Shown here: positions 1 through 64,000 of the stretch, in pieces
Numbering within the stretch: position 1 is the stretch's first letter
How the letters are laid out: the number at the start of each line of letters is the position of its first letter
NCBI GenBank assembly: GCA_020072645.1
Contig: JAIQGK010000017.1
Span: 124,001 to 188,000, forward strand
Length of the DNA stretch: 64,000 nt
DNA from: Terriglobia bacterium
GTDB lineage: Bacteria; Acidobacteriota; Terriglobia; Terriglobales; Acidobacteriaceae
Direction of reading: 5' to 3'
Translations under genes and position numbers: made by a program
The notes under the pieces: model-generated
Seen by the model: only the letters and a program-made list of their open reading frames with translations
Told to the model about the DNA's origin: nothing
Databases searched by the model: none

Positions 1-2
1 AT

Positions 3-1055
3 GACGTACAAGCTCAGATCGACGAGATGTTTGGAGGTAATATGCAGTTCGACGTCATCATAGGTAATCCGCCGTACCAGTTGGACGATGGAGGTTACGG
101 TACGAGCGCTGCGCCAATCTACCAATTATTCGTGGAAAAGGCGCTAGAGCTGGATCCACGGTACGCAGTGTTCGTAACGCCTTCGCGATGGATGGCTGGG
201 GGCAAGGGCCTCGATAAGTACCGCGAACGAATGCTTTCTGACACGCGCATCTGGACCATTGTGGATTACCCAAAGCTCTACGAGGGTTTCCCGGGAGTCA
301 AGATTCGGGGCGGCATATCTTATTTCCTGTGGGATCGCGAGCACAAAGGGCCTTGCCTTGTCCAGACGATCTGGGACGGGCAGCCGACCGGCCCCGCCGT
401 TGCCCGTTATCTGGACGTGTACGACGTTCTCGTCCGGCGCAATGAGGCAGTGCCGATTCTAGAGAAGGTCAAGGCCAAGGGCGAATCAACTCTTGTTGGT
501 CGAGTATCCAGTCAGAAACCGTTTGGTCTTCGTACGTTCTTCCACGGCAAGCCGACTTCCAGCGGTCTCAAGAAGCCCGTAAAGCTCTTCGGGTCCCAGA
601 AGGTTAGCTGGGTCGAGCGCTCGAAGATCCCAACAAATGTTGACTGGATCGACAAGTGGAAGGTTCTGATGACTCGTGTCCAAGGCACCAGTGCGGCGAT
701 CGAGACCAAGTTCCTCAGCAAGCCGATCGTTGCTGAGCCGGGCACGGCTTGCACCGAGAGCTATCTCGTTGCCGGCCTTTTCGACACCGAAGTCGAGGCA
801 AACTACTACGCGAGCTACCTGCGTACGCGCTTTGCTCGCTTTCTAGTGTCCCTCCGCAAGTCCACCCAGGATGCGCCTAAGCATGTCTACGCCTTCATCC
901 CGGACCTTCCACTAAACAAAGAATGGACAGACGCCGAACTTTACAAGCGGTACGGGCTGAACAAGGACGAGATTGCCTTCATCGAGTCGCAGGTTGCCGA
1001 GCACGACGCCGACCTGTTCGATGAGGCCGCTGCGGACGAAATCGAAGATGAGTAA
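3..1055 (+). CDS. Eco57I-type adenine-specific DNA methyltransferase, C-terminal part (left-edge partial)
   Basis: The reading frame is open to the left edge, so the N-terminal part (including the usual SAM-binding motif I) lies outside the window. About 350 residues remain. Near their start is FDVIIGNPPYQ, the catalytic N-P-P-Y motif IV of N6-adenine methyltransferases, followed by the pattern typical of the Eco57I/type IIG family (VTPSRWMAGGKG, then a region resembling a target-recognition domain). The enzyme would methylate adenine in a specific DNA site to protect self DNA. The stop overlaps the ATG of the next gene by 8 bp in another frame, so the pair is translationally coupled and probably forms one restriction-modification system. 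The target sequence cannot be read from the protein. Confidence 0.88.
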   Translation, partial: DVQAQIDEMFGGNMQFDVIIGNPPYQLDDGGYGTSAAPIYQLFVEKALELDPRYAVFVTPSRWMAGGKGLDKYRERMLSDTRIWTIVDYPKLYEGFPGVKIRGGISYFLWDREHKGPCLVQTIWDGQPTGPAVARYLDVYDVLVRRNEAVPILEKVKAKGESTLVGRVSSQKPFGLRTFFHGKPTSSGLKKPVKLFGSQKVSWVERSKIPTNVDWIDKWKVLMTRVQGTSAAIETKFLSKPIVAEPGTACTESYLVAGLFDTEVEANYYASYLRTRFARFLVSLRKSTQDAPKHVYAFIPDLPLNKEWTDAELYKRYGLNKDEIAFIESQVAEHDADLFDEAAADEIEDE

Positions 1056-3585
1056 GCCTATTGCCGAAATCCTCGCGGCCAAGCCGGAGGCCCGGCCGCG
1101 CATCTATGCCTATTCGATTGACGATGCGGCTCACAAGGGTCTTCTCAAAATTGGGCAGACGACGCGCAATGTCAAGCAGCGGGTCTCCGAACAACTCAAG
1201 ACCGCCGCTATCAAGAACTACAAGATCGAACTAGAAGAGTCCGCCGAGCGCGATGACGGAACCATTTTCAGCGACCACGAGGTGCGCACGGCGCTCGTCA
1301 GGAAGAAGTTCGCGAACCCCGACCTGGAATGGATGCGCTGCACCCTCCCGGACGTAAAGACCGTGCTCATCGAACTGCGCACGGGGCAGAACTTCACTGG
1401 CACCCGTCACCAAACGTTTTCCATGCGCCGCGAACAGGCCGAAGCGGTGAAGCTAACGCACGCCTACTTCCTCTCGCGCTGGGCAGAAGACATGCACGCG
1501 GTCCCACGTTTCTTGTGGAACGCAAAGATGCGGTTCGGAAAAACCTTTACCACCTACCAACTCGCTCGGAAGCTTGGTGCCAAGAGGGTGCTCGTGGTGA
1601 CTTTCAAGCCCGCGGTGGAAGATGCGTGGCAGACGGACCTCGAAAATCATGTGGACTTCAATGGCTGGCAGTACCTGTCGAAATCCTCCGGGGGAGACCC
1701 GACGCAAATCGATCACAAGAAACCTGTTGTCTATTTCGGCTCCTTCCAGGACTTGCTAGGCCGCGACTCGGCGGGGAACATCAAGCCTAAGAACGAATGG
1801 CTACACACGGTGAATTGGGACCTCGTAGTATTCGACGAATACCACTTCGGCGCTTGGAGGGAGACGGCGAAAGAACTGTTTGACGGCGAGGAAGAAGCGG
1901 TCGCGCAGAAGGAAGCGAAGATCGAATACGCAGCCGCGCTGGAAAATGTAAACGAAGGCCTCGAAGTCCTCTCGGAAAAGGAGACCGAGTTCCTCCCGAT
2001 TACGACCAGAGCTTACCTCTATCTGTCCGGCACACCTTTCAGGGCGCTTGCCACCGGCGAGTTCATCGAGGAACAAATTTTCAACTGGACTTACACAGAC
2101 GAACAGCGCGCGAAGGAAGAGTTTGCGGCAAAAAAACCAGGCAAGTGGAATCCATATGGCGCACTGCCGCAAATGCGACTGCTTACTTACCGCATGCCAG
2201 AGGAACTGCTGGCGGTAGCGAGCGCGGGAGAGTTCAACGAATTCGACCTTAACGAATTTTTTGCGGCTACGGGCTTAGAAGAAGACGCGCAGCTCAAGCA
2301 CAAAAGCGACGTACAAAAGTGGCTCGACATTATTCGGGGCCAGTACATACCGAAGGAGGTCGAGGGCTTAAAGACGGGCTCGCGCCCACCTTTCCCTTAC
2401 TCAGATGTGCGGCTCCTGCCGTATCTGCAGCACTCGTTCTGGTTCTTGCCCAGTGTTGCTGCTTGCTACGCGATGAAGGGCCTGCTGGCCGAGAAACACA
2501 ATATCTTCTGGCACGAGTACCACGTTGTGGTGGCCGCCGGTGCATCAGCAGGGATCGGGCTCGATGCTCTACCGCCGGTGCGTGACGCCATTGGGAGCGG
2601 CTTCGACACCAAGACAATCACACTGTCATGCGGCAAGCTAACCACTGGCGTAACCATTCCACAATGGTCTGCGATCCTGATGCTGCGCAATCTGAAGAGT
2701 CCTGAGACCTATTTTCAAGCCGCTTTCCGCGTGCAGTCTCCATGGTCGATCAGGAACCCGAATGGCGATGACCCGGACGAGGAAGACATTCTCAAACCTG
2801 TCTGCTTTGTGTTCGATTTTGCCCTCACCCGCGCTCTCCGGCAGGTCTCCGACTACGGCATCGGACTGTCACCCAACGAATCGAATCCGGAGAACGCCGT
2901 TAGAGACCTCGTCTCGTACCTGCCAGTGCTAGCCTACGACGGCGCGAACATGATTCAGATAGATGCTGGCGGAATTCTGCAAACTGCGATGACGGGCACC
3001 TCGGCTACGCTGCTGGCGCGCAAATGGGAGAGCGCTCTGCTGGTGAACGTAGACAACGACACCCTACGCCGAGTCCTCGATAACCCCGAGGCAATGGCCG
3101 CCGTAGAACGCATCGAGGGCTGGCGTGCGCTGGGCGACAACATCATCGAGACCATCATTAACAAGAGCGAGAAGGTCAAAGAACTCAAGAACAAAGCCAA
3201 AAACAAGGAGCTGACGGAGAAAGAAAAGAAGCAGCTCACCGATGAGGAAAAGGAATACAAGTCCAAGCGCAAGCTCGTGCAAGAAAAACTGATCAAGTTC
3301 GCTACGCGCATCCCTGCGTTCATGTACCTCACCGATTTTCGCGAGAACACATTGCAAGACGTGATCACTAAGTTGGAGCCGGAGTTGTTCCTGGCCGTCA
3401 CCGGTCTGACGGTGAAGGACTTCCATCTGTTGGTGAACCTCAAGGTCTTCAACACCGAGCAGATGAACCAGGCGGTGTTCGCATTCCGCCGCTACGAGGA
3501 TGCGTCGCTACGGTACACGGGGATCGAGAGCCACGAAGGACTCACACATTATGGGCTCTATGACACTGTAGTCGGAAGAGAGTAA
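1048..3585 (+). CDS. GIY-YIG/T5orf172-type domain fused to SF2 DEAD/DEAH helicase, restriction component
   Basis: 845 residues from the ATG at 1048, which overlaps the end of the methyltransferase gene; an upstream in-frame start would intrude further into that gene and is less likely. Residues about 20-120 (RIYAYSIDDAAHKGLLKIGQT...) fit the T5orf172/MUG113 branch of the GIY-YIG nuclease superfamily. A superfamily 2 helicase core follows: Walker A in NAKMRFGKT (about residue 160), Walker B as VVFDEYHFG (about 262), motif III-like YLSGTPFRA (about 327), and motif V/VI-like segments (TTGVTIPQW, ETYFQAAFRVQSPW) at about 530-565. A Lys/Glu-rich coiled coil lies at about 700-755. It probably translocates on and cuts unmodified DNA. 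The assignment as restriction partner rests on domain content and coupling with the methyltransferase. Confidence 0.85.
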   Translation: MSKPIAEILAAKPEARPRIYAYSIDDAAHKGLLKIGQTTRNVKQRVSEQLKTAAIKNYKIELEESAERDDGTIFSDHEVRTALVRKKFANPDLEWMRCTLPDVKTVLIELRTGQNFTGTRHQTFSMRREQAEAVKLTHAYFLSRWAEDMHAVPRFLWNAKMRFGKTFTTYQLARKLGAKRVLVVTFKPAVEDAWQTDLENHVDFNGWQYLSKSSGGDPTQIDHKKPVVYFGSFQDLLGRDSAGNIKPKNEWLHTVNWDLVVFDEYHFGAWRETAKELFDGEEEAVAQKEAKIEYAAALENVNEGLEVLSEKETEFLPITTRAYLYLSGTPFRALATGEFIEEQIFNWTYTDEQRAKEEFAAKKPGKWNPYGALPQMRLLTYRMPEELLAVASAGEFNEFDLNEFFAATGLEEDAQLKHKSDVQKWLDIIRGQYIPKEVEGLKTGSRPPFPYSDVRLLPYLQHSFWFLPSVAACYAMKGLLAEKHNIFWHEYHVVVAAGASAGIGLDALPPVRDAIGSGFDTKTITLSCGKLTTGVTIPQWSAILMLRNLKSPETYFQAAFRVQSPWSIRNPNGDDPDEEDILKPVCFVFDFALTRALRQVSDYGIGLSPNESNPENAVRDLVSYLPVLAYDGANMIQIDAGGILQTAMTGTSATLLARKWESALLVNVDNDTLRRVLDNPEAMAAVERIEGWRALGDNIIETIINKSEKVKELKNKAKNKELTEKEKKQLTDEEKEYKSKRKLVQEKLIKFATRIPAFMYLTDFRENTLQDVITKLEPELFLAVTGLTVKDFHLLVNLKVFNTEQMNQAVFAFRRYEDASLRYTGIESHEGLTHYGLYDTVVGRE

Positions 3586-3671
3586 GACGGCAGTGTGGTT
3601 CACCGGGACTTCAAATCTTGGGCGCTTCCCGATGGGAGACTTCGTTACTTCCAACTGGCATCCAAACCCAT

Positions 3672-4343
3672 TCAAGCGCAATTGACCTTGCGCTGCCATG
3701 CACTTTGCACGGCGCTAGCCCAATCTTGCTTTGACCCAGCCAAGCTAGGAATGGGTCTCGGCTCTCGAAGGCGAATGAAAAAAGGGGGTGCAAGATTGGC
3801 CCGAAGTGGGGCCTCATACACAGCGCCTCCGTCCGCACCACCAACGGTGGCGGTGACAACGGCTGTTACCTGTGACGCACCGACCGGCTTACCGCTGAGA
3901 ATGTTTCGCAAAGCGCCGAAAGAGAATCTGAGTGAGGACCCACCCGCCATGAGCGGCGACTCACTAAAGCATACAAGTGCATAATGCGCACTCTTCGGGG
4001 ATGAAATGCTTAGCCGACTCGTGACCATTGAATGTGCCGGAAGCAGGAACTCGTGTCCATCGATGGTCTCAGCCTTTGTCCAAGCAACGACAGAGTCGGG
4101 CACGACATCCATCGGCTTGGCTGGGCTCTTGATTGGACTAAAAAGGACTTCTGGACTTCCGCAACGGCGCACGAGTTCACCGATTGCCGCCCCCACTGAA
4201 TTACCGATGCCCCACAAAAACACGCCTTGGTTGGCTACGCGCTCTTCTTCCTTCCGCCGAAGAATATGCTCGATTCCTTGGCCCGCCTCACTACCAAATC
4301 GAGTCCAGCAAAAACAACCCGGGAGATTCATATAGTTAGGCAT
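3672..4343 (-). CDS. Uncharacterised protein, family A (WG-x-GN motif)
   Basis: 223 residues; no function recognised. The N-terminal third carries a helix with an Arg/Lys-Glu run followed by GVFLWGIGNSVG. Later segments are PEVLFSPIKSP and SAHYALVCFS. The N-terminal layout (ILxRKxxE...GxxLWGxG) and the later YAL motif recur in the protein at 6368-6946, so the two look like distant members of one family. It is divergent from the HTH gene, with only about 30 bp between the two starts. A second in-frame ATG at 4331 is possible. Convergent with the restriction gene, leaving about 85 bp without a gene. Confidence 0.6.
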   Translation of the reverse strand: MPNYMNLPGCFCWTRFGSEAGQGIEHILRRKEEERVANQGVFLWGIGNSVGAAIGELVRRCGSPEVLFSPIKSPAKPMDVVPDSVVAWTKAETIDGHEFLLPAHSMVTSRLSISSPKSAHYALVCFSESPLMAGGSSLRFSFGALRNILSGKPVGASQVTAVVTATVGGADGGAVYEAPLRANLAPPFFIRLREPRPIPSLAGSKQDWASAVQSAWQRKVNCA

Positions 4344-4373
4344 CTAATAGGATTATGCATTATTATTCAGTTT

Positions 4374-4703
4374 GTGCCAAGTGATTCAGAAGCGCTGAAA
4401 GCCTTCATGGAGGAGAAGCATCTGGGGCAAACAGAGCTGGCACGTGCGGCTGGCGTTAGCCAATCCACGGTGTCTCGCGCCCTGAGGGGTCTTCCATTGA
4501 AGCATGGCCGCGCTCGTTCAAAATTATTCACTTATGCACAATTAAAAGACCCGAACCAGGAAATGCCGCCCAAAAAAGGCCCCCAACGAGTGATGACCGC
4601 GTTTCATCGTATTTGGGATGGAACCGAAGACCATGCAAATGCAGTTGCAAAGATAATCGATGCGCTAGAAGATCTCAAACCTGTCGGAAAGAAACGGGGA
4701 TGA
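4374..4703 (+). CDS. Helix-turn-helix DNA-binding protein (XRE-like), GTG start
   Basis: 109 residues from a proposed GTG start at 4374; the frame is open upstream but that part looks non-coding (long hydrophobic and unlike the family). LGQTELARAAGVSQSTVSRA is a clear helix-turn-helix of the XRE/LacI type. The remainder is basic and ends in a helical tail. No strong ribosome-binding site is seen, so a leaderless message is possible. It is 6 bp upstream of the ImmA/IrrE gene and then the PIN-like gene, and is probably the regulator of this three-gene unit. In known systems an ImmA/IrrE peptidase cleaves its cognate XRE repressor, so the order here suggests the same pairing (inference). Confidence 0.72.
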   Translation: MPSDSEALKAFMEEKHLGQTELARAAGVSQSTVSRALRGLPLKHGRARSKLFTYAQLKDPNQEMPPKKGPQRVMTAFHRIWDGTEDHANAVAKIIDALEDLKPVGKKRG

Positions 4704-4709
4704 CTTGCA

Positions 4710-5723
4710 TTGAGCACGCAGGAAAACGCGAACCAGCTCCGATCGCGATTGAAAAAGCTGGGCCTCAGCGATTTAGCAGTAAACGCTGCCTGGCCGCGAT
4801 GGTGGAGTGACGAAGCCGATAGTTCCGCCTCGGCGCGTGTGGAACTGCGTTTTTCCCTAGCCAGAAAACTCGGGATGGACCCGCATTCGCTTCTAGACGA
4901 TCAACAGCAACCCAGATTTGTTTGGCGGGACGAGGCGCGATTCAAACATCTATCGGGCGAAAGCGAGATTGAGCAATCAGCAATAACGTCATTTGGTAAA
5001 GCAATTGGTTCTGTTTTAATCACCGCATCCCCGGCTGCTGTGCCAATCACCGGCGCTAGTGCTGAAAAACTGCGTCAGGCGATCCTCAGTGACAAGCAGC
5101 CCTATGTGCGATTAGTCGATCTCCTCTCGCTTTGCTGGTCTACTGGCATCCCGGTCGTACACCTCAGGGTCTTTCCGTGGCCACAGAAGCGCATGGCTGC
5201 TATGACAGTTCAGGTGAAAGACCGCTTTGTGATTCTCTTGGGGAAGGACTCAATGTACCCTGCGCAGATTGCGTTTTACCTTGCGCACGAAATCGGGCAT
5301 ATATCCCTTTCTCATCTCACGTCGGACCGCGTAATAGTTGATCTAGAGCCGCCAACCCCTACGCTTGATGAAGATGACACAGAAGAGGCTGCAGCAGACC
5401 ACTTCGCGCTCGAATTGCTCACCGGCGATGCGCGGCCAACTGTACTGCCTTCGGGCCCGCGGTACAGCGCCCGTGAACTCGCTCGTGTTGCGTTGGCCTC
5501 AGCAGAGGCGCTCAAAGTAGAACCAGGTACCCTGGCGCTTTGCTTCGGCTATTCCACAAACGATTGGGCAACTGCCAATGCATCTTTGCAGCGCATTTAC
5601 TCATCCCCAAAAAGCGTTTGGAATGAAGTGAACAACCTCGCCTTAACGCAACTCGCCTTGGAACGAGTTCCCGATGACTCCGCTGACTACCTGAACGCCA
5701 TCCTTGGGGTCAACCCCTCATGA
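4710..5723 (+). CDS. ImmA/IrrE-family zinc metallopeptidase
   Basis: 337 residues from a TTG start at 4710, six bases after the stop of the HTH gene. The zinc-peptidase motif HEIGH is at residues 193-197 (H193, E194, H197), and a downstream helix EEAAADHFALELL supplies the likely third ligand, as in ImmA/IrrE (COG2856). The N-terminal 100 residues are helical and not recognised. ImmA-type enzymes cleave repressors of mobile elements, and IrrE/PprI cleaves DdrO after DNA damage. Here the substrate would be the adjacent HTH protein. The stop overlaps the next ATG by 4 bp (ATGA), so the two are coupled. Confidence 0.87.
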   Translation: MSTQENANQLRSRLKKLGLSDLAVNAAWPRWWSDEADSSASARVELRFSLARKLGMDPHSLLDDQQQPRFVWRDEARFKHLSGESEIEQSAITSFGKAIGSVLITASPAAVPITGASAEKLRQAILSDKQPYVRLVDLLSLCWSTGIPVVHLRVFPWPQKRMAAMTVQVKDRFVILLGKDSMYPAQIAFYLAHEIGHISLSHLTSDRVIVDLEPPTPTLDEDDTEEAAADHFALELLTGDARPTVLPSGPRYSARELARVALASAEALKVEPGTLALCFGYSTNDWATANASLQRIYSSPKSVWNEVNNLALTQLALERVPDDSADYLNAILGVNPS

Positions 5724-6364
5724 ATATCGTTGTAGACAATGACGTCCTATACAAAGGCGCTTGCTATGGAGTACTACAGGAAGTTGTCCAGGCCTATACC
5801 GGCACCCCCGCCACTGTCGGAGTACTTGGAGCAGCACGTTTCGTCGTCCCGAAGAAAATTCGCAAGCTCGCACTGAGCCGACCCCTGGAGCTCGTCGCAC
5901 AAGAGCTTAGTGGTTTCCTTTCTGCGGCCGTCCAATTAGAACCAACGGATGCCGAGCAAAACTTCGCCGCCGATCTTGAATCTGCCGCACAGCAACTAGG
6001 CCTCAACCTCGACACTGGAGAGAGTCAACTCTGCGCCATCGCGATTCAGAGAGTCGTTGCTATCTTGTTGACCGGTGACAAACGCGCCATAGCCGCCATG
6101 GAACGATTGCTCGATACAGAGGTGCGGCTCCAAGCTCTTTGTGGAAGGGTCCGATGCCTAGAACAGGCTTTCCTTTGCGTTCTTGATCGAACAGGCCTGG
6201 AAGTGCTCCGTCCAGCCATTTGTGCAGAACCGTCCGTGGACAAGACTCTTACGATCTGCTTTGGCTGCCACAGCGCTACCACACAGCGCGAAACGGTACT
6301 TGAAGGGCTCAGTAGTTATATCCGTTCACTACGCGCAGACGCCACCCGCGTTCTCGCGAGCTGA
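5720..6364 (+). CDS. PIN-like domain protein, putative ribonuclease toxin
   Basis: 214 residues, start coupled (ATGA) to the peptidase gene. The acidic residues are placed as in PIN nucleases: NIVVDNDVL (D6, D8) at the N-terminal strand, LDTGESQLCAIA (D98, E101) in the middle, and LLTGDKRAI (D120) in the following strand. The C-terminal 70 residues contain three cysteines and are not recognised. PIN proteins are Mg-dependent RNases, often VapC-like toxins. Together with the HTH and ImmA/IrrE genes this forms a three-gene toxin/regulator-like unit. Activity is inferred; the fold call rests on motif placement alone. Confidence 0.65.
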   Translation: MNIVVDNDVLYKGACYGVLQEVVQAYTGTPATVGVLGAARFVVPKKIRKLALSRPLELVAQELSGFLSAAVQLEPTDAEQNFAADLESAAQQLGLNLDTGESQLCAIAIQRVVAILLTGDKRAIAAMERLLDTEVRLQALCGRVRCLEQAFLCVLDRTGLEVLRPAICAEPSVDKTLTICFGCHSATTQRETVLEGLSSYIRSLRADATRVLAS

Positions 6365-6367
6365 TTG

Positions 6368-6946
6368 TCAGTCCCGAACGAATACCGCATATGGCGTGAC
6401 TATCTCGGCGACTAAACCTATGTGCACGGTTGGTTCATCGTGAGGCTGGGTGACCCCCTCCGCGCTGACTTCTAGGCAAGCTTTGTCCACTCGACCAGCC
6501 ACGTATTGGCTGCCGAGCCGCCCCATACTGTTGCCAATCGCCACTTTGGTTTTACCTAACGCAAGATCAAAATCATCGCGCCGCAAATTCTTGATCGTCA
6601 GAGCATAGCGTGAGCCCCTGCAATTGATCGCAGCAGGAATTTTTTCCCACGTAAATCCATCACGAGAGAACTCTGAAGCTCGGATTGGTAGTGCAAAATG
6701 CTTGGACGTCATTGGCTGCATACACAGGTAAATAACGCCCGCTTTCTGCTCATAATTTCGTGCAAATGGCTGAACCATGCTGACCGGATGACACGTGTTG
6801 CCACCATATCCCCACAGGGCAAACCCGGCATCCTCTATCTCTTTCCTCTTACGCTCGATTATTTCTTCTAGCGTTTCTTGCGCATGGGTTCCGACCTTCA
6901 TGTACAACAAGCCTTCGCCCGGTTTAATGATTGGTGCCATCGCCAT
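6368..6946 (-). CDS. Uncharacterised protein, family A (WG-x-GG motif), third gene of the kinase/BpsA-like operon
   Basis: 192 residues, no function recognised. The N-terminus (EEIIERKRKEIEDAG, then FALWGYGGNTCHP) and a later RGSRYAL segment parallel the protein at 3672-4343. The start lies inside the 3' end of the BpsA-like gene (23-bp overlap), so it is translationally coupled to it and belongs to the same operon. The C-terminal half contains a GNSMGRLGSQYVAG segment. It ends four bases from the convergent PIN-like gene. No signal peptide or membrane segment. Confidence 0.65.
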   Translation of the reverse strand: MAMAPIIKPGEGLLYMKVGTHAQETLEEIIERKRKEIEDAGFALWGYGGNTCHPVSMVQPFARNYEQKAGVIYLCMQPMTSKHFALPIRASEFSRDGFTWEKIPAAINCRGSRYALTIKNLRRDDFDLALGKTKVAIGNSMGRLGSQYVAGRVDKACLEVSAEGVTQPHDEPTVHIGLVAEIVTPYAVFVRD

Positions 6947-7775
6947 CCTCCATCAATTCAAGGGAGTACTCATCCTCGTGCGCTTTTCCGTAATCCAGTC
7001 GTTCTTTCTCGCGGACGTACCGCACTCGCGGTGGATTGTCACGCCCGTAGAAGTGGGCCAACCGAGTGGGATCACCAATACTTTGGCTTTCTCCTGGGGA
7101 TCGATTATCAGGCAGCGCTTTGAGTATCAGGTTGCAGGAGCGGAGATTTGGGGCATCGTCGAGGTGATAGTAGTGTAGCTGGGGCATCATCCTTTGTACG
7201 AAAAACCCCGATTGGATCGCGAAGCTCTGCACATTCGCCAGCACGCGCTTCGGCCACTCCAGCTCGGGATCGTCCGCAATCACAATCATTCCCTCTCCCT
7301 TGTAACCAGTGGCTTCAAGCCCCCGCTGGGCAAACACTTTGACGCTTTCGCCCTCATTGCTTGCCCCCCAAGGTGGGTTTGTGTAAAAACAATCGAAATC
7401 TGTTGGGCCAGGAAATGCATCCAGGCAGTTATACAATTCTGCGCGGATTTGTTCGAGGCGTTCGCTGTCTGCAAACCGCGTAATCGCCCCACATATCCTC
7501 TCATCGAAATCAAACACTGTGATCTGAGAAGGTCCGTAATTGATGATCTTTCGGCTGTGAAGATACGCAACACAAACACTGATCGCATCGCCATCTCCGA
7601 TAAAAGCGAGTTTCTTGCCATCTGACCACCGCGCCACCAGTTCACTCTGAAGAACCATGTCTCCAGTCTTCATATAAATCTGGTCGAACACTCGTAGTGG
7701 CCTAGGCCTATTCTGGACGACATCAGAAATTGCGTTGACAGCGGCTCGCAGATCTATATCGGTATCCTCAGCCAT
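6924..7775 (-). CDS. BpsA/DUF43-like aminopropyltransferase or methyltransferase fold protein
   Basis: 283 residues from the ATG at 7775; a GTG at 7823, three bases after the kinase stop, is an alternative start. The sequence has the Rossmann fold of the branched polyamine synthase C-terminal domain (BpsA, formerly DUF43): FIGDGDAISV (residues about 58-67), VFDFDERI (87-94) and YTNPPWGASN (131-140), the NPPWG being the active-site loop. Archaeal BpsA transfers aminopropyl groups from decarboxylated SAM to spermidine; small bacterial relatives occur in varied contexts with unknown substrates. Second gene of a three-gene minus-strand operon with a P-loop kinase before it and a small unknown protein after it. 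No polyamine genes are nearby, so the substrate is open. Confidence 0.72.
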   Translation of the reverse strand: MAEDTDIDLRAAVNAISDVVQNRPRPLRVFDQIYMKTGDMVLQSELVARWSDGKKLAFIGDGDAISVCVAYLHSRKIINYGPSQITVFDFDERICGAITRFADSERLEQIRAELYNCLDAFPGPTDFDCFYTNPPWGASNEGESVKVFAQRGLEATGYKGEGMIVIADDPELEWPKRVLANVQSFAIQSGFFVQRMMPQLHYYHLDDAPNLRSCNLILKALPDNRSPGESQSIGDPTRLAHFYGRDNPPRVRYVREKERLDYGKAHEDEYSLELMEDGDGTNH

Positions 7776-7826
7776 AGCCGAATCATAGAGGAATTCTCGG
7801 CCCCCGCCAACACTTCTACTCACGTA

Positions 7827-8477
7827 CTAACCAATACACCCCAGTCCGACAGTCCCCAATACCTGCATGGCCATTTCTGTAACCTGCTCCTGACTTCTTT
7901 CACTAACATCGATAATAAATATTGGGCACCCACACGCGATGGCATACGAAATCCCCACTGCCTCTTGCAGTATCTGTAATTCCCTCATCAAATCTTCCGT
8001 AATGTCCCGTCGCCCCTCCGGTTTGTCATGAATCCGCTTTAGCAGCGTGGCCGGTTCACACCTCAACACCAGCACAGCATCGAGTTTCAGCTGTCGCAGT
8101 TGATCCGCCGAGAATGGAATCGCTCGAAGACCATATTGCTCTGCAGTCAAAGCATGCGAATCCAGTATGACATCGGAGTGTTGCCGCAACTCACTTACTC
8201 TTCCGATTACCCAGTCATCGACGCTGCCCACGTCAGCCGGCGTAACGATTGCGGAAGACTTCTCGCGCAGCTCCGAATAGGGGATCGTGATCCCATGCCC
8301 TTTCTTGCGCTCCAGCAGAAGCATGCCGTAGTCGAATGCCTGCAATCCAGATAAGCGTTTTGCCAGTGCACCGCGCAAGGTACTCTTGCCGACACCAGGT
8401 GCGCCAGTCAATAGGACTACTCTCCCCATATCTGACCTACTATAAGTCAACAAGGTGGCATGTTGCGCGTCTTTCAT
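7827..8477 (-). CDS. P-loop NTPase, adenylate-kinase-like small-molecule kinase
   Basis: 216 residues from ATG 8477; ATG 8429 (MGRVVLLTGAPGVG) has the better-spaced ribosome-binding site and may be the true start. Walker A is GAPGVGKST (residues about 25-33), followed by the archaeal-type adenylate kinase/cytidylate kinase pattern: DYGMLLLER, VILDSHA (Walker B-like), and LVLRCEPATLLKRI before a lid with several Arg/Lys. It is the first gene of the operon with the BpsA-like and family A genes. A nucleotide or other small-molecule kinase role is inferred from the fold. The ORF extends further upstream to 8612 but that stretch looks unlike coding sequence. Confidence 0.75.
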   Translation of the reverse strand: MKDAQHATLLTYSRSDMGRVVLLTGAPGVGKSTLRGALAKRLSGLQAFDYGMLLLERKKGHGITIPYSELREKSSAIVTPADVGSVDDWVIGRVSELRQHSDVILDSHALTAEQYGLRAIPFSADQLRQLKLDAVLVLRCEPATLLKRIHDKPEGRRDITEDLMRELQILQEAVGISYAIACGCPIFIIDVSERSQEQVTEMAMQVLGTVGLGCIG

Positions 8478-8640
8478 CTCCACTTCGCTGCGCTTAGGTG
8501 GACGCCGTTCGGCCACGGCTCGGACGGTCGCGAGGTCTAAGCACGCTTTCGCGCCAAAACAACAACCAACACCATTTTGGCACTCACCGTGCCGACTCTC
8601 GCGCCCTGCCACCCCTCGCTCCGCTGCGTTCTTCCCCGTG

Positions 8641-8706
8641 TCCGCCGGTAACTGTTTTTGTCTCGCTGCCGCTCAAGTGAAAGACAAAAACAGCCTACCC
8701 GGCGGA
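8641..8706. repeat. Long imperfect inverted repeat (about 23-25-nt arms) before the ArdC-like gene
   Basis: Arms 8641-8663 and 8682-8706 pair as TCCGCCGG...CTGTTTTTGTCT against AGACAAAAACAG...CCGGCGGA, with a small mismatched patch inside and an 18-nt loop. It ends 14 bp before the ATG of the ArdC-like gene. There is no U-tract, so it is not a simple terminator. Its size and place recall single-stranded promoters (Frpo-like hairpins) that drive antirestriction genes on entering conjugative DNA, or an operator or transfer-origin hairpin. The role is inferred. Confidence 0.8.
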
Positions 8707-8720
8707 ACAGGGGATTAAAA

Positions 8721-9602
8721 ATGTTATTGAAGGATACAAGCAAAACAAAAAACAATCAGGAACTCGTTAAGGCCAGCATCGATGCTCTGGTTAAGGCTTT
8801 GGAAGCCGGACACAGTGACGCACTCTCTGCCTACCTCACGGCCATGTCTCAATTTCCCAACTACAGTTTTCAGAACATTCTTTTGATTGCCAGCCAGCGC
8901 CCGACAGCAACGAGGGTTGCAGGTATTCGCTCATGGAACGAGTTGGGCCGAAGAGTGAAACGCGGGGAAAAGGGCATCATGATCTTTGCCCCCATGATTG
9001 GCTACAAGCGCAATGCCAGCGACGGCGACCAGAGCCAGCAGAGCGATGCCAGAACCGACAAGCCAGAGCCGCGTTTGGTCGGTTTTCGTGCCGTGTACGT
9101 GTTCGATGTTGGCCAGACCGAAGGCGCAGAACTGCCGGAACTTGGCAGCACATTCAAGGGCGAAGTAGGCGACAAGCTGGACAAATTGGCCGACTTTACG
9201 ACTGGCCAGGGAATCAAGCTGGAATATTCCGACAAGATTGCACCCGCGAGGGGCATGTCTTACGGCGGTTTGATTCGCATTCTGCCGGACATGGAGCCGT
9301 CCGAAACGCTGGCCACGTTTGTGCATGAATTGGCGCACGAGATGTTGCACAGAGCCGAACGCCGCACTCTGACAACCAAGACCGTGCGGGAAACCGAGGC
9401 CGAAGCTGTGGCCTTTGTGGTCTGTCATGCTCTGGGACTTCAGACCGGAACAGGTTCGAGCGATTACATTCAGCTTTATCACGGTGACGCAAACCTACTG
9501 AGAGAGAGTCTTGAAGTAGTCCAGCGCACGTCCACCGTTATCCTTGGGGCGATCAGCCCCAGGGATGCGGTAAGCACCCCAGCAACGACGGAGGTGCTGT
9601 AA
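8721..9602 (+). CDS. ArdC-like antirestriction protein (ssDNA-binding N-domain plus zinc metallopeptidase)
   Basis: 293 residues from the ATG at 8721 (GGGG ribosome-binding site about 8 nt upstream). The N-terminal half has the ArdC-N pattern: FPNYSFQNILLIASQRP, then RSWNELGRRVKRGEKGI. The C-terminal half has the metallopeptidase motif HELAH (H202, E203, H206) with the third-ligand helix ETEAEAVAF. ArdC proteins on conjugative plasmids bind single-stranded DNA and protect incoming DNA from restriction. It is coupled by a 1-bp overlap to a DUF6908-like gene. This gene pair marks a conjugative or integrative element origin for the island. Confidence 0.86.
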   Translation: MLLKDTSKTKNNQELVKASIDALVKALEAGHSDALSAYLTAMSQFPNYSFQNILLIASQRPTATRVAGIRSWNELGRRVKRGEKGIMIFAPMIGYKRNASDGDQSQQSDARTDKPEPRLVGFRAVYVFDVGQTEGAELPELGSTFKGEVGDKLDKLADFTTGQGIKLEYSDKIAPARGMSYGGLIRILPDMEPSETLATFVHELAHEMLHRAERRTLTTKTVRETEAEAVAFVVCHALGLQTGTGSSDYIQLYHGDANLLRESLEVVQRTSTVILGAISPRDAVSTPATTEVL

Positions 9603-10021
9603 TGAAAACCGTTGCCATGATCTTGGAACTTGCCGCCCCTCTTCAAGCTGGATTTCACATCCGAATCGAAAACGAACCGTGGATGACTCTGGTCATCGAA
9701 GACACGCAGGAACGTGGCCCGAACGGTCTGCCGGCAATCTCCGTGGCTCACTACGGAGAACAGAACGGCGATTTGATGCGCGATCCTGAAATGATCTTTG
9801 AGGCGGATGAATCAGGCAAAGGAATGAACCTCGTGCCCTACTACTGGCGGAATGATTATGCTGGCATCGAGCAGTATTCTGCTTTCGTGGAGGAAGGACG
9901 AACGTTGATGAATGCGAAACTGAAGCGAGAACACATCGCATTTGCTGGCATCTGGGACACCAACTTGAAAGCGCAGGGTTTTTTGGAGGCGTTCGTCAGA
10001 CAGCAGAAAGGTGACACCTAA
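9602..10021 (+). CDS. DUF6908-like protein
   Basis: 139 residues, ATG overlapping the stop of the ArdC-like gene (TAATG). It resembles the DUF6908 family commonly found beside antirestriction genes on plasmids and integrative elements: DPEMIFE near the middle and a PYYWRNDYAGIEQYS segment. No catalytic motif or membrane segment is visible and no activity is known for the family. A strong terminator follows at 10048-10077, so the pair forms a complete two-gene transcription unit. Confidence 0.65.
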   Translation: MKTVAMILELAAPLQAGFHIRIENEPWMTLVIEDTQERGPNGLPAISVAHYGEQNGDLMRDPEMIFEADESGKGMNLVPYYWRNDYAGIEQYSAFVEEGRTLMNAKLKREHIAFAGIWDTNLKAQGFLEAFVRQQKGDT

Positions 10022-10047
10022 AGCTAGATTCACGCATGGTTCTCAAC

Positions 10048-10077
10048 GTGCCCGGCTCAGGCCGGGCACTTTCTTTT
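10048..10077 (+). terminator. Rho-independent terminator after the ArdC-like operon
   Basis: A perfect 9-bp stem GTGCCCGGC/GCCGGGCAC with a TCAG loop is followed by TTTCTTTT. It is 26 bp after the stop of the DUF6908-like gene and reads on the plus strand. Confidence 0.9.
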
Positions 10078-10151
10078 GCCCCAAAAGTTTCCGAGGGGCG
10101 CTCTGGCCGCGCCCCTCGTGCTCCCCAGGCCTAGAAGTTCTCAAGTCACAA

Positions 10152-12320
10152 TCATGCGCTGGTGCGCGTCAATTCTTCTACCCGCAAATATGCCGATTCC
10201 GCGATCTTCTTGTATTTCGCCCACGGTTCCGGTGCCAGGATCGAATAGAAATACCCATATGGTGCGCCGGTCGCCGGCAATATGCACTTGCTCATACGCA
10301 ACGCCTCTATCCGATCACGAAACGCTAGCATGTCAGCTGCCGTTTCTTTAATGGCGTCCAGGTCGGGAGCTAGCAGTTCGTGAAAGTTGACCTCGGGATG
10401 CTCGTTTCGCATCGGCTCCAAGTATTCCGTCCAAAAGCACAACGTGATTTCTCTAAACCGCTCGTAGTAAACGTTGCACAACTCACGAAACTTTGCCCAT
10501 TCATCTGTTGACACGAACCCGTCCCTCGCTTCCAGACCCTGAACAGCCCTTTCTATTTGTGAGCGAAGCAGCGCGTTGATGGCGAGGAAGATGTGAACGA
10601 AGTTTGGAACTCCGTCTATGTCCCGGTCGGTAATGTGTCGTCGGAGCTTGCGCATATGACGATCACAGAATTGCAGTACTGCTTCGTGCAGGTCTCGGCA
10701 TAGTTGGAAGTTTCTCGCTCCAAAAGATCGCATACTGTCACGGATCGACCATTCTGCCCGATGCCGCAACATCGGACGCGGCGCAAGCGTTAACGGTATA
10801 TCGCAAAAACTTAGGAACACCTTCAGAGCATCGTCATCACTGCCGTTTATCAAATCCGCGAGGACAGCATAGAACTGGGCTGCACTTTCTTGGGCCTCTT
10901 TTACGTAACGCTCTCTGCGCGTGCTGTTGCCGGTTGAGATGTCCCGTAAATTCGTGAGAAGCACCGCGTTGCTTTGCGTGACGGAGCCATGTCTTCCATA
11001 GCCCTCAACATGCACAATGCACGAGGACTGTTGCAGTCTCGGTTCCAGAGAATCCGTGATTAAAGCTGAGTACATATCTCCGCTCAGGTTGATGGCAATT
11101 CGCTCTTGGAGATTGCCCCGGAGAGTGATGACCGCCGAAAAGTTCTGGTATCGTGGCGAATCCGCAATTTCGAGTCCCAGCCGAATACGCTTGCCAGACA
11201 GCTCAGCTTCTCGAAGGACAATGTCCGTAGGTTCGCAGAAAGAGGACGGCTCGTCTTCCTCTGTAGATGCCTGCAACTCGGACGCGCTGCGAATACGTCT
11301 GGTTGAACCCTCTGGAATGAGCAGATGCAGAGCCGCAGATCGTTCCTCTGGGCCAGACAACCGCATGGCAATGATTGATTCAACATTGCTGTTTTCCGGT
11401 CGGCGATTCAACGCAGCCGAGGTGAGATTGGCGCTTCCATAGCACATGAGAGCGTAACCCTTTGTTTCAAACAGAATTGCCTTCGCATGTAGTGGCTGGT
11501 TATGGCCGTCGTCCTCGAACTCACGCAAGTAGACTTCGGCCCTTTCGCTCTTACACAGATCATGCGCTAGAAAGTCGGGCTGAAGTGTCGTAAACCGGTT
11601 TTGGGTGACAATTCTGATTTTCTTGGGGTCAAAGCGTTGTGCAAGTTCTTCTATAAGAGCATGGTCCGAATCGAAGAATCTGGAAATCGCAGTGATTGTG
11701 ACTACTTGGTCGCCGATCCTCTCTGCGATCTGATCAAGCAAGGAGCGTTCTAGATTGTGCAGGAATTCGATGTCCTCACGGCCCTGGCTTGTTCCGCAAA
11801 GCCAAGGAGCGTCACGCTGGAGCGCTTGAAGGTTTGATCTGAAACCCTGCGTACCTGCTCGGTCGCAGAGCTGCGAAAGGAACCCGAATACAGATCTGAA
11901 AATCGGCAATGCGTCTTCCTTCTTGCCCTGCTCATAGTGGAAGACGCCTACAAGTTCGGCATTTGAAGTCAGCCCTGGACGCGTCGCATTAGCGCTGCCA
12001 ATCAAAAGCGAGCCTTTTTCTTCATCAGCGAAAAGAAAGACCTTTGGATGGAACACTCTCTTTGCCGTGATCGGCTGAAGAAGATAGCGAATGTTTGCCA
12101 GATTGGGGCGATCCCGTAGGGTTCCTGAAAGCAACTCGTTATAGCAACCCCAATCGATCAATACCGTGATGTTGTTATTGCGATGGAGACAGCCAAATTT
12201 CTCCATGCAATAGTCCTCAAAAAAGCTTGGGTCGAACCGGTACGTGCAAATAACGGCACCTGCTGCTGTTCGAATCTGTTGGAGCGTTCTGTGTAGATCG
12301 ATGCGAGGTTTTGCCGTCAT
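10152..12320 (-). CDS. Phospholipase D-superfamily nuclease-like protein with two HKD-type motifs
   Basis: 722 residues. Two PLD half-sites are visible: HPKVFLFADE...LLIGSAN (H91, K93, GSAN 108-111) and HAKAILFET...CYGSAN (H278, K280, GSAN 295-298). This is the arrangement of bacterial PLD nucleases and of the DISARM DrmC-type proteins, though a DrmC match is not claimed. The C-terminal 400 residues are mostly helical and unrecognised. The start overlaps the stop of the upstream gene by 4 bp (ATGA), so the two are coupled. The setting suggests a DNA-targeting defence role; lipid hydrolysis is unlikely because there is no export signal. Confidence 0.82.
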   Translation of the reverse strand: MTAKPRIDLHRTLQQIRTAAGAVICTYRFDPSFFEDYCMEKFGCLHRNNNITVLIDWGCYNELLSGTLRDRPNLANIRYLLQPITAKRVFHPKVFLFADEEKGSLLIGSANATRPGLTSNAELVGVFHYEQGKKEDALPIFRSVFGFLSQLCDRAGTQGFRSNLQALQRDAPWLCGTSQGREDIEFLHNLERSLLDQIAERIGDQVVTITAISRFFDSDHALIEELAQRFDPKKIRIVTQNRFTTLQPDFLAHDLCKSERAEVYLREFEDDGHNQPLHAKAILFETKGYALMCYGSANLTSAALNRRPENSNVESIIAMRLSGPEERSAALHLLIPEGSTRRIRSASELQASTEEDEPSSFCEPTDIVLREAELSGKRIRLGLEIADSPRYQNFSAVITLRGNLQERIAINLSGDMYSALITDSLEPRLQQSSCIVHVEGYGRHGSVTQSNAVLLTNLRDISTGNSTRRERYVKEAQESAAQFYAVLADLINGSDDDALKVFLSFCDIPLTLAPRPMLRHRAEWSIRDSMRSFGARNFQLCRDLHEAVLQFCDRHMRKLRRHITDRDIDGVPNFVHIFLAINALLRSQIERAVQGLEARDGFVSTDEWAKFRELCNVYYERFREITLCFWTEYLEPMRNEHPEVNFHELLAPDLDAIKETAADMLAFRDRIEALRMSKCILPATGAPYGYFYSILAPEPWAKYKKIAESAYLRVEELTRTSA

Positions 12321-13966
12321 TGCGTTGAAATTCTGTTGAGGAGTTTGCGCCCATCGCCCGTCAGTCGGTAAGCCCCCGAGGCGCTATCCGTGAGGCCGAT
12401 ATCAGACAGAATCCGAATTGCATTTCCTTGCCGGGATGAGCGTGATGGAGGGTCGTAGTCTTGGTCCTTTATGATCCTGCGGTCCTGCCTGTGCAGCCAG
12501 CAACTTTCAAGGTTGCGCTTTTCATACATGACACTGTCATGCTGATCAACTACGCAATCCGCAATCAGAGTTTCCAAAGCAACATGCCAGGAACAGTCTG
12601 GCGCTAACCACTGATCCAAGTATGTGAGAACTCGACCCGCGCACAGCTCGTTGCCAGCGTTCGCCATAACGTAAGCGAACGCATCGTTCTGGGCAGAGCG
12701 CCACTTTGAGTACAACGTGGCCAGGGTAAGGACTGCCCGCGCTGCGGCTCTTGTCGGATCAGTTGGGACATCTCTCACGGTCTGCACTTCACTGCGTGGA
12801 TGCAGGAGCCCAATCTCTGACTGCTTGCGAGTGCAAAAAGACGCCGGTGGCTTGCCATCAATTCCAAGGGTTGAAAGGAGGACGCGTGGGCTGTCGCAGG
12901 ATTTGCCTGCAATTTCCCGAACCTCAGAGACGAAGCTGTCCGCAGCGAGCCGAGTGCAGATTTGATCTAAAGGAAGTCCCGAAGGTTCTGACGATAGGAT
13001 TTCGAGAACAGCATAAAGGAGCGACTCGATTGCGTTGGCAACAAATTGGTGAAGGCAGAATTGTTGCCAAAACGAATGGCACACGCCAAACATCTCCGGG
13101 GCTTTGTATGGGATTGCTTTTCGGTCCGCAGGCCACAGTTGTCGAAAATAGTGCGGTGTGTGGACAACCTGCCACTCAAGATCTTCACTCGTCGCGGGAG
13201 CACCGGCCCGTTCATATTCGCCGATGATGTGCAGAATTAAGCCTAGCGAGTGTCGGCGCAAGGTTGAACGCTCTGACTTGACCAATCCATCTAAAGAAAA
13301 GAACAGCTTTCTAAGAAGATCACGTTCTGTTGAAGCGAAGGGCTGCGAAAGGGAGTCCAAGCTGAAATAAGTGGCTGATTGTTGTATTTCCTTGAGGTCA
13401 ACTTCGGCTTGGTTCCAGCGTGTCTTTCGTACGTATGGCGTGTTCTCGACCACTTTGTGGAATGCCAGAGCGAGGACTTCACCAGACTCTGGCGTTACCA
13501 GGTCAATCCCATTTTCATGCTTCGTCAGCGCAAGCTGAATTAATGATCCAGCGTAATACTGACCATAGCCGCCAAGGTCATTTGACGGCAATACTTTGAA
13601 ATCACAGTCGGCCACAGCAGTTCGGTTCGCTGCTTCTAACTTCGGCCCGACCATCCGCACACCAACAGGAGACGCCTCTTTGTCGGCTTGCATGGTCGAT
13701 AGGGCCATGAAGGCCTCCCTCCTGCGAAACGCTCGAATGTAGTCTGCGAATTTTCGTGGAGCACCTGCCTGTTGAACGTGCCAGAGAGACCAGCAGTAGA
13801 ACGAGTAGTAGCGTGCGCGATCCGTGGTGGTAATGATTCCTTGCAGGAGGTGATCGGTTATGGCTTCGGTGACGCGAGACAGGCCCAAGGGGTCTCGGCC
13901 CCCTCCGTCTGTCCGAACCCGTTTTGTCCATCTCGGCAAAAAGGCAGTAACGTCTATCGTCGCCAT
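12317..13966 (-). CDS. Uncharacterised large helical protein, partner of the PLD-like protein
   Basis: 549 residues from ATG 13966, chosen because AGAGGTG lies at good spacing upstream; an ATG at 13993 is possible. The N-terminus has DPLGLSRVTEAITDHLLQGI and TTTDRARYYSFYCWSLWH, segments that look conserved but that I cannot tie to a named family. The last 50 residues (GNAIRILSDIGLTD...YRLTGDGRKLL) resemble a winged helix. It has no membrane or signal segment. It is coupled to the PLD-like gene and divergent, across about 215 bp, from the PD-(D/E)XK gene, so the three may share regulation. Confidence 0.68.
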   Translation of the reverse strand: MATIDVTAFLPRWTKRVRTDGGGRDPLGLSRVTEAITDHLLQGIITTTDRARYYSFYCWSLWHVQQAGAPRKFADYIRAFRRREAFMALSTMQADKEASPVGVRMVGPKLEAANRTAVADCDFKVLPSNDLGGYGQYYAGSLIQLALTKHENGIDLVTPESGEVLALAFHKVVENTPYVRKTRWNQAEVDLKEIQQSATYFSLDSLSQPFASTERDLLRKLFFSLDGLVKSERSTLRRHSLGLILHIIGEYERAGAPATSEDLEWQVVHTPHYFRQLWPADRKAIPYKAPEMFGVCHSFWQQFCLHQFVANAIESLLYAVLEILSSEPSGLPLDQICTRLAADSFVSEVREIAGKSCDSPRVLLSTLGIDGKPPASFCTRKQSEIGLLHPRSEVQTVRDVPTDPTRAAARAVLTLATLYSKWRSAQNDAFAYVMANAGNELCAGRVLTYLDQWLAPDCSWHVALETLIADCVVDQHDSVMYEKRNLESCWLHRQDRRIIKDQDYDPPSRSSRQGNAIRILSDIGLTDSASGAYRLTGDGRKLLNRISTQ

Positions 13967-14183
13967 TGGTACACCTCTGACATGGCAAAGCAATCGTAAT
14001 CAGGTTGGAAGGAAATGTCACACGAATATGACCACAGCGGCCCGCCAGAGAGCAGCGTGGCGTAAGAAAAGCAAAAGAAGGGCTCATCTCACAATCGAGA
14101 TATCGATTGCTGGATGCGAGTAGGTCGCAGTGAGAATGACATAATGTGCTCAGATAGTCCGACAAGAGATGTAGGTCTTCTTG

Positions 14184-15962
14184 ATGCAAGGTGGCTCAGA
14201 ACTCGGAGTCTACGAAACGTACGAGGACATCTTTGGGCGCAAGAGCACCATGGACGAACTCGTCGCTGAGGTTCGCTCATTTAAGCAGCAATCAGTCTTA
14301 TGGGTATGTGCCGTCATCGTGACCGGCATGCAGCTCTGGAATAGGATCGATCTACAATCTCCGGAAGTGTACTCGCGATTGCTGTCCCTCTATTTCGACG
14401 CCAACATCCGCACTCGTCTCATAGCGGGTTATTGGAGTTCCAACCCGAGAAGGGTCTTATTCCATCGCAGACAGATCCTCCTAATTGCAAAATTGGCGAT
14501 CTTACATTGCTCGGGCCAGGGTATCGATGCTCGACAGAATGCAGAATTGTTCGGGTCGATTCTGCTGAAGGCTAACGATCAGTTCCATTACGGTCTTTTG
14601 TCCGGGGTCGCCAGCCCGCGTCCTGCTTGCCGTGAGGACTACGCAAAGATCATCGCCGAAATGGTAGCCGTAGGAGAGCATGGCTCACCACACATCGCTC
14701 ACCTGATTACCCGATGTCACTTGATGTTGACGCGCTTTGCCGGGGAGCTCAGCAGCGATCCCGATTTTATCGACGTAGCAGGAGAACATCACAAAGCCAC
14801 CGGTCTGACGCTCGAAGAATTCGAGGCAATGATTTTCGGTGTTCATGCCCGATTCGGAGAGAACCTGGTCCAAAAGTTGGTTACGGAACCGGGAACATTA
14901 CCTTTGAAAGAAGCGAATTTTGCAACAACCGCCGTTCCGTATGACAAAGTGCGGCGTTTCTTGGACTCCGTTTCCAGTAGTCCCGGCGAAATGGCGAAAG
15001 AGCTACGCGAGCGAGACAGTGGTCCTAATGATTTCACGGTCTTTCGGAAGTACCCGCTCGTACAACAGTGGTACAACCTTCATCTCACAGCCGCGTGGTT
15101 CGGCTTCCTGATGATGGACAATCTGTTCTTTCTGGAAAAGATACAAGCCGGCCCCTATTGGAATGCCAACGGTCTATATGGCTTGAAGCTCCGCAAGTTC
15201 TGGGGTGCAGTGTTTGAGAAGTACGTCAACGAACTTATGCGGCAGGCATGCGCAGGCACACAAAACACATTCGTTCCTGATCCGAGGCCCTCAAATGATC
15301 CAAATACGCAGCTGTGCGACGGCATCGTGGTGTCGAGCGATTCCATTGTGTTGATGGAATATAAATCAAGCATGTTCCGGGCAGACACAAAATACAGCGG
15401 AGATTATGAGGCTCTTGCTAGCGAAATTGAGAAGAAGTTTGTCCACGATATTGAAGCAGGTCAAAGGAAAGGCGTTTGGCAGCTTGCTGAAGCCGTAAAG
15501 AAAATCTTTAGAGAGCGCGCACCGGTACCAGGAATCGATCCCGGAAAAATTAAATATGTGTACCTCTACATTGTTACTCTCGATTCCATTGGAGGAACAA
15601 TAGGGATATCCCCATTCCTGGACACTTTTCTGGACGAGCGCTTGGATAGGCGCGACTTCACGCCTCTTGAGATACGACCTCTGTTTTGCACAGACATCGA
15701 GACGCTGGAAACCGCTGTGGGATATTTTGGAACGTTGAGTTTGCCGCAAGTCCTGGAGCGTTGGTTCACTATTAATTCTTCGTTGACCGCCCCGCTCTTA
15801 GCGATAGACATTGGCAATAACAACTGGCGAGAAAACGATTGGCTGCTCGCCGGGTGGAAGATGATTTACAAAAAGATGGTGACCATCCTATTCCCTGACA
15901 AGGACCCGGATGTAGCCTTGGCTGAGGCAATAAATCGTGATTCAAGAAGGCGATCGTCATAG
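14184..15962 (+). CDS. Large protein with a PD-(D/E)XK nuclease-like domain
   Basis: 592 residues from ATG 14184 (TTG 14181 is adjacent; TAGGT upstream). The N-terminal 330 residues are helical and unrecognised. Residues about 340-460 show the restriction-endonuclease-like core: FEKYVNEL (E345), LCDGIVV (D379), VLMEYKSS (E392 and K394), and a later helix RKGVWQLAEAVKKI. It thus has the E...D...ExK set plus the trailing Q helix. The protein is probably a cytosolic DNase. Its 3' end overlaps the DUF429 gene by 26 bp, making a two-gene unit, and it faces the PLD operon. The catalytic call rests on motif spacing only. Confidence 0.68.
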   Translation: MQGGSELGVYETYEDIFGRKSTMDELVAEVRSFKQQSVLWVCAVIVTGMQLWNRIDLQSPEVYSRLLSLYFDANIRTRLIAGYWSSNPRRVLFHRRQILLIAKLAILHCSGQGIDARQNAELFGSILLKANDQFHYGLLSGVASPRPACREDYAKIIAEMVAVGEHGSPHIAHLITRCHLMLTRFAGELSSDPDFIDVAGEHHKATGLTLEEFEAMIFGVHARFGENLVQKLVTEPGTLPLKEANFATTAVPYDKVRRFLDSVSSSPGEMAKELRERDSGPNDFTVFRKYPLVQQWYNLHLTAAWFGFLMMDNLFFLEKIQAGPYWNANGLYGLKLRKFWGAVFEKYVNELMRQACAGTQNTFVPDPRPSNDPNTQLCDGIVVSSDSIVLMEYKSSMFRADTKYSGDYEALASEIEKKFVHDIEAGQRKGVWQLAEAVKKIFRERAPVPGIDPGKIKYVYLYIVTLDSIGGTIGISPFLDTFLDERLDRRDFTPLEIRPLFCTDIETLETAVGYFGTLSLPQVLERWFTINSSLTAPLLAIDIGNNNWRENDWLLAGWKMIYKKMVTILFPDKDPDVALAEAINRDSRRRSS

Positions 15963-16635
15963 CCCGTTCCTGGCTGGAGTGGACGGGTGCAAATCCGGCT
16001 GGATAGTTGCCTCAGAGACTCGCAGCGGACAGGTTGCGGTCGATGTCGTCTCTTGTTTTTCGGAAGTCCTACGTCGAGACTATCGGTTGCTGGTCGTTGA
16101 TGTCCCCATTGGCTTGCTCGAACACGGCACACGATTGGCTGACCAAAAGGCGCGCGGTTTACTCAAACAGCGAGCCTGCTGTGTTTTTACTGCGCCGCTT
16201 CGTCCGATGTTGGATTGTGCCGACTATCCTGATGCGCGGAAATTGAGACTGCAAATTGAAGGAAAGTCGCTTACGAGGCAAGCCTGGGCGATTATGCCCA
16301 AGATCAAGGAAGTTGACGCGATCTTGACCCCTCAAGCTCAGGCACGGATCAGAGAAGGCCATCCAGAGGTAAGCTTTGCTCACATGAATGGTGGTAAGGC
16401 ACTCGCTAATTCGAAACATACGGCGAATGGCCGATCTGACAGGATCAGTTTGCTCACGGCCCACTTTCCCGAGATTGTGTCCCTCGTGCAGACCCATAGT
16501 CGTGTTGCCGAAGATGTGATTGATGCGTGCGCAATGCTTTGGAGTGCACATCGCATTTACAACAGGCAAGCATTGGCACTACCAGAGAAATCGCTTGCAG
16601 ATGCACGCGGCTTGTTAATGCAAATATGGGTGTGA
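15937..16635 (+). CDS. DUF429 protein, predicted RNase H-like nuclease
   Basis: 232 residues, starting inside the end of the preceding gene. LAGVDGCKSGWIVA at the N-terminus and LLVVDVPIGL are the first acidic strand and the DxPIGL motif of DUF429 (COG4923), predicted to be an RNase H-fold nuclease. PEVSFAHMNGG and the C-terminal EDVIDACAMLWSA, carrying further acidic residues, also match. Family members recur in defence and mobile settings but their substrate is unknown. Convergent with the HEPN gene. Confidence 0.85.
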   Translation: MIQEGDRHSPFLAGVDGCKSGWIVASETRSGQVAVDVVSCFSEVLRRDYRLLVVDVPIGLLEHGTRLADQKARGLLKQRACCVFTAPLRPMLDCADYPDARKLRLQIEGKSLTRQAWAIMPKIKEVDAILTPQAQARIREGHPEVSFAHMNGGKALANSKHTANGRSDRISLLTAHFPEIVSLVQTHSRVAEDVIDACAMLWSAHRIYNRQALALPEKSLADARGLLMQIWV

Positions 16636-16689
16636 GTCGCCTCCGGCGGATTCAGAGCGGTTCAACATCGGGAATTGGGCTTCAGGCGA

Positions 16690-17631
16690 CTATTGCGATG
16701 CGGCCAGACAGCTTACCAATGCAGCCTTCAGCGATTCGTTTTGTATTTCGTGAACCGACTGTCGCAGCCGCTCCACACGGTCTGAGTCTGAGATGTCGTA
16801 TATGCGCTTCAGCTGGGCGGTTTTTTCTGTCTCTTGGACGCACAGGGTTTTCACAGCTTGAACCAAAAGTTTTCGTACCCACAGCTCAAACGTCCCCAAA
16901 TGATCCTTCAGGATTTGGGAATGCTTCTTGCTGAGAGTTGATCCATGCACTATGGTCGACCGCACTTCATATAATTTACTCAGAATCGACTTTGCTTCTG
17001 CTGTCTCCTGTATGAGTGCCACCGCTCGTTCTCGAAGCCGGCGTCCAACGAAATCTTGCTCAGGGACGAGAGCGGCCTCCAGAGCAATCATGTAGTCAAC
17101 AATTCTGTCCACGACTCCAAAGTCCACTTCCAGTTCTTTCGCCGAGCCGTAAAGGAAGAACCGTCTTGCCGTGTTAAACCACGCCGAACGCCATGCCTGA
17201 GCACCGCAAACGTCAGAAGAAAACGAGTCAAAAGCGCGACAGTCTTGTGCGTGCAGAACATAGTAACGACTGTAGGGAGCGTACATCTCCGTCATGGTTC
17301 GCTGTGGCCACTGTTGCGCTATCGTTCCGTCTTCGTCCTGGACAGTGTGACGCACAAATGAAATCTCACCCGGTCTGAACAGCCGCAGAATAAAGAGAGT
17401 GTCAAGAACGTCAAAGGGTATAGATCCAAAGTTGTCTGGAACATCGTCGTAATGACGTTCGTAAACCCAATCGCTTGCGAGTTGAATTGGGCTACCGGGT
17501 AAACTGCGCTGGGCATCTCTTACTAATCCCGGCGTGCTCACTTTCCACAGCCTGAACTCTTGGAAGGTCAGCTCCTCTTCGTCGCACTCGATATGCCTTA
17601 CGAGAGCATATGCGGTACATCTTTTGCCCAT
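16690..17631 (-). CDS. HEPN-domain (ApeA-like) protein, putative RNase
   Basis: 313 residues, ATG at 17631 with GGTGAG upstream. The C-terminal third holds the HEPN pattern: an alpha helix VDRIVDYMIALEAALVPE, then RLRERAVAL, then LYEVRSTIVHG, in which R-STIV-H is an exact R-x4-H catalytic motif. This matches the Apea-like HEPN family, whose members act as RNases in abortive infection. The N-terminal 170 residues are unrecognised and may sense a trigger. The IS3 element begins 51 bp upstream of the start, between this gene and a co-directional GIY-YIG-like gene, so its native promoter or operon link is probably broken. Confidence 0.72.
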   Translation of the reverse strand: MGKRCTAYALVRHIECDEEELTFQEFRLWKVSTPGLVRDAQRSLPGSPIQLASDWVYERHYDDVPDNFGSIPFDVLDTLFILRLFRPGEISFVRHTVQDEDGTIAQQWPQRTMTEMYAPYSRYYVLHAQDCRAFDSFSSDVCGAQAWRSAWFNTARRFFLYGSAKELEVDFGVVDRIVDYMIALEAALVPEQDFVGRRLRERAVALIQETAEAKSILSKLYEVRSTIVHGSTLSKKHSQILKDHLGTFELWVRKLLVQAVKTLCVQETEKTAQLKRIYDISDSDRVERLRQSVHEIQNESLKAALVSCLAASQ

Positions 17632-17681
17632 AATTGCTCACCAACCTTTAAGAATTCTGGTGATCTAAACCGACCACAGAC

Positions 17682-17700
17682 TGACCTGCTCCCCGCTTTC
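17682..17700 (+). repeat. Left terminal inverted repeat of the IS3 element
   Basis: TGACCTGCTCCCCGCTTTC pairs with the right end at 17 of 19 positions; it starts with TG as usual for the family. Confidence 0.9.
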
Positions 17701-17746
17701 CGAACAAAGCTGAGTATGATTTCAGCGAAAGGGAGGGGAAGGGGAT

Positions 17747-18052
17747 ATGTCGAGAAGCAATCACACCGAGGCGCAGATGATCGGGGCGCTGAAACAACTG
17801 GAAGCGGGGCGTAAGGCGGAAGACGTGGCGCGAGAAGTGGGCGTGTCAAAGCACACCATCTACGCCTGGAAAGCGAAGTACGGGGGGATGGACGTGAGCC
17901 AGGCGCAGGAAGCAAAGCAACTGCGTGACGAGAACACGAAGCTGCGGAAGCTGGTGGCCGATCTGAGTCTGGACAAAGAAGCGTTGCAGTCGGTGATAAG
18001 AAAAAACGGCTCTCGCAGCGCACGGATGAGCCGTTGCGGACGCGGCTGGTAG
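17747..18052 (+). CDS. IS3-family transposase OrfA
   Basis: 101 residues, with the GGGGAAGGGGAT ribosome-binding region just upstream. The N-terminal helix-turn-helix (DVAREVGVSKHTIYAWKAKYG) binds the element ends, and a leucine-zipper-like coiled coil (KQLRDENTKLRKLVADLSL) follows, both typical of OrfA. The last 16 codons after the slippery site would be read only by ribosomes that do not shift frame. Confidence 0.93.
   Translation: MSRSNHTEAQMIGALKQLEAGRKAEDVAREVGVSKHTIYAWKAKYGGMDVSQAQEAKQLRDENTKLRKLVADLSLDKEALQSVIRKNGSRSARMSRCGRGW
18001..18007 (+). promoter_or_regulatory. Programmed -1 frameshift site AAAAAAC
   Basis: The heptamer A-AAA-AAC sits exactly in the OrfA frame (AAA at 18002, AAC at 18005). 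Slipping back one base yields ...IRKKRLSQRTDEPLRTR... and enters the OrfB frame without a stop. This is the standard way IS3 elements make the OrfAB transposase. Confidence 0.85.
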
Positions 18053-18828
18053 ATCTGGCGCGAGAGAAGCCGCGCTTCGGGTATCGGCGGTTGCAGGTGT
18101 TGCTGCAGCGAAGTGGGGATCATGTGAATCACAAACGTTTGCATCGGGTGTATCGCGAGGCCGGACTGGCGATCCGGCGGAAGAAGCGGAAACACTGCGC
18201 GCGAGTGGGAAAGCCGCTGGTGGCGCGGACTTCGGCGAACCAGGAGTGGGCGCTGGACTTTCTGCACGATGCGGTGGATTGCGGGCGGGCGATCCGGGTG
18301 CTGAGCGTGGTGGATGCTTACACGAGGGAATGTTTAGCGTTGGAAGTGGATACGAGCTTTGCCAGCCGGAGAGTGACGCGAGTGCTGGATGCGATCGTGG
18401 CCGAGCGCGGACAGCCCTTGGCGATCCGTTGCGACAACGGACCGGAACTGACCAGCCGGCATTTTCTGGCGTGGTGCGTGGAACGGGGGATCGAGTTAGT
18501 GCACATACAACCGGGAAAGCCGGCGCAGAATGGACGGGTGGAAAGCTTCAATGGACGGCTGCGGGAAGAGTGTCTGAACCTAAGTTGGTTCCAGAACTTA
18601 TTCGAGGCGCGGCGCAAGGTCGCGGCGTGGCGGACCGAGTACAACGAGGAGCGACCGCACAGCAGCTTGGGGTACAAAACCCCGAAAGAGTTTGCCGCGC
18701 AGGCCGCGAGCTTCTACACAGCCGAGCGAGAGGCAAGGGATTCAAACGCCATCCCTTGCCCCTCGCGCTCCCCCATCCCGGCTGAAATAGGGGATAGGGC
18801 GGCTGTAAGTTGTCGTATTCTCACGTGA
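18034..18828 (+). CDS. IS3-family transposase OrfB (integrase core, DDE)
   Basis: 264 residues as an independent frame; the active product is OrfAB spanning 17747-18828. The HTH_21-like start (RFGYRRLQVLLQR) precedes the rve integrase core with the three acidic residues visible in WALDFLHD, RCDNGPEL and NGRVESFNGRLREECL. No internal stop or frameshift is seen, so the enzyme should be active. Confidence 0.95.
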   Translation: MRTRLVDLAREKPRFGYRRLQVLLQRSGDHVNHKRLHRVYREAGLAIRRKKRKHCARVGKPLVARTSANQEWALDFLHDAVDCGRAIRVLSVVDAYTRECLALEVDTSFASRRVTRVLDAIVAERGQPLAIRCDNGPELTSRHFLAWCVERGIELVHIQPGKPAQNGRVESFNGRLREECLNLSWFQNLFEARRKVAAWRTEYNEERPHSSLGYKTPKEFAAQAASFYTAEREARDSNAIPCPSRSPIPAEIGDRAAVSCRILT

Positions 18829-18830
18829 AC

Positions 18831-18849
18831 GAAAGCTGGGGGCAGGTCA
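18831..18849 (-). repeat. Right terminal inverted repeat of the IS3 element
   Basis: Inverted copy of the left end (17 of 19), 2 bp after the OrfB stop, followed directly by the AGAC target duplicate. Confidence 0.9.
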
Positions 18850-18861
18850 AGACCCTCGGGG

Positions 18862-19320
18862 CTAACCTTCGAAAAGCGGCTGTAGCCTGCATTGAAAGAA
18901 GGTTTCGAACAGGTTCACAACCAGCGGGCTCGCGTTCAGAAAGAAATGATCGCGGTCTGTATTGGTTCGCAACCAGTTTCCAATCGTCGTCTCCTCGACG
19001 ACTGAAATGCCCAATTTGTCCCAGCACGCCTTGCCTGCTATGATCGATTTTCCCAGGTTGCTGTTGCAACTTCGTGGAAGATAGTGCTGCGACTCAAATC
19101 TGGCCGCACTCTGCGGGCCTGCCTTTCCAACCTTCAGAACAACTGTCCCGTCATTGGTTAACGAGAATACATAAATTGCGTGGTTGCCTTTCGGAAGTTT
19201 GGCAGTCTGATGGGGAGCCCGAAGCAGCTCGTGTCGAATATCCCGTTCGTCAATGGGCACTCCAGCCAGCGTAGCAACACGGCTGAAGTCCGCGATCAGT
19301 TGTCCTACGTCGGCGAGCAT
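18862..19320 (-). CDS. GIY-YIG-like nuclease-fold protein
   Basis: 152 residues. The middle shows NHAIYVFSL, then VVLKVGKAG, then R-x-E-x-QHY, the layout of GIY-YIG superfamily strands (IYVF / KVGKAG in place of the canonical GIY and YIG). The N-terminal 45 residues are helical. The stop lies 12 bp from the IS3 element, on the same strand as the HEPN gene on the other side. Removing the element would leave about 60 bp between the two genes, so they were probably one operon. Catalytic activity is uncertain because the fold is divergent. Confidence 0.68.
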   Translation of the reverse strand: MLADVGQLIADFSRVATLAGVPIDERDIRHELLRAPHQTAKLPKGNHAIYVFSLTNDGTVVLKVGKAGPQSAARFESQHYLPRSCNSNLGKSIIAGKACWDKLGISVVEETTIGNWLRTNTDRDHFFLNASPLVVNLFETFFQCRLQPLFEG

Positions 19321-19414
19321 AAAGTAAGATTATGCCTGTTCGCGTAGCAGAAATCCGCAAATCTGTGCAGTTCGAGATTAGGCGATCCGAGCAGCCTATT
19401 GCAGAATCTTGGTT

Positions 19415-19840
19415 ATGACTGAGAACGAAGCGAAAGAGATTGCAGAGTTGTTGAACACGCGGAATCAACTCGTCAGAAAATACACCGCTCATGACGTGAT
19501 GGAGAAAGCGGAGAACTACGAGTATGAGAGTCGCGATAACAGAGTTGTGGCCTGCGTTGAAAGAGAGAAGTTGCAGTGGTACCAGTGGGAAATTCGCCAC
19601 CTCTCAGTTTCGCCAAAATGCGAAGGGAAGGGGCTAGCCTCGATCGTGTACAAGCGCGCAGAAAGCACTGCACGCGCAGGCGGTGCTGCCATTCTCCAAT
19701 GTACGATTCGACAAGGGAACGAAAGGAGCGAAGCCTTTTTTACAAGACATGGGTTTTCGAAAATAGGCAGTTTCGTCTATCAGCTGACCGGGAATACCGT
19801 TGGCATCTGGCAAAAGATCCTGCGTCCGGTGCCTGAGTAG
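19415..19840 (+). CDS. GNAT-family N-acetyltransferase
   Basis: 141 residues from ATG 19415 (TTG 19409 also in frame). Motif A of GNAT enzymes is visible: IRHLSVSPKCEGKGLAS, with Q/R-x-x-G-x-G/A altered to EGKGLA, followed by a helix and FFTRHGFSKIG (motif B). It probably acetylates a small molecule or protein amine with acetyl-CoA. Divergent from the GIY-YIG-like gene over about 95 bp. Substrate unknown. Confidence 0.8.
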   Translation: MTENEAKEIAELLNTRNQLVRKYTAHDVMEKAENYEYESRDNRVVACVEREKLQWYQWEIRHLSVSPKCEGKGLASIVYKRAESTARAGGAAILQCTIRQGNERSEAFFTRHGFSKIGSFVYQLTGNTVGIWQKILRPVPE

Positions 19841-20799
<959 letters not shown>

Positions 20800-22875
20800 T
20801 CAGACGGAAAACCGTGGATCACCTTCGACGACTTTGGTATCCAGCTTCGGTGTCTCGCCCTTACGCCATAGGGGTGAACGGAACTTGACTCGATAGTTGA
20901 GAGGGCCGCCGTCGGGTTGATCGTGTCGATTGACGGGGCGTTCGATGCATACAAATTCAGTCTCCAGGTCATTGTTGCTGACGCGGACCACTGCATATCC
21001 GTGCCCGCCCGTATCGACAAAAGAAAGATGGGGAGACATTTGCGGATTGGATTGTTCCCTGGCCTTGTTGATGTCGCCGGACTTGACGTATTCCAGACAA
21101 GACCGCACGCCATGCCGCAGAAGCATGTTGATCATAGGCTGGGGGGCCTGATCCTGGGGCCCTTGTCCAACCCAAAGGGGGCGAAGCGGTTCGTCCTTTG
21201 GGAAGCGATATTGATTGGCTTCCCATCCTCCCGGGGCTGAAATGGAGCCGGTGACAAAAGCCAGGCCTACCGGTTCAAACTTCTTAGGTGGCAGGGACTT
21301 GGCAGAAAGGCCGGCCCAAAAGGAATGAAGGTCGCCTGCCACGGTGGCAAAGCCCGTAATGCCATGATCCCGGACGAAATCATAAATCTCGCCTCTTTCC
21401 AGGAAGGCAGTCGAAACATCGCCGGCCAACGTGAGCGCGTAGCCCTCTCCCGGCCACTTTTTGGCTGCCAGTCCCTCGGGCAGGTTCTGGGGATCAACCC
21501 GCTCCTCCAAGGTTCCGGTAGTGCTTCCCCAGATTTTCCACGTTGCCTTCGAGTTCTTGAGCTGTTCCAGGAACCAGGCTTTTTGCTCCGCGCCCAAGAT
21601 GCTTTGCGGAGGCTCGTCTTTGCGGAAATTGGGAATTTCCTTGTCTCCAAAGCGTATGTTTTGGGGAGGTTTTCCGTTGTTGTAGCCGCGGCCGCCATCC
21701 AGGATCTCGATCACTTCCTGGGCCGTGAAAAGGCTGAAGTCTTTGTCGTCGAGGCCGTCCGTCTCGTGACGAGCGAATGGGTCTTCTGTTCGATAGCTGC
21801 GCTCGTCAGTAATGATCAGGTCAAGATTGCGGCCCCACCGCAAACTGCGATAGCCCCTCAAGCTTCCGATTGCAGCGAGGTTGTTCGGTTCCTGGCCCAG
21901 GCCGTGCTCGTCAAACTTTGTGATCGGAGCATCGACTACTTTGGGTGGACCGAAGGTGGCCAGCGAAGGGCCGCTGGACTTGATCATCCGCGCTGGCTGA
22001 TACTCGAAGAACGCCTGCATGGCTGCCACTTTTCGCGTCTGGGCCGGAAAAGTCTTCGATCCAAACTTTTGGAAACTCTGCCATCCCTGCCAGCTGAACT
22101 CGTGGTTGTCCCACATGGGCACAAACGGAAAATGTGCACGCGCGTCTTGCAGCTCAGGGTCGTGCAGATACGCCTTATAGATGGCACGATAATCCTCCAC
22201 CGTGGTGGGGATGTGAAAGTCCGATACTTTTTCGCCGTGCGGATAACGGACGATGTCCCGCACTTGACGGGCGTAGTATGTCTTGCGGTCTTCGGGGTAC
22301 CAGACCAGCTCGTAGATGAAGTCGCCAAGATGCAGGACAAAACCGAGTTTCTCCGCCTCAGGAGCGCGGTCGTCCTCATAAATCATTCTTCGGTAGGCGT
22401 TTTGCGCACCGAGGTTTGCATTTTGACAGCTTACAAACGCAAAACGAACTGGCCGCGGATCATGATCGTCCGGCGCAGTGCGGGTGCGGCCGATGCGACT
22501 GCCATTTCCATCACTGTCAGTGAAGCGATACCAGTAGAACCGAGCAGGCTTTAGCCCTCCCACCAGGACCCGGCAGGTCCAATCGGCCTCCGCTGAGATT
22601 GGGACGCTCTGCGTCGCCACTACCCGGTGAAAATCCTGGTCTTCCGCCACCTCCAGCATCAGGTGCGATGGTTGTGGTCGGCCCTCGGGTGACCTGCGCG
22701 TCCACAACAGGACGCTATTGCTGTTTGGATCTCCCGACGCGACTCCCTCAGGAAAGAGGTCGCGCCGTTCATGCCATGACAGGGTTGATGCCGTTGCGAA
22801 GTGCTTTGCCCAGACACCCGAAGCACTGACAAGCATGGCGGTTTTCAAAAATTGTCGTCTCGTAACAGGAGCCAT
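20800..22875 (-). CDS. phoD: PhoD-like alkaline phosphatase/phosphodiesterase, Tat-exported
   Basis: 691 residues from ATG 22875, with GAGG nine bases upstream; a TTG at 22890 is less likely. The N-terminus TRRQFLKTAMLV is a twin-arginine signal. A PhoD N-terminal domain follows (FPEGVASGDPNSNSVLLWTR), then the metallophosphatase core with FAFVSCQNAN, VLHLGDFIYE, MWDNHEFSW and later TVAGDLHSFWAG. PhoD enzymes use Fe/Ca to release phosphate from mono- and diesters outside the membrane. The protein is longer than Bacillus PhoD, with an extended C-terminal region. It stands alone on the minus strand. Confidence 0.9.
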   Translation of the reverse strand: MAPVTRRQFLKTAMLVSASGVWAKHFATASTLSWHERRDLFPEGVASGDPNSNSVLLWTRRSPEGRPQPSHLMLEVAEDQDFHRVVATQSVPISAEADWTCRVLVGGLKPARFYWYRFTDSDGNGSRIGRTRTAPDDHDPRPVRFAFVSCQNANLGAQNAYRRMIYEDDRAPEAEKLGFVLHLGDFIYELVWYPEDRKTYYARQVRDIVRYPHGEKVSDFHIPTTVEDYRAIYKAYLHDPELQDARAHFPFVPMWDNHEFSWQGWQSFQKFGSKTFPAQTRKVAAMQAFFEYQPARMIKSSGPSLATFGPPKVVDAPITKFDEHGLGQEPNNLAAIGSLRGYRSLRWGRNLDLIITDERSYRTEDPFARHETDGLDDKDFSLFTAQEVIEILDGGRGYNNGKPPQNIRFGDKEIPNFRKDEPPQSILGAEQKAWFLEQLKNSKATWKIWGSTTGTLEERVDPQNLPEGLAAKKWPGEGYALTLAGDVSTAFLERGEIYDFVRDHGITGFATVAGDLHSFWAGLSAKSLPPKKFEPVGLAFVTGSISAPGGWEANQYRFPKDEPLRPLWVGQGPQDQAPQPMINMLLRHGVRSCLEYVKSGDINKAREQSNPQMSPHLSFVDTGGHGYAVVRVSNNDLETEFVCIERPVNRHDQPDGGPLNYRVKFRSPLWRKGETPKLDTKVVEGDPRFSV

Positions 22876-23315
22876 CTGCAAAGACCTCAATTATCTCTTT
22901 GAAGTAAAAGAGTGGTTTTTCACTTTGGCGCCGGCGCGGCGCATGCCTCAAGGAGGTGAAAAGCCCGCACCTGCTTCTTCTCTGACGGACTTCAAATGAA
23001 TTGGTTATCGAGATGTCGGGGCATGTTTCCAGTTCGACAGGGCCATCATTTCGGCGCTTCACTGAACCCACGCCCGCTCAGGGCCATTGGCGCGGTAATA
23101 AGCCGCTCTCGACGAGCGGCATGAACAGGGCGGCCCGGCGGGCACATTCGAGAAGATTCGTTCCTATCCTCAATGCTCAGGGTTGTTCGCCTGCGTGGAA
23201 GACAGGCGGCAAAAATGAGTTGATGCCGATTCTGCCGTGCCATCCGTCTCCTGGCGCTGCATTCTCCTGCCGGTCTTGCCCGCGCCGCTTGTCCTCTCAA
23301 ATAAGTGCGCTTCGC
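22876..23315. other. Intergenic region between PhoD and the envelope operon
   Basis: About 440 bp. It must hold the PhoD promoter. A 7-bp hairpin GCCGCTC/GAGCGGC at 23102-23120 lacks a U-tract on either strand. No gene is supported. Confidence 0.5.
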
Positions 23316-23366
23316 ACGGAGGTATTGGCACCCGGCTAGAGGGGGCGTTAGTACCCGGGTACTCCT
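23316..23366 (+). repeat. Leader repeat, first copy (R0)
   Basis: ACGGAGGTATTGGCACCCGG... to ...TACTCCTT. It matches the starts of the leaders at 23370 and 31256. GGAG-G-TA at its start can pair with TACTCC at its end, closing a possible RNA or DNA hairpin around a GC-rich core. Confidence 0.7.
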
Positions 23367-23369
23367 TAA

Positions 23370-23500
23370 GACGGAGGTATTGACACCCGGATAGAGGGGA
23401 CCTTAGCACCCGTGTACCGTTGTTTACCCCCGGCAATCTGCCCAATACTCGGTGAAGTCGGAAACGACTGTCTAAGGGCTGCGTGGGAGTACAGAGATGA
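23370..23500 (+). promoter_or_regulatory. Leader of the envelope operon (duplicated copy L1)
   Basis: Begins GACGGAGGTATTGACACC and runs to the ATG of the first gene (shared end GAGATGAAA). The whole stretch is similar to 31256-31391 in front of the TolQ-like block. Conservation across non-coding sequence, including paired ends (GGTA/TACC), suggests a regulatory or structured leader. Confidence 0.65.
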
Positions 23501-24108
23501 AAAATAGAGCGCATTTCGCGATTATGAGTGCTCTGGTTGTGGCGTTATCGTTTGGGACTCTCTCGGCATTACAGGCTGCGCCGGTGCAGGGAGACAAAAG
23601 CGTTGAACGGAAAGACACCAAAAAGACGGAGCAGAAAGCCGCCGCTGCCACTCCTGACCAGCGGCAGATGAGAGACCTCGACGAGCAGGTTCAGCAGACC
23701 AAATCAGACGTCCTCAGCATTGCGGCGGAGCTGAACCAACTGGAGGAAAAACTGCTATACCCGTCAGGGACACAGGTTGCAATCTTCGTCGCATTGGCCA
23801 AGGGCGACGAGCTGCGCCTTGATGCCGTGCGGCTCCAGATCGACGGTCAGCTGGTTGCGCATTACATCTATAGCGCCAAGGAACTTGAGGCACTGCGCAA
23901 GGGTGGCGTGCAACGGATCTACGTCGGCAACGTAGCCACGGGGGACCACAAGCTTAATGTGCTTGTTGACGGCAAGCTTAAGAGCGGCGGCGATTTCAAC
24001 CGCACGGACCACTTCACGTTCCATAAGGAAGTTAAGCCAAAGCTGGTGGAACTGACAGTGGCTGGACCGGACGCCGGCAGCACTCCGATCACGCTTGGGG
24101 AGTTGTAA
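23497..24108 (+). CDS. Secreted coiled-coil/beta-domain protein, first gene of the envelope operon
   Basis: 203 residues. A Sec signal peptide spans about 1-27 (MSALVVALSFGTLSALQAA), then a Lys/Glu/Gln linker, a coiled coil at about 55-85 (DEQVQQTKSDVLSIAAELNQ), and a C-terminal beta-rich domain (VRLQIDGQLVAHYIYS, GDHKLNVLVDG). No family name is certain. The next gene starts 3 bp after the stop. The first codons and leader recur, broken, at 31386, evidence for an ancient duplication of this operon. It is probably a periplasmic part of the TPR/TolQR apparatus. Confidence 0.8.
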   Translation: MKNRAHFAIMSALVVALSFGTLSALQAAPVQGDKSVERKDTKKTEQKAAAATPDQRQMRDLDEQVQQTKSDVLSIAAELNQLEEKLLYPSGTQVAIFVALAKGDELRLDAVRLQIDGQLVAHYIYSAKELEALRKGGVQRIYVGNVATGDHKLNVLVDGKLKSGGDFNRTDHFTFHKEVKPKLVELTVAGPDAGSTPITLGEL

Positions 24109-24111
24109 TCG

Positions 24112-26045
24112 ATGCGAGCGACTCGCCGCATAATAGGACTCAGTCTCATCCTGGCCATGGCTGCCGGCTCCGCCTCGGCTGGAGACCAGAAGCCGGATGG
24201 GAACGAGAAGCAGTCTGCGAAGGATAAGACGTCTGCGAGCGCGAAAGACGATCTCTTTTTCGACGAAGCGTTTTATCACGCCTACCAGGGCCAGTTTTTC
24301 GAAGCAATCCAGCGGCTCGACACTGAACTCGAACAGTACCATCGGCTGGACGAGCCCGGACTCGATACTCTTCACCGCAACATCGGCGAGGCCGAATTCT
24401 CGGTGGGCGATTTTGAGCTCGACTACCGCATGCACTACAAAGCTGGGCGGGCCATCAAGAGGGTGCTTGAAGGCGCCGTGGATGAAGCCGTACGAAACGA
24501 AGCCGCTTTCAGGCTCGCCCGCATTCACTTCCAGAAAGACCAGCTTGACGATGCATTGCAGGCGCTCGGACGGATCCAGGGCACTGTCCCCCCAAAGATA
24601 AAGAACGATGTTGAGTTTCTGCGGGCGAACATCTATATGGCGACAGGCAAGCCGAACGACGCCATTGAAGTGCTCAACCATCTGCAGAACGATCCGAGCC
24701 TGGCCGGGTTTGTCGCGTACAACCTCGGAATCGCTCAATTACAGGCCGGTAAACAACAAGAAGCGGTGGAGCAACTGAACAAGGCCGGACAGCTTTCGGC
24801 AAATGATCCCGCCGGCCTCGCGATCCGAGACAAGGCCAACCTGGTTCTTGGTTCCATCCTTTTCGAATCGGGCAACTTTGAGCGGTCTAAACAGGCACTC
24901 GACCGCGTCAGGCTCGATGGACCATTCTCAAACGAAGCTCTGCTGCGGGCCGGCTGGGCCGACACTTCGTCCAAGCAGTTTGACCGTGCGCTGGTCCCCT
25001 GGAATATTTTGGCGGACCGTGAGCCGACGGATGTCGCGGTTCAGGAAGCCCTGCTTGCCGTGCCGCATACATATGCCGACCTGAAGCTATATGGTCGCGC
25101 TGCGCTCACTTATGGTCGCGCGCTCGAGACATACAGTGGCCAAATCGAAAAGATTGACGCATCCATCAATAGCATCAAGGAAGGGCTGTTTCTCAAAGCT
25201 CTGATCCGCGAGGAAAGCCGCGAGGACCAAACCTGGGTCATCCGTTTGCGCGGCCTTCCCGGTGCGCCGGAAACTTACTACCTGATGGCGCTCATGGCGT
25301 CTCACGACTTCCAGACCGCGTTGCACAACTACCTCGATCTTGAGGACCTGCGGTCGAAGCTCACGGGCTATCAAACCAGCCTTGAGGCGTTCGACGATAT
25401 CATCCGGCTGCGTAAACAAAACTACGAGCCGCTGCTGCCGGAGATAGACGCCAAGTTTCGAGAACTGGATTCGCGGATGCGCGTGCGGCTCCAGCAGCGC
25501 AAAGAATTTGATGATCGCTTGCACGCCATGCTGATCGCGCCGCGCCCGGATTTTCTGGCAACCCCGGACGAGCGGACCGCCAGCGAGCGCATCGCAGTCA
25601 TTGAAAAACAGATCGGCAACTCTGACAGTCCCGAAGCACTCGCGCTTCGCCAGCGCCTGGCACGCCTGCGTGGTGTGCTCACTTGGCGCGTGGAAACCGA
25701 GTACCCCAAGCGGCTGACTGCGGCATTTGACCACCTCAACGAATTAAATACCCAGGTCGATGTTCTCAACCAGCAGCACGAAGCGTTTGTCAGAACGAGG
25801 CAGGCGGCGACGCACAGTTACGTCGGATACGACGCGCAGATTGCGCAGCTCCGTAAACGCGTTGGCAGCGCATTAAAGAATGTCGATCTCTTGATGGCCC
25901 GGCAGGGAGAGATGATTGAGAACGTCGCCATCAACCAGCTTGAGGCCCGCCGTGACCGCCTGGTGGCCCAGCAGATTCAAGCCCGCTTCGGCGTTGCCGA
26001 TAGCTACGACAGAGCTTCGCGTGCCCAGTCTGGCGGAGGAGGACG

Positions 26046-26049
<4 letters not shown>
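24112..26049 (+). CDS. Periplasmic tetratricopeptide-repeat protein
   Basis: 645 residues with a signal peptide (RIIGLSLILAMAAGSASA). Several TPR-like helix pairs run from about residue 50 to 330 (e.g. FRLARIHFQKDQLDDALQALG, AYNLGIAQLQAGKQQEAVEQ). A long helical region with coiled-coil character fills about 430-640. It would be an exported scaffold. It overlaps the next gene by 4 bp (ATGA). The pattern of TPR proteins before a TolQ/TolR/AgmX set recalls the Glt/Agl gliding and secretion apparatus of Myxococcus, but one-to-one correspondence is not claimed. Confidence 0.83.
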
Positions 26050-30578
<4,529 letters not shown>

Positions 30579-31255
30579 GCCGAGCGGTTTGCGCTTTGCT
30601 GAAGTGGATTTTTGAAAGCAATCGATGGGCTAGAGCGTTCTGAGTTGCTGTATCCGCTGCATACTTCGCGGTTAGCCATCTATCTATCTCACCCCTGAGG
30701 CTTGATGATCGGTTGTCCTGAAGAGCAGCGGAGCAGATCCTTCGCCTCGCGTCTGGAAGATGGTAAAGGAGCAGAGCATCGTGCTCGGCTCAGGATAGCG
30801 TGTTCATAGGGATAAAGATTGGTGATCCGGGATACAACGATCCTAGACCGCTTTAGTCGCAGGGCGTTGCGTGGAAGCGTGCCTTGCATTCAAAGGTGAG
30901 ATTCTCCATGGCGGATCCATCCATGGCCACCATCCCGATCCGTGAATCTGTCCATAAAAAATCTTAGAGAATCCTTAAAGCCTTGTTCCTGTTGCCAAAT
31001 CCGAGCAGCTCTTACTTCTGAAACGTCCATTGGACATGAAAACCTCTGTTCCTGCTGTCATTCCCTGTCTACATGATGCATTGATGTTTACCAATATGAT
31101 TGGCACTTCGCAATAAAAGACCCTCAAGCTGCCGCATCCTGCGCGCTCTTTGATTGAAAGTTACCTTTGGCCATTTGCAGATTCGTAAACAGCAGCCCAT
31201 CCATTGCCCAGCTGGACGAAGCTAGAGATACCCATTGGAACCTTCCTGCTAACTT
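30579..31255. other. Intergenic region between the two envelope blocks
   Basis: About 680 bp with stops in all frames and no recognisable gene; a decayed sequence is likely, given the collapsed operon copy just downstream. Confidence 0.5.
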
Positions 31256-31391
31256 GACGGAGGTATTGGCACCCCTAGAGAGAGGACCTTAGAACCCGTG
31301 TACTGTTGTTGCCGGGAGCAGTCTGCTCAATACTCTTCAGAAGTCAGAGAGCAGTGTCCAGGGATTTGCGTAGGGAAGTAGGGAGATGAAA
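31256..31391 (+). promoter_or_regulatory. Duplicated leader L2 before the TolQ-like block
   Basis: GACGGAGGTATTGGCACCCC... to ...GGGAGATGAAA is similar over its length to 23370-23500, ending at the same point relative to a start codon. In this copy the ATG opens a broken frame. Confidence 0.65.
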
Positions 31392-31627
31392 TGCGGCGGA
31401 TTCATTCGGTTGTAATCGCTTTGGCTCTGACAGAGCCGCTAATCATCTCAAAGTTTGAAAACGCGTCCGGCACTAGAGGTGCCCGACGAGTTGAGGCGAC
31501 CAACTGACAAGGAATCATTCATACGGATGCTGAGTCATTACGAAATCAGGTTGCAAAACGGTGTACCCCAGTGGTGCGCCAACCAAAATGAATGCGATGC
31601 AGCCCGCGGCTGCGGCGCATAGGAGAA
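31386..31627 (+). pseudogene. Collapsed relic: start of gene 23497 joined to end of gene 30072
   Basis: From ATG 31386 the frame reads MKCGGFIRL and stops. Further on, in the same frame, 31485-31560 reads DELRRPTDKESFIRMLSHYE, then IR, aligning with DDSRQPVDKEVFMRELRYYE, then IR, at the C-terminus of the protein at 30072-30578. With the duplicated leader this shows that a second copy of the whole 23497-30578 block once existed, or was partly duplicated, and then lost its middle. Non-functional. Confidence 0.72.
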
Positions 31628-31631
31628 TGCA

Positions 31632-32334
31632 ATGACCTTTACTGAGCTGCTGAAAAACGTCGGCCTATTCGGCGCCGGCGTGATGTGTTGCCTTGCGTTG
31701 CTGTCCATCTTTTCGGTGGCAGTAATGGTTGATAAGTACCGCCGCTTCCGCGCGGCCGCCAGCGAAACGCAGGCTTTCAAGCCCTTGCTGGCGAAGTTCA
31801 CCCACGGGGGAGAGGTCCAGGAACTGATCGAAGCCGTGCAGCAGCATCAGAAGTCCCACGTGGCGCAGGTGGTCGCGGCGGGCATCCTCGAGTATGACGG
31901 TGTGCGCGAAGCAGGAGGCGATCCATCCGCTTCACTCGACCAGGTCACGAACGTAGTAAGAGACACAATGTCGGAGACTCTGGTCGAATTAAAAAAGGGT
32001 CTCGGCTTCCTGGCTACGATCGGCTCCACGGCTCCGTTCGTCGGCCTCTTCGGTACCGTAGCTGGAATCATCAACGCTTTTCGGAACATCGCGGCCACTG
32101 GGTCCGGCGGTATGTCTGTAGTTTCGGGCGGCATCGCCGAAGCGCTGGTCACCACGGCGCTGGGCATCTTCGTCGCGATCCCGGCCGTCGCTGCGTTCAA
32201 CTACTTTACGGGCAGGATTGAAAATTTTCACATCGAGATGAATCGGGCTTCAACCCAACTGGTGAACCGCCTCTTCAAAGCGCCGCAGATCGATCGGGTC
32301 GCCAAGGCGTCAGTGGGTTCGGGGGACAACTCGT

Positions 32335-32348
<14 letters not shown>
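31632..32348 (+). CDS. MotA/TolQ/ExbB proton-channel family protein
   Basis: 238 residues, three membrane helices: about 12-35 (FGAGVMCCLALLSIFSVAVMV), about 130-152 (GFLATIGSTAPFVGLFGTVAG) and about 175-198 (IAEALVTTALGIFVAIPAVA). The family signature GSTAPFVGLFGTV...I and the TTALGI...AIPA segment line the ion path. With two ExbD/TolR-type subunits and an AgmX-like protein downstream it forms an inner-membrane motor using proton flow to drive periplasmic parts, as in TolQR, ExbBD or AglRQS. Confidence 0.93.
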
Positions 32349-32757
<409 letters not shown>

Positions 32758-32761
32758 AGTT

Positions 32762-33229
32762 ATGGAGTTCAACAGAGGCGATTCGGGATCGAGTCTGCAG
32801 TCCGAAATTAACATTACGCCGCTGGTCGACGTAGTGCTGGTGCTGCTGATCATCTTCATGGTCGTGGTTCCGCTACTGATGCAGGGCTATGACGTGAACA
32901 TTCCCAAGACTTCGAACAACGCCGCGCCCGCGCAGTCGCAGGAATCGCGACTGATCCTGGTTATCCCTGCTTCGACCTGCGGCATCCTCAAGCCTTCGGC
33001 AACAGAGGGGGTTCCGGCGGATTGTCGCGTGATGCTGGGCGATCAAAAGATTGCTGCAACCGAGTTGCCCGCGCGCGTGGGAGACATCCTGGGCAGTCGT
33101 CCCCCGGATAAGCGCGTGCTGTTTCTGGCTGCCGACGACCGCTTGAACTACGAGGGAGTTCTGCGCATCCTCGATCTCGCGAAGTCGGGCGTGGACGATT
33201 TGAAGGTCGAATTTATTACGGCCAATTGA
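32762..33229 (+). CDS. ExbD/TolR-family protein, second copy
   Basis: 155 residues, 4 bp after the first copy. It has the same motif INITPLVDVVLVLLIIFMV with its membrane Asp, and a periplasmic domain with a two-cysteine insert (STCGILKPSATEGVPADC) not in the first copy. ADDRLNYEGVLRILDLAKSG corresponds to the ExbD C-terminal helix. Two different ExbD-type subunits with one ExbB-type subunit match the AglR-AglQ-AglS motor layout of Myxococcus, an inference from gene order. Confidence 0.92.
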   Translation: MEFNRGDSGSSLQSEINITPLVDVVLVLLIIFMVVVPLLMQGYDVNIPKTSNNAAPAQSQESRLILVIPASTCGILKPSATEGVPADCRVMLGDQKIAATELPARVGDILGSRPPDKRVLFLAADDRLNYEGVLRILDLAKSGVDDLKVEFITAN

Positions 33230-33230
33230 G

Positions 33231-34214
33231 GTGGCTGCTTTGGACACAACCATGGAAATCGGCAGGTTCAGAGAATCCGGGGCTCCATCCGCCCGCAGCA
33301 TGGTGGAGAGCATTGTTGTCCATGTTATTTTGCTGGCCTTGCTGATGCTCATAGGGGCATCATTCCTGGCTCGCAGCGGCGCGCCCCGTACGAAAAAAGA
33401 GCTCGACATCGTCTTCTATCATCCAGCGGCGGTCCCAGCCACGCCGACTGCGGTCCCGCCTCCGCCAAAAGCGACAGGGGCAGCGAACGCTAAGGCCTCT
33501 GAGGCTCCAAAAGGGCCTGGCAAACCTGAACTCCCGGCAGGTCCGGCAAAAGGATTTTCCGCAGAGGCGACGCCGCCTGAGCCAAACATTGGCAGGGCTG
33601 GAATTCTGGCATTCAAAGAGCAGTTCGCGAGCCTGGCGCAGGACCAGAACGCGCCGCGTCTAGGAAACGATGCGCGTTACGCTGCCGCCGACGAAACGGG
33701 CCAGGCATCATCTCACTCTTTGTTGACGACCAATACGCCGGGATCAAGTGGCGGCATTGATGCTGGATCGCTGAGCCGCAATGTAGGTGGTGGTGGCGGC
33801 AGAGGCGGTGGCGGTGGCGGCATGGGCGGACCTGGTCTGCAGGTGGCCCGCGCGAAAAGTTCGATCGCCGGGATTGGCGGCGGCGACGGCCGACCCAAGG
33901 CCCACAGCGGCCCGGGTGCTTCCCGCACCGACGAAGAAATACAAATCGTGTTCGATCGTTACAAGTCTGCTTTCTACCGGGATTACAACCGGACGCTGCG
34001 CATCAATCCTACATTGCAAGGCAAGATGGTACTGCGCCTGACGATTGAGCCGGACGGTTCCGTGTCAATGTGCCAGCTGCAATCGACTGACATGGATGCG
34101 CCGGATCTCGTTACTCAGGTAGTGAACCGCGTCAAGACAATCAATTTCGGCGCGAAGGATGGCGTACAGGCCGTGACAATCTCGTACCCGATAGATTTCC
34201 TGCCGGCGACGTGA
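33231..34214 (+). CDS. AgmX/PglI- or TonB-like energy-transducing protein
   Basis: 327 residues from GTG 33231 (TTG 33240 or ATG 33252 possible). A membrane anchor at about 27-48 (VVHVILLALLMLIGASFLAR) precedes a long Pro/Ala/Gly linker with a glycine-rich block (GGGGGRGGGGGGMGG at about 187). The C-terminal 95 residues, IQIVFDRYKSAFYRDYNRTL...GKMVLRLTIEPDGSV...FGAKDGVQAVTISYPIDF, fit the AgmX/PglI C-terminal domain, a TonB-like fold. It would pass motor energy across the periplasm to outer-membrane partners such as the two giant proteins downstream. Confidence 0.82.
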   Translation: MAALDTTMEIGRFRESGAPSARSMVESIVVHVILLALLMLIGASFLARSGAPRTKKELDIVFYHPAAVPATPTAVPPPPKATGAANAKASEAPKGPGKPELPAGPAKGFSAEATPPEPNIGRAGILAFKEQFASLAQDQNAPRLGNDARYAAADETGQASSHSLLTTNTPGSSGGIDAGSLSRNVGGGGGRGGGGGGMGGPGLQVARAKSSIAGIGGGDGRPKAHSGPGASRTDEEIQIVFDRYKSAFYRDYNRTLRINPTLQGKMVLRLTIEPDGSVSMCQLQSTDMDAPDLVTQVVNRVKTINFGAKDGVQAVTISYPIDFLPAT

Positions 34215-34303
34215 GCCGGCGACCGTGGCCCGAAGGGCACGGATGGCCAGGAGGTTTTAGAGAAAGCTGCAAGTTTGATCAGTTGACCCTCGCGACACAA
34301 TTT

Positions 34304-34387
34304 TGACAAAGGCAAAACCATCGAAAGATGGCGACGCAAAGTCACCGGTCTAACGGGCGCAAGCCCCAGGACGGCGGGACCGCCGAA
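34304..34387 (+). ncRNA. Class I cyclic-di-GMP riboswitch (GEMM-I)
   Basis: The aptamer signature is clear: GGCAAAACC, then a GAAA-tetraloop hairpin (CCATCGAAAGATGG), GACGCAAAGTCACCGGTCTAA, a second hairpin (GGGCGCAAGCCC), then AGGACGGCGGGACCGCCGA. These match the GEMM-I consensus (GCAAACC, GACGCAAAGCC..CGGCCUAA, AGG..GCCGGG..CCGA) in order and spacing. It ends 67 nt before the ATG of the DUF11 protein, on the same strand, so c-di-GMP should control expression of the two giant surface proteins. Whether it turns them on or off is not evident. Confidence 0.93.
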
Positions 34388-34454
34388 ATTCAGTCCACAG
34401 CGTGACTGCCTCGGTCCCGAAAAACACTTTAGTGAGAGTGGAACGAGGGCATAG

Positions 34455-37400
34455 ATGACTTCCCCGAACACGAGCAACGCGAGGCGGCACGGCAACTGGA
34501 TCACAATCCTGCCCGACAAGCTGCGCCTCAGGCTCCACTTCTACTTACTTGTTTTCGGCATCATCATTCTGCTGATGGGATCGAACTCTGCGTTTGCCCA
34601 GACGCAGACGTGCGCCATTATCAACGGCGGCGATGCCGGTGGTGGACTGGGTGTCAGTCCCACCTATCTCGCGAATCAAGACGGACGCGCCAATGAGGGC
34701 TGCACCATCTTGATCACGCTCAACGCTGACGGATCTATCACAACAACTTTCCCCAATCCTTCCCCGTCTTACGATCAAGGCCTTGACGACAACCTGATTG
34801 GTGTCGTGAATAACACCAGTAAAGTCATCACCGCCTTGGAGCTCACCAGCGCAACAGTCCCTATTTTTGGTCTCGAGGACGATGGAGTTTGTGGCCTTCC
34901 GGGATGGACTTTCAGCGCTCTTGGGCCGAACCCCAATTGCGCAATCGCAACGGACCCGCACCTTTATGGTCCCGCGGGAATTAACTACACAATATTCAAC
35001 GCGAACAGTGGGATCGTCAATTTCGGCAACGGTGGCATTGCACCAAACAGTAACGCGTTTTTCAGCCTTGAGGGAGGGCAGCTTACTAAGATCGTCGCAG
35101 TAGTTATCCCAGGGCTGGAAATTACCAAGCAAGTCAGCGTGGTGGGTGGCGGCCCTGCGCTGCCGGGCGGGCAGCTTGACTATCTGGTGCACGTGACCAA
35201 CCCCACGAACAATCCCCCGAACTTCCAGGCCTCCACGGTCGTAATCACCGACGATATCAGCAGCGCGGGTGCAGGTAATCTCACGTTCGTTAATCCACCA
35301 GCGCCAACCATGAACGGCTCCGCGGCCGGTGTGACGGTCGTGGGCTCGCTGCTGACCGCGAACTACTCTGCTGTGAACGGGCCGTTGCAGCCCGGACAAT
35401 CGATCGACATACGCTTCCGGGTGCAGATTGCTGCGGGAATTCCCGCCGGCACGATCCTCACGAACACTGCGCTCGTAACCTGGAACACCCCTACAGAGAC
35501 GTCGAGCGCGAGCGTCTCGATTGCTATTGGAGAACCCTCCACGCCTACCCTTGTAGTGACAAAAACGGGACCGGCGGCGATGAGCATCGCGCAGTTAGGG
35601 CAGTTTGGTCTTGACATCCAGAATACCGGCGTGAGCGACGCCTGGAACGCCACAATCCTTGATCGGCTCCCCAAAAGCAGCCCCACCGGTGGCATGTGTT
35701 CCTCAACACCACAGATACTTAGCGCGCAGGTTTTCCAGGCGAACGGGATCACGCCGGTTCCGGGCAAGGGGCCTCTGGTTCCGGGCACTGACTTTTCGAT
35801 CAACTTTATCGGCGCGCCCACCTGCGAACTCACGCTAACCATGCTCACGTCGGCCGCCACGATCGGCCAGAATCAGCGTTTGATCATCAATTACCAGACC
35901 CGGCTCGACGCGAACAGTCAAATTGGCGCTACACTCACCAACGTTGCTGGGGCCATCCAGTGGTTCGACGCCGACCCCGGCATCCCCACCCGCCAAAGCT
36001 TCACGCGCACACTCACCGATGGCACGCCAGGCGTCCTCGATTTCCAGGATGCGCACACCGTCACGGTAGTGGCCGCAGCGCTGGCAATTACCAAACAAGT
36101 CAACGTGGTAGGCGGCGGCGCTGCGCAGCCCGGCGGACAACTTGACTACCTGGTACACGTGACGAATGCCTCGACGAACCCGGCCACCCCGGTCGTAATC
36201 AGCGACGATATCAGCAGCGCGGGTGCAGGTCGCCTCACTTTCGTGAACCCAGCAGCAACGATGAACGGCTCTACGGCGGGTGTCAGCATTGTGGGCTCGG
36301 TGTTAACCGCGAACTACTCTACTGTGAACGGGCCGTTGCAGCCCGGACAATCCATCGACGTGCGCTTCCGGGTGCAGATTGCTGCGGGAATTCCCGCCGG
36401 CACGACGCTGACGAACACCGCGGTCGTAACGTGGAACACCCCTCCACAGACGGCGAGCGCCAGCGTCTCGGTCGCTATCGGAGGAGTTCCCGGTGTCGGT
36501 ACTTTGAACGGCACAGCTTGGCTTGACGCCAACTTCAACAAGCTAGCCGAGGTGGACGAGCCGCGTCTGCAGGGCTGGACGGTCGCGCTGTTTCGTAATG
36601 GAGTCCAGGTGCAGTCCGTTCTCACGGACGTCAACGGCAATTATCGCTTTGGCGGCGTGCCGCCGACCGACGGCACTCCAGACCATTACGAGGTGCGGTT
36701 CACCTCGCCCGGCGCGGGCCCGAACACCGCCAAGCTCGGCAAAGCCGACTCAGTTTTTACCAACAGTCTGCAGCGGATCACCGATATCCTCGTGCCCGCC
36801 GGCAGCAACCTCCTGAATCTGAATCTGCCAATCGGGCCGAATGGTGTGGTCTACAACTCGTTGACGCGCACTCCGCTTGCGGGTGTGACAGTAAACATGC
36901 TGAGGGCGGGCTCGCCATTGCCAACAACTTGTTTCGATGACCCGGCGCAACAGGGCCAGATCACGCAAGCCAGCGGCTATTACCGTTTCGACCTCAACTT
37001 CACGGCCCCGGCCTGCTCCAGCGGTGGCAGCTACCTCATCAAGGTGAGCGCACCAGCGGCGAACTTCGTGGCCGGTGAGTCGCAGACCATCCCCGCGACT
37101 TCCGGCGCAGCGACCGCTGCGTTCTCTGTACCGGGCTGTCCGGGTAGTGTGCAGGATGCGCTTGCTGCCGTTCCGTTCTGCGAAGCACAGCAGTCGGAGT
37201 TCGCGCCGCCATCATCCGTGCCCCCGCGCAGCGCAGGGACTGCGTACTACCTGAATCTCACTCTGGATAACACGGCTGTGCCCGGCTCGAACGAGATCTA
37301 CAACAATCATATTCCGGTCGACCCGCAGCTCGCGGGAGCATTCTCGATCACGAAGACGACGCCGTTGCTCAACGTTACACGCGGGCAGCTGGTCCCGTAC

Positions 37401-38351
37401 ACCATCACGGTCGGCAATCTGCTAGGCGCGTCCTTGCAAGGTGTGCAGATTGTGGATCGCTATCCAGCGGGCTTCCGCTACGTCCCAGGCTCTGCGCGCT
37501 TGGATGGTGTGCCAACAGAGCCCACGGTGGCCGCCGGCCAGCTCGTATGGAATGGCGTCAACTTCGGCAGCTCCGATCATCGCACGATCATGCTGTTGCT
37601 CGCAGTCGGCGCAGGTGTTGGCGAAGGCGAGTTCGTCAACCGCGCGCAGGTCATGCAAGGCACCACGGGCCAGCCGCTGTCCGGTGAGGCGACGGCAACG
37701 GTTCGCGTCGTCCCCGATCAGACGTTCGACTGCACTGACGTTTTTGGCAAGGTCTTCGATGACGTGAATCGAAACGGCTTCCAAGACCCCGGCGAGAGAG
37801 GCCTGCCGGGAGTACGGGTGGTGACGGCACAAGGTTTGGCAGCGACCACGGATCAGTACGGGCGATTCCACATCACTTGCGCAATCGTGCCGAACGAGAT
37901 CCACGGCAGCAATTTCGTGCTGAAGCTCGACGACAGAACCTTGCCCAGCGGCTTCCGGATGTCCACTGACCTGATGCAGATCAAGCACGCCACGGCCGGC
38001 AAGGCCCTGAAATTTGATTTCGGCGCATCCATCTATCGCGTTGTGGCTATCGATCTATCGGATGCGGCCTTCGAGCCGGGTTCTACGGAAATCCGCACCC
38101 AGTGGAAGCCGCGCGTTGACGTGCTTCTCGCCGAATTGCGCAAAGCGCGGTCGGTGCTGCGCCTGTCCTATGTCGCGGATACAGAGGATGCGGGACTCGT
38201 CGAACGGCGCATGCAAGCGTTGAAGCGGCAGTTGACCGAAGCGTGGGATGGGGAGAAAGACCGCTATGTGCTGACCATTGAGCCTGAAGTCTTCTGGCGG
38301 CGCGGCGCCCCGCCCAAACGCTCCGATTTGCGTGTGCCGGGGAGTAGGTGA
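34455..38351 (+). CDS. Giant DUF11/SdrD-like surface protein with OmpA-like C-terminus
   Basis: 1298 residues with a long signal peptide (FYLLVFGIIILLMGSNSAFA). In order: an N-terminal beta region with cysteines (about 45-215); a DUF11 repeat (about 222-355); a middle beta domain; a second, nearly identical DUF11 repeat (about 545-675); SdrD B-like segments (GTAWLDANFNKLAEVDEPRL, and about 795 onward); a third DUF11-like unit (about 970-1090); another SdrD-like unit with GKVFDDVNRNGFQDPGERGL; and a last domain (FEPGSTEIRTQWKPRVDVLL...LSYVADTEDAG) like OmpA-type periplasmic modules. It is preceded by the c-di-GMP riboswitch and probably forms an outer-surface adhesin or scaffold. Confidence 0.82.
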   Translation: MTSPNTSNARRHGNWITILPDKLRLRLHFYLLVFGIIILLMGSNSAFAQTQTCAIINGGDAGGGLGVSPTYLANQDGRANEGCTILITLNADGSITTTFPNPSPSYDQGLDDNLIGVVNNTSKVITALELTSATVPIFGLEDDGVCGLPGWTFSALGPNPNCAIATDPHLYGPAGINYTIFNANSGIVNFGNGGIAPNSNAFFSLEGGQLTKIVAVVIPGLEITKQVSVVGGGPALPGGQLDYLVHVTNPTNNPPNFQASTVVITDDISSAGAGNLTFVNPPAPTMNGSAAGVTVVGSLLTANYSAVNGPLQPGQSIDIRFRVQIAAGIPAGTILTNTALVTWNTPTETSSASVSIAIGEPSTPTLVVTKTGPAAMSIAQLGQFGLDIQNTGVSDAWNATILDRLPKSSPTGGMCSSTPQILSAQVFQANGITPVPGKGPLVPGTDFSINFIGAPTCELTLTMLTSAATIGQNQRLIINYQTRLDANSQIGATLTNVAGAIQWFDADPGIPTRQSFTRTLTDGTPGVLDFQDAHTVTVVAAALAITKQVNVVGGGAAQPGGQLDYLVHVTNASTNPATPVVISDDISSAGAGRLTFVNPAATMNGSTAGVSIVGSVLTANYSTVNGPLQPGQSIDVRFRVQIAAGIPAGTTLTNTAVVTWNTPPQTASASVSVAIGGVPGVGTLNGTAWLDANFNKLAEVDEPRLQGWTVALFRNGVQVQSVLTDVNGNYRFGGVPPTDGTPDHYEVRFTSPGAGPNTAKLGKADSVFTNSLQRITDILVPAGSNLLNLNLPIGPNGVVYNSLTRTPLAGVTVNMLRAGSPLPTTCFDDPAQQGQITQASGYYRFDLNFTAPACSSGGSYLIKVSAPAANFVAGESQTIPATSGAATAAFSVPGCPGSVQDALAAVPFCEAQQSEFAPPSSVPPRSAGTAYYLNLTLDNTAVPGSNEIYNNHIPVDPQLAGAFSITKTTPLLNVTRGQLVPYTITVGNLLGASLQGVQIVDRYPAGFRYVPGSARLDGVPTEPTVAAGQLVWNGVNFGSSDHRTIMLLLAVGAGVGEGEFVNRAQVMQGTTGQPLSGEATATVRVVPDQTFDCTDVFGKVFDDVNRNGFQDPGERGLPGVRVVTAQGLAATTDQYGRFHITCAIVPNEIHGSNFVLKLDDRTLPSGFRMSTDLMQIKHATAGKALKFDFGASIYRVVAIDLSDAAFEPGSTEIRTQWKPRVDVLLAELRKARSVLRLSYVADTEDAGLVERRMQALKRQLTEAWDGEKDRYVLTIEPEVFWRRGAPPKRSDLRVPGSR
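35115..35527 (+). repeat. Internal repeat, DUF11 copy 1
   Basis: Encodes ITKQVSVVGGGPALPGG...; very similar in DNA to 36081-36480, including long identical runs such as the stretch encoding NGPLQPGQSID. A within-gene duplication. Confidence 0.85.
36081..36480 (+). repeat. Internal repeat, DUF11 copy 2
   Basis: Encodes ITKQVNVVGGGAAQPGG...; second copy of the unit at 35115-35527, about 12 bp shorter. High DNA identity suggests recent duplication or gene conversion. Confidence 0.85.
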
Positions 38352-38356
38352 ACGGT

Positions 38357-41300
38357 ATGAACATACAACGCCATCTACTGCTGATTGTCGGATTCTTAAT
38401 CGCGGCGGCCCCTGTGGGCATCGGCCAGGTCAATACGGCCAAGCCGGGCCAGCCCGTGGAACGGCAGCTCTCCAGCGACCAGACATTTAAGGAATGGGCG
38501 CATGACTCGAATCAGGCCGACAACATTAAGCGCATCAAGGTCTGCCGCGTGGAAGACGTCTGCAAGATGCGGTTCAAGGAAGGCCAGACGCCGCGGATGC
38601 GCGTGAAGAACCTCGTCGTGCCACTTCGCTATGAGGGCGAGAACGTTTCCATTTCCGACGCTTTTACCAAACAAGTCCAGCAGGCGCTTAACAACTTGCA
38701 TGACAAGCAGGGCGTGACGATCCGGTTCATCGGTTACACAGACGACGCGCCGCTGACCGGCCGAGATGAGAGCGTTTATGGGAACCAATTGTCATTGTCA
38801 AAGGCAAGGGCGCAACGGGCCGCCTTGGCAATGCAAAAAATCCTGGGATTGCCTGCTTCGGCCATCGAAAGCGACGGCCGCGGAGCCACCCACCCGCTTG
38901 CTTCCAACGCAACCGTGCAGGGACGGACAATGAATCGTCGCATCGAAGTGGAATTCTGGTACGACGATCCTCTTCAGGAATTACCAGATGGGCCGCAGCT
39001 GTGCCCGGACGATACCGAGGAAACCGTAACCAGAGTTTACGATCCCGCCTGGGGCAGCATTCCGGATATCAAACTCGAAAACGGTCAGTTGGTCATTCCG
39101 CCAGACTACGCGGCGAATTTGCATCGCGCACTTGCAGACATCGCGGACCGCACCAATGCCCGGCTGCGCTTTATTGGTTACACCAAGAACGAGGTACTCG
39201 ACCGCCGCACCGCGTCCGTATATGACGACGACATCGGCCTTTCCGCGGCGCGAGCCCGCCACGCCATGGACACGCTCATGAAAGATCCGCAATTGGCAGG
39301 CGCCAAGTCCGAACATGAGGGGCGCGGCTACGTCCAGTCCGATGACGTCGTGAACCTCGGATTCATTCAAGGCGAAGAGTCGTTCGTACGGGTGCAGGCC
39401 GTGTACGACGAGAAATTACCTTCAGACAATTACGAGGGCGTGGACATCACCCGCCAAACCAAAGAGCTTAGCCCGAAGAGCCCGTATGAGCTGAACGTGA
39501 TGCACATTACGGTCGACGGCAAGCCGATCGATGATCTGGACCGCAGCTCTTCTGACGTCCAGCGCTGCACTGACGTTGCGCTCGACAACGCCAATATCCA
39601 ATTTCACATGGACAATCTCCGGTCGCAGCGGCGGCTCGGCGTAGCGGCGGATCCAGTTTCCGTGGTCGTAAAGGAACCACTTAGCGAGCTTGATTCACCG
39701 GTCGTGCATTTCCGGATGTACAGCAACTATGCGGCCTTCCTTAAGCGCGCTGAAATCCGAATATTCGAGCAGCAGTCATTGCAAGCCGAGCCGCTCGCAA
39801 TCATCCCGGTCGATGACGCGGGTCTTGCGGAATGGCATCCGGTGGAGGCCCTTCTCAAGGGCCCGGCACGCCAACTCAAGTACCTGCTTCGCGCATATGA
39901 CGCGAAGGGCAATTTCGATGAAACCGATTCACGGCCGCTTTGGCTGTACCACGAGTCATCGGCTCAAAAATTCGCGATGTCCGACAAGCCGTCAACACAA
40001 GCGCTGTTGGCCGCCTACGGCGAGAACGATCTGGCACGCCAGCAGATTCCGCTCGGCAGCGGCACGGTGAAGGTGCAGGGCAGCGGCATACCGGCGGGCC
40101 ACAAGGTTTGGGTAGCCGGCCGCGAGGTTCCGGTTGACCCGAAGGGCAACTTCATTGCGGAAGAAGTTCTTCCCAACGGCACACAAACTGTCCAAGTCGA
40201 GGTCCTTGACGACGCAGGCAACGGCTCGGTATATCTCCGCGATCTGGAGTTCAAGCAAAGAGACATGTTCTTCGTCGGTATTGCCGATATGACGATATCG
40301 AAGAACAGTGTTTCGGCGGCGGAAAAACTACAGCAGGGTGATAATCCTGCTCAGCCCGTCGATTCGTCGCTGGATGGCCGGCTGGCGTTTTACTTGAACG
40401 GCAAGGTTTCTCAGGGCTGGCATTTGACGGCCAGCGCGGATACGCGTGAAGGCCCGGTGAAAGACCTCTTCAGCAACTTCCTGGACAAGCAACCCGATTC
40501 GTTATTCCGACGCATCGATCCCAACTATTACTACCCATCGTTCGGCGACGACAGCACGGTGGAAGAAACTGCGCCGACTCTGGGCAAGTTCTTCGTCAAA
40601 GCGAGCCACGGCCTGGATTATGGGATGTGGGGCAATTTCAAAGTTGCTTATGTGAACAACGACCTAGCTCACGTGGATCGCGGCCTGTACGGAGCCGACG
40701 CGCACTTCGGATCCGGAGTAACCAGCTTCGGCGAGCGACGGATTATGGCTGACGGTTTCGCCGCCCAGCCGGGAACGTTGGCGAGCTATGAGCAATTCCT
40801 GGGAACAGGTGGATCGCTCTACTTCCTGCACCACCAGGATATCTTGACGGGTTCCGAGAGCGTGCGTATTGAAGTACGCGACAAGGCATCGAACATCGTC
40901 ACAGGGGTAGTGAACCTGCGGCCCAACGTGGACTATGACATTGATTACATCCAAGGCCGGCTGCTGCTTTCTGAGCCGCTCGCGGCGACCGCTAACGACA
41001 ACCTGCTGGTGCGCACCAGCGGCTTGAGCGGAGACCAGTCTTTTCTCGTGGTGCGCTATGAGTACACGCCCGGTCTGGACAAGCTGGACCAGGTCGCAGT
41101 CGGCGGTCAGGGCAGCTACTGGTTAAACAATTATATGAAGCTCGGTTTCACGGCCGACTCCAACGAGGGAGACGGCGCCAGCAATCTTGGCGCGGCAGAC
41201 CTGACTTTGCGGAAAAGCGCCAACTCCTGGCTCAAGCTGCAGGGTGGCCGCACCACGGGACTTCTCTCCCCATCGCTCGTATCCAATGATGGCGGATTCG

Positions 41301-42949
41301 GATTCCAGGGCCCTGACGATACATCCTTTATTAACTCAAAGGCTGGAGCCTACCGCGCCGACGTGAGCGTCGGGCTCAATGACTTCATGAAGGGTCACGA
41401 AGGTCGTTTCCAGTTCTACACGCAGAGACTCGATGCAGGTTACTCTGCGCCGGGACAGACAACGATCAAAGACACGCAGCAATACGGTGGCATGTTCAAA
41501 CTGCCGGTGTCCAGCCGCATGACCCTGATCGCCAAGGCCGATCAGAGGACCCAGGACCAGGGGCTCGACACGCGGGCGATGGAATTGGATCTGAGCTATA
41601 GGGTAACCAACAGATGGAGCTTCAGCGCTGGCGTGCGCGACGATATGCGTAAGGACAATTCGCCGATTGTGCCACTCACCCAGGAGCAGGGCGAGCGCAC
41701 GGACACGGTCGCGCAGATAAAATACAGCCCGAGTGACACCTGGAGCGCTTACGTCTTCGGCCAGGACACGGTCGCGGCAAGCGGTGGCCGTCCAGACAAC
41801 AGTCGCGCAGGCGTGGGCGGTTCCTATCGACTGACGAAACGTTTCCGGATCGATGGCGAGGCGTCTGACGGAGATCTTGGTCCCGGTGGAAAGATCGGCA
41901 CCAGCTTTCTCTATTCTGAGCGGACAAGTCTTTACCTGAACTACTCGCTGGAAAACGAACGGACGGACAACGATCAACTGGTCCACAGCGGTAGTTGGGG
42001 CAGCCTGGTTTCGGGCGTCAAGACAAGACTGGGCGATAGCTCCAGCATCTACGTCGAGGAGCGTTACCAGACCGCCGCATCGCAGAGCGGACTTACGCAT
42101 GCCACCGGAATCAACCTCGTGACCAAAGAGCGCTGGAATTTCGGCGGCAGCGGGGAGTTCGGCAACTTGTTCGACTCCCAGACCGGCGCGGAAACCAAAC
42201 GCAAGGCGGCCGGAATCCACATGGGTTATGGCCTGGCTAAGATACAGTTCTCAAGCGCGGTCGAGTTTCGCCGGGACGACGCGCAACAGCCCGACCTGTC
42301 TCATGTCGTACAGACCGTGTTGCTTCTGCGTAACAACTTCAAATACCAGCTAACGCCGAGCTGGCGTCTGCTCGGCAAACTGGATCACTCAATCAGTAAC
42401 AGCTCGCTCGGCGATTTTTATGCCGGTGGCTACACCGAGGGCGTCGTCGGCTACGCATACCGTCCGGTAAGGAACGACCGGCTGAATGCCCTGGTGAAGT
42501 ACACATACTTCTATAACGTCCCAACCACAGATCAGTTTGGATTGCAGAACATCGCGACCGAGTTCCTTCAAAAGAGTCACATCGCAGCGCTCGATCTTAC
42601 CTATGACCTCACTGCCAACTGGTCCGTGGGCGGCAAGTACGCGTACCGACTAGGTGAGGCGAGCCTGGACCGCGTGAGCCCGACTTTCTTCGACAATACG
42701 GCAAATCTCTCCGTCCTGCGGATGGACTACCGGTTCCTCAAACAATGGGACGGGCTGGCCGAGGTCCGACAGCTTGCACTCCCGGATATCAATCAACGCC
42801 GCCGCGGCGTCTTGACCGCGATCTACCATCACATCACCAAGAACCTCAAGGCCGGCGTCGGCTACAACTTCACCGACTTCTCCGACGAGCTGACCGACCT
42901 GAGGTACAACCACAGAGGCATATTCGTTAATCTGATCGGGACCAAGTAA
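38357..42949 (+). CDS. Giant outer-membrane protein: two OmpA-like domains plus beta-barrel
   Basis: 1530 residues from ATG 38357 (AGGTG upstream); GTG 38348 would overlap the previous gene. Signal peptide HLLLIVGFLIAAAPVGIG. Two OmpA C-like peptidoglycan-binding domains occur in the N-terminal third (IRFIGYTDDAP...SLSKARAQRAALAMQ; LRFIGYTKNEV...GLSAARARHAMDTLM). An Ig-like linker follows, and the C-terminal 850 residues alternate in beta strands with aromatic girdles (e.g. SFLVVRYEYTPGLDKLD) ending LRYNHRGIFVNLIG, typical of a large barrel. It is encoded next to the riboswitch-controlled DUF11 protein and likely forms the cell-surface pore or anchor of the apparatus. Confidence 0.8.
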   Translation: MNIQRHLLLIVGFLIAAAPVGIGQVNTAKPGQPVERQLSSDQTFKEWAHDSNQADNIKRIKVCRVEDVCKMRFKEGQTPRMRVKNLVVPLRYEGENVSISDAFTKQVQQALNNLHDKQGVTIRFIGYTDDAPLTGRDESVYGNQLSLSKARAQRAALAMQKILGLPASAIESDGRGATHPLASNATVQGRTMNRRIEVEFWYDDPLQELPDGPQLCPDDTEETVTRVYDPAWGSIPDIKLENGQLVIPPDYAANLHRALADIADRTNARLRFIGYTKNEVLDRRTASVYDDDIGLSAARARHAMDTLMKDPQLAGAKSEHEGRGYVQSDDVVNLGFIQGEESFVRVQAVYDEKLPSDNYEGVDITRQTKELSPKSPYELNVMHITVDGKPIDDLDRSSSDVQRCTDVALDNANIQFHMDNLRSQRRLGVAADPVSVVVKEPLSELDSPVVHFRMYSNYAAFLKRAEIRIFEQQSLQAEPLAIIPVDDAGLAEWHPVEALLKGPARQLKYLLRAYDAKGNFDETDSRPLWLYHESSAQKFAMSDKPSTQALLAAYGENDLARQQIPLGSGTVKVQGSGIPAGHKVWVAGREVPVDPKGNFIAEEVLPNGTQTVQVEVLDDAGNGSVYLRDLEFKQRDMFFVGIADMTISKNSVSAAEKLQQGDNPAQPVDSSLDGRLAFYLNGKVSQGWHLTASADTREGPVKDLFSNFLDKQPDSLFRRIDPNYYYPSFGDDSTVEETAPTLGKFFVKASHGLDYGMWGNFKVAYVNNDLAHVDRGLYGADAHFGSGVTSFGERRIMADGFAAQPGTLASYEQFLGTGGSLYFLHHQDILTGSESVRIEVRDKASNIVTGVVNLRPNVDYDIDYIQGRLLLSEPLAATANDNLLVRTSGLSGDQSFLVVRYEYTPGLDKLDQVAVGGQGSYWLNNYMKLGFTADSNEGDGASNLGAADLTLRKSANSWLKLQGGRTTGLLSPSLVSNDGGFGFQGPDDTSFINSKAGAYRADVSVGLNDFMKGHEGRFQFYTQRLDAGYSAPGQTTIKDTQQYGGMFKLPVSSRMTLIAKADQRTQDQGLDTRAMELDLSYRVTNRWSFSAGVRDDMRKDNSPIVPLTQEQGERTDTVAQIKYSPSDTWSAYVFGQDTVAASGGRPDNSRAGVGGSYRLTKRFRIDGEASDGDLGPGGKIGTSFLYSERTSLYLNYSLENERTDNDQLVHSGSWGSLVSGVKTRLGDSSSIYVEERYQTAASQSGLTHATGINLVTKERWNFGGSGEFGNLFDSQTGAETKRKAAGIHMGYGLAKIQFSSAVEFRRDDAQQPDLSHVVQTVLLLRNNFKYQLTPSWRLLGKLDHSISNSSLGDFYAGGYTEGVVGYAYRPVRNDRLNALVKYTYFYNVPTTDQFGLQNIATEFLQKSHIAALDLTYDLTANWSVGGKYAYRLGEASLDRVSPTFFDNTANLSVLRMDYRFLKQWDGLAEVRQLALPDINQRRRGVLTAIYHHITKNLKAGVGYNFTDFSDELTDLRYNHRGIFVNLIGTK

Positions 42950-43127
42950 TGCTCGAAAATCTTTACAATGCACTTACCGATCCCAACTTTACCGGGCGGT
43001 ATTGGGCGGGTACGCGTACCGCGTCAACTGCCAATGTTTGTTCACCGGGATCTCGGCGAGTATCGCGACTGCGGTAGACGATTCTGTGCTGAGAAAGCCT
43101 CCGCTTTCAACAAATCACATCAGCTTT

Positions 43128-44066
43128 CTATTCCACATGGAACAGCTTAGCGATTAGTTGGACTAGAGGGTTGTTTGGCCACGCAAACAAGACACATATG
43201 GTTCCTATCGTGCCTAGCAGCTTGGGCTTATGAACCAACCCATATCTCTGTGCAGAATAGATTGGCCCTTGAATCGCAGGCCAGAAAACAATGTGGCCCC
43301 CGGCCGCAACTGCAAGCAGGATGAAAAGCAGAGGAATCATAACAGTGATCAGGTTTGAAATGCTCACGATAAAGATGCTGAGCTCAAAGCTGCTTACAGG
43401 GCCACTACCTGCTCCCCAATAGAGGACTAGAGCTGGGCCAAGCAATAGCAAGGCCGCAGTTATATTGAAACCCAATAGTAAAATGATCAGCCATGCACTT
43501 GAAACGCCCTCACTTTTCCGCAGATACCAGCGGCTTGCCGCGATAAATACAATATCAGAGCCTACTCCGCCGAATAGAATTGCTAAAACCGGCAAGAGTT
43601 TATCTATAATCTGTCCGCTTTTCGTCGTTAGGGGAGCCGATATTAGCAGAGCGGTCCATGCGAACCCTAGATATCGAATTCTTCCCGGTGCCAATCCGAG
43701 TATCAGCAGCAGTATAGCGATTGCCAATCCCATTAGGGCCGTTCCCGGTCCCTTGTGAAAATGGATAAAGGACCAGAAGAGAAAGACAGCAGCAGAAGAA
43801 AGAGAAATAGAAGTCACAGCTGCTTTGGCCGAAAGCAGTTTTTTGCCAAATATCCAATCGAAAGTATGGCTCAAAAGTTTTGCGATTTGCTGCAAGAACG
43901 CTGCTTGGCGGCTGAGAGCCGTTCTTGACAGATCGTCCACACGAATCCACAACTCTTCCAACCGGTTCTGCAGGCCGCCTTCTGCAGTTTCGGTAAGGAA
44001 GAAAGCCATATATAGAAGAACCAATCCTAATAGTCCAATCAGCAGATGAAAGATGATCACTAGCAT
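43128..44066 (-). CDS. Uncharacterised multi-pass membrane protein
   Basis: 312 residues; family not recognised. About eight membrane helices: one at the N-terminus (IIFHLLIGLLGLVLLYMAFF), then a soluble helical stretch of about 60 residues (QNRLEELWIRVDDLSR) and seven more from residue about 85 on (SISLSSAAVFLFWSFIHF, LMGLAIAILLLILGLAPG, ITAALLLLGPALVLYWGAG, VMIPLLFILLAVAAGGHIV). A lower-GC, more AT-rich codon use than its neighbours suggests separate acquisition. It ends near the downstream tail of the giant barrel gene and lies beside tRNA fragment B. Confidence 0.72.
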   Translation of the reverse strand: MLVIIFHLLIGLLGLVLLYMAFFLTETAEGGLQNRLEELWIRVDDLSRTALSRQAAFLQQIAKLLSHTFDWIFGKKLLSAKAAVTSISLSSAAVFLFWSFIHFHKGPGTALMGLAIAILLLILGLAPGRIRYLGFAWTALLISAPLTTKSGQIIDKLLPVLAILFGGVGSDIVFIAASRWYLRKSEGVSSAWLIILLLGFNITAALLLLGPALVLYWGAGSGPVSSFELSIFIVSISNLITVMIPLLFILLAVAAGGHIVFWPAIQGPIYSAQRYGLVHKPKLLGTIGTICVLFAWPNNPLVQLIAKLFHVE

Positions 44067-44211
44067 GCAAATCCTTGGGCGATTAGTGTAGGTGGCAACC
44101 GGCGTATTTTCAATTTCTTTAAATCTGCGCCGGTAAAGGGCTTCTGCAAGCCTTTGGAAACAAAAAACTTTCCCCTCTCTCTTTCTCCCTAAAATTCAAA
44201 AAGACTCAAAA

Positions 44212-44262
44212 TCTGGTTTGGGACCAGGGGGTCGGAGATTTTAAATCCTCTCTCCCCGACCA
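44212..44262 (+). other. tRNA-Pro 3' half, attachment-site remnant B
   Basis: CTGGTTTGGGACCAG forms an anticodon arm with a TGG anticodon. The remainder (GGGGGTCGGAG...AAATCCTCTCTCCCCGACCA) nearly repeats 20034-20078. The T-loop is altered (TTTTAAAT for TTCAAAT) and no 5' half exists, so it is not a working tRNA. Confidence 0.8.
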
Positions 44263-44638
44263 TTTATTGTCAGCAAGATGCGCGCATTCCAAAGTCCTAA
44301 AAATTCCTGTTGTAGATAAAATGCAACGGTGTTGACCGCGCAGGTTTTTCTTGCAGAATTCCATTTGGCGATCAATCGAAAGATTCAGACTTTTATTTAA
44401 AGCCCAGCCCGGCCCTACTCTGCTGACATGTGTCTCTACAACCAGCAAAGCGAGAAGCAGAACTTGATTGCCTACGAAGCAGCTTACGGATTTCAGACGG
44501 CCAAGTCGCCTCTGATCGCTGTTTTGTTTCTTGCCTTTTCCCGTTTCGGGAAAGACGCATTTGTTGTTTGGGATTCAATGCGCGTAGATGCCCAAAGAAT
44601 GTGTAAGTAATTCTCTTAAGTTGAATTCATTCATTGCA

Positions 44639-44648
44639 CACAATTGTG
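44639..44648. promoter_or_regulatory. Palindrome CACAATTGTG
   Basis: Perfect 10-bp palindrome upstream of the respiratory operon; possible distal operator. Function inferred from place only. Confidence 0.4.
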
Positions 44649-44751
44649 AGTACATTATCGCTGCGTTGTGCTGCAACACTTTTTCTAACTATTGTCCCTG
44701 ATTTGCTCTTGACTTCCTGGTTCTGATGGGAGAGCATGATTCCTCTTTTTA

Positions 44752-44778
44752 TTGTATGCACAATATGTATACATATTT
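44752..44778. promoter_or_regulatory. Candidate GntR-type operator (TTGT-N6-ACAA and ATATGTATACATAT)
   Basis: TTGT-N6-ACAA at 44752-44765 abuts a perfect 14-bp palindrome ATATGTATACATAT at 44765-44778, about 100 bp before the first gene. GntR/FCD regulators often bind short AT-rich palindromes with a GTATAC-like core, and a GntR/FCD gene closes this cluster at 54342. The link is inference. Confidence 0.5.
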
Positions 44779-44879
44779 TTGTGGGATACATCAGCAATGA
44801 GGCTTCTCCAATGTTTGATGACGGTCGCGCGATCGGTTCAATTCAAGGGACATTCTGATCGATAGGACGGTATAAGGGA

Positions 44880-46406
44880 GTGCAAGGGAATACGCGAACA
44901 TTAATGGATGTGCGTGTTATCGCCGCAGCTCTTGCTGTCGCATTCATCTTAGTGTGCTCTATTTCAGCACAATCGCCGGTACGCCATACTGAAGGCAATT
45001 CCGTGACGAGCGGACGTGAGCTCTATAAAGTGCAATGCGCTTACTGTCACGGGACTGAAGGAAAAGGCGACGGGGAAGCGGCGCATCTTTTATTTCCAAG
45101 ACCACGCGATCTTGCGTCCGGCCTTTTCACATTGCGCTCCACGCCGGCAGGCTCTCCTCCCACTGATGATGATCTTTTGCGCACGATTACGCGGGGCATC
45201 CCCGGGTCCGGCATGCCGAGCTTCTCTTTTTTGAATGAGGCCGAGCGCAAAGCTCTGGTCGCCTATGTAGAGAGCATGTCGCCTAAGTTTTCTTCCATGC
45301 GGGCGAAGGAGAATCAGTCTCTAAGTTTGAGCGCTAAGCCCGCGGAGTCTGCTGAAATCGTTGCTGCAGGAAAAGCGGTTTATGAAAAGGCACATTGCGC
45401 GGCCTGCCATGGCACAGCAGGCCAGGGGGATGGAGAAGGGGCCCGTGATCTGGAAGACGATGCTGGCTTTCCCATCAAGGTACGCAACTTTACTACCGGC
45501 CCATTCAAGGGCGGAGCTTCAGTTGAAGATATCTATCTGCGAATCGCTACTGGGATGGATGGAACGCCCATGCGAGTACGTCCGGGCTTGAGCGAGATAG
45601 AGCGATGGCAACTGGCGTACTACGTCAAATCGCTTTGCAAAGCGGCTAGTTGTGATTCTACTCCCATGCCCGCCAGCGGCTTGCTCCTTTCAGCCAGGAC
45701 ACGACGCAAGCTGCCGCTGGATGATCCTTTTGCCGCATCCTGGAACAGCGCTCCTACGCTTCGCATACCGCTGAACTCTCTCTGGAACCGCGGCATCGCC
45801 GCGCCTGACCTGAGGGTGCGATCGCTTAACGACGGTCATACGATTGCATTTCTTCTGGACTGGAATGACAGCACGAAAAACTCGAGCACTGTTTTGCCGC
45901 AGGATTTCAGCGATGCTGTGGCCCTGCAATTCTTTTCCGGTCAAGGAAATGCCACGCTGGCCATGGGAGACACTAATACTGAAGTCACCATCTGGCAGTG
46001 GAAAGCTGACTGGCAAGAACATATCGATCGCGGACGGAGATCCGGGCCAGAAGACGCGCATCCATGGATGGTGAATGATCCCTATCCCGTGCCGGGCGCG
46101 GCAGCGGTTGAAGCAGGAAATCCCATAGCACTTACACATCGCCTAACCCCCGTTGAAGAGGCGACAGCCCGGGGCTTTGGTACGGTAACGCCAAAGCCCC
46201 TGGGATCACAACTGGTCGCGGGAAAAGGTGTATGGCGAGACGGGCAATGGCATGTGGTGCTCTCACGCGCGATTGCGACGAATAGCGGTATTCGAAGCGA
46301 AGGTGAAACCAGGCTTGGCTTCGCCGTGTGGGACGGAAGCCAGGGCGATCGCGAAGGGCAGAAAGCAATTTCCACCTGGTACACCCTGATGCTGGGGCGA
46401 AAGTGA
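44880..46406 (+). CDS. Di-haem cytochrome c fused to ethylbenzene dehydrogenase-type haem subunit (gamma-like)
   Basis: 508 residues from GTG 44880; ATG 44904 (MDVRVIAAALAVAFILVCSI) is an equally good start with a Sec signal. Two cytochrome c haem sites, CAYCH and CAACH, occur in two tandem cytochrome c domains (to about residue 255). The C-terminal 240 residues (RIPLNSLWNRG...HTIAFLLDWNDSTKN...AVALQFF) match the EB_dh domain that holds a b-type haem in gamma subunits of type II DMSO-reductase enzymes (ethylbenzene dehydrogenase, chlorate/selenate reductase, NxrC-like). It should carry electrons between the Fe-S beta subunit and periplasmic carriers. Confidence 0.88.
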   Translation: MQGNTRTLMDVRVIAAALAVAFILVCSISAQSPVRHTEGNSVTSGRELYKVQCAYCHGTEGKGDGEAAHLLFPRPRDLASGLFTLRSTPAGSPPTDDDLLRTITRGIPGSGMPSFSFLNEAERKALVAYVESMSPKFSSMRAKENQSLSLSAKPAESAEIVAAGKAVYEKAHCAACHGTAGQGDGEGARDLEDDAGFPIKVRNFTTGPFKGGASVEDIYLRIATGMDGTPMRVRPGLSEIERWQLAYYVKSLCKAASCDSTPMPASGLLLSARTRRKLPLDDPFAASWNSAPTLRIPLNSLWNRGIAAPDLRVRSLNDGHTIAFLLDWNDSTKNSSTVLPQDFSDAVALQFFSGQGNATLAMGDTNTEVTIWQWKADWQEHIDRGRRSGPEDAHPWMVNDPYPVPGAAAVEAGNPIALTHRLTPVEEATARGFGTVTPKPLGSQLVAGKGVWRDGQWHVVLSRAIATNSGIRSEGETRLGFAVWDGSQGDREGQKAISTWYTLMLGRK

Positions 46407-46436
46407 AACTACGCTACCAATCAAAGGAGAAATGAA

Positions 46437-46775
46437 ATGGCCGACAAGGAGTTTGAGTCGGAAGACCCGATGCAACTGGTCGGCACGCTCATGGAGTGCG
46501 ATGAAGAAGAGATCGAAGAGATGGGGCTGACTTTTGTCGAGGAGTTCGCGCGGATGCGATGGACGCGTGAAGAGATTATGGCTATTTTCGCCAATCCGCA
46601 TTATCGCGGCCCGCACACCGTATATCGCGCCAAGGGGCCGGCTTTTATTTCTCGATTGATCGACCTGGTTACCGGCGTTAGTCCCGCCGCAACTTGTTCC
46701 ACGGATACTTTTTCTCATCCGCAAGAAAACGCCGGGACGGCAAGTTCCAAACAGGAAGGTAAGTGCGATGCCTAA
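46437..46775 (+). CDS. Small uncharacterised protein in the molybdoenzyme operon
   Basis: 112 residues, with GGAGAAATG start context. It is acidic at the N-terminus (ECDEEEIEEMG), then FARMRWTREEIMAIFANPHY. No metal motif, no signal peptide. It overlaps the beta-subunit gene by 8 bp, so it is co-translated with it. Possibly an assembly or maturation factor; family not recognised. Confidence 0.7.
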   Translation: MADKEFESEDPMQLVGTLMECDEEEIEEMGLTFVEEFARMRWTREEIMAIFANPHYRGPHTVYRAKGPAFISRLIDLVTGVSPAATCSTDTFSHPQENAGTASSKQEGKCDA

Positions 46776-47967
46776 AGTCTATAACTGGCAATTGGGCCGG
46801 CCGATGGAGTTTCCACGGCCACAGCAGCGTCCTAAAAGGCAATTTTCCGCCGTGTTCAATATCAATCGCTGCATTGGGTGCCAGACTTGCACAATGGCAT
46901 CCAAAAGCACCTGGACCCATTCGCCGGGACAGGAAGCAATGTGGTGGAACAACGTGGAGACAAAGCCTTTCGGCGGCTATCCGCATGGTTGGGACATAAA
47001 GACGCTTGAACTGCTGGGACCGCAACCAGGCTGGCAGCAGAGTGGCGCAAAAGAAGCAGACGTGAATACTTCAGGCCCTGAAAGCGCTCCCTATGGAGTG
47101 TATGAAGGGCAGACGCTGTTTGAAGCGGCCTTGAATCGTGTCTCTGGGAGCGAGCAAAAAGTTGTGGGCTATCTGCCTGCTGACCATGAGTGGCGCTATC
47201 CGAATATCTATGAGGATTCGCCCAATGAGCATCCTGAAATCAAAGATGGGATCACGACCCGTGGGTCCCAGCTTCCTGAGCACAAAACTTTCTTCTTCTA
47301 TCTGGCAAGGATATGCAATCACTGCACGTACGCAGCTTGCCTGGCAGCTTGTCCTAATAACGCGATTTATAAGCGCCCGGAAGATGGAGTTGTTTTAATC
47401 GACCAGGAGCGCTGCCGCGGGGAGAGGAAATGTGTGGAGGCGTGCCCCTACAAAAAGGCCATGTATAACCAGGCGACGGGAACATCGGAAAAATGCATTG
47501 CCTGTTATCCGCGCCTTGAGGGCAAAGACCCTATCACCCAGGGCAAGCCGATGATCACGCGGTGTAACGCAGCCTGCGTCGGCAAAATTCGATTGCAGGG
47601 CTGGGTCGACGATCCTGAAGGTCCGCTGCATTTTCTTGTGCATAAGGAAAAAGTCGCTTTACCGCTTTATCCGCAATTCGGCACCGAGCCGAACGTGTAT
47701 TACATTCCGCCGCGCTGGGCGCCACGCAAATATCTGGAACAGATGTTTGGGCCGGGCGTTGAGCATGCCATTGAACGCTACACGAATCCATCGCATGAGC
47801 TGCTTGGTGTATTGCAGCTTTTCAACTCAATCCAGGTGGTTATCTCCAAATATAAGGTGGCGGAAAAAGAAGCCATTGGCTATGACGACGATGGCCGTGA
47901 ACTGGTGCGCGTCCCAATTGAAGAACCGATCTATATCCGTCCTAAAAAGCATTTGAACATTACTTAG
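46768..47967 (+). CDS. Four-cluster Fe-S beta subunit of a type II DMSO-reductase-family enzyme (NxrB/NarH-like)
   Basis: 399 residues. Four cysteine sets are visible: CIGCQTC near the N-terminus; CNHCTYAACLAACP; CRGERKCVEACPYKK; and CIACYPR with a later RCNAACVGK. This is the NarH/NxrB/ClrB/EbdB layout, housing [4Fe-4S] clusters plus one [3Fe-4S]-type site. It shuttles electrons between the Mo subunit (49315-52668) and the haem subunit. No signal peptide, so it is probably exported in complex with the Tat-bearing alpha subunit. Confidence 0.93.
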   Translation: MPKVYNWQLGRPMEFPRPQQRPKRQFSAVFNINRCIGCQTCTMASKSTWTHSPGQEAMWWNNVETKPFGGYPHGWDIKTLELLGPQPGWQQSGAKEADVNTSGPESAPYGVYEGQTLFEAALNRVSGSEQKVVGYLPADHEWRYPNIYEDSPNEHPEIKDGITTRGSQLPEHKTFFFYLARICNHCTYAACLAACPNNAIYKRPEDGVVLIDQERCRGERKCVEACPYKKAMYNQATGTSEKCIACYPRLEGKDPITQGKPMITRCNAACVGKIRLQGWVDDPEGPLHFLVHKEKVALPLYPQFGTEPNVYYIPPRWAPRKYLEQMFGPGVEHAIERYTNPSHELLGVLQLFNSIQVVISKYKVAEKEAIGYDDDGRELVRVPIEEPIYIRPKKHLNIT

Positions 47968-47988
47968 CAAGGAAACTGGAGTTCCGGT

Positions 47989-48867
47989 ATGCAAGAGATG
48001 AAATCAATGGCCTCGGCGGGTGCTATGCAGAACTCGGCAGGCATGCTTCCGTCCACCAATACCATGGCAGGCGAGAGCAAACGAGGCCGCACGGCGCGAA
48101 GCCGAGCCATGGTTTATTCCATCCTGGCCCAGGCTTTGTCCTCGCCAAGTGAGGCGCTTTGTTTGGCAGTCAGGGAAGGAGCCCTCAGTGCCTTGCTTGG
48201 CGTTGCACTCGAGGATGCACCGCCTGCTCATCGTCGCATGATCGAAGCCGGCTTGCTGGAGAGCTTTACGGCAATCTCCGGCGATGAATCTTTCGCCGGC
48301 GCAATTTTGGCCGAATACACGCGTCTGTTTTCATCAAACCTGCACTGCATGCAATACGAGGCCGACTACTTGGGGCGAAACGCAGAAAACTCTGTGCATG
48401 TAATTGCGGCAATCGCCAGCATGTATTCCACTTTTGGCGTCAGATTGGCGGACACAGTTGGAGAGCGCCCTGATCACATTGCCGTTGAGCTGGACTTCAT
48501 GAATTTTCTTGCCGCCAAAGAAGCCTATGCCAGTGACAGGAACCAGGTTGCGAACGCCGGATTGTGCCGTCGCGCGCAAGTCTATTTCTTGAGCAAACAT
48601 CTGGCCCGCTGGGGCCGCATGTTCGCCGGCAATCTTGCGCAGGCGACCATAGCATCTTTTTACCGCTCTATTTGTGAGCTTCTGGATCGATTCCTTGCCG
48701 CCGAAACCAGGTATTTCAAGATTGAAATCTCGCCGGTTATGCCGCAGGAAACCAATGCTTCAGAAAAGTGCGGCTGCAATCACTGTTCAGGGACTAACGC
48801 TGAGCAGCCGAAGGAACTGGTGCAGCTTACCGGGCTTGTTCAAGAAATGATGAGCAGAAGCGACTAG
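47989..48867 (+). CDS. TorD/NarJ-family molybdoenzyme chaperone
   Basis: 292 residues. The helical core has the TorD signature region: YTRLFSSNLHCMQYEADYLG, then EVELDFMNFLAAKEAYA-like text (VELDFMNFLAAKEAYASD), and FLSKHLARWGRMF. The C-terminal tail has CGCNHCSG, an extra cysteine cluster not in classical TorD. It would bind the alpha-subunit signal, allow cofactor loading, and hold back Tat export. Its place between beta and alpha genes is as in chlorate reductase and related operons (delta subunit). Confidence 0.88.
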   Translation: MQEMKSMASAGAMQNSAGMLPSTNTMAGESKRGRTARSRAMVYSILAQALSSPSEALCLAVREGALSALLGVALEDAPPAHRRMIEAGLLESFTAISGDESFAGAILAEYTRLFSSNLHCMQYEADYLGRNAENSVHVIAAIASMYSTFGVRLADTVGERPDHIAVELDFMNFLAAKEAYASDRNQVANAGLCRRAQVYFLSKHLARWGRMFAGNLAQATIASFYRSICELLDRFLAAETRYFKIEISPVMPQETNASEKCGCNHCSGTNAEQPKELVQLTGLVQEMMSRSD

Positions 48868-48906
48868 AGATTCCCGCAAGAACGAACCTAAAAGGAGACG
48901 TGAGTT

Positions 48907-49275
48907 ATGGCTTCCCCCGCCACCGTGAATGTTGAGATTGCAGGTAAAGCTCCGGTCATTCTTACCCCAGTCGCTATTGAAAAGGCGAAACAGTTTATCT
49001 CTGAGAAAACACCTGTGCCTGCCGGGTTGCGGATTGGCGTAGCCGGCGGCGGCTGTTCTGGATTTACCTACTCCATGCACTTTGAGAACGTTGCCGGTGA
49101 GATGGACAAGATATACGGCTTTGACGGGCTGGCGGTTTTTATTGATGCCACGTCAGCCATGTATCTGCAGGGCTGCGTTGTGGATTATGAAGACACTCCA
49201 GACGGCGCCGGTTTCATCTTTGAAAATCCTAATCAGAAGACCACTTGTGGATGTGGATCTTCCTGCAGCGCTTAA
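48907..49275 (+). CDS. IscA/ErpA-type iron-sulfur carrier protein
   Basis: 122 residues, GGAGACGTGAGTT ribosome-binding region. The A-type carrier cysteines are present: GGGCSGFTY and, at the C-terminus, TTCGCGSSC (Cys-x-Cys plus an added Cys). It donates Fe-S clusters to apo-enzymes. Being inside this operon it is probably dedicated to the alpha and beta subunits, which need at least five clusters. Confidence 0.92.
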   Translation: MASPATVNVEIAGKAPVILTPVAIEKAKQFISEKTPVPAGLRIGVAGGGCSGFTYSMHFENVAGEMDKIYGFDGLAVFIDATSAMYLQGCVVDYEDTPDGAGFIFENPNQKTTCGCGSSCSA

Positions 49276-49314
49276 GACAGTAGTGCGGCGGCCAGTTTGC
49301 CAGAAAGGACTCTC

Positions 49315-52300
49315 TTGACCACAACTCGACGCGAAGCTCTCAAATACATGGGAACAGTTTTTGGCGCCGCGCTCTTAAACGGCAAAACCACATTGCTCTC
49401 GCCGCTGGACTCGATTGGAAATCTTCTGGATTTTTTCCCCAGCCGCGGATGGGAAAAAGTTTATCGCGACCAATACAGCTATGATTCCACCTTCAATTTC
49501 CTGTGCGTGCCGAACGACACGCACAATTGCCGCTTGACGGCCTTCGTCCGCGATGGTGTGGCTCTCAGAATTGAACAGGCTTATGACATGGGCGGAGTCG
49601 GCGATCTTTATGGCAACAAGGTTTCTGCCGGGTGGGCGCCGCGTGGATGCCTGAAAGGTTACACGCTGGTCCAGCGAGTTTACGGACCGCATCGCCATAA
49701 GTTTCCCACTGTGCGCAAATGCTGGCTGGAGTGGGCGGATGCTGGGTTTCCGCGCGAGGGAGATTACGTCGAGAGATATTTTAAAAAGCGCGGTGAGGAC
49801 GATCGCGTCCGCGTTAGCTGGGACCAGGCCTTTACCCTGATCGCAAAGGCAATTCTCAATATCACGCAGACATATGGCGGGGCGGAAGGCGCGGCGTTGC
49901 TTGAGAGACAAGGCTATCCCAAGCCGATGATCGACCAACTTGGCGGCGTTGGCACGCAGGCCATCAAGATGCGCTCAGCCATTGCTGCATGCGGGCCGGT
50001 GTCAAAGCAAGGAGCGCTGGTTCGCTTTGCCAATATGCTTGCCCTGGTGGATACGCATGTACGCAAGGTAGAACCGGCGCAGGCAAAGGGCGCCCGCCAT
50101 TGGACAACTTATGAATATCTTGGCGACATGGACCCCGGCTTCCCCCAGGTTACAGGAGTCAACTCCTTTGATGTTGACATGGCTGATATGCGCCACAGCA
50201 AGCTGGTGGTGGTGATTGGCAAGAATTTTGTCGAACACAAGATGGCTGATGTGCATTGGATGGTAGAGGGTATGGAGCGCAAGGCCAAGATTGTCGTGAT
50301 CGGGCCCGACTACAACCCTACGTCGCAAAAAGCTGATTCGTGGATTCCCGTCCGGCCTGGCTCCGATACGGCGCTCCTGCTGGGCGTCGCCAATCTCATT
50401 ATCCAGAAAAACTATCACGACGAAACTTTTATCAAGAAGCACTCTGACATGCCTTTGCTCGTGCGCCTGGATACGCTCAAAAAGCTGCGCGCCGCGGACA
50501 TTATTCCCAACTACAAGAACGCGGAAAATACCGGCTACAGCGCGGAAGTCCAGAAGATCGATCCCAAGATGCGGGCGCAATGGGGCGACTACGTGGTTTG
50601 GAATGCAAAGACCAACCAGCCGGCGGTGATCACGCGCGAAGACGTAGGCGACAAAATGCTGGCCAAAGGAATTGACCCGGTTCTGGATGGAGAATTCACC
50701 GTGCAAACCGTGGATGGGAAGCCGGTTCGCTGCCGTACTGGGTTCAGCATTCAGCGGGAAGTGCTCTCCTATTACACCGTGGAGCGAGTTTCGCAGATCA
50801 CGAGCACGCCGCCGAATTTGATCGAGCAACTGGCGCATGACATCGGCACCATCAAGCCGTGCGCGATGCATTCCGGCGAGGGGGTAAACCACTACTACCA
50901 CGCGGACCTTAAAGGCCGAGCCGTCATTATGCTGTGCACCTTGACCGGCAATTTGGGCACCTTTGGAGCAGGACCAGGAACGTGGGCCGGCAATTACAAA
51001 GTCAATTCCATGGATGGTCTGCCCGCGTATGTGGCGGAAGATCCCTTCAACCCCAATGAGGCCACGCCGAAACTCCGCAAGACGTACACCGAAGAGCATC
51101 CGGTGTTCTGGGTGAATGGCGGGCCAACGTGGGCGACGGGAAAGACCCACATGCCTACGCCCACGAAAATGATGTGGACGGCAAACACCAACATGATCAA
51201 CAACTGCCCATGGCTTTATAACCTGCTCACGCATGAGCTGCCCAAAGTGGAGTTGTTCATCAATAATGATTGGGAATATAACCTGAGCTGCGAATACTCT
51301 GATATCGCGCTGCCGGTCCCAAGCTGGCTGGAGACAACCCTTCCGGATATTGTGGGCTCGGCTTCCAATCCTTTTTGCAGCATCTGGAAAGGCGGAATTA
51401 AACCGATCTTCGATACGAAGATGGATGCGGAAACGGTCGCCGGCGTGGCGCGCAAGCTGACAGAGATGACCGGAGATTCTCGATTCGAAAACTACTTTAA
51501 ATACATTTTGGAAGGGAAAGCGGAGTTTTACATCCAGCGCCTGATGGACGCTTCAACCACGCTCAAAGGCTATAACTGCGAGGAAATCCTGAAGTCGGGC
51601 CGCTCCGTCCTCATGAACTTCCGCACCTATCCACGGATTACGGGATATGAGCAAATCCAGGAGAGCGCGCCGTTTTACAACAAGACAGGACGACTGGAGT
51701 TTTACCGCGAAGAGGATACCTTTATTCGCGAAGGTGAAAATGTTGTCGTTCACCGCGAGCCGATCGAAGCCACACCCTATCTGCCCAACGTAATTATTTC
51801 TGGGCCGGCTGCGGGGCTCCGGCCTGAGCCACGAAATATTCCTGTTACCGCCACCAGCGCGGATGACAGAGGCAAGCGCAACCTTGTCTTGCCATGGGAA
51901 AAGGCGAAGGACATAGAGAATCCGCTTCACGCCAGGGGCTACAAATTTGTATTTATCAGCACCAAAACGCGGCATTCCACGCATTCCTCATGGATGATGG
52001 CGGACTGGAACAAGATGTGGATCTCCAGCTTTGGCGATCCTTACCGCAGTGACAAAAGATCACCAGGAGTTGGCGAGCCAGAGATCAGGATCAATCCACA
52101 AGATGCCAAGGCATTGGGCATCAATGACGGCGATTACGTGTGGGTGGATGCCAATGATGAGGACCGTCCTTATAAAGGATGGAAACCGGATGATCCGCTG
52201 TACCAGGCGGCGCGCCTTAAGTTGCGTGGCCGTTATGATCCCCGTGTTCGTCCTGGAATGGTCATTTCACGCCATGCGCCCTGGGCGGCAACGCCAAGAA

Positions 52301-52668
52301 CTGTAGCCGCACAGCGCAATCGCAAAGATGGGCGCACTCTCAGTGACAGCGGTTATGAATCCAATTTCCGGAGTGGCTCACTGCAAAGCTGCGTGCGGGT
52401 TTATTGCCAGCCCACCATGATGACCGATGACCTGATACGAAAAAATTCAGTCGGGCAGGGCATTGGACAAGGGCAAGGCAATGATGCCTATGGCGTGAAC
52501 ACTCCTTACAAGGAAGCCCTGGTAAGGATTACAAAGGCTGAGGACGGCGGCATTGATGGCCACGGGCAGTGGGAGCCTACGCTCACAGGATTTACTCCCG
52601 GCAATGAGAGCGCAACCATGCGCGAGTACCTGGAAGGCAGCTTTATCAAGAATAAATCTGACTCATGA
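49315..52668 (+). CDS. Molybdopterin alpha subunit, type II DMSO-reductase family (NXR/NAR-like), Tat-exported
   Basis: 1117 residues from TTG 49315 (AAAGGA seven bases upstream). The N-terminus TTRREALKYMGTVFGAALL is a twin-arginine signal. CVPNDTHNCRLTAFVRDGV and later RGCLKG hold the Fe-S ligands in the form known for NXR-like enzymes. YEYLGDMDPGFPQ supplies a likely Mo-ligating Asp (D271) as in NarG (by comparison of flanking text, inferred). Molybdopterin-binding segments include VVVIGKNFVEHK and DSWIPVRPGSDTALLLG. Size is as in NxrA/NarG (about 1100-1250). No membrane anchor (NarI) gene is near, so it is a soluble periplasmic complex. Substrate could be nitrite, nitrate, chlorate or related. 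Confidence 0.9.
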   Translation: MTTTRREALKYMGTVFGAALLNGKTTLLSPLDSIGNLLDFFPSRGWEKVYRDQYSYDSTFNFLCVPNDTHNCRLTAFVRDGVALRIEQAYDMGGVGDLYGNKVSAGWAPRGCLKGYTLVQRVYGPHRHKFPTVRKCWLEWADAGFPREGDYVERYFKKRGEDDRVRVSWDQAFTLIAKAILNITQTYGGAEGAALLERQGYPKPMIDQLGGVGTQAIKMRSAIAACGPVSKQGALVRFANMLALVDTHVRKVEPAQAKGARHWTTYEYLGDMDPGFPQVTGVNSFDVDMADMRHSKLVVVIGKNFVEHKMADVHWMVEGMERKAKIVVIGPDYNPTSQKADSWIPVRPGSDTALLLGVANLIIQKNYHDETFIKKHSDMPLLVRLDTLKKLRAADIIPNYKNAENTGYSAEVQKIDPKMRAQWGDYVVWNAKTNQPAVITREDVGDKMLAKGIDPVLDGEFTVQTVDGKPVRCRTGFSIQREVLSYYTVERVSQITSTPPNLIEQLAHDIGTIKPCAMHSGEGVNHYYHADLKGRAVIMLCTLTGNLGTFGAGPGTWAGNYKVNSMDGLPAYVAEDPFNPNEATPKLRKTYTEEHPVFWVNGGPTWATGKTHMPTPTKMMWTANTNMINNCPWLYNLLTHELPKVELFINNDWEYNLSCEYSDIALPVPSWLETTLPDIVGSASNPFCSIWKGGIKPIFDTKMDAETVAGVARKLTEMTGDSRFENYFKYILEGKAEFYIQRLMDASTTLKGYNCEEILKSGRSVLMNFRTYPRITGYEQIQESAPFYNKTGRLEFYREEDTFIREGENVVVHREPIEATPYLPNVIISGPAAGLRPEPRNIPVTATSADDRGKRNLVLPWEKAKDIENPLHARGYKFVFISTKTRHSTHSSWMMADWNKMWISSFGDPYRSDKRSPGVGEPEIRINPQDAKALGINDGDYVWVDANDEDRPYKGWKPDDPLYQAARLKLRGRYDPRVRPGMVISRHAPWAATPRTVAAQRNRKDGRTLSDSGYESNFRSGSLQSCVRVYCQPTMMTDDLIRKNSVGQGIGQGQGNDAYGVNTPYKEALVRITKAEDGGIDGHGQWEPTLTGFTPGNESATMREYLEGSFIKNKSDS

Positions 52669-52750
52669 ACTGCGGGATATGGAGGATTGCTAATTGTGCG
52701 CCTGATGCGATAGTGGCCGCACTGCACGTTCAAAGAGGATATGACCTTGC

Positions 52751-53494
52751 ATGGTAAGCAGAGAACAACTCACGGGCGCACCTTCTTTCGTGATCATCGC
52801 AGCTTTTAAGCTGCTGCCTGAGTGGGCACAGGCTGACGACTCGATTCGCGCACTCGCGGCGGCGGAGTTGACCGGAGTGCTTACCGAATCATCGCAAAGA
52901 GTTGAGGCCAGCATCTACCTGAGCCAGGGGCTTAAGGCCTCGGCCGATTTTTTTCTCAGGATCCATGCCAATGATCTGGCGGAAGCCCAAAGTTATGTCA
53001 ATGAATGTGCGCAGACCATCATCGGCCGCCACTCGCTAATCGCCGACATCATGATCGGCATCTCCAAACCGCGCCGTTACATTACGCAAGAGAACTCGGC
53101 CCGGCTCAATGAGCAGCTGAACAACAGCAAATATGAAAGCGCAACGCCGCGCTATGCCATTGTGATTCCGGTGAAGAAAACCGCGCGCTGGTGGAACATG
53201 CCTGAAAGCGAACGCCTGCATGAGATTGAGGTGCACACGCAAAAGTCGCTTGCCTACATGAGTTGTGTGAAACGCGAGCTCTATTACAGCACCGGCCTGG
53301 ACGAGCAAGACTTTATTACCTATTTCGAGACAGCTGATCTCCAGGCATTTCATGAGCTAAATGCCGCGCTGGCAGGCATTCGTGAAAATGAATTTCAGAT
53401 CAGATGCGAACACCTCATGCTGCTGGGGGCCATCCGCAGCGTTTCTGAAATTGCGCGTATTTTAAGCCGGCAACCAGCACCTGATGCTACTTGA
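52751..53494 (+). CDS. cld: Chlorite dismutase-family protein with catalytic His/Arg pair
   Basis: 247 residues, the long (pentameric, clade 1) size class, no signal peptide. The core reads IEVHTQKSLAYMSCVKRELY, then YSTGLDEQDFITYFET. H162 fits the haem ligand and R175, exactly 13 residues on, the distal Arg needed to split chlorite into chloride and O2 (H160/R173 in the Nitrospira enzyme, from memory). HemQ coproheme decarboxylases of the same fold lack this Arg, so dismutase activity is likely. It follows the molybdoenzyme gene by 82 bp. Confidence 0.85.
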   Translation: MVSREQLTGAPSFVIIAAFKLLPEWAQADDSIRALAAAELTGVLTESSQRVEASIYLSQGLKASADFFLRIHANDLAEAQSYVNECAQTIIGRHSLIADIMIGISKPRRYITQENSARLNEQLNNSKYESATPRYAIVIPVKKTARWWNMPESERLHEIEVHTQKSLAYMSCVKRELYYSTGLDEQDFITYFETADLQAFHELNAALAGIRENEFQIRCEHLMLLGAIRSVSEIARILSRQPAPDAT

Positions 53495-53538
53495 TACAGC
53501 TGTTCTCAGTTTAATTCCAACTACGAGGAGCAAGAAAA

Positions 53539-53892
53539 ATGAGAAAGAAGTTACTAATGCCTATCTGCGCAGCTTCATTGCTGGGAGTTGCGATGACGGC
53601 TTCCGCGGTCCGGACAACCGCCGCAGCTTTTGAAGACAAAGCGGCAAGCGTTACCGTGAAGATGATCAATTTTACCTACTCTCCCGATCCGTTGACGGTG
53701 CCGGTGGGGACCACTGTGCGCTGGGTCAATTATGACGACGATCAGCACAACGTGGTGAGTGACGACAAGAGTTTCAAGTCGAAGCTGCTGGACAAGAACC
53801 AGGAGTACTCCTACACGTTCACCAAAAAAGGAACATACCGATACATCTGCTCAATTCATCCCAAGATGGTTGGCAAAGTAACTGTTGAGTAG
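53539..53892 (+). CDS. Cupredoxin (plastocyanin/amicyanin-like) electron carrier
   Basis: 117 residues. Sec signal peptide (LLMPICAASLLGVAMTASA), then a single cupredoxin domain. Type 1 copper ligands: H in DDDQHNVV, and C, H and M in CSIHPKM. This is the small amicyanin-like class. A probable electron donor or acceptor of the molybdoenzyme complex via its haem subunit. Confidence 0.92.
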   Translation: MRKKLLMPICAASLLGVAMTASAVRTTAAAFEDKAASVTVKMINFTYSPDPLTVPVGTTVRWVNYDDDQHNVVSDDKSFKSKLLDKNQEYSYTFTKKGTYRYICSIHPKMVGKVTVE

Positions 53893-53901
53893 GCAAGCCG
53901 C

Positions 53902-54345
53902 ATGCACCCATTCGATATCAAAACGGCGCTGATGGCGAAACATGCTCAGCATGTAGTGTTGATTCATTTTCCCATCGCATTATTCTTGTGCGGCACTGTG
54001 TTTGACTTTTTGGCGCAATGGACGCACAAAGCCACTCTGGCTGCAGCCGCCTATTACAACCTGATTGTTGCGGCCATAATGTCTTTGCCGGTTGTAATCA
54101 CCGGCATCCTGGCTTGGCGACTACAACTGGAGGGCCAGTCTCTGAAGGGAGTTCTGCTGCAACATCTGGTGCTCGCAGTGGTTTCAACGGTGCTGATCTG
54201 GCTGGCGTGGTGGCTGCATTTTCGCGCAATACGTTCTGAGCGTGCCGTGCCAAGCTATCGGCTTGCAGTGGAGTTCGCGGGAGTCATCACGATTACCCTG
54301 GCGGCGCATCTGGGTGGGTTTTTGAGCGGTGTAAATCTTCCCTAG
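53902..54345 (+). CDS. DUF2231-family membrane protein
   Basis: 147 residues with four membrane helices. HAQHVVLIHFPIALFLCGTV is the family start with conserved His residues, and AAHLGGFLSGV closes it. DUF2231 proteins are thought to bind haem or pass electrons, but their role is unsettled. It overlaps the GntR gene end by 4 bp, convergently. Confidence 0.85.
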   Translation: MHPFDIKTALMAKHAQHVVLIHFPIALFLCGTVFDFLAQWTHKATLAAAAYYNLIVAAIMSLPVVITGILAWRLQLEGQSLKGVLLQHLVLAVVSTVLIWLAWWLHFRAIRSERAVPSYRLAVEFAGVITITLAAHLGGFLSGVNLP

Positions 54346-55088
54346 GATAGTTTTCTGCGCCGGTTGCCTTGTAGCGCTGAAGCCTGGCGATCAAAATCAG
54401 CTACGTAAATTCGGGCAATCCCCCGACGAACGACTTGTACCATGTCTTGAAGCTTGCGAGAAACGTGTTTCTGAATGGCTTGAATCGCACTTTCAGCATC
54501 TCGCGCCTGCAAAGCGCGGGCCACCGTTACGTGATCTCCAAGGGATCGGCTTCGTGGCCTGCCTTCCATATCAATGAGCCGGACAAAACGAATGCGCGCG
54601 TTTACGCTTTTCAATGCTTCAGTTAATTGTGCATTGCCTGAGAGCCGTGCGATTTCTTCATGGAATTGCTCATCGAGTTCCACAATGCGTTCCACAGAAC
54701 AATCCGCGGGCTCGCGGTTTGCGAGTCTCGCCATTTTTGACAGAAGGGAAAGCTCCTCGTCACTAGCGCGCTGTACCGCCAATCGGACGGCCGTACATTC
54801 CAGGGCAAGACGGAGTTCATAAAGATCAAAGCACTCTTTGGGGTTGAGGTCGCGCAGCGAGAAGCCTCTTCCATCGGCGCTCAGGAAGCCTTCATTGACC
54901 AGCCGATTTAAAGCCTCGCGAACGGGAGTCCGTGATACGGAGAACCTTTCCGCGATATCTAATTCTGTCAGCCGTTCACCGGGCTTGAGCTTGAATGTGA
55001 TCGCCATCTCACGCAAGCTGGAATACACCCTGTCGGATTCACGAACGTCGGGAGCGAGTGGCGTATGCCGATTCTGGGCTTGAGGCAT
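54342..55088 (-). CDS. GntR-family (FCD/FadR-type) transcriptional regulator
   Basis: 248 residues. N-terminal winged helix: LTELDIAERFSVSRTPVREA then LNRLVNEGFLS. The C-terminal all-helical FCD domain shows LYELRLALECTAVRLA, the D/E-x3-H metal site in ELDEQFHEEIARLS, and DHVTVARAL with the last His. Such proteins respond to organic acids and usually repress neighbouring genes. Convergent with the respiratory cluster, whose upstream region has palindromic operator candidates. Confidence 0.9.
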   Translation of the reverse strand: MPQAQNRHTPLAPDVRESDRVYSSLREMAITFKLKPGERLTELDIAERFSVSRTPVREALNRLVNEGFLSADGRGFSLRDLNPKECFDLYELRLALECTAVRLAVQRASDEELSLLSKMARLANREPADCSVERIVELDEQFHEEIARLSGNAQLTEALKSVNARIRFVRLIDMEGRPRSRSLGDHVTVARALQARDAESAIQAIQKHVSRKLQDMVQVVRRGIARIYVADFDRQASALQGNRRRKLS

Positions 55089-55362
55089 TGGTTTTGTCCG
55101 ACTGCTAGATTATATGGATTTTTGGCTGGTGTGCACAGATCGAAAGTGAGGAGGAGGGTTTGGCAGCCATTTCAGATGTGCTAGGCCTGTTTTTGACAGA
55201 TTTGTGAGTGTGAAAGCCTGCAGCTTCACAGATCGCTACAGTTTCGGTAAACGCCCAAACGGGCCCAAAACGGCCTAGAACAGGCTTAATAACAGTCACT
55301 TACAGTCTTGCGTGGATTTTCTATAGATTCCAATGGACCCTAAAAATCTCATTCGGAATTAC

Positions 55363-55391
55363 AGTTGGAGGTTCAAATCTCTGTCCGACCA
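55363..55391 (+). other. Decayed tRNA-Pro 3' fragment, attachment-site remnant C
   Basis: TTGGAGGTTCAAATCTCT then GTCCGACCA retains the T-arm and acceptor end with small deletions. The following CATTTATT also matches the flank of fragment B (CCGACCATTTATT), so B and C share about 13 bp across the CCA boundary. Confidence 0.6.
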
Positions 55392-55454
55392 TTTATTACG
55401 AGTGCCATTAGCGCAAACATAGCGGAAGACTGGGCGTTGTCCGAGCAGGCCAGC

Positions 55455-55630
55455 CCAACAGCGCGTACCGTCGTTGTGGTGAACCGCTTATTTGAAAAAG
55501 ACATATTCAAGGATGGCCGCGCCATCGGAAAAACACTTCAGCAATAGCCAAGACATCTCAGGCATTCTCGAGATCGTGGGAATGACCGAAGATACAAATT
55601 ATTGGTTGCGCCTATGTACCACGGCAATCC
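55455..55630 (+). pseudogene. Relic of a MacB/ADOP-type ABC permease
   Basis: TVVVVNRLFEKDIFKDGRAI then GKTL matches the periplasmic-domain text VAVVNE..F..FP....IGKR of FtsX/MacB-like permeases, and is followed by a stop. In a shifted frame from 55561 EIVGMTEDTNY continues it (usual EIVGVVGDV..Y). Stop plus frameshift and no flanking domains show a broken gene. Such duplicated permeases abound in Acidobacteriota. Confidence 0.65.
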
Positions 55631-55875
55631 TTCTGATCGAACCAATGAAATTAAGAAGCATAGCTTAGTACTTCCCGCGCTTTCTATCAAAATGGCGCGA
55701 CCTCCCGGGTTTACCCAAGAACCGCTCGTAAGTTTCCCTATTCTGCCAAAAAAGCATCTCAGAGAAGGTGGATTTCGTCCGAACGCTTTGGGGTTGCGCA
55801 TGAGGCCCAGTGCTTATGCGGCAAGCCTTACGTGGCAAAGGCCTTATGTGATAAAAACTTAGGGAGCAGACTGTG

Positions 55876-56439
55876 ATGAGCGCGAAGATAAGGAACTGGA
55901 CTGCAGCCCTGCTTTTCCTGGCCGCCACGTGTATCGGTGGGGCAGGGAGGCAGGCTGAAGGACAGCTCCGCTGGGACTATCCTCCCAAGAAAGCGCCCAT
56001 ACGCTTGCGCCTGGTTGCCATAGCTTTTGCTGACCACCCTCGCTCTTCTTTCTTCTCCAGCCAGGAAGTGTTCGTTGCCGAAACCGAGATCTCGCACGAA
56101 GAGTGGGGTCTCATCAAGCTCGTCTTCACCTTTCTCCCATATGAGCCCCGGCTGTCGGAATCCGGCTTTGATTACTCAGTGGTCCATGAGGTCTCAGCCT
56201 GGCGAGACGAGGCTTGCGACCAGACCATTGCGCAGTTAACGGCGCGGAGCCAGCCTGATCGCCATGAGCCGTTGATCTATTCTCGTAACGTGCCTAGAGA
56301 GGACCTGGACCGCAGACGCATCCCGCTGCCCTGCTATGAAACGACGGCGAATGAATATATAAAATCGAGCTTCGAGCCTGTTCCTCAGCCCCTGAAGCCA
56401 CATGGACCTGTTCTTGAGGTCCCTCCAAACTCGAAATGA
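55876..56439 (+). CDS. Secreted protein of unknown function
   Basis: 187 residues from ATG 55876 (GTG 55873 adjacent; GGGAGCAG upstream). Signal peptide NWTAALLFLAATCIGGAG. The rest has a beta-rich middle (LRLVAIAFADHPRSSFFSSQ, GLIKLVFTFLPYEP) and a Pro-rich C-terminus. Three cysteines. Family not recognised. It stands alone, downstream of the permease relic. Confidence 0.65.
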   Translation: MSAKIRNWTAALLFLAATCIGGAGRQAEGQLRWDYPPKKAPIRLRLVAIAFADHPRSSFFSSQEVFVAETEISHEEWGLIKLVFTFLPYEPRLSESGFDYSVVHEVSAWRDEACDQTIAQLTARSQPDRHEPLIYSRNVPREDLDRRRIPLPCYETTANEYIKSSFEPVPQPLKPHGPVLEVPPNSK

Positions 56440-56904
56440 CGGCCAGCGGGTATGGCAAACCCCTTCCGCTTCTTCTCTAATCACCCCCACTTTGGATCGC
56501 CCATCGTTCGCGCACATTGCGAAGGCGGATTTCAAGCACCGTTAGAAACCCAGTTTGCGCTCAGCGCTCGGCAAAAGGGCTCAAAAAATCAGGGTTACTC
56601 CAAGCCTGAGCAGCAGAATAGATGCTGAAAACAAAAGGCTTAACCTCCATACCAGCTTTTCCTGGGTGATCGATGAAACGCTTAAGCCCCGTTTATCACT
56701 AGGTATTTGTAAGGCGGTTAGCCATAAGGTGGGCGAGCCGCAGTTCCCGCATTACTGGAGCGAGCGTGACGTCGGGAAAACAAGAACTCCAAGCCGGAGG
56801 CGGTGGCCTCCCCGCACTAACCCTGGACGGTCGAGAGTCAGCGGTGTCGGGGTCTTCAGCGGGAGGATACTTTTGCCGGAGCTCGTATCGGGAGAGTTTC
56901 TGAA
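56440..56904. other. Intergenic region before the ECF sigma operon
   Basis: About 465 bp. Open frames here look like chance (no signal, no pattern, poor start). It should contain the promoter of the sigma factor. Confidence 0.5.
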
Positions 56905-57606
56905 GTGAAAAGCGCGTCTTTGCAATCACGGACCAGCAAGAAGAAAGGGGCGGGCACTTTGTTGACCTACTCCGCTTCAGGTGTGTCCGTAGGCGCCACA
57001 AAACGGAAATCAGCAGCAAAGGCTGAAGTATACTGGATTGAAAGATCTCCAGTGGACTTCTACTCTTTCGATGAAGAATACCTGCGCCGCCTCGGGGCCC
57101 ATGATCCTGCCACCGAAGCTCATTTTGTCGCCTACTTTAGTGAACGGCTAAGAATCACTTTGCGTGCGCGCGGCATTGACTCGCACACGATTGAAGATGT
57201 GCGCCAGGAAACGTTTTGCCGCGTATGGGTTGCCGTCCAGTCCGGCAGCGTAAATAATGCGCAGGGGTTCGGCGCTTATGTGCATGCGGTTTGCAAGAAT
57301 GTTCTTTCAGAAAGCCGCCGGGTTGACATCCGCAACCAGCACGATTCCCTGGATGGGACTGATGTTATTGATCAGCAACTTAGCCTGGAAGAATTGATGC
57401 AGCGAAGTGAGAACAGCACCCTGGTGCGCGCCATTCTGGCTGAGCTTCCTGAAAGGGACCAGCACTTGCTGCAGGCGCGTTTCTTTGAGGACCGCGATAA
57501 TGAAGAAGTTTGTGGCGATTTTGGTGTGGATCGCGACTACCTTCGTGTCCTGTTTCACCGGGCCATTCAAAAGTTTGGGGAACTTTACAAGAAAAAATTT
57601 AACTAG
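56905..57606 (+). CDS. ECF-type RNA polymerase sigma factor
   Basis: 233 residues, GTG start with GGGAGAG upstream. Region 2 is seen in TIEDVRQETFCRVWVAV, with YVHAVCKNVLSESRR next, and region 4 in LAELPERDQHLLQARFFEDR then DNEEVCGDFGVDRDYLRVLF. A basic N-terminal extension of about 45 residues is unusual. The zinc-finger anti-sigma gene follows 36 bp later. It shares EAHFVAYFS near the N-terminus and region 4 text (EVC..GV.R.YLRVL.HRA) with the sigma factor at 61895-62572, so the two are paralogues. Confidence 0.9.
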   Translation: MKSASLQSRTSKKKGAGTLLTYSASGVSVGATKRKSAAKAEVYWIERSPVDFYSFDEEYLRRLGAHDPATEAHFVAYFSERLRITLRARGIDSHTIEDVRQETFCRVWVAVQSGSVNNAQGFGAYVHAVCKNVLSESRRVDIRNQHDSLDGTDVIDQQLSLEELMQRSENSTLVRAILAELPERDQHLLQARFFEDRDNEEVCGDFGVDRDYLRVLFHRAIQKFGELYKKKFN

Positions 57607-57642
57607 CAGGCCGATAGCTGCGCAAATCCAGGGGAAAAGACG

Positions 57643-58314
57643 ATGAACGCACGAATGATAAACCACGATGACGCAATGAAAGATCTCATGGCGGAGCGCT
57701 ACCTGTTAGGCGAACTAAATACGGCTGAACGAGATGCGTATGAGCAACACTTGTTTTCTTGTGACGCCTGCTTTGAGCAGGTAAAGGCAGGGACGGAGTT
57801 TGTGACCCATTTGCGGCACATTGGAACGGAAGCTCCGCAGCCGACTCTCCCCGGCTTCATGTCCCGTCTTATGACGAGTGTGCGTCAGCCCGTAACCATT
57901 ACGGCGTTTGGGCTTCTGTTATTTGCGTCTGGCGTTGCAATCCACCAGAATTCGATGATCGCCCATCTGAAGGAACCTCGCCCTGAAATACGTTCTGTAT
58001 TAACGGGGGTGGCTCATGGTTCCGGCGAAACCCACCTGATACAAGCTTCGAAAAACTCTTCCCTGAGCCTGAATGTTGAGTATGCGCGGAAAGGCGAATT
58101 TATCTCATATCGGGCCCAGATTCTCTCGAGTTCCGGAAAAGCGCTGCATACGGTCGCGCTGCCGGAAACTCAGGTTGGAACTACAGCTACCATAGCTCTG
58201 CCGGCCGACGCGTTGAAACCGGCGCAGTATTCAATGGTGGTTTTCGGGCGCAGGAGTGATGGCACGCAAGAGGAAGTAGGTCGCGGCGCTTTTGAATTGC
58301 AGTTCACTGACTAA
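57643..58314 (+). CDS. Zinc-finger anti-sigma factor, membrane-bound
   Basis: 223 residues with GGGGAAAAGACG before the ATG. The zf-HC2 motif is seen in ERYLLGELNTAERDAYEQHL then FSCDACFEQV (His-x3-Cys-x2-Cys). A single membrane helix lies at about 85-102 (ITAFGLLLFASGVAI), and the outer domain of about 110 residues is beta-rich. It should hold the upstream ECF factor until a signal outside the membrane releases it. Confidence 0.85.
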   Translation: MNARMINHDDAMKDLMAERYLLGELNTAERDAYEQHLFSCDACFEQVKAGTEFVTHLRHIGTEAPQPTLPGFMSRLMTSVRQPVTITAFGLLLFASGVAIHQNSMIAHLKEPRPEIRSVLTGVAHGSGETHLIQASKNSSLSLNVEYARKGEFISYRAQILSSSGKALHTVALPETQVGTTATIALPADALKPAQYSMVVFGRRSDGTQEEVGRGAFELQFTD

Positions 58315-58510
58315 CTGGTTCCGGGCTTTTGACACGGTTTGACGCAGTATGTTTTCCCTACGCTATCTCTCTTCCGGCGGCACAACTCTTCGCCAATAAT
58401 CGGCCGTAGTACAATCGGCGTATTCGGGCCCAAAGACACCCCCTCGCTTTATGGTGTCTATAAGTGTGCCCAGCCCAGTTGTTTATCCGCTGTAGTACAT
58501 GGAGAAAAAA

Positions 58511-59389
58511 ATGAAGTGTACGCGCCACCACTCGCAACATATGTACCATGCCTCGGCTTACTCTGTTTCAGCCGAATTCGAAAGACCCAAAAAACATAGC
58601 ATGGCCCCGCAAGCCTCAGTCGTTCTTGCCGGCCACGGTGGTCATGGATCCAGTCGCGCCTCAGCCTACAACGTTGATGGCCTTATTTCCTTCAAAAATG
58701 CTTACTCTGAAGTCGGCGGCAGTTTTGATGACTGCCACGGCATGCACACCACTCACGCCTGGTCCGTCGTTGAGGGATTGAACGTTGCGGACATGCTCAC
58801 CGCGGATCGCGTTGTCGCCCGCATGGCCGTTTATCATGAGCCAACCGGTGGCAGCGAAGCCACCTATGACATCACCGGCAGCTATTTTGAAAATCTCCGC
58901 ATTGCCGGCCATCCAGTCGAGTTAGAATTGGCCACTCACGTTTTCCACGACCACGACACATATCCAAAGTTGGCTAAGGCGCACAAAGCCGGTAAAACCG
59001 ACGATTGGCTGGTCGGAAGCAAGCTAATGCAACTTAAGAACGATGAGTTGACAGATTTGGAAGACAAGTATCATGCCCTGATCGGCATGTCTGAAGTGGT
59101 CAAAGAATGGAAGAGCCCCAAACGGCCGACGGACCGGGGAAGCTATTGGTTCTCCCCGGCAAACAATCTCGAGTGGAAGCCTTCGTCCGAAATCCTGGGT
59201 TTTGGCTCCATCATCTGTATTCCAAAATTCGGGGTCATTCGTCTGGCGGAAATGGTAGTGCATCGTCATTCGCGAACGCTGCGCATGTTCCGGGTTCAGA
59301 TGTGCTCGTCAGGACACGGCACATCAGATGGTGGAACTACAACAGGTGGCGGTACTGGCGGGGGCACCTATCCCACGCCTCCAGGCTAA
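58511..59389 (+). CDS. Uncharacterised His-rich protein between anti-sigma and CHAT genes
   Basis: 292 residues from ATG 58511 (GGAG six bases upstream); ATG 58499 possible. No family recognised. A His/Ser-rich N-terminus (HHSQHMYHASAYS), VVLAGHGGHGSS, a beta-rich body (DITGSYFENLRIAGHPVELE), and a Gly/Thr-rich tail. No clear signal peptide. It overlaps the frame of the CHAT gene's upstream part. Its place suggests it is a substrate or effector of the CHAT protease (inference). Confidence 0.68.
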   Translation: MKCTRHHSQHMYHASAYSVSAEFERPKKHSMAPQASVVLAGHGGHGSSRASAYNVDGLISFKNAYSEVGGSFDDCHGMHTTHAWSVVEGLNVADMLTADRVVARMAVYHEPTGGSEATYDITGSYFENLRIAGHPVELELATHVFHDHDTYPKLAKAHKAGKTDDWLVGSKLMQLKNDELTDLEDKYHALIGMSEVVKEWKSPKRPTDRGSYWFSPANNLEWKPSSEILGFGSIICIPKFGVIRLAEMVVHRHSRTLRMFRVQMCSSGHGTSDGGTTTGGGTGGGTYPTPPG

Positions 59390-59406
59390 TTACGATTATC
59401 GCGCTA

Positions 59407-61839
59407 ATGCTTATTAGCATGATCGGCTGCGAAAATAAGCGGGCCTCTCTGGAAAAGCGATACGCTCAGGCCCGCCTTTTATTTCAGCAGGGCTATACTG
59501 ATCAGCCCCTTCCGCTTGCGGAAGCGGGCTTGAAAGAATCTGCAGGATATCCGGACCTGAATTGGAAATTTCGCGTTCTCACCGCGGAAGCTCGAAACCG
59601 CAAGAAGCTATTCACCGCTGCACTGGAACCTCTGGAACCCGAACCTCCTTCAAATATCCCCGCAGAAATATTCTGGCGTCGCAAAGTTGCTCAGGCTATG
59701 TCTTTTTGCCAGTTGGGCAGATACCCAGAGATGGAAGATCACTTTGCCCAAGCCGCGGCATTGCAGGCAGAGCCTGGGGCCTTGAACTATGCTCGTGGGA
59801 GGTGTGCAGCTTTCCAGCACAAAATAAAGGATGCCGAGAACTATTTGAGGCTGGTTACCGCGCAAGGCTCAAATCCAGATCCTTTTCTCAAGGCTTACGC
59901 ACTGGCTACCCTCGCGGCATGGGCAAGTGGCGATCTCCGTTACGATGAAGCGATTGACCTAAATAAGGAAGGCCTGGCAATTCTTCACACGTTGCATGCC
60001 CCTCCTCTAGAGAAACTGGTATTGGGGAATTTGGGCCAGCTGTATGTAGACTTGTCAGATTTCAAAAATGCCCTGGAATTCGCTGAAGCAGGAAAGAAAA
60101 TAGCTTCTGAATTGAAAGATTCCAGCCAGCTAAGATTTCTCTTGATTATAGGCGTCGCTAGGGCCATCGAAGGGCAATCCGGCTTGGCGGAACAGTCATA
60201 CAACCATGCTCTTGCCATCGCGACAAAACTGAAGGATAACGACGCCATCGCCGAATGTTTGTACGGCATGACGATGGTCAAGCTGGGTCAGCATCAACTT
60301 GACGAGGCGGAAAAATACCATCTCCAAGTATCCAAACTTGGACTAGACCATCTACCGAATTGGCAATTGGCTGAAGCAGCTATTGAGGCCGCCCATGGCA
60401 ATTATGCCAAAGCCATTCTCGGATACCGCGAGGTACTCCAACAGCAGGAAGCCGCGGACGCGCAGCAACATCTCTTTCATTTCAAGCAAATTTGGTTGAG
60501 CCAATCCCGGCTGGCCGGCGCATATGCAGCGCAGGGTAACAGCTCTGAAGCGGAAAAGTGGTTCCAGCGCAGCATCGCCACCATGGATGCTGGCATTAAA
60601 AGCCTGAAGCACCCCGAACTCCGAACTGCCCTGCGCGACAACACTCCAATTTATGACGGATATGTAACCTTCCTCATCAGCCAGAAACAATACGCCAAAG
60701 CGCTGCAAGTCGCGCAAGCAGGCCGTGCCCGCACTTTGTTGCTGGATGAGGAAAAGCCAACTTCTAAAACTCCGGTTGCAGAGGACGCCAAGGTTTGGCT
60801 CTCAAAGATCCAGCATTATCTCGGTCGTGACAGATCAGTGCTGCTCTCCTATTTCGAAACCCGGGACGAGTGTTATTTATGGACCGTTACGGCTACCCAG
60901 TTGCGCCTTTTTCCGTTAGGCATAAAGGGGCCGGATTTAGACAACCTCATCGATTCCTACCAGCAGGAGATTCAGCAGCACTTGCCTCTTGCGGACAGCT
61001 CAGCGGCGAAAAAGCTGTATCAGTTTATGGTCCAACCGGCGAGCGATCTTATTCCCAAAGGCTCGCATGTAATCGTGGTTGCAGACAGTAAAAGCTACAG
61101 CATTAACTTTGAAACGGTCGTTTCTTCCCGGGGGACGGACCACTACTGGATTGAGGATGTGGAGTTGGAGAATGCGAGATCGATTGATCTGCTCATTGCG
61201 TCTCATCCAAAGCGTGCTCCCGCAAAAGGCCTTCTGTTAATAGGCGCTCCAGCTCAAGCTGATTCGCATTTCCCCGAACTACCCCATGCTCCAGAGGAGA
61301 TGGCTAGTGTGCGAAAGCATTTTTCGTCCAGCAAGATAACCAGCTTTTCTGGGAAAGATGCCACGCCTGATTCGTATTTAAGAAACTCGCCCGGCTTGTA
61401 TAAATTTATTCATTTGTCTACGCACGGCACTCCCAATGCGATCGACCCTCTGCAGTCGGCGATCATTCTGTCTTCCGGCAAAGATGGCAATTTCAAGCTT
61501 CTGGGCCGGGACATTATCGAGGGCAAAGTGCGGCTCAACGCGGAGCTTGTCACCATTTCCGCCTGCGAAGGAGTAGGAACCCAATTGCAGTCGCTGGAAG
61601 GACTGCTTGGCCTGGAGTGGGCATTCATGCGGGCCGGAGCGCATCAGGTCGTTGCGGCCGTATGGGACCAGGATGACGCCGTAACGCCCGCGCTGATGGA
61701 CGATTTCTACGATCAGCTCACACACGGCAAAAGCGCGACAGACGCTCTTCACCACGCCAAGCTAAACATCCTTAAGGCTGGCGGTTTTCATGCTGCTCCT
61801 TATTATTGGGCATCACTCCAGCTTTACACGCGGTCATAA
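59407..61839 (+). CDS. TPR-CHAT caspase-like protease, probable lipoprotein
   Basis: 810 residues if started at ATG 59407. In-frame text just before it (RLITIIALMLISMIGC) looks like a lipoprotein signal whose true start has no ATG/GTG/TTG nearby, so the start is uncertain. TPR repeats fill about 30-440 (e.g. LVLGNLGQLYVDLSDFKNAL). The CHAT domain is C-terminal: FIHLSTHG (H673), VTISACEG (C720) and AGAHQVVAAVWDQDD, giving the His/Cys dyad of this caspase-like family. CHAT proteases cleave specific partners when activated through their repeats. Last gene of the sigma/anti-sigma/unknown/CHAT set. Confidence 0.86.
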   Translation: MLISMIGCENKRASLEKRYAQARLLFQQGYTDQPLPLAEAGLKESAGYPDLNWKFRVLTAEARNRKKLFTAALEPLEPEPPSNIPAEIFWRRKVAQAMSFCQLGRYPEMEDHFAQAAALQAEPGALNYARGRCAAFQHKIKDAENYLRLVTAQGSNPDPFLKAYALATLAAWASGDLRYDEAIDLNKEGLAILHTLHAPPLEKLVLGNLGQLYVDLSDFKNALEFAEAGKKIASELKDSSQLRFLLIIGVARAIEGQSGLAEQSYNHALAIATKLKDNDAIAECLYGMTMVKLGQHQLDEAEKYHLQVSKLGLDHLPNWQLAEAAIEAAHGNYAKAILGYREVLQQQEAADAQQHLFHFKQIWLSQSRLAGAYAAQGNSSEAEKWFQRSIATMDAGIKSLKHPELRTALRDNTPIYDGYVTFLISQKQYAKALQVAQAGRARTLLLDEEKPTSKTPVAEDAKVWLSKIQHYLGRDRSVLLSYFETRDECYLWTVTATQLRLFPLGIKGPDLDNLIDSYQQEIQQHLPLADSSAAKKLYQFMVQPASDLIPKGSHVIVVADSKSYSINFETVVSSRGTDHYWIEDVELENARSIDLLIASHPKRAPAKGLLLIGAPAQADSHFPELPHAPEEMASVRKHFSSSKITSFSGKDATPDSYLRNSPGLYKFIHLSTHGTPNAIDPLQSAIILSSGKDGNFKLLGRDIIEGKVRLNAELVTISACEGVGTQLQSLEGLLGLEWAFMRAGAHQVVAAVWDQDDAVTPALMDDFYDQLTHGKSATDALHHAKLNILKAGGFHAAPYYWASLQLYTRS

Positions 61840-61865
61840 AAAAGCCGGCGTTGTCAGGCGCCGGC
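61838..61865 (-). terminator. Rho-independent terminator for the second ECF gene
   Basis: On the minus strand GCCGGCG...CGCCGGC (7-bp stem, 8-nt loop) is followed by TTTTTT. It overlaps the CHAT stop codon. The plus strand has no U-tract after it. Confidence 0.82.
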
Positions 61866-61894
61866 CAACTTGCAGGTTGCTCATCCAAAATTAT

Positions 61895-62572
61895 TCAGCA
61901 GCAATGGCGCAGAGTATTCGAATCCGTTGAACGCGCTCTGTGCGCGTGCCGGATGGTCTTGGGCTGCATCCTGATCAACGTGACTTTGCTTCTGGGAGCC
62001 CGGTCCAACTGATTGTACTCCGCCACAAATTGCTGCTTTGCCCTGTGAAGCAGCACACGCAAATACTCCCGGCTTACGCCCAGTTCCATGCACACTTCAT
62101 TTTTGTCTCGTTGTTCAAAGAAAACCGCCCGCAGTATCTTCTGGTCTTTGGCTGGAAGTTTTGCCAGCACCCGCTGTACCTGCAGCTTGGTTTCTTCCGC
62201 CAGAAGCATGCCGTCCGGCGTCAGGGATTGGTCCGTGGGATCGCGCTGCAGGTCATCCAGAGGCTTTATCCGGGCGCGCGAGCGGTACGATTCGCGGAGT
62301 ATGTTGTTGCAGACCGAACTCACAAAAGCGCCGAACCGTTCCGGTTGGCGAATGCCGCCTTCGGCACGCACCGCCGCCCAGGCCCGCAACAGGGTTTCCT
62401 GCTGCACGTCCTTGATGTGCTCCGGACACATCAACCGGCGGCGCAGCTTGTTATGGAGGATTTTGCTGAAATATGCCACAAAGTGGGCTTCGGTGGTTAC
62501 ATCCTGCGCCCTGAGTTCGTGCAGGTATGTTTCATTGAACTGATGAAAATCCATGCATTGTGCGGTGGCCAT
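61895..62572 (-). CDS. ECF-type RNA polymerase sigma factor (second paralogue)
   Basis: 225 residues. Region 2: HIKDVQQETLLRAWAAVRAE and FVSSVCNNILRESYR; region 4: LAKLPAKDQKILRAVFFEQR then DKNEVCMELGVSREYLRVLL. Close in layout to the factor at 56905-57606 (shared TEAHFVAYFS). No anti-sigma gene is adjacent on its strand. It has its own terminator and is convergent with the CHAT gene. A basic C-terminal tail of about 30 residues after region 4 is unusual. Confidence 0.9.
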   Translation of the reverse strand: MATAQCMDFHQFNETYLHELRAQDVTTEAHFVAYFSKILHNKLRRRLMCPEHIKDVQQETLLRAWAAVRAEGGIRQPERFGAFVSSVCNNILRESYRSRARIKPLDDLQRDPTDQSLTPDGMLLAEETKLQVQRVLAKLPAKDQKILRAVFFEQRDKNEVCMELGVSREYLRVLLHRAKQQFVAEYNQLDRAPRSKVTLIRMQPKTIRHAHRARSTDSNTLRHCC

Positions 62573-62897
62573 CCCGTCTCCTTACAGCGCGCTCTTCGCT
62601 CGATTAGCGCTGCGCAAACGGCATTCTCCGCAGGTTCCGGGTTTCTCCTCCCATGCCTGTCGGGCACATCAATTGATTGAGTGCTAAACCGTTGCTTGTT
62701 TCATAAGACGCTGGTGCTCGGGATTTCCCTGTCAGGTTTTAACTTTTGTTTTTAAAGTTTTTTCCCGATCGGGGAAAAACAGTCGGCGGGGGGCGCCATT
62801 GGCAAAAAGGGCAGGTTTTGGGGTTCGATTCGCTAAAAGCGGGCCGATGCGCCGATTGCCATCAGCCCGCTTCATAGGCAGCTTTCTTGGGAAATCC
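62573..62897. other. Intergenic region between the second ECF gene and the Tat lipoprotein gene
   Basis: About 325 bp. It contains a palindrome CCCGATCGGG flanked by T- and A-runs (62764-62773), a possible regulatory site for the sigma gene, and a hairpin at 62837-62872. No gene seen. Confidence 0.5.
62837..62872 (-). terminator. Probable terminator after the Tat lipoprotein gene
   Basis: On the minus strand AAGCGGGC...GCCCGCTT (8-bp stem, about 20-nt loop) runs into TTTT. It lies 26 bp past the stop of the gene at 62898-63785. The U-run is short, so strength is uncertain. Confidence 0.5.
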
Positions 62898-63785
62898 TTA
62901 GGGATGGATCACGATCACGCCGCCGATTTGGCAATCAACGAGTGACGCCACATTCATCAGCCGCGGTCTTCCAAGCTGTGAGGTTAGTGCAGCCGACTTG
63001 AACGTGGCTTGTGCGCCGTCACGCCACAGCATGCTTCCCCTGCGGATCGCCTTTGATAGTCCCTCTACCGTCCCGCTCTGGACCTCGGGGCCGGTACTCA
63101 AAACCTCCATGGAAAGCGCCGGGAAATAGCTTTTCAATTCAGCAAAGGCAGAGTGGGCATGCTGTCCCGTGGGATCCTGGGCATCCAACGGGAGGCCCGC
63201 AGCCACCGCGAGATTGGCAAAGCGTGAAACTGCTCCGGCCTGAGGGTTCCAGCCTGTATCTGGAATCAGCGCCAAGGCTGATGGATCGGTCACGTGATAA
63301 ACGAATGCATAGCTTGTCGGCATCACGGCGGAACGGCGATTGCCAAAAGCGTCAATAATCTCGGCCTGCCGTGTGCTCAGTGCCACCACCCGGTCCGGAG
63401 CGGGAAGGACAAAAGTGAAGAATGGCGCTTTCTCATTATTCAGCGCCAGGTGAAGCTGGCTGGCCGAGAGGCGAAACGCATCCGCCCCGCTGGGCAATTC
63501 ATAGTGCGTCTGCTGCACATCGTCAACACCGGCCACACCGCCTAGCATGTATGTTGACTCAGGCGCATTCGCATTGTTGATCAGGTAGCGGTGTCCGTCC
63601 ACTTTGGGCGCGAACACCCGTACCTGAGGATTATCCATGAAGAAGATGAACGGGCCTTCAAAGACCAGATTCATGGTTGTAAAAGCCACAGGGGCCACTG
63701 TGGGCTTGCTGCTAAAAGTCGAGCAGCCCACTGTTGTAACTACTGGCAACGAAGCTAAAGCTTTCAAAAGCTCACGTCGGTTCAT
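62898..63785 (-). CDS. Tat-signal lipoprotein of unknown function
   Basis: 295 residues. NRRELLKALASLPVVTTVGC combines a twin-arginine-like start with a lipobox (TVGC), so export and lipidation are likely. The body is beta-rich (MNLVFEGPFIFFMD, FFTFVLPAPDRVVAL). The end SLVDCQIGGVIVIHP recurs as TVDCQTGGIIVRT in the partial gene at the right edge, so these are tandem paralogues. Family not recognised; no catalytic motif seen. Confidence 0.75.
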   Translation of the reverse strand: MNRRELLKALASLPVVTTVGCSTFSSKPTVAPVAFTTMNLVFEGPFIFFMDNPQVRVFAPKVDGHRYLINNANAPESTYMLGGVAGVDDVQQTHYELPSGADAFRLSASQLHLALNNEKAPFFTFVLPAPDRVVALSTRQAEIIDAFGNRRSAVMPTSYAFVYHVTDPSALALIPDTGWNPQAGAVSRFANLAVAAGLPLDAQDPTGQHAHSAFAELKSYFPALSMEVLSTGPEVQSGTVEGLSKAIRRGSMLWRDGAQATFKSAALTSQLGRPRLMNVASLVDCQIGGVIVIHP

Positions 63786-63926
63786 AGGTATTTCCTCTCT
63801 TAAGCTCCGAAAGTGAGGATTGTAGGCTTCGATAGTTATTGCAACAAGAAAAAGCGCTCCGTCATCGATAATTATCTTCGCTGTCCAAGCCGTCCAACTC
63901 GAAAGGTTTTCTTTGATCTAATCACG

Positions 63927-64000
63927 TCATCCGTTTGGACCTGCGCCCGTGCGCACAATGATTCCTCCTGTCTGGCAATCGACTGTCTCGGATACACGTA
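63927..64000 (-). CDS. Partial gene, C-terminus of a paralogue of the Tat lipoprotein
   Basis: Only 23 codons and the stop lie in the window. They read VSETVDCQTGGIIVRTGAG before PNG and the stop, matching the C-terminus of the gene at 62898-63785 (VDCQxGGxIV). The rest lies beyond the right edge. Confidence 0.6.
   Translation of the reverse strand, partial: RVSETVDCQTGGIIVRTGAGPNG

Follow-up and report, generated by a model that had tools for sequence, protein, structure and literature searches.

To our knowledge, the list of lineages credited with nitrite oxidation is short. A gene cluster at positions 44880-54345 of the window, meaning the whole 64,000-nucleotide stretch of Terriglobia DNA analysed here, raises the question whether a bacterium outside this list carries a nitrite oxidoreductase (NXR), and what such an enzyme would do there. 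If it works as predicted, a module of the NXR type, intact and under selection in an apparently aerobic member of another group, would be an overlooked nitrate source (or sink), and the altered residues near its molybdenum would be a natural experiment on what sets substrate and direction. The host may accordingly contribute to the nitrogen cycle in a way so far unrecognised, with an enzyme activity predicted from sequence.

A complete NXR/NAR-like molybdoenzyme module was found, as the sequence-only reading had proposed, and all of its named genes are open reading frames with profile matches. On the forward strand, the module begins with a gamma subunit (44880..46406), in which a pair of haem-c domains, marked by CxxCH motifs (residues 53 and 173), is fused to an EB_dh/NxrC-type haem-b domain, and a small conserved protein (46437..46775), which neighbours NXR-like genes both in clade A and in clade C of the alpha tree described below. 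These are followed by an NxrB-like beta subunit (46768..47967), a TorD/NarJ-type assembly chaperone (47989..48867), an A-type Fe-S carrier of the IscA/ErpA family (48907..49275), the NxrA-like molybdoenzyme alpha subunit (49297..52668), a chlorite dismutase (Cld) of the large type (52751..53494), a cupredoxin as candidate electron carrier (53539..53892) and a DUF2231 membrane protein (53902..54345). A GntR/FCD regulator on the reverse strand (54342..55088) converges on these genes and is only a possible member of the module. None of the ten proteins scanned by profile was NarI, in line with the earlier claim that a NarI-type anchor is missing, and the locus does not classify as NarGHI. All of the canonical type II models (TIGR03477/03478/03479/03482) were matched, each below its curated NCBIfam cut-off (alpha 332 of 985, beta 283 of 481, gamma 103 of 170 and chaperone 82 of 152 bits), indicating that the module is not a member of a canonical type II subfamily.

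The closest well-characterized counterpart is NXR-ABC of Kuenenia stuttgartiensis (7b04), with homology running end to end in both catalytic subunits. The alpha subunit scored 1132 bits (residues 10-1118 of 1123 aligned, 46.5% identity), and other references were far weaker (PcrA 215, EbdA 126 and NarG 97-103 bits); the beta subunit scored 537 bits against 7b04_A (residues 2-397 of 399). Gamma matched 6h5l over residues 44-258 (193 bits) and 7b04_C over residues 303-507 (71 bits). Profile matches agreed with these assignments: TIGR03479 for alpha (1e-98), TIGR03478 for beta (3e-84), Cytochrom_C (1e-23) and EB_dh (3.5e-22) for gamma, Nitrate_red_del for the chaperone (5.8e-17) and TIGR00049 for the Fe-S carrier (9e-31), with matches of 1e-13 for the cupredoxin and 1e-15 for DUF2231. 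The small protein had no library name, and no Pfam match in 19 members improved on E 0.025. A fold search of the PDB at E 0.001 yielded no match and a search of solved structures none that was convincing; a four-helix core is predicted for it.

The main ligands of the enzyme are retained. In Kuenenia numbering, alpha keeps the residues at C67, N70, D71, C75, C115 and D275, giving an FS0 ligand set of three Cys and one Asp, with Asp275 as the molybdenum ligand. The first FS0 position (67) is Cys, not His as in membrane-bound NarGHI, and position 71 is Asp in 49 of the 55 aligned rows and Cys in six. Gamma Met362 and Lys495 align with the haem-b ligands of 7b04_C (residues 155 and 305). One beta cluster ligand is replaced: Ser45 stands in place of the Cys present in the other 15 distinct betas. 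Comparison of alpha with its nearest relative gave a pN of 0.12 against a saturated pS of 0.78, which indicates purifying selection. The alpha leader carries a twin-arginine motif, TTTRREALKYMG, and gamma and the cupredoxin have Sec-type leaders, all read by eye; the TTG start of alpha was assigned by its open reading frame only, with no ribosome site evident upstream. Alpha would be exported by Tat with beta carried along, and the module, given this predicted export route, encodes an NXR-family enzyme that is soluble and periplasmic. The ligand set, Asn70, the NxrC-type haem-b ligands and the Tat-type leader of alpha are all shared with Kuenenia NXR. The differences are the modest alpha identity, the haem-c domains, which are fused to gamma here, and the altered residues beside the molybdenum ligand. 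For comparison, the NXR of Kuenenia and those of nitrite oxidisers are reported to share ~60% identity (PMC8387239).

Phylogenetic analysis placed alpha in a clade of its own within the NXR-like family. This clade C comprises alpha and two metagenome-assembled relatives (82% and 73% identity) with full support, is set apart from clade A at 100/100 and has a long stem (0.64-0.68 changes per column). The NarG-like and type II rows of the class fall outside the family (SH-aLRT 100). A grouping of alpha with ClrA, whose branch is long, was rejected (p-AU 0.0036), and forcing clades C and A together gave a p-AU of 0.077 in a tree without Nitrospira or Nitrospina; the Natronococcus plasmid row and a second ClrA row were left out of the tree behind these tests. 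Together with the weak bit scores and low identities, the tree position led us to reject alpha as a member of ClrA/PcrA or NarG. The deep order among clade C and the three other clades appears undecided in this tree. The places of Nitrospira, Nitrospina and Nitrotoga, all outside the tree, were taken from published identity figures: clade C is 44.8-46.5% identical to Kuenenia alpha, and Nitrotoga ~40% by the figure given in PMC8387239. The alpha family is present in 27 of 399 genomes of the class, with >50% identity only in this genome. No further relative besides G341 was found in the family and order of G341 (39 and 40 genomes), and none was found in viral contigs. Two genomes of the same class and genus (G004 and G007) carry clade D NXR/NAR-like enzymes of the same superfamily and ligand set, but these are 40-42% identical to alpha by search and lie at another locus.

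Co-encoding of Cld with the molybdoenzyme was likewise borne out by a PF06778 match (3.8e-26) inside the cluster. His162 and, 13 residues on, Arg175 align with 2vxh, and we take these to be the axial His and the catalytic Arg of chlorite dismutase. The protein scores below the cut-off for both HemQ models that it matched, and the plasmid proteins that it matches best (38.9%) are Clds from chlorate-reductase clusters. These features would suit a dedicated chlorate reductase acting with Cld in a new chlorate respiration, and the ClrABDC and Cld clusters on plasmids of Ideonella dechloratans and Alicycliphilus denitrificans similarly combine molybdoenzyme alpha, beta, chaperone, gamma, Cld and a c-type cytochrome. 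There, however, Cld lies on the opposite strand, and alpha is only ~24% identical to named ClrA proteins, in addition to the rejected grouping. The Cld studied here is also without a signal peptide, as the in-frame extension upstream of its ATG amounts to two residues only. The chlorate or chlorite pathway put forward by the sequence-only reading is therefore lowered in the form of a dedicated respiration, which we consider very improbable. The account of Barnum and Coates (PMC9751292), where a missing signal peptide on Cld is used as an argument against respiratory (per)chlorate reduction by such enzymes, points the same way, with pNxr-like enzymes accompanied by a periplasmic or cytoplasmic Cld being thought not likely to perform dissimilatory (per)chlorate reduction. 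Cld beside NXR-like enzymes is thus already in print there: their soil-metagenome pNxr-like enzymes, compared here by description only, share the neighbourhood, cytoplasmic Cld included, whereas here the whole cluster lies in a 99% complete genome. Cld is also described as a recurrent neighbour of reductases for which chlorate is an accidental substrate (PMC9751292), and Candidatus Nitrotoga fabula, whose NXR is periplasmic and outside the Nitrospira type, encodes Cld as well (PMC6050957). A second Cld-family gene is present in the host genome (G000) and one each in G004, G006 and G007, which makes the Cld of the cluster an extra one.

Clade C differs from the rest of the family at Kuenenia positions 123, 272, 273, 287, 327, 661, 916 and 1060, where all three of its rows deviate from 52 others that show little or no variation. 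Three of these eight positions are close to the molybdenum ligand in sequence. Around that ligand clade C has Tyr/Phe272, Leu273 and Asn287; elsewhere it carries Pro661 and Thr916. In the 52 remaining rows, positions 272, 287, 661 and 916 do not vary, and 273 is His/Arg. The type II/NarG outgroup mostly keeps the usual residue (8/8 rows at 327, 661 and 916; 7/8 at 272 and 287). The Nitrotoga molybdenum-site pattern is given as Y-4x-D-11x-QM (PMC6050957), the other pattern of the Nitrospira and Nitrotoga types being Y-4x-D-11x-QN, whereas that of clade C reads Y-4x-D-11x-N, then S, A or T. Since N stands in 3/3 clade C rows where 52/52 others have Q, clade C was filed under neither Nitrospira-type nor Nitrotoga-type NXR. 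The substrate of clade C may have shifted, judging from these residues, and its long stem is compatible with a remodelled molybdenum pocket acting on something other than nitrite or nitrate. This explanation is nevertheless improbable: the proposed substrate-binding Asn70 and the ligand Asp275 are kept, and the deviating positions, which may or may not face the substrate, were chosen for being different in a sample of only three rows.

We hypothesize instead, at about even chances, that the module encodes an enzyme able to interconvert nitrite and nitrate in both directions, which the host would use for supplementary nitrite oxidation while Cld clears chlorite formed by accident. Alpha would exchange oxygen with nitrite/nitrate at the Asp-held molybdenum, and electrons would pass from the Fe-S clusters of alpha and beta through the gamma haem b to the two fused haem-c domains, and from there via a soluble cytochrome c or the cupredoxin to a haem-copper oxidase. 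The fused haems and the cupredoxin are paralleled in the anammox nxr cluster, reported to encode a di-haem cytochrome of ~+350 mV and blue copper proteins (PMC11791136). Cld would shield the cell from chlorite arising when the enzyme accidentally acts on chlorate. The host genome has three COX1-family matches and none for RuBisCO, the sole CO2-fixation enzyme searched. No second NarG-like gene was seen in alpha and beta searches; other matches to alpha reached at most 47 bits, compared with 57-64 bits for the NarG-like genes of class relatives (12 of 13 candidates scored), and those to beta at most 43 bits. In an apparently aerobic host without RuBisCO and without a visible NarG, supplementary nitrite oxidation (mixotrophy) would be most likely, rather than autotrophic nitrification. 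Counting against this reading, besides the altered clade C residues and beta Ser45, Acidobacteria were labelled in a biofilter SIP study, yet its account credits nitrite oxidation to Nitrospira only (PMC6831773).

As the NXR family is bidirectional, the sequence gives no direction, a point also made in PMC10732223, and purified Kuenenia NXR is reported to run both ways, reducing nitrate with viologen (PMC8387239). The same enzyme in reverse would be a periplasmic nitrate reductase, drawing electrons from the cytochrome c or bc1 level at low oxygen. Enzymes of known nitrate reducers have been placed near Nitrotoga NXR (PMC6050957), and cytochrome b genes follow the NXR genes in two clade B loci (L116 and L118, the latter also with a Rieske gene), a layout through which quinol electrons could enter; that no other NarG-like gene was seen in the host also favours reduction. 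On the other hand, the profile scan of the window cluster revealed neither a quinol dehydrogenase nor NarI or bc genes, the COX1-family matches speak against reduction, and the fused haems c and the cupredoxin would suit an electron-releasing enzyme, which leaves nitrate reduction rather unlikely. As a broader proposal, which we put forward tentatively and consider less likely than not, clade C may stand apart biochemically as one more type of periplasmic enzyme in the NXR family, with its molybdenum pocket remodelled. It would have moved between phyla, in many cases along with a Cld-family gene, and would give apparently aerobic, RuBisCO-less bacteria outside the known nitrifier groups energy from nitrite or another oxyanion.

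The suggestion that the module is carried on an island held in part. It lies in an accessory segment of ~12.7 kb (42956..55640) that was not seen at the matching flanks of G004 and G006, but no recombinase was present among the segment proteins scanned, no tRNA was found, and a clean empty site was not obtained in a sister species, the G006 flanks being on different contigs. Some of its genes have kin elsewhere: relatives of the Fe-S carrier (71-73% DNA identity) occur at other places in the same genome and in four sister genomes, and 53632-54227 (the cupredoxin end and DUF2231) has 65-69% matches elsewhere in its own and sister genomes, so that the tie of these genes to the enzyme is not specific. 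The GC content of the segment is 0.525, compared with 0.549 for the window; the GC3 of the right-flank genes resembles that of the module, and composition was for this reason not useful as proof of transfer. A binning error is unlikely, as the module is on a 208,624-base contig and its flanks match sister species at 88-91%.

The module consists of nine tightly ordered genes on the + strand (44880-54345), encoding gamma, a small protein, beta, a chaperone, an A-type Fe-S carrier, alpha, chlorite dismutase (Cld), a cupredoxin and a DUF2231 protein, and a GntR/FCD regulator (54342-55088) is convergent to it. The sequence-only reading had placed alpha, beta, gamma, chaperone, Fe-S carrier, Cld, cupredoxin and DUF2231 together without a NarI-type anchor. 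Both points were borne out; no NarI was detected among the ten proteins scanned. Canonical type II subfamily models were matched, yet all under their curated cut-offs.

A PDB search aligned alpha residues 10-1118 to 7b04_B, nitrite oxidoreductase (NXR) subunit A, at 1132 bits; the runner-up, at 215 bits, was a type II enzyme, perchlorate reductase. 7b04 is the Kuenenia enzyme. The residue numbers given in PMC8387239 fit its chain, which bears out this identity, and locus L085, from a planctomycete genome in our set, is 100% identical to its alpha chain. The window alpha is 46.5% identical to Kuenenia 7b04 alpha, and in the alignment it retains the residues at Kuenenia positions C67, N70, D71, C75, C115 and D275, among them the FS0 and Mo ligands. 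Beta residues 2-397 aligned to 7b04_A at 537 bits, with ethylbenzene dehydrogenase at 237 bits, and Cys was found at 14 of 15 majority-Cys positions. At position 45 the window beta has Ser, and all 15 other distinct betas compared have Cys (18 of 21 loci gave a beta, giving 19 rows with the window and 16 distinct ones after removal of three duplicates). A non-Cys residue here has precedent, since Nitrospira defluvii has Asp at the matching place (PMC6050957). Gamma is a fusion, in which residues 44-258 matched 6h5l, a cytochrome of solved structure that has two CxxCH motifs (193 bits), and residues 303-507 matched NXR-C (71 bits). Its own CxxCH motifs lie at 53 and 173, and Met362 and Lys495 align with NXR-C residues 155 and 305, described as haem-b ligands (PMC8387239). 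Judged by homology and ligands, membership of the enzyme in the periplasmic NXR superclade is as good as certain.

Trees revealed four clades of NXR-like alphas: clade A, with the anammox type, other planctomycetes and members of the host's class; clade B, from small planctomycete genomes; clade C, with the window and two metagenome-assembled relatives, L021 (82%) and L024 (73%); and clade D (~40%), mostly from the host's class and including the sister genomes G004 and G007, which share the host's genus. An SH-aLRT support of 100 separated these clades from the NarG-like and type II rows of the host's class, and clade C was supported at 100/100. The best tree joined C and D at 52/22 support; holding C and B together cost 0.46 log units (p-AU 0.44), A and B 4.8 (p-AU 0.26) and C and A 10.6 (p-AU 0.077). 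Identity to Kuenenia was 55% or more in clade A, 53.4-55.4% in B, 44.8-46.5% in C and 37.6-41.2% in D. Kuenenia NXR is reported to share ~60% identity with nitrite oxidisers and ~40% with Nitrotoga and Hydrogenobaculum (PMC8387239), and clade C therefore matches neither of these two values. A further NXR-like alpha stretch (37.5%) was observed on plasmid 2 of Natronococcus occultus (L159), in two pieces with no CDS listed and with 4Fe-4S and TorD-family genes next to it; a disrupted gene, a misassembly or an incomplete gene table could each account for this.

Seventeen of 171 alignment columns were invariant in 30 rows of clades A, B and D, yet each of the three clade C rows deviated from them, in some cases by a gap. 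Seven of these columns and position 273, chosen because they differ, were followed in a larger set of 55 alphas above 700 bits with repeats removed (32 from clade A, 4 from B, 3 from C and 16 from D, where identity to Kuenenia served to separate A from D). Gln123, Tyr/Phe272, Leu273, Asn287, Lys/Gln327, Pro661, Thr916 and Val1060 (Kuenenia numbering) were unique to clade C, with its few (three) rows, and the other 52 alphas were invariant at all eight positions save 273 (His in 47, Arg in 5). Positions 272, 273 and 287 are near Mo ligand 275 in sequence, and 287 corresponds to Q in the Mo-site pattern given in PMC6050957. Unlike Nitrospira-type and Nitrotoga-type NXR, the window enzyme does not fit the Mo-site pattern of either. 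It likely works on nitrite/nitrate, and the gene context favours net nitrite oxidation over nitrate reduction.

The sequence-only reading had proposed nitrite oxidation or a chlorate/chlorite pathway. The best solved-structure match of the window Cld was 2vxh (210 bits), a perchlorate reducer's enzyme; the protein is 38.9% identical to the Clds of the Ideonella and Alicycliphilus chlorate-reductase clusters, and His162 and Arg175 are present. Nevertheless, chlorate respiration by this module is unlikely, as grouping of clade C with ClrA was rejected (p-AU 0.0036, to be read with caution because ClrA is a long branch). The Cld has no signal peptide, since the in-frame extension before its ATG is only two residues. 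According to PMC9751292, leaders are missing from basal lineage 1 Clds; the same paper reports soil metagenome contigs where Cld adjoins uncharacterised pNxr-like enzymes, and it speaks against a respiratory function of the latter. The host genome contains a second Cld-family gene, and G004, G006 and G007 of the same genus contain one each.

The link to Cld is weak in the relatives. In L024, from an uncultured proteobacterium whose genome has a RuBisCO match, gamma, alpha, small protein, beta and chaperone are followed, after a ~0.46 kb gap, by a short Cld-family gene with a weak match to PF06778 (34 bits) and no NCBIfam match. The L021 contig is 3.5 kb long and carries only alpha; it is weakly assigned to a Verrucomicrobiota bin in which no Cld match was found. 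In the clade B planctomycete loci L116 and L118, gamma-alpha-beta-chaperone is followed by cytochrome b genes and large cytochromes, a cytochrome c among them, and by a Rieske gene too in L118, possibly forming a quinol-linked NXR/NAR system; Cld was absent from the two clade B genomes searched. The small protein belongs to a family with the core DP...EE...LF...G, whose clade A and C members are encoded beside NXR-like genes. Of its 22 distinct rows across loci, 19 were aligned (L092, L095 and L122 were excluded for doubtful starts): the window (46437-46775) and L056, L084, L123, L078, L091, L093, L090, L094, L052, L082, L089, L087, L058, L059, L096, L035, L065 and L057. None of the 19 had a convincing Pfam match, and a PDB fold search with the predicted four-helix core gave no match.

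An alpha match at 1e-120 was present in 27 of 399 genomes drawn from the host's class (best two candidates per genome scored): besides this genome at 100%, seven matched at the level of clade A (46-50%) and 19 at that of clade D (40-42%). One genome of this class, G052, has two NXR-like loci, on contigs C323 (47%) and C176 (50%, partial). In the planctomycete phylum, 67 of 294 genomes drawn had a match at 1e-150 (best 55%), and in the order of genome G341 only G341 itself had one at 1e-100 (1 of 40). Nitrite oxidation is named among annotated features of Acidobacteriota genomes (PMC11245096), and planctomycete NxrA-like genes are reported with a direction not assignable from sequence (PMC10732223). 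In a biofilter, nitrite oxidation was credited to Nitrospira alone (PMC6831773).

The window covers C17:124001-188000 in a 6.4 Mb genome with 99.14% completeness and 0.22% contamination. Searches of this genome, with 12 of 13 alpha candidates scored, detected no further hit to alpha above 47 bits and no further hit to beta above 43 bits; on these two results a NarG appears to be absent. Neither a 16S gene nor a RuBisCO match was found in it, and three matches to the COX1 family, which also covers NO reductases, were above cut-off.

The left flank matched G004 (33903-42955, 91%) and G006 (39947-42947, 91%), and the right flank matched G006 (55641-59357, 88-89%), with right-flank matches in G004 at 74-76% on other contigs. 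Beyond the left flank, G004 and G006 resemble neither the window nor each other: the window from 42956 onward, G004:C16 and G006:C317 all diverge just past an OmpA-type gene (38348-42949), like a variable accessory-gene site. With matching flanks and a divergent interior, the module therefore sits on a genuine contig of this genus, within a segment that varies. This agrees only in part with the earlier suggestion of an island. Neither the cupredoxin/DUF2231 pair nor the Fe-S carrier is confined to the module. For 53632-54227, the cupredoxin/DUF2231 stretch, other parts of the host genome and five sister genomes gave matches at 65-69%. It has a second copy on the same contig (C17:63429-63959, 67% identical) and is thus a wider feature of the genus. 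The Fe-S carrier has 71-73% matches in the host and at most five sister genomes, and alpha/beta pieces of the segment match clade D genes in G004 and G007. A dispersed ~50 bp repeat, with many copies in sister genomes, occurs at 44211-44272, to the left of the module, and at 20033-20088; by eye it resembles the 3' half of a tRNA, and ARAGORN found no tRNA in the window. The module is also adjoined by a large locus (31632-42949) with ExbB/ExbD genes, a DUF11/SdrD-type protein of 1298 aa and an OmpA-domain protein of 1533 aa.
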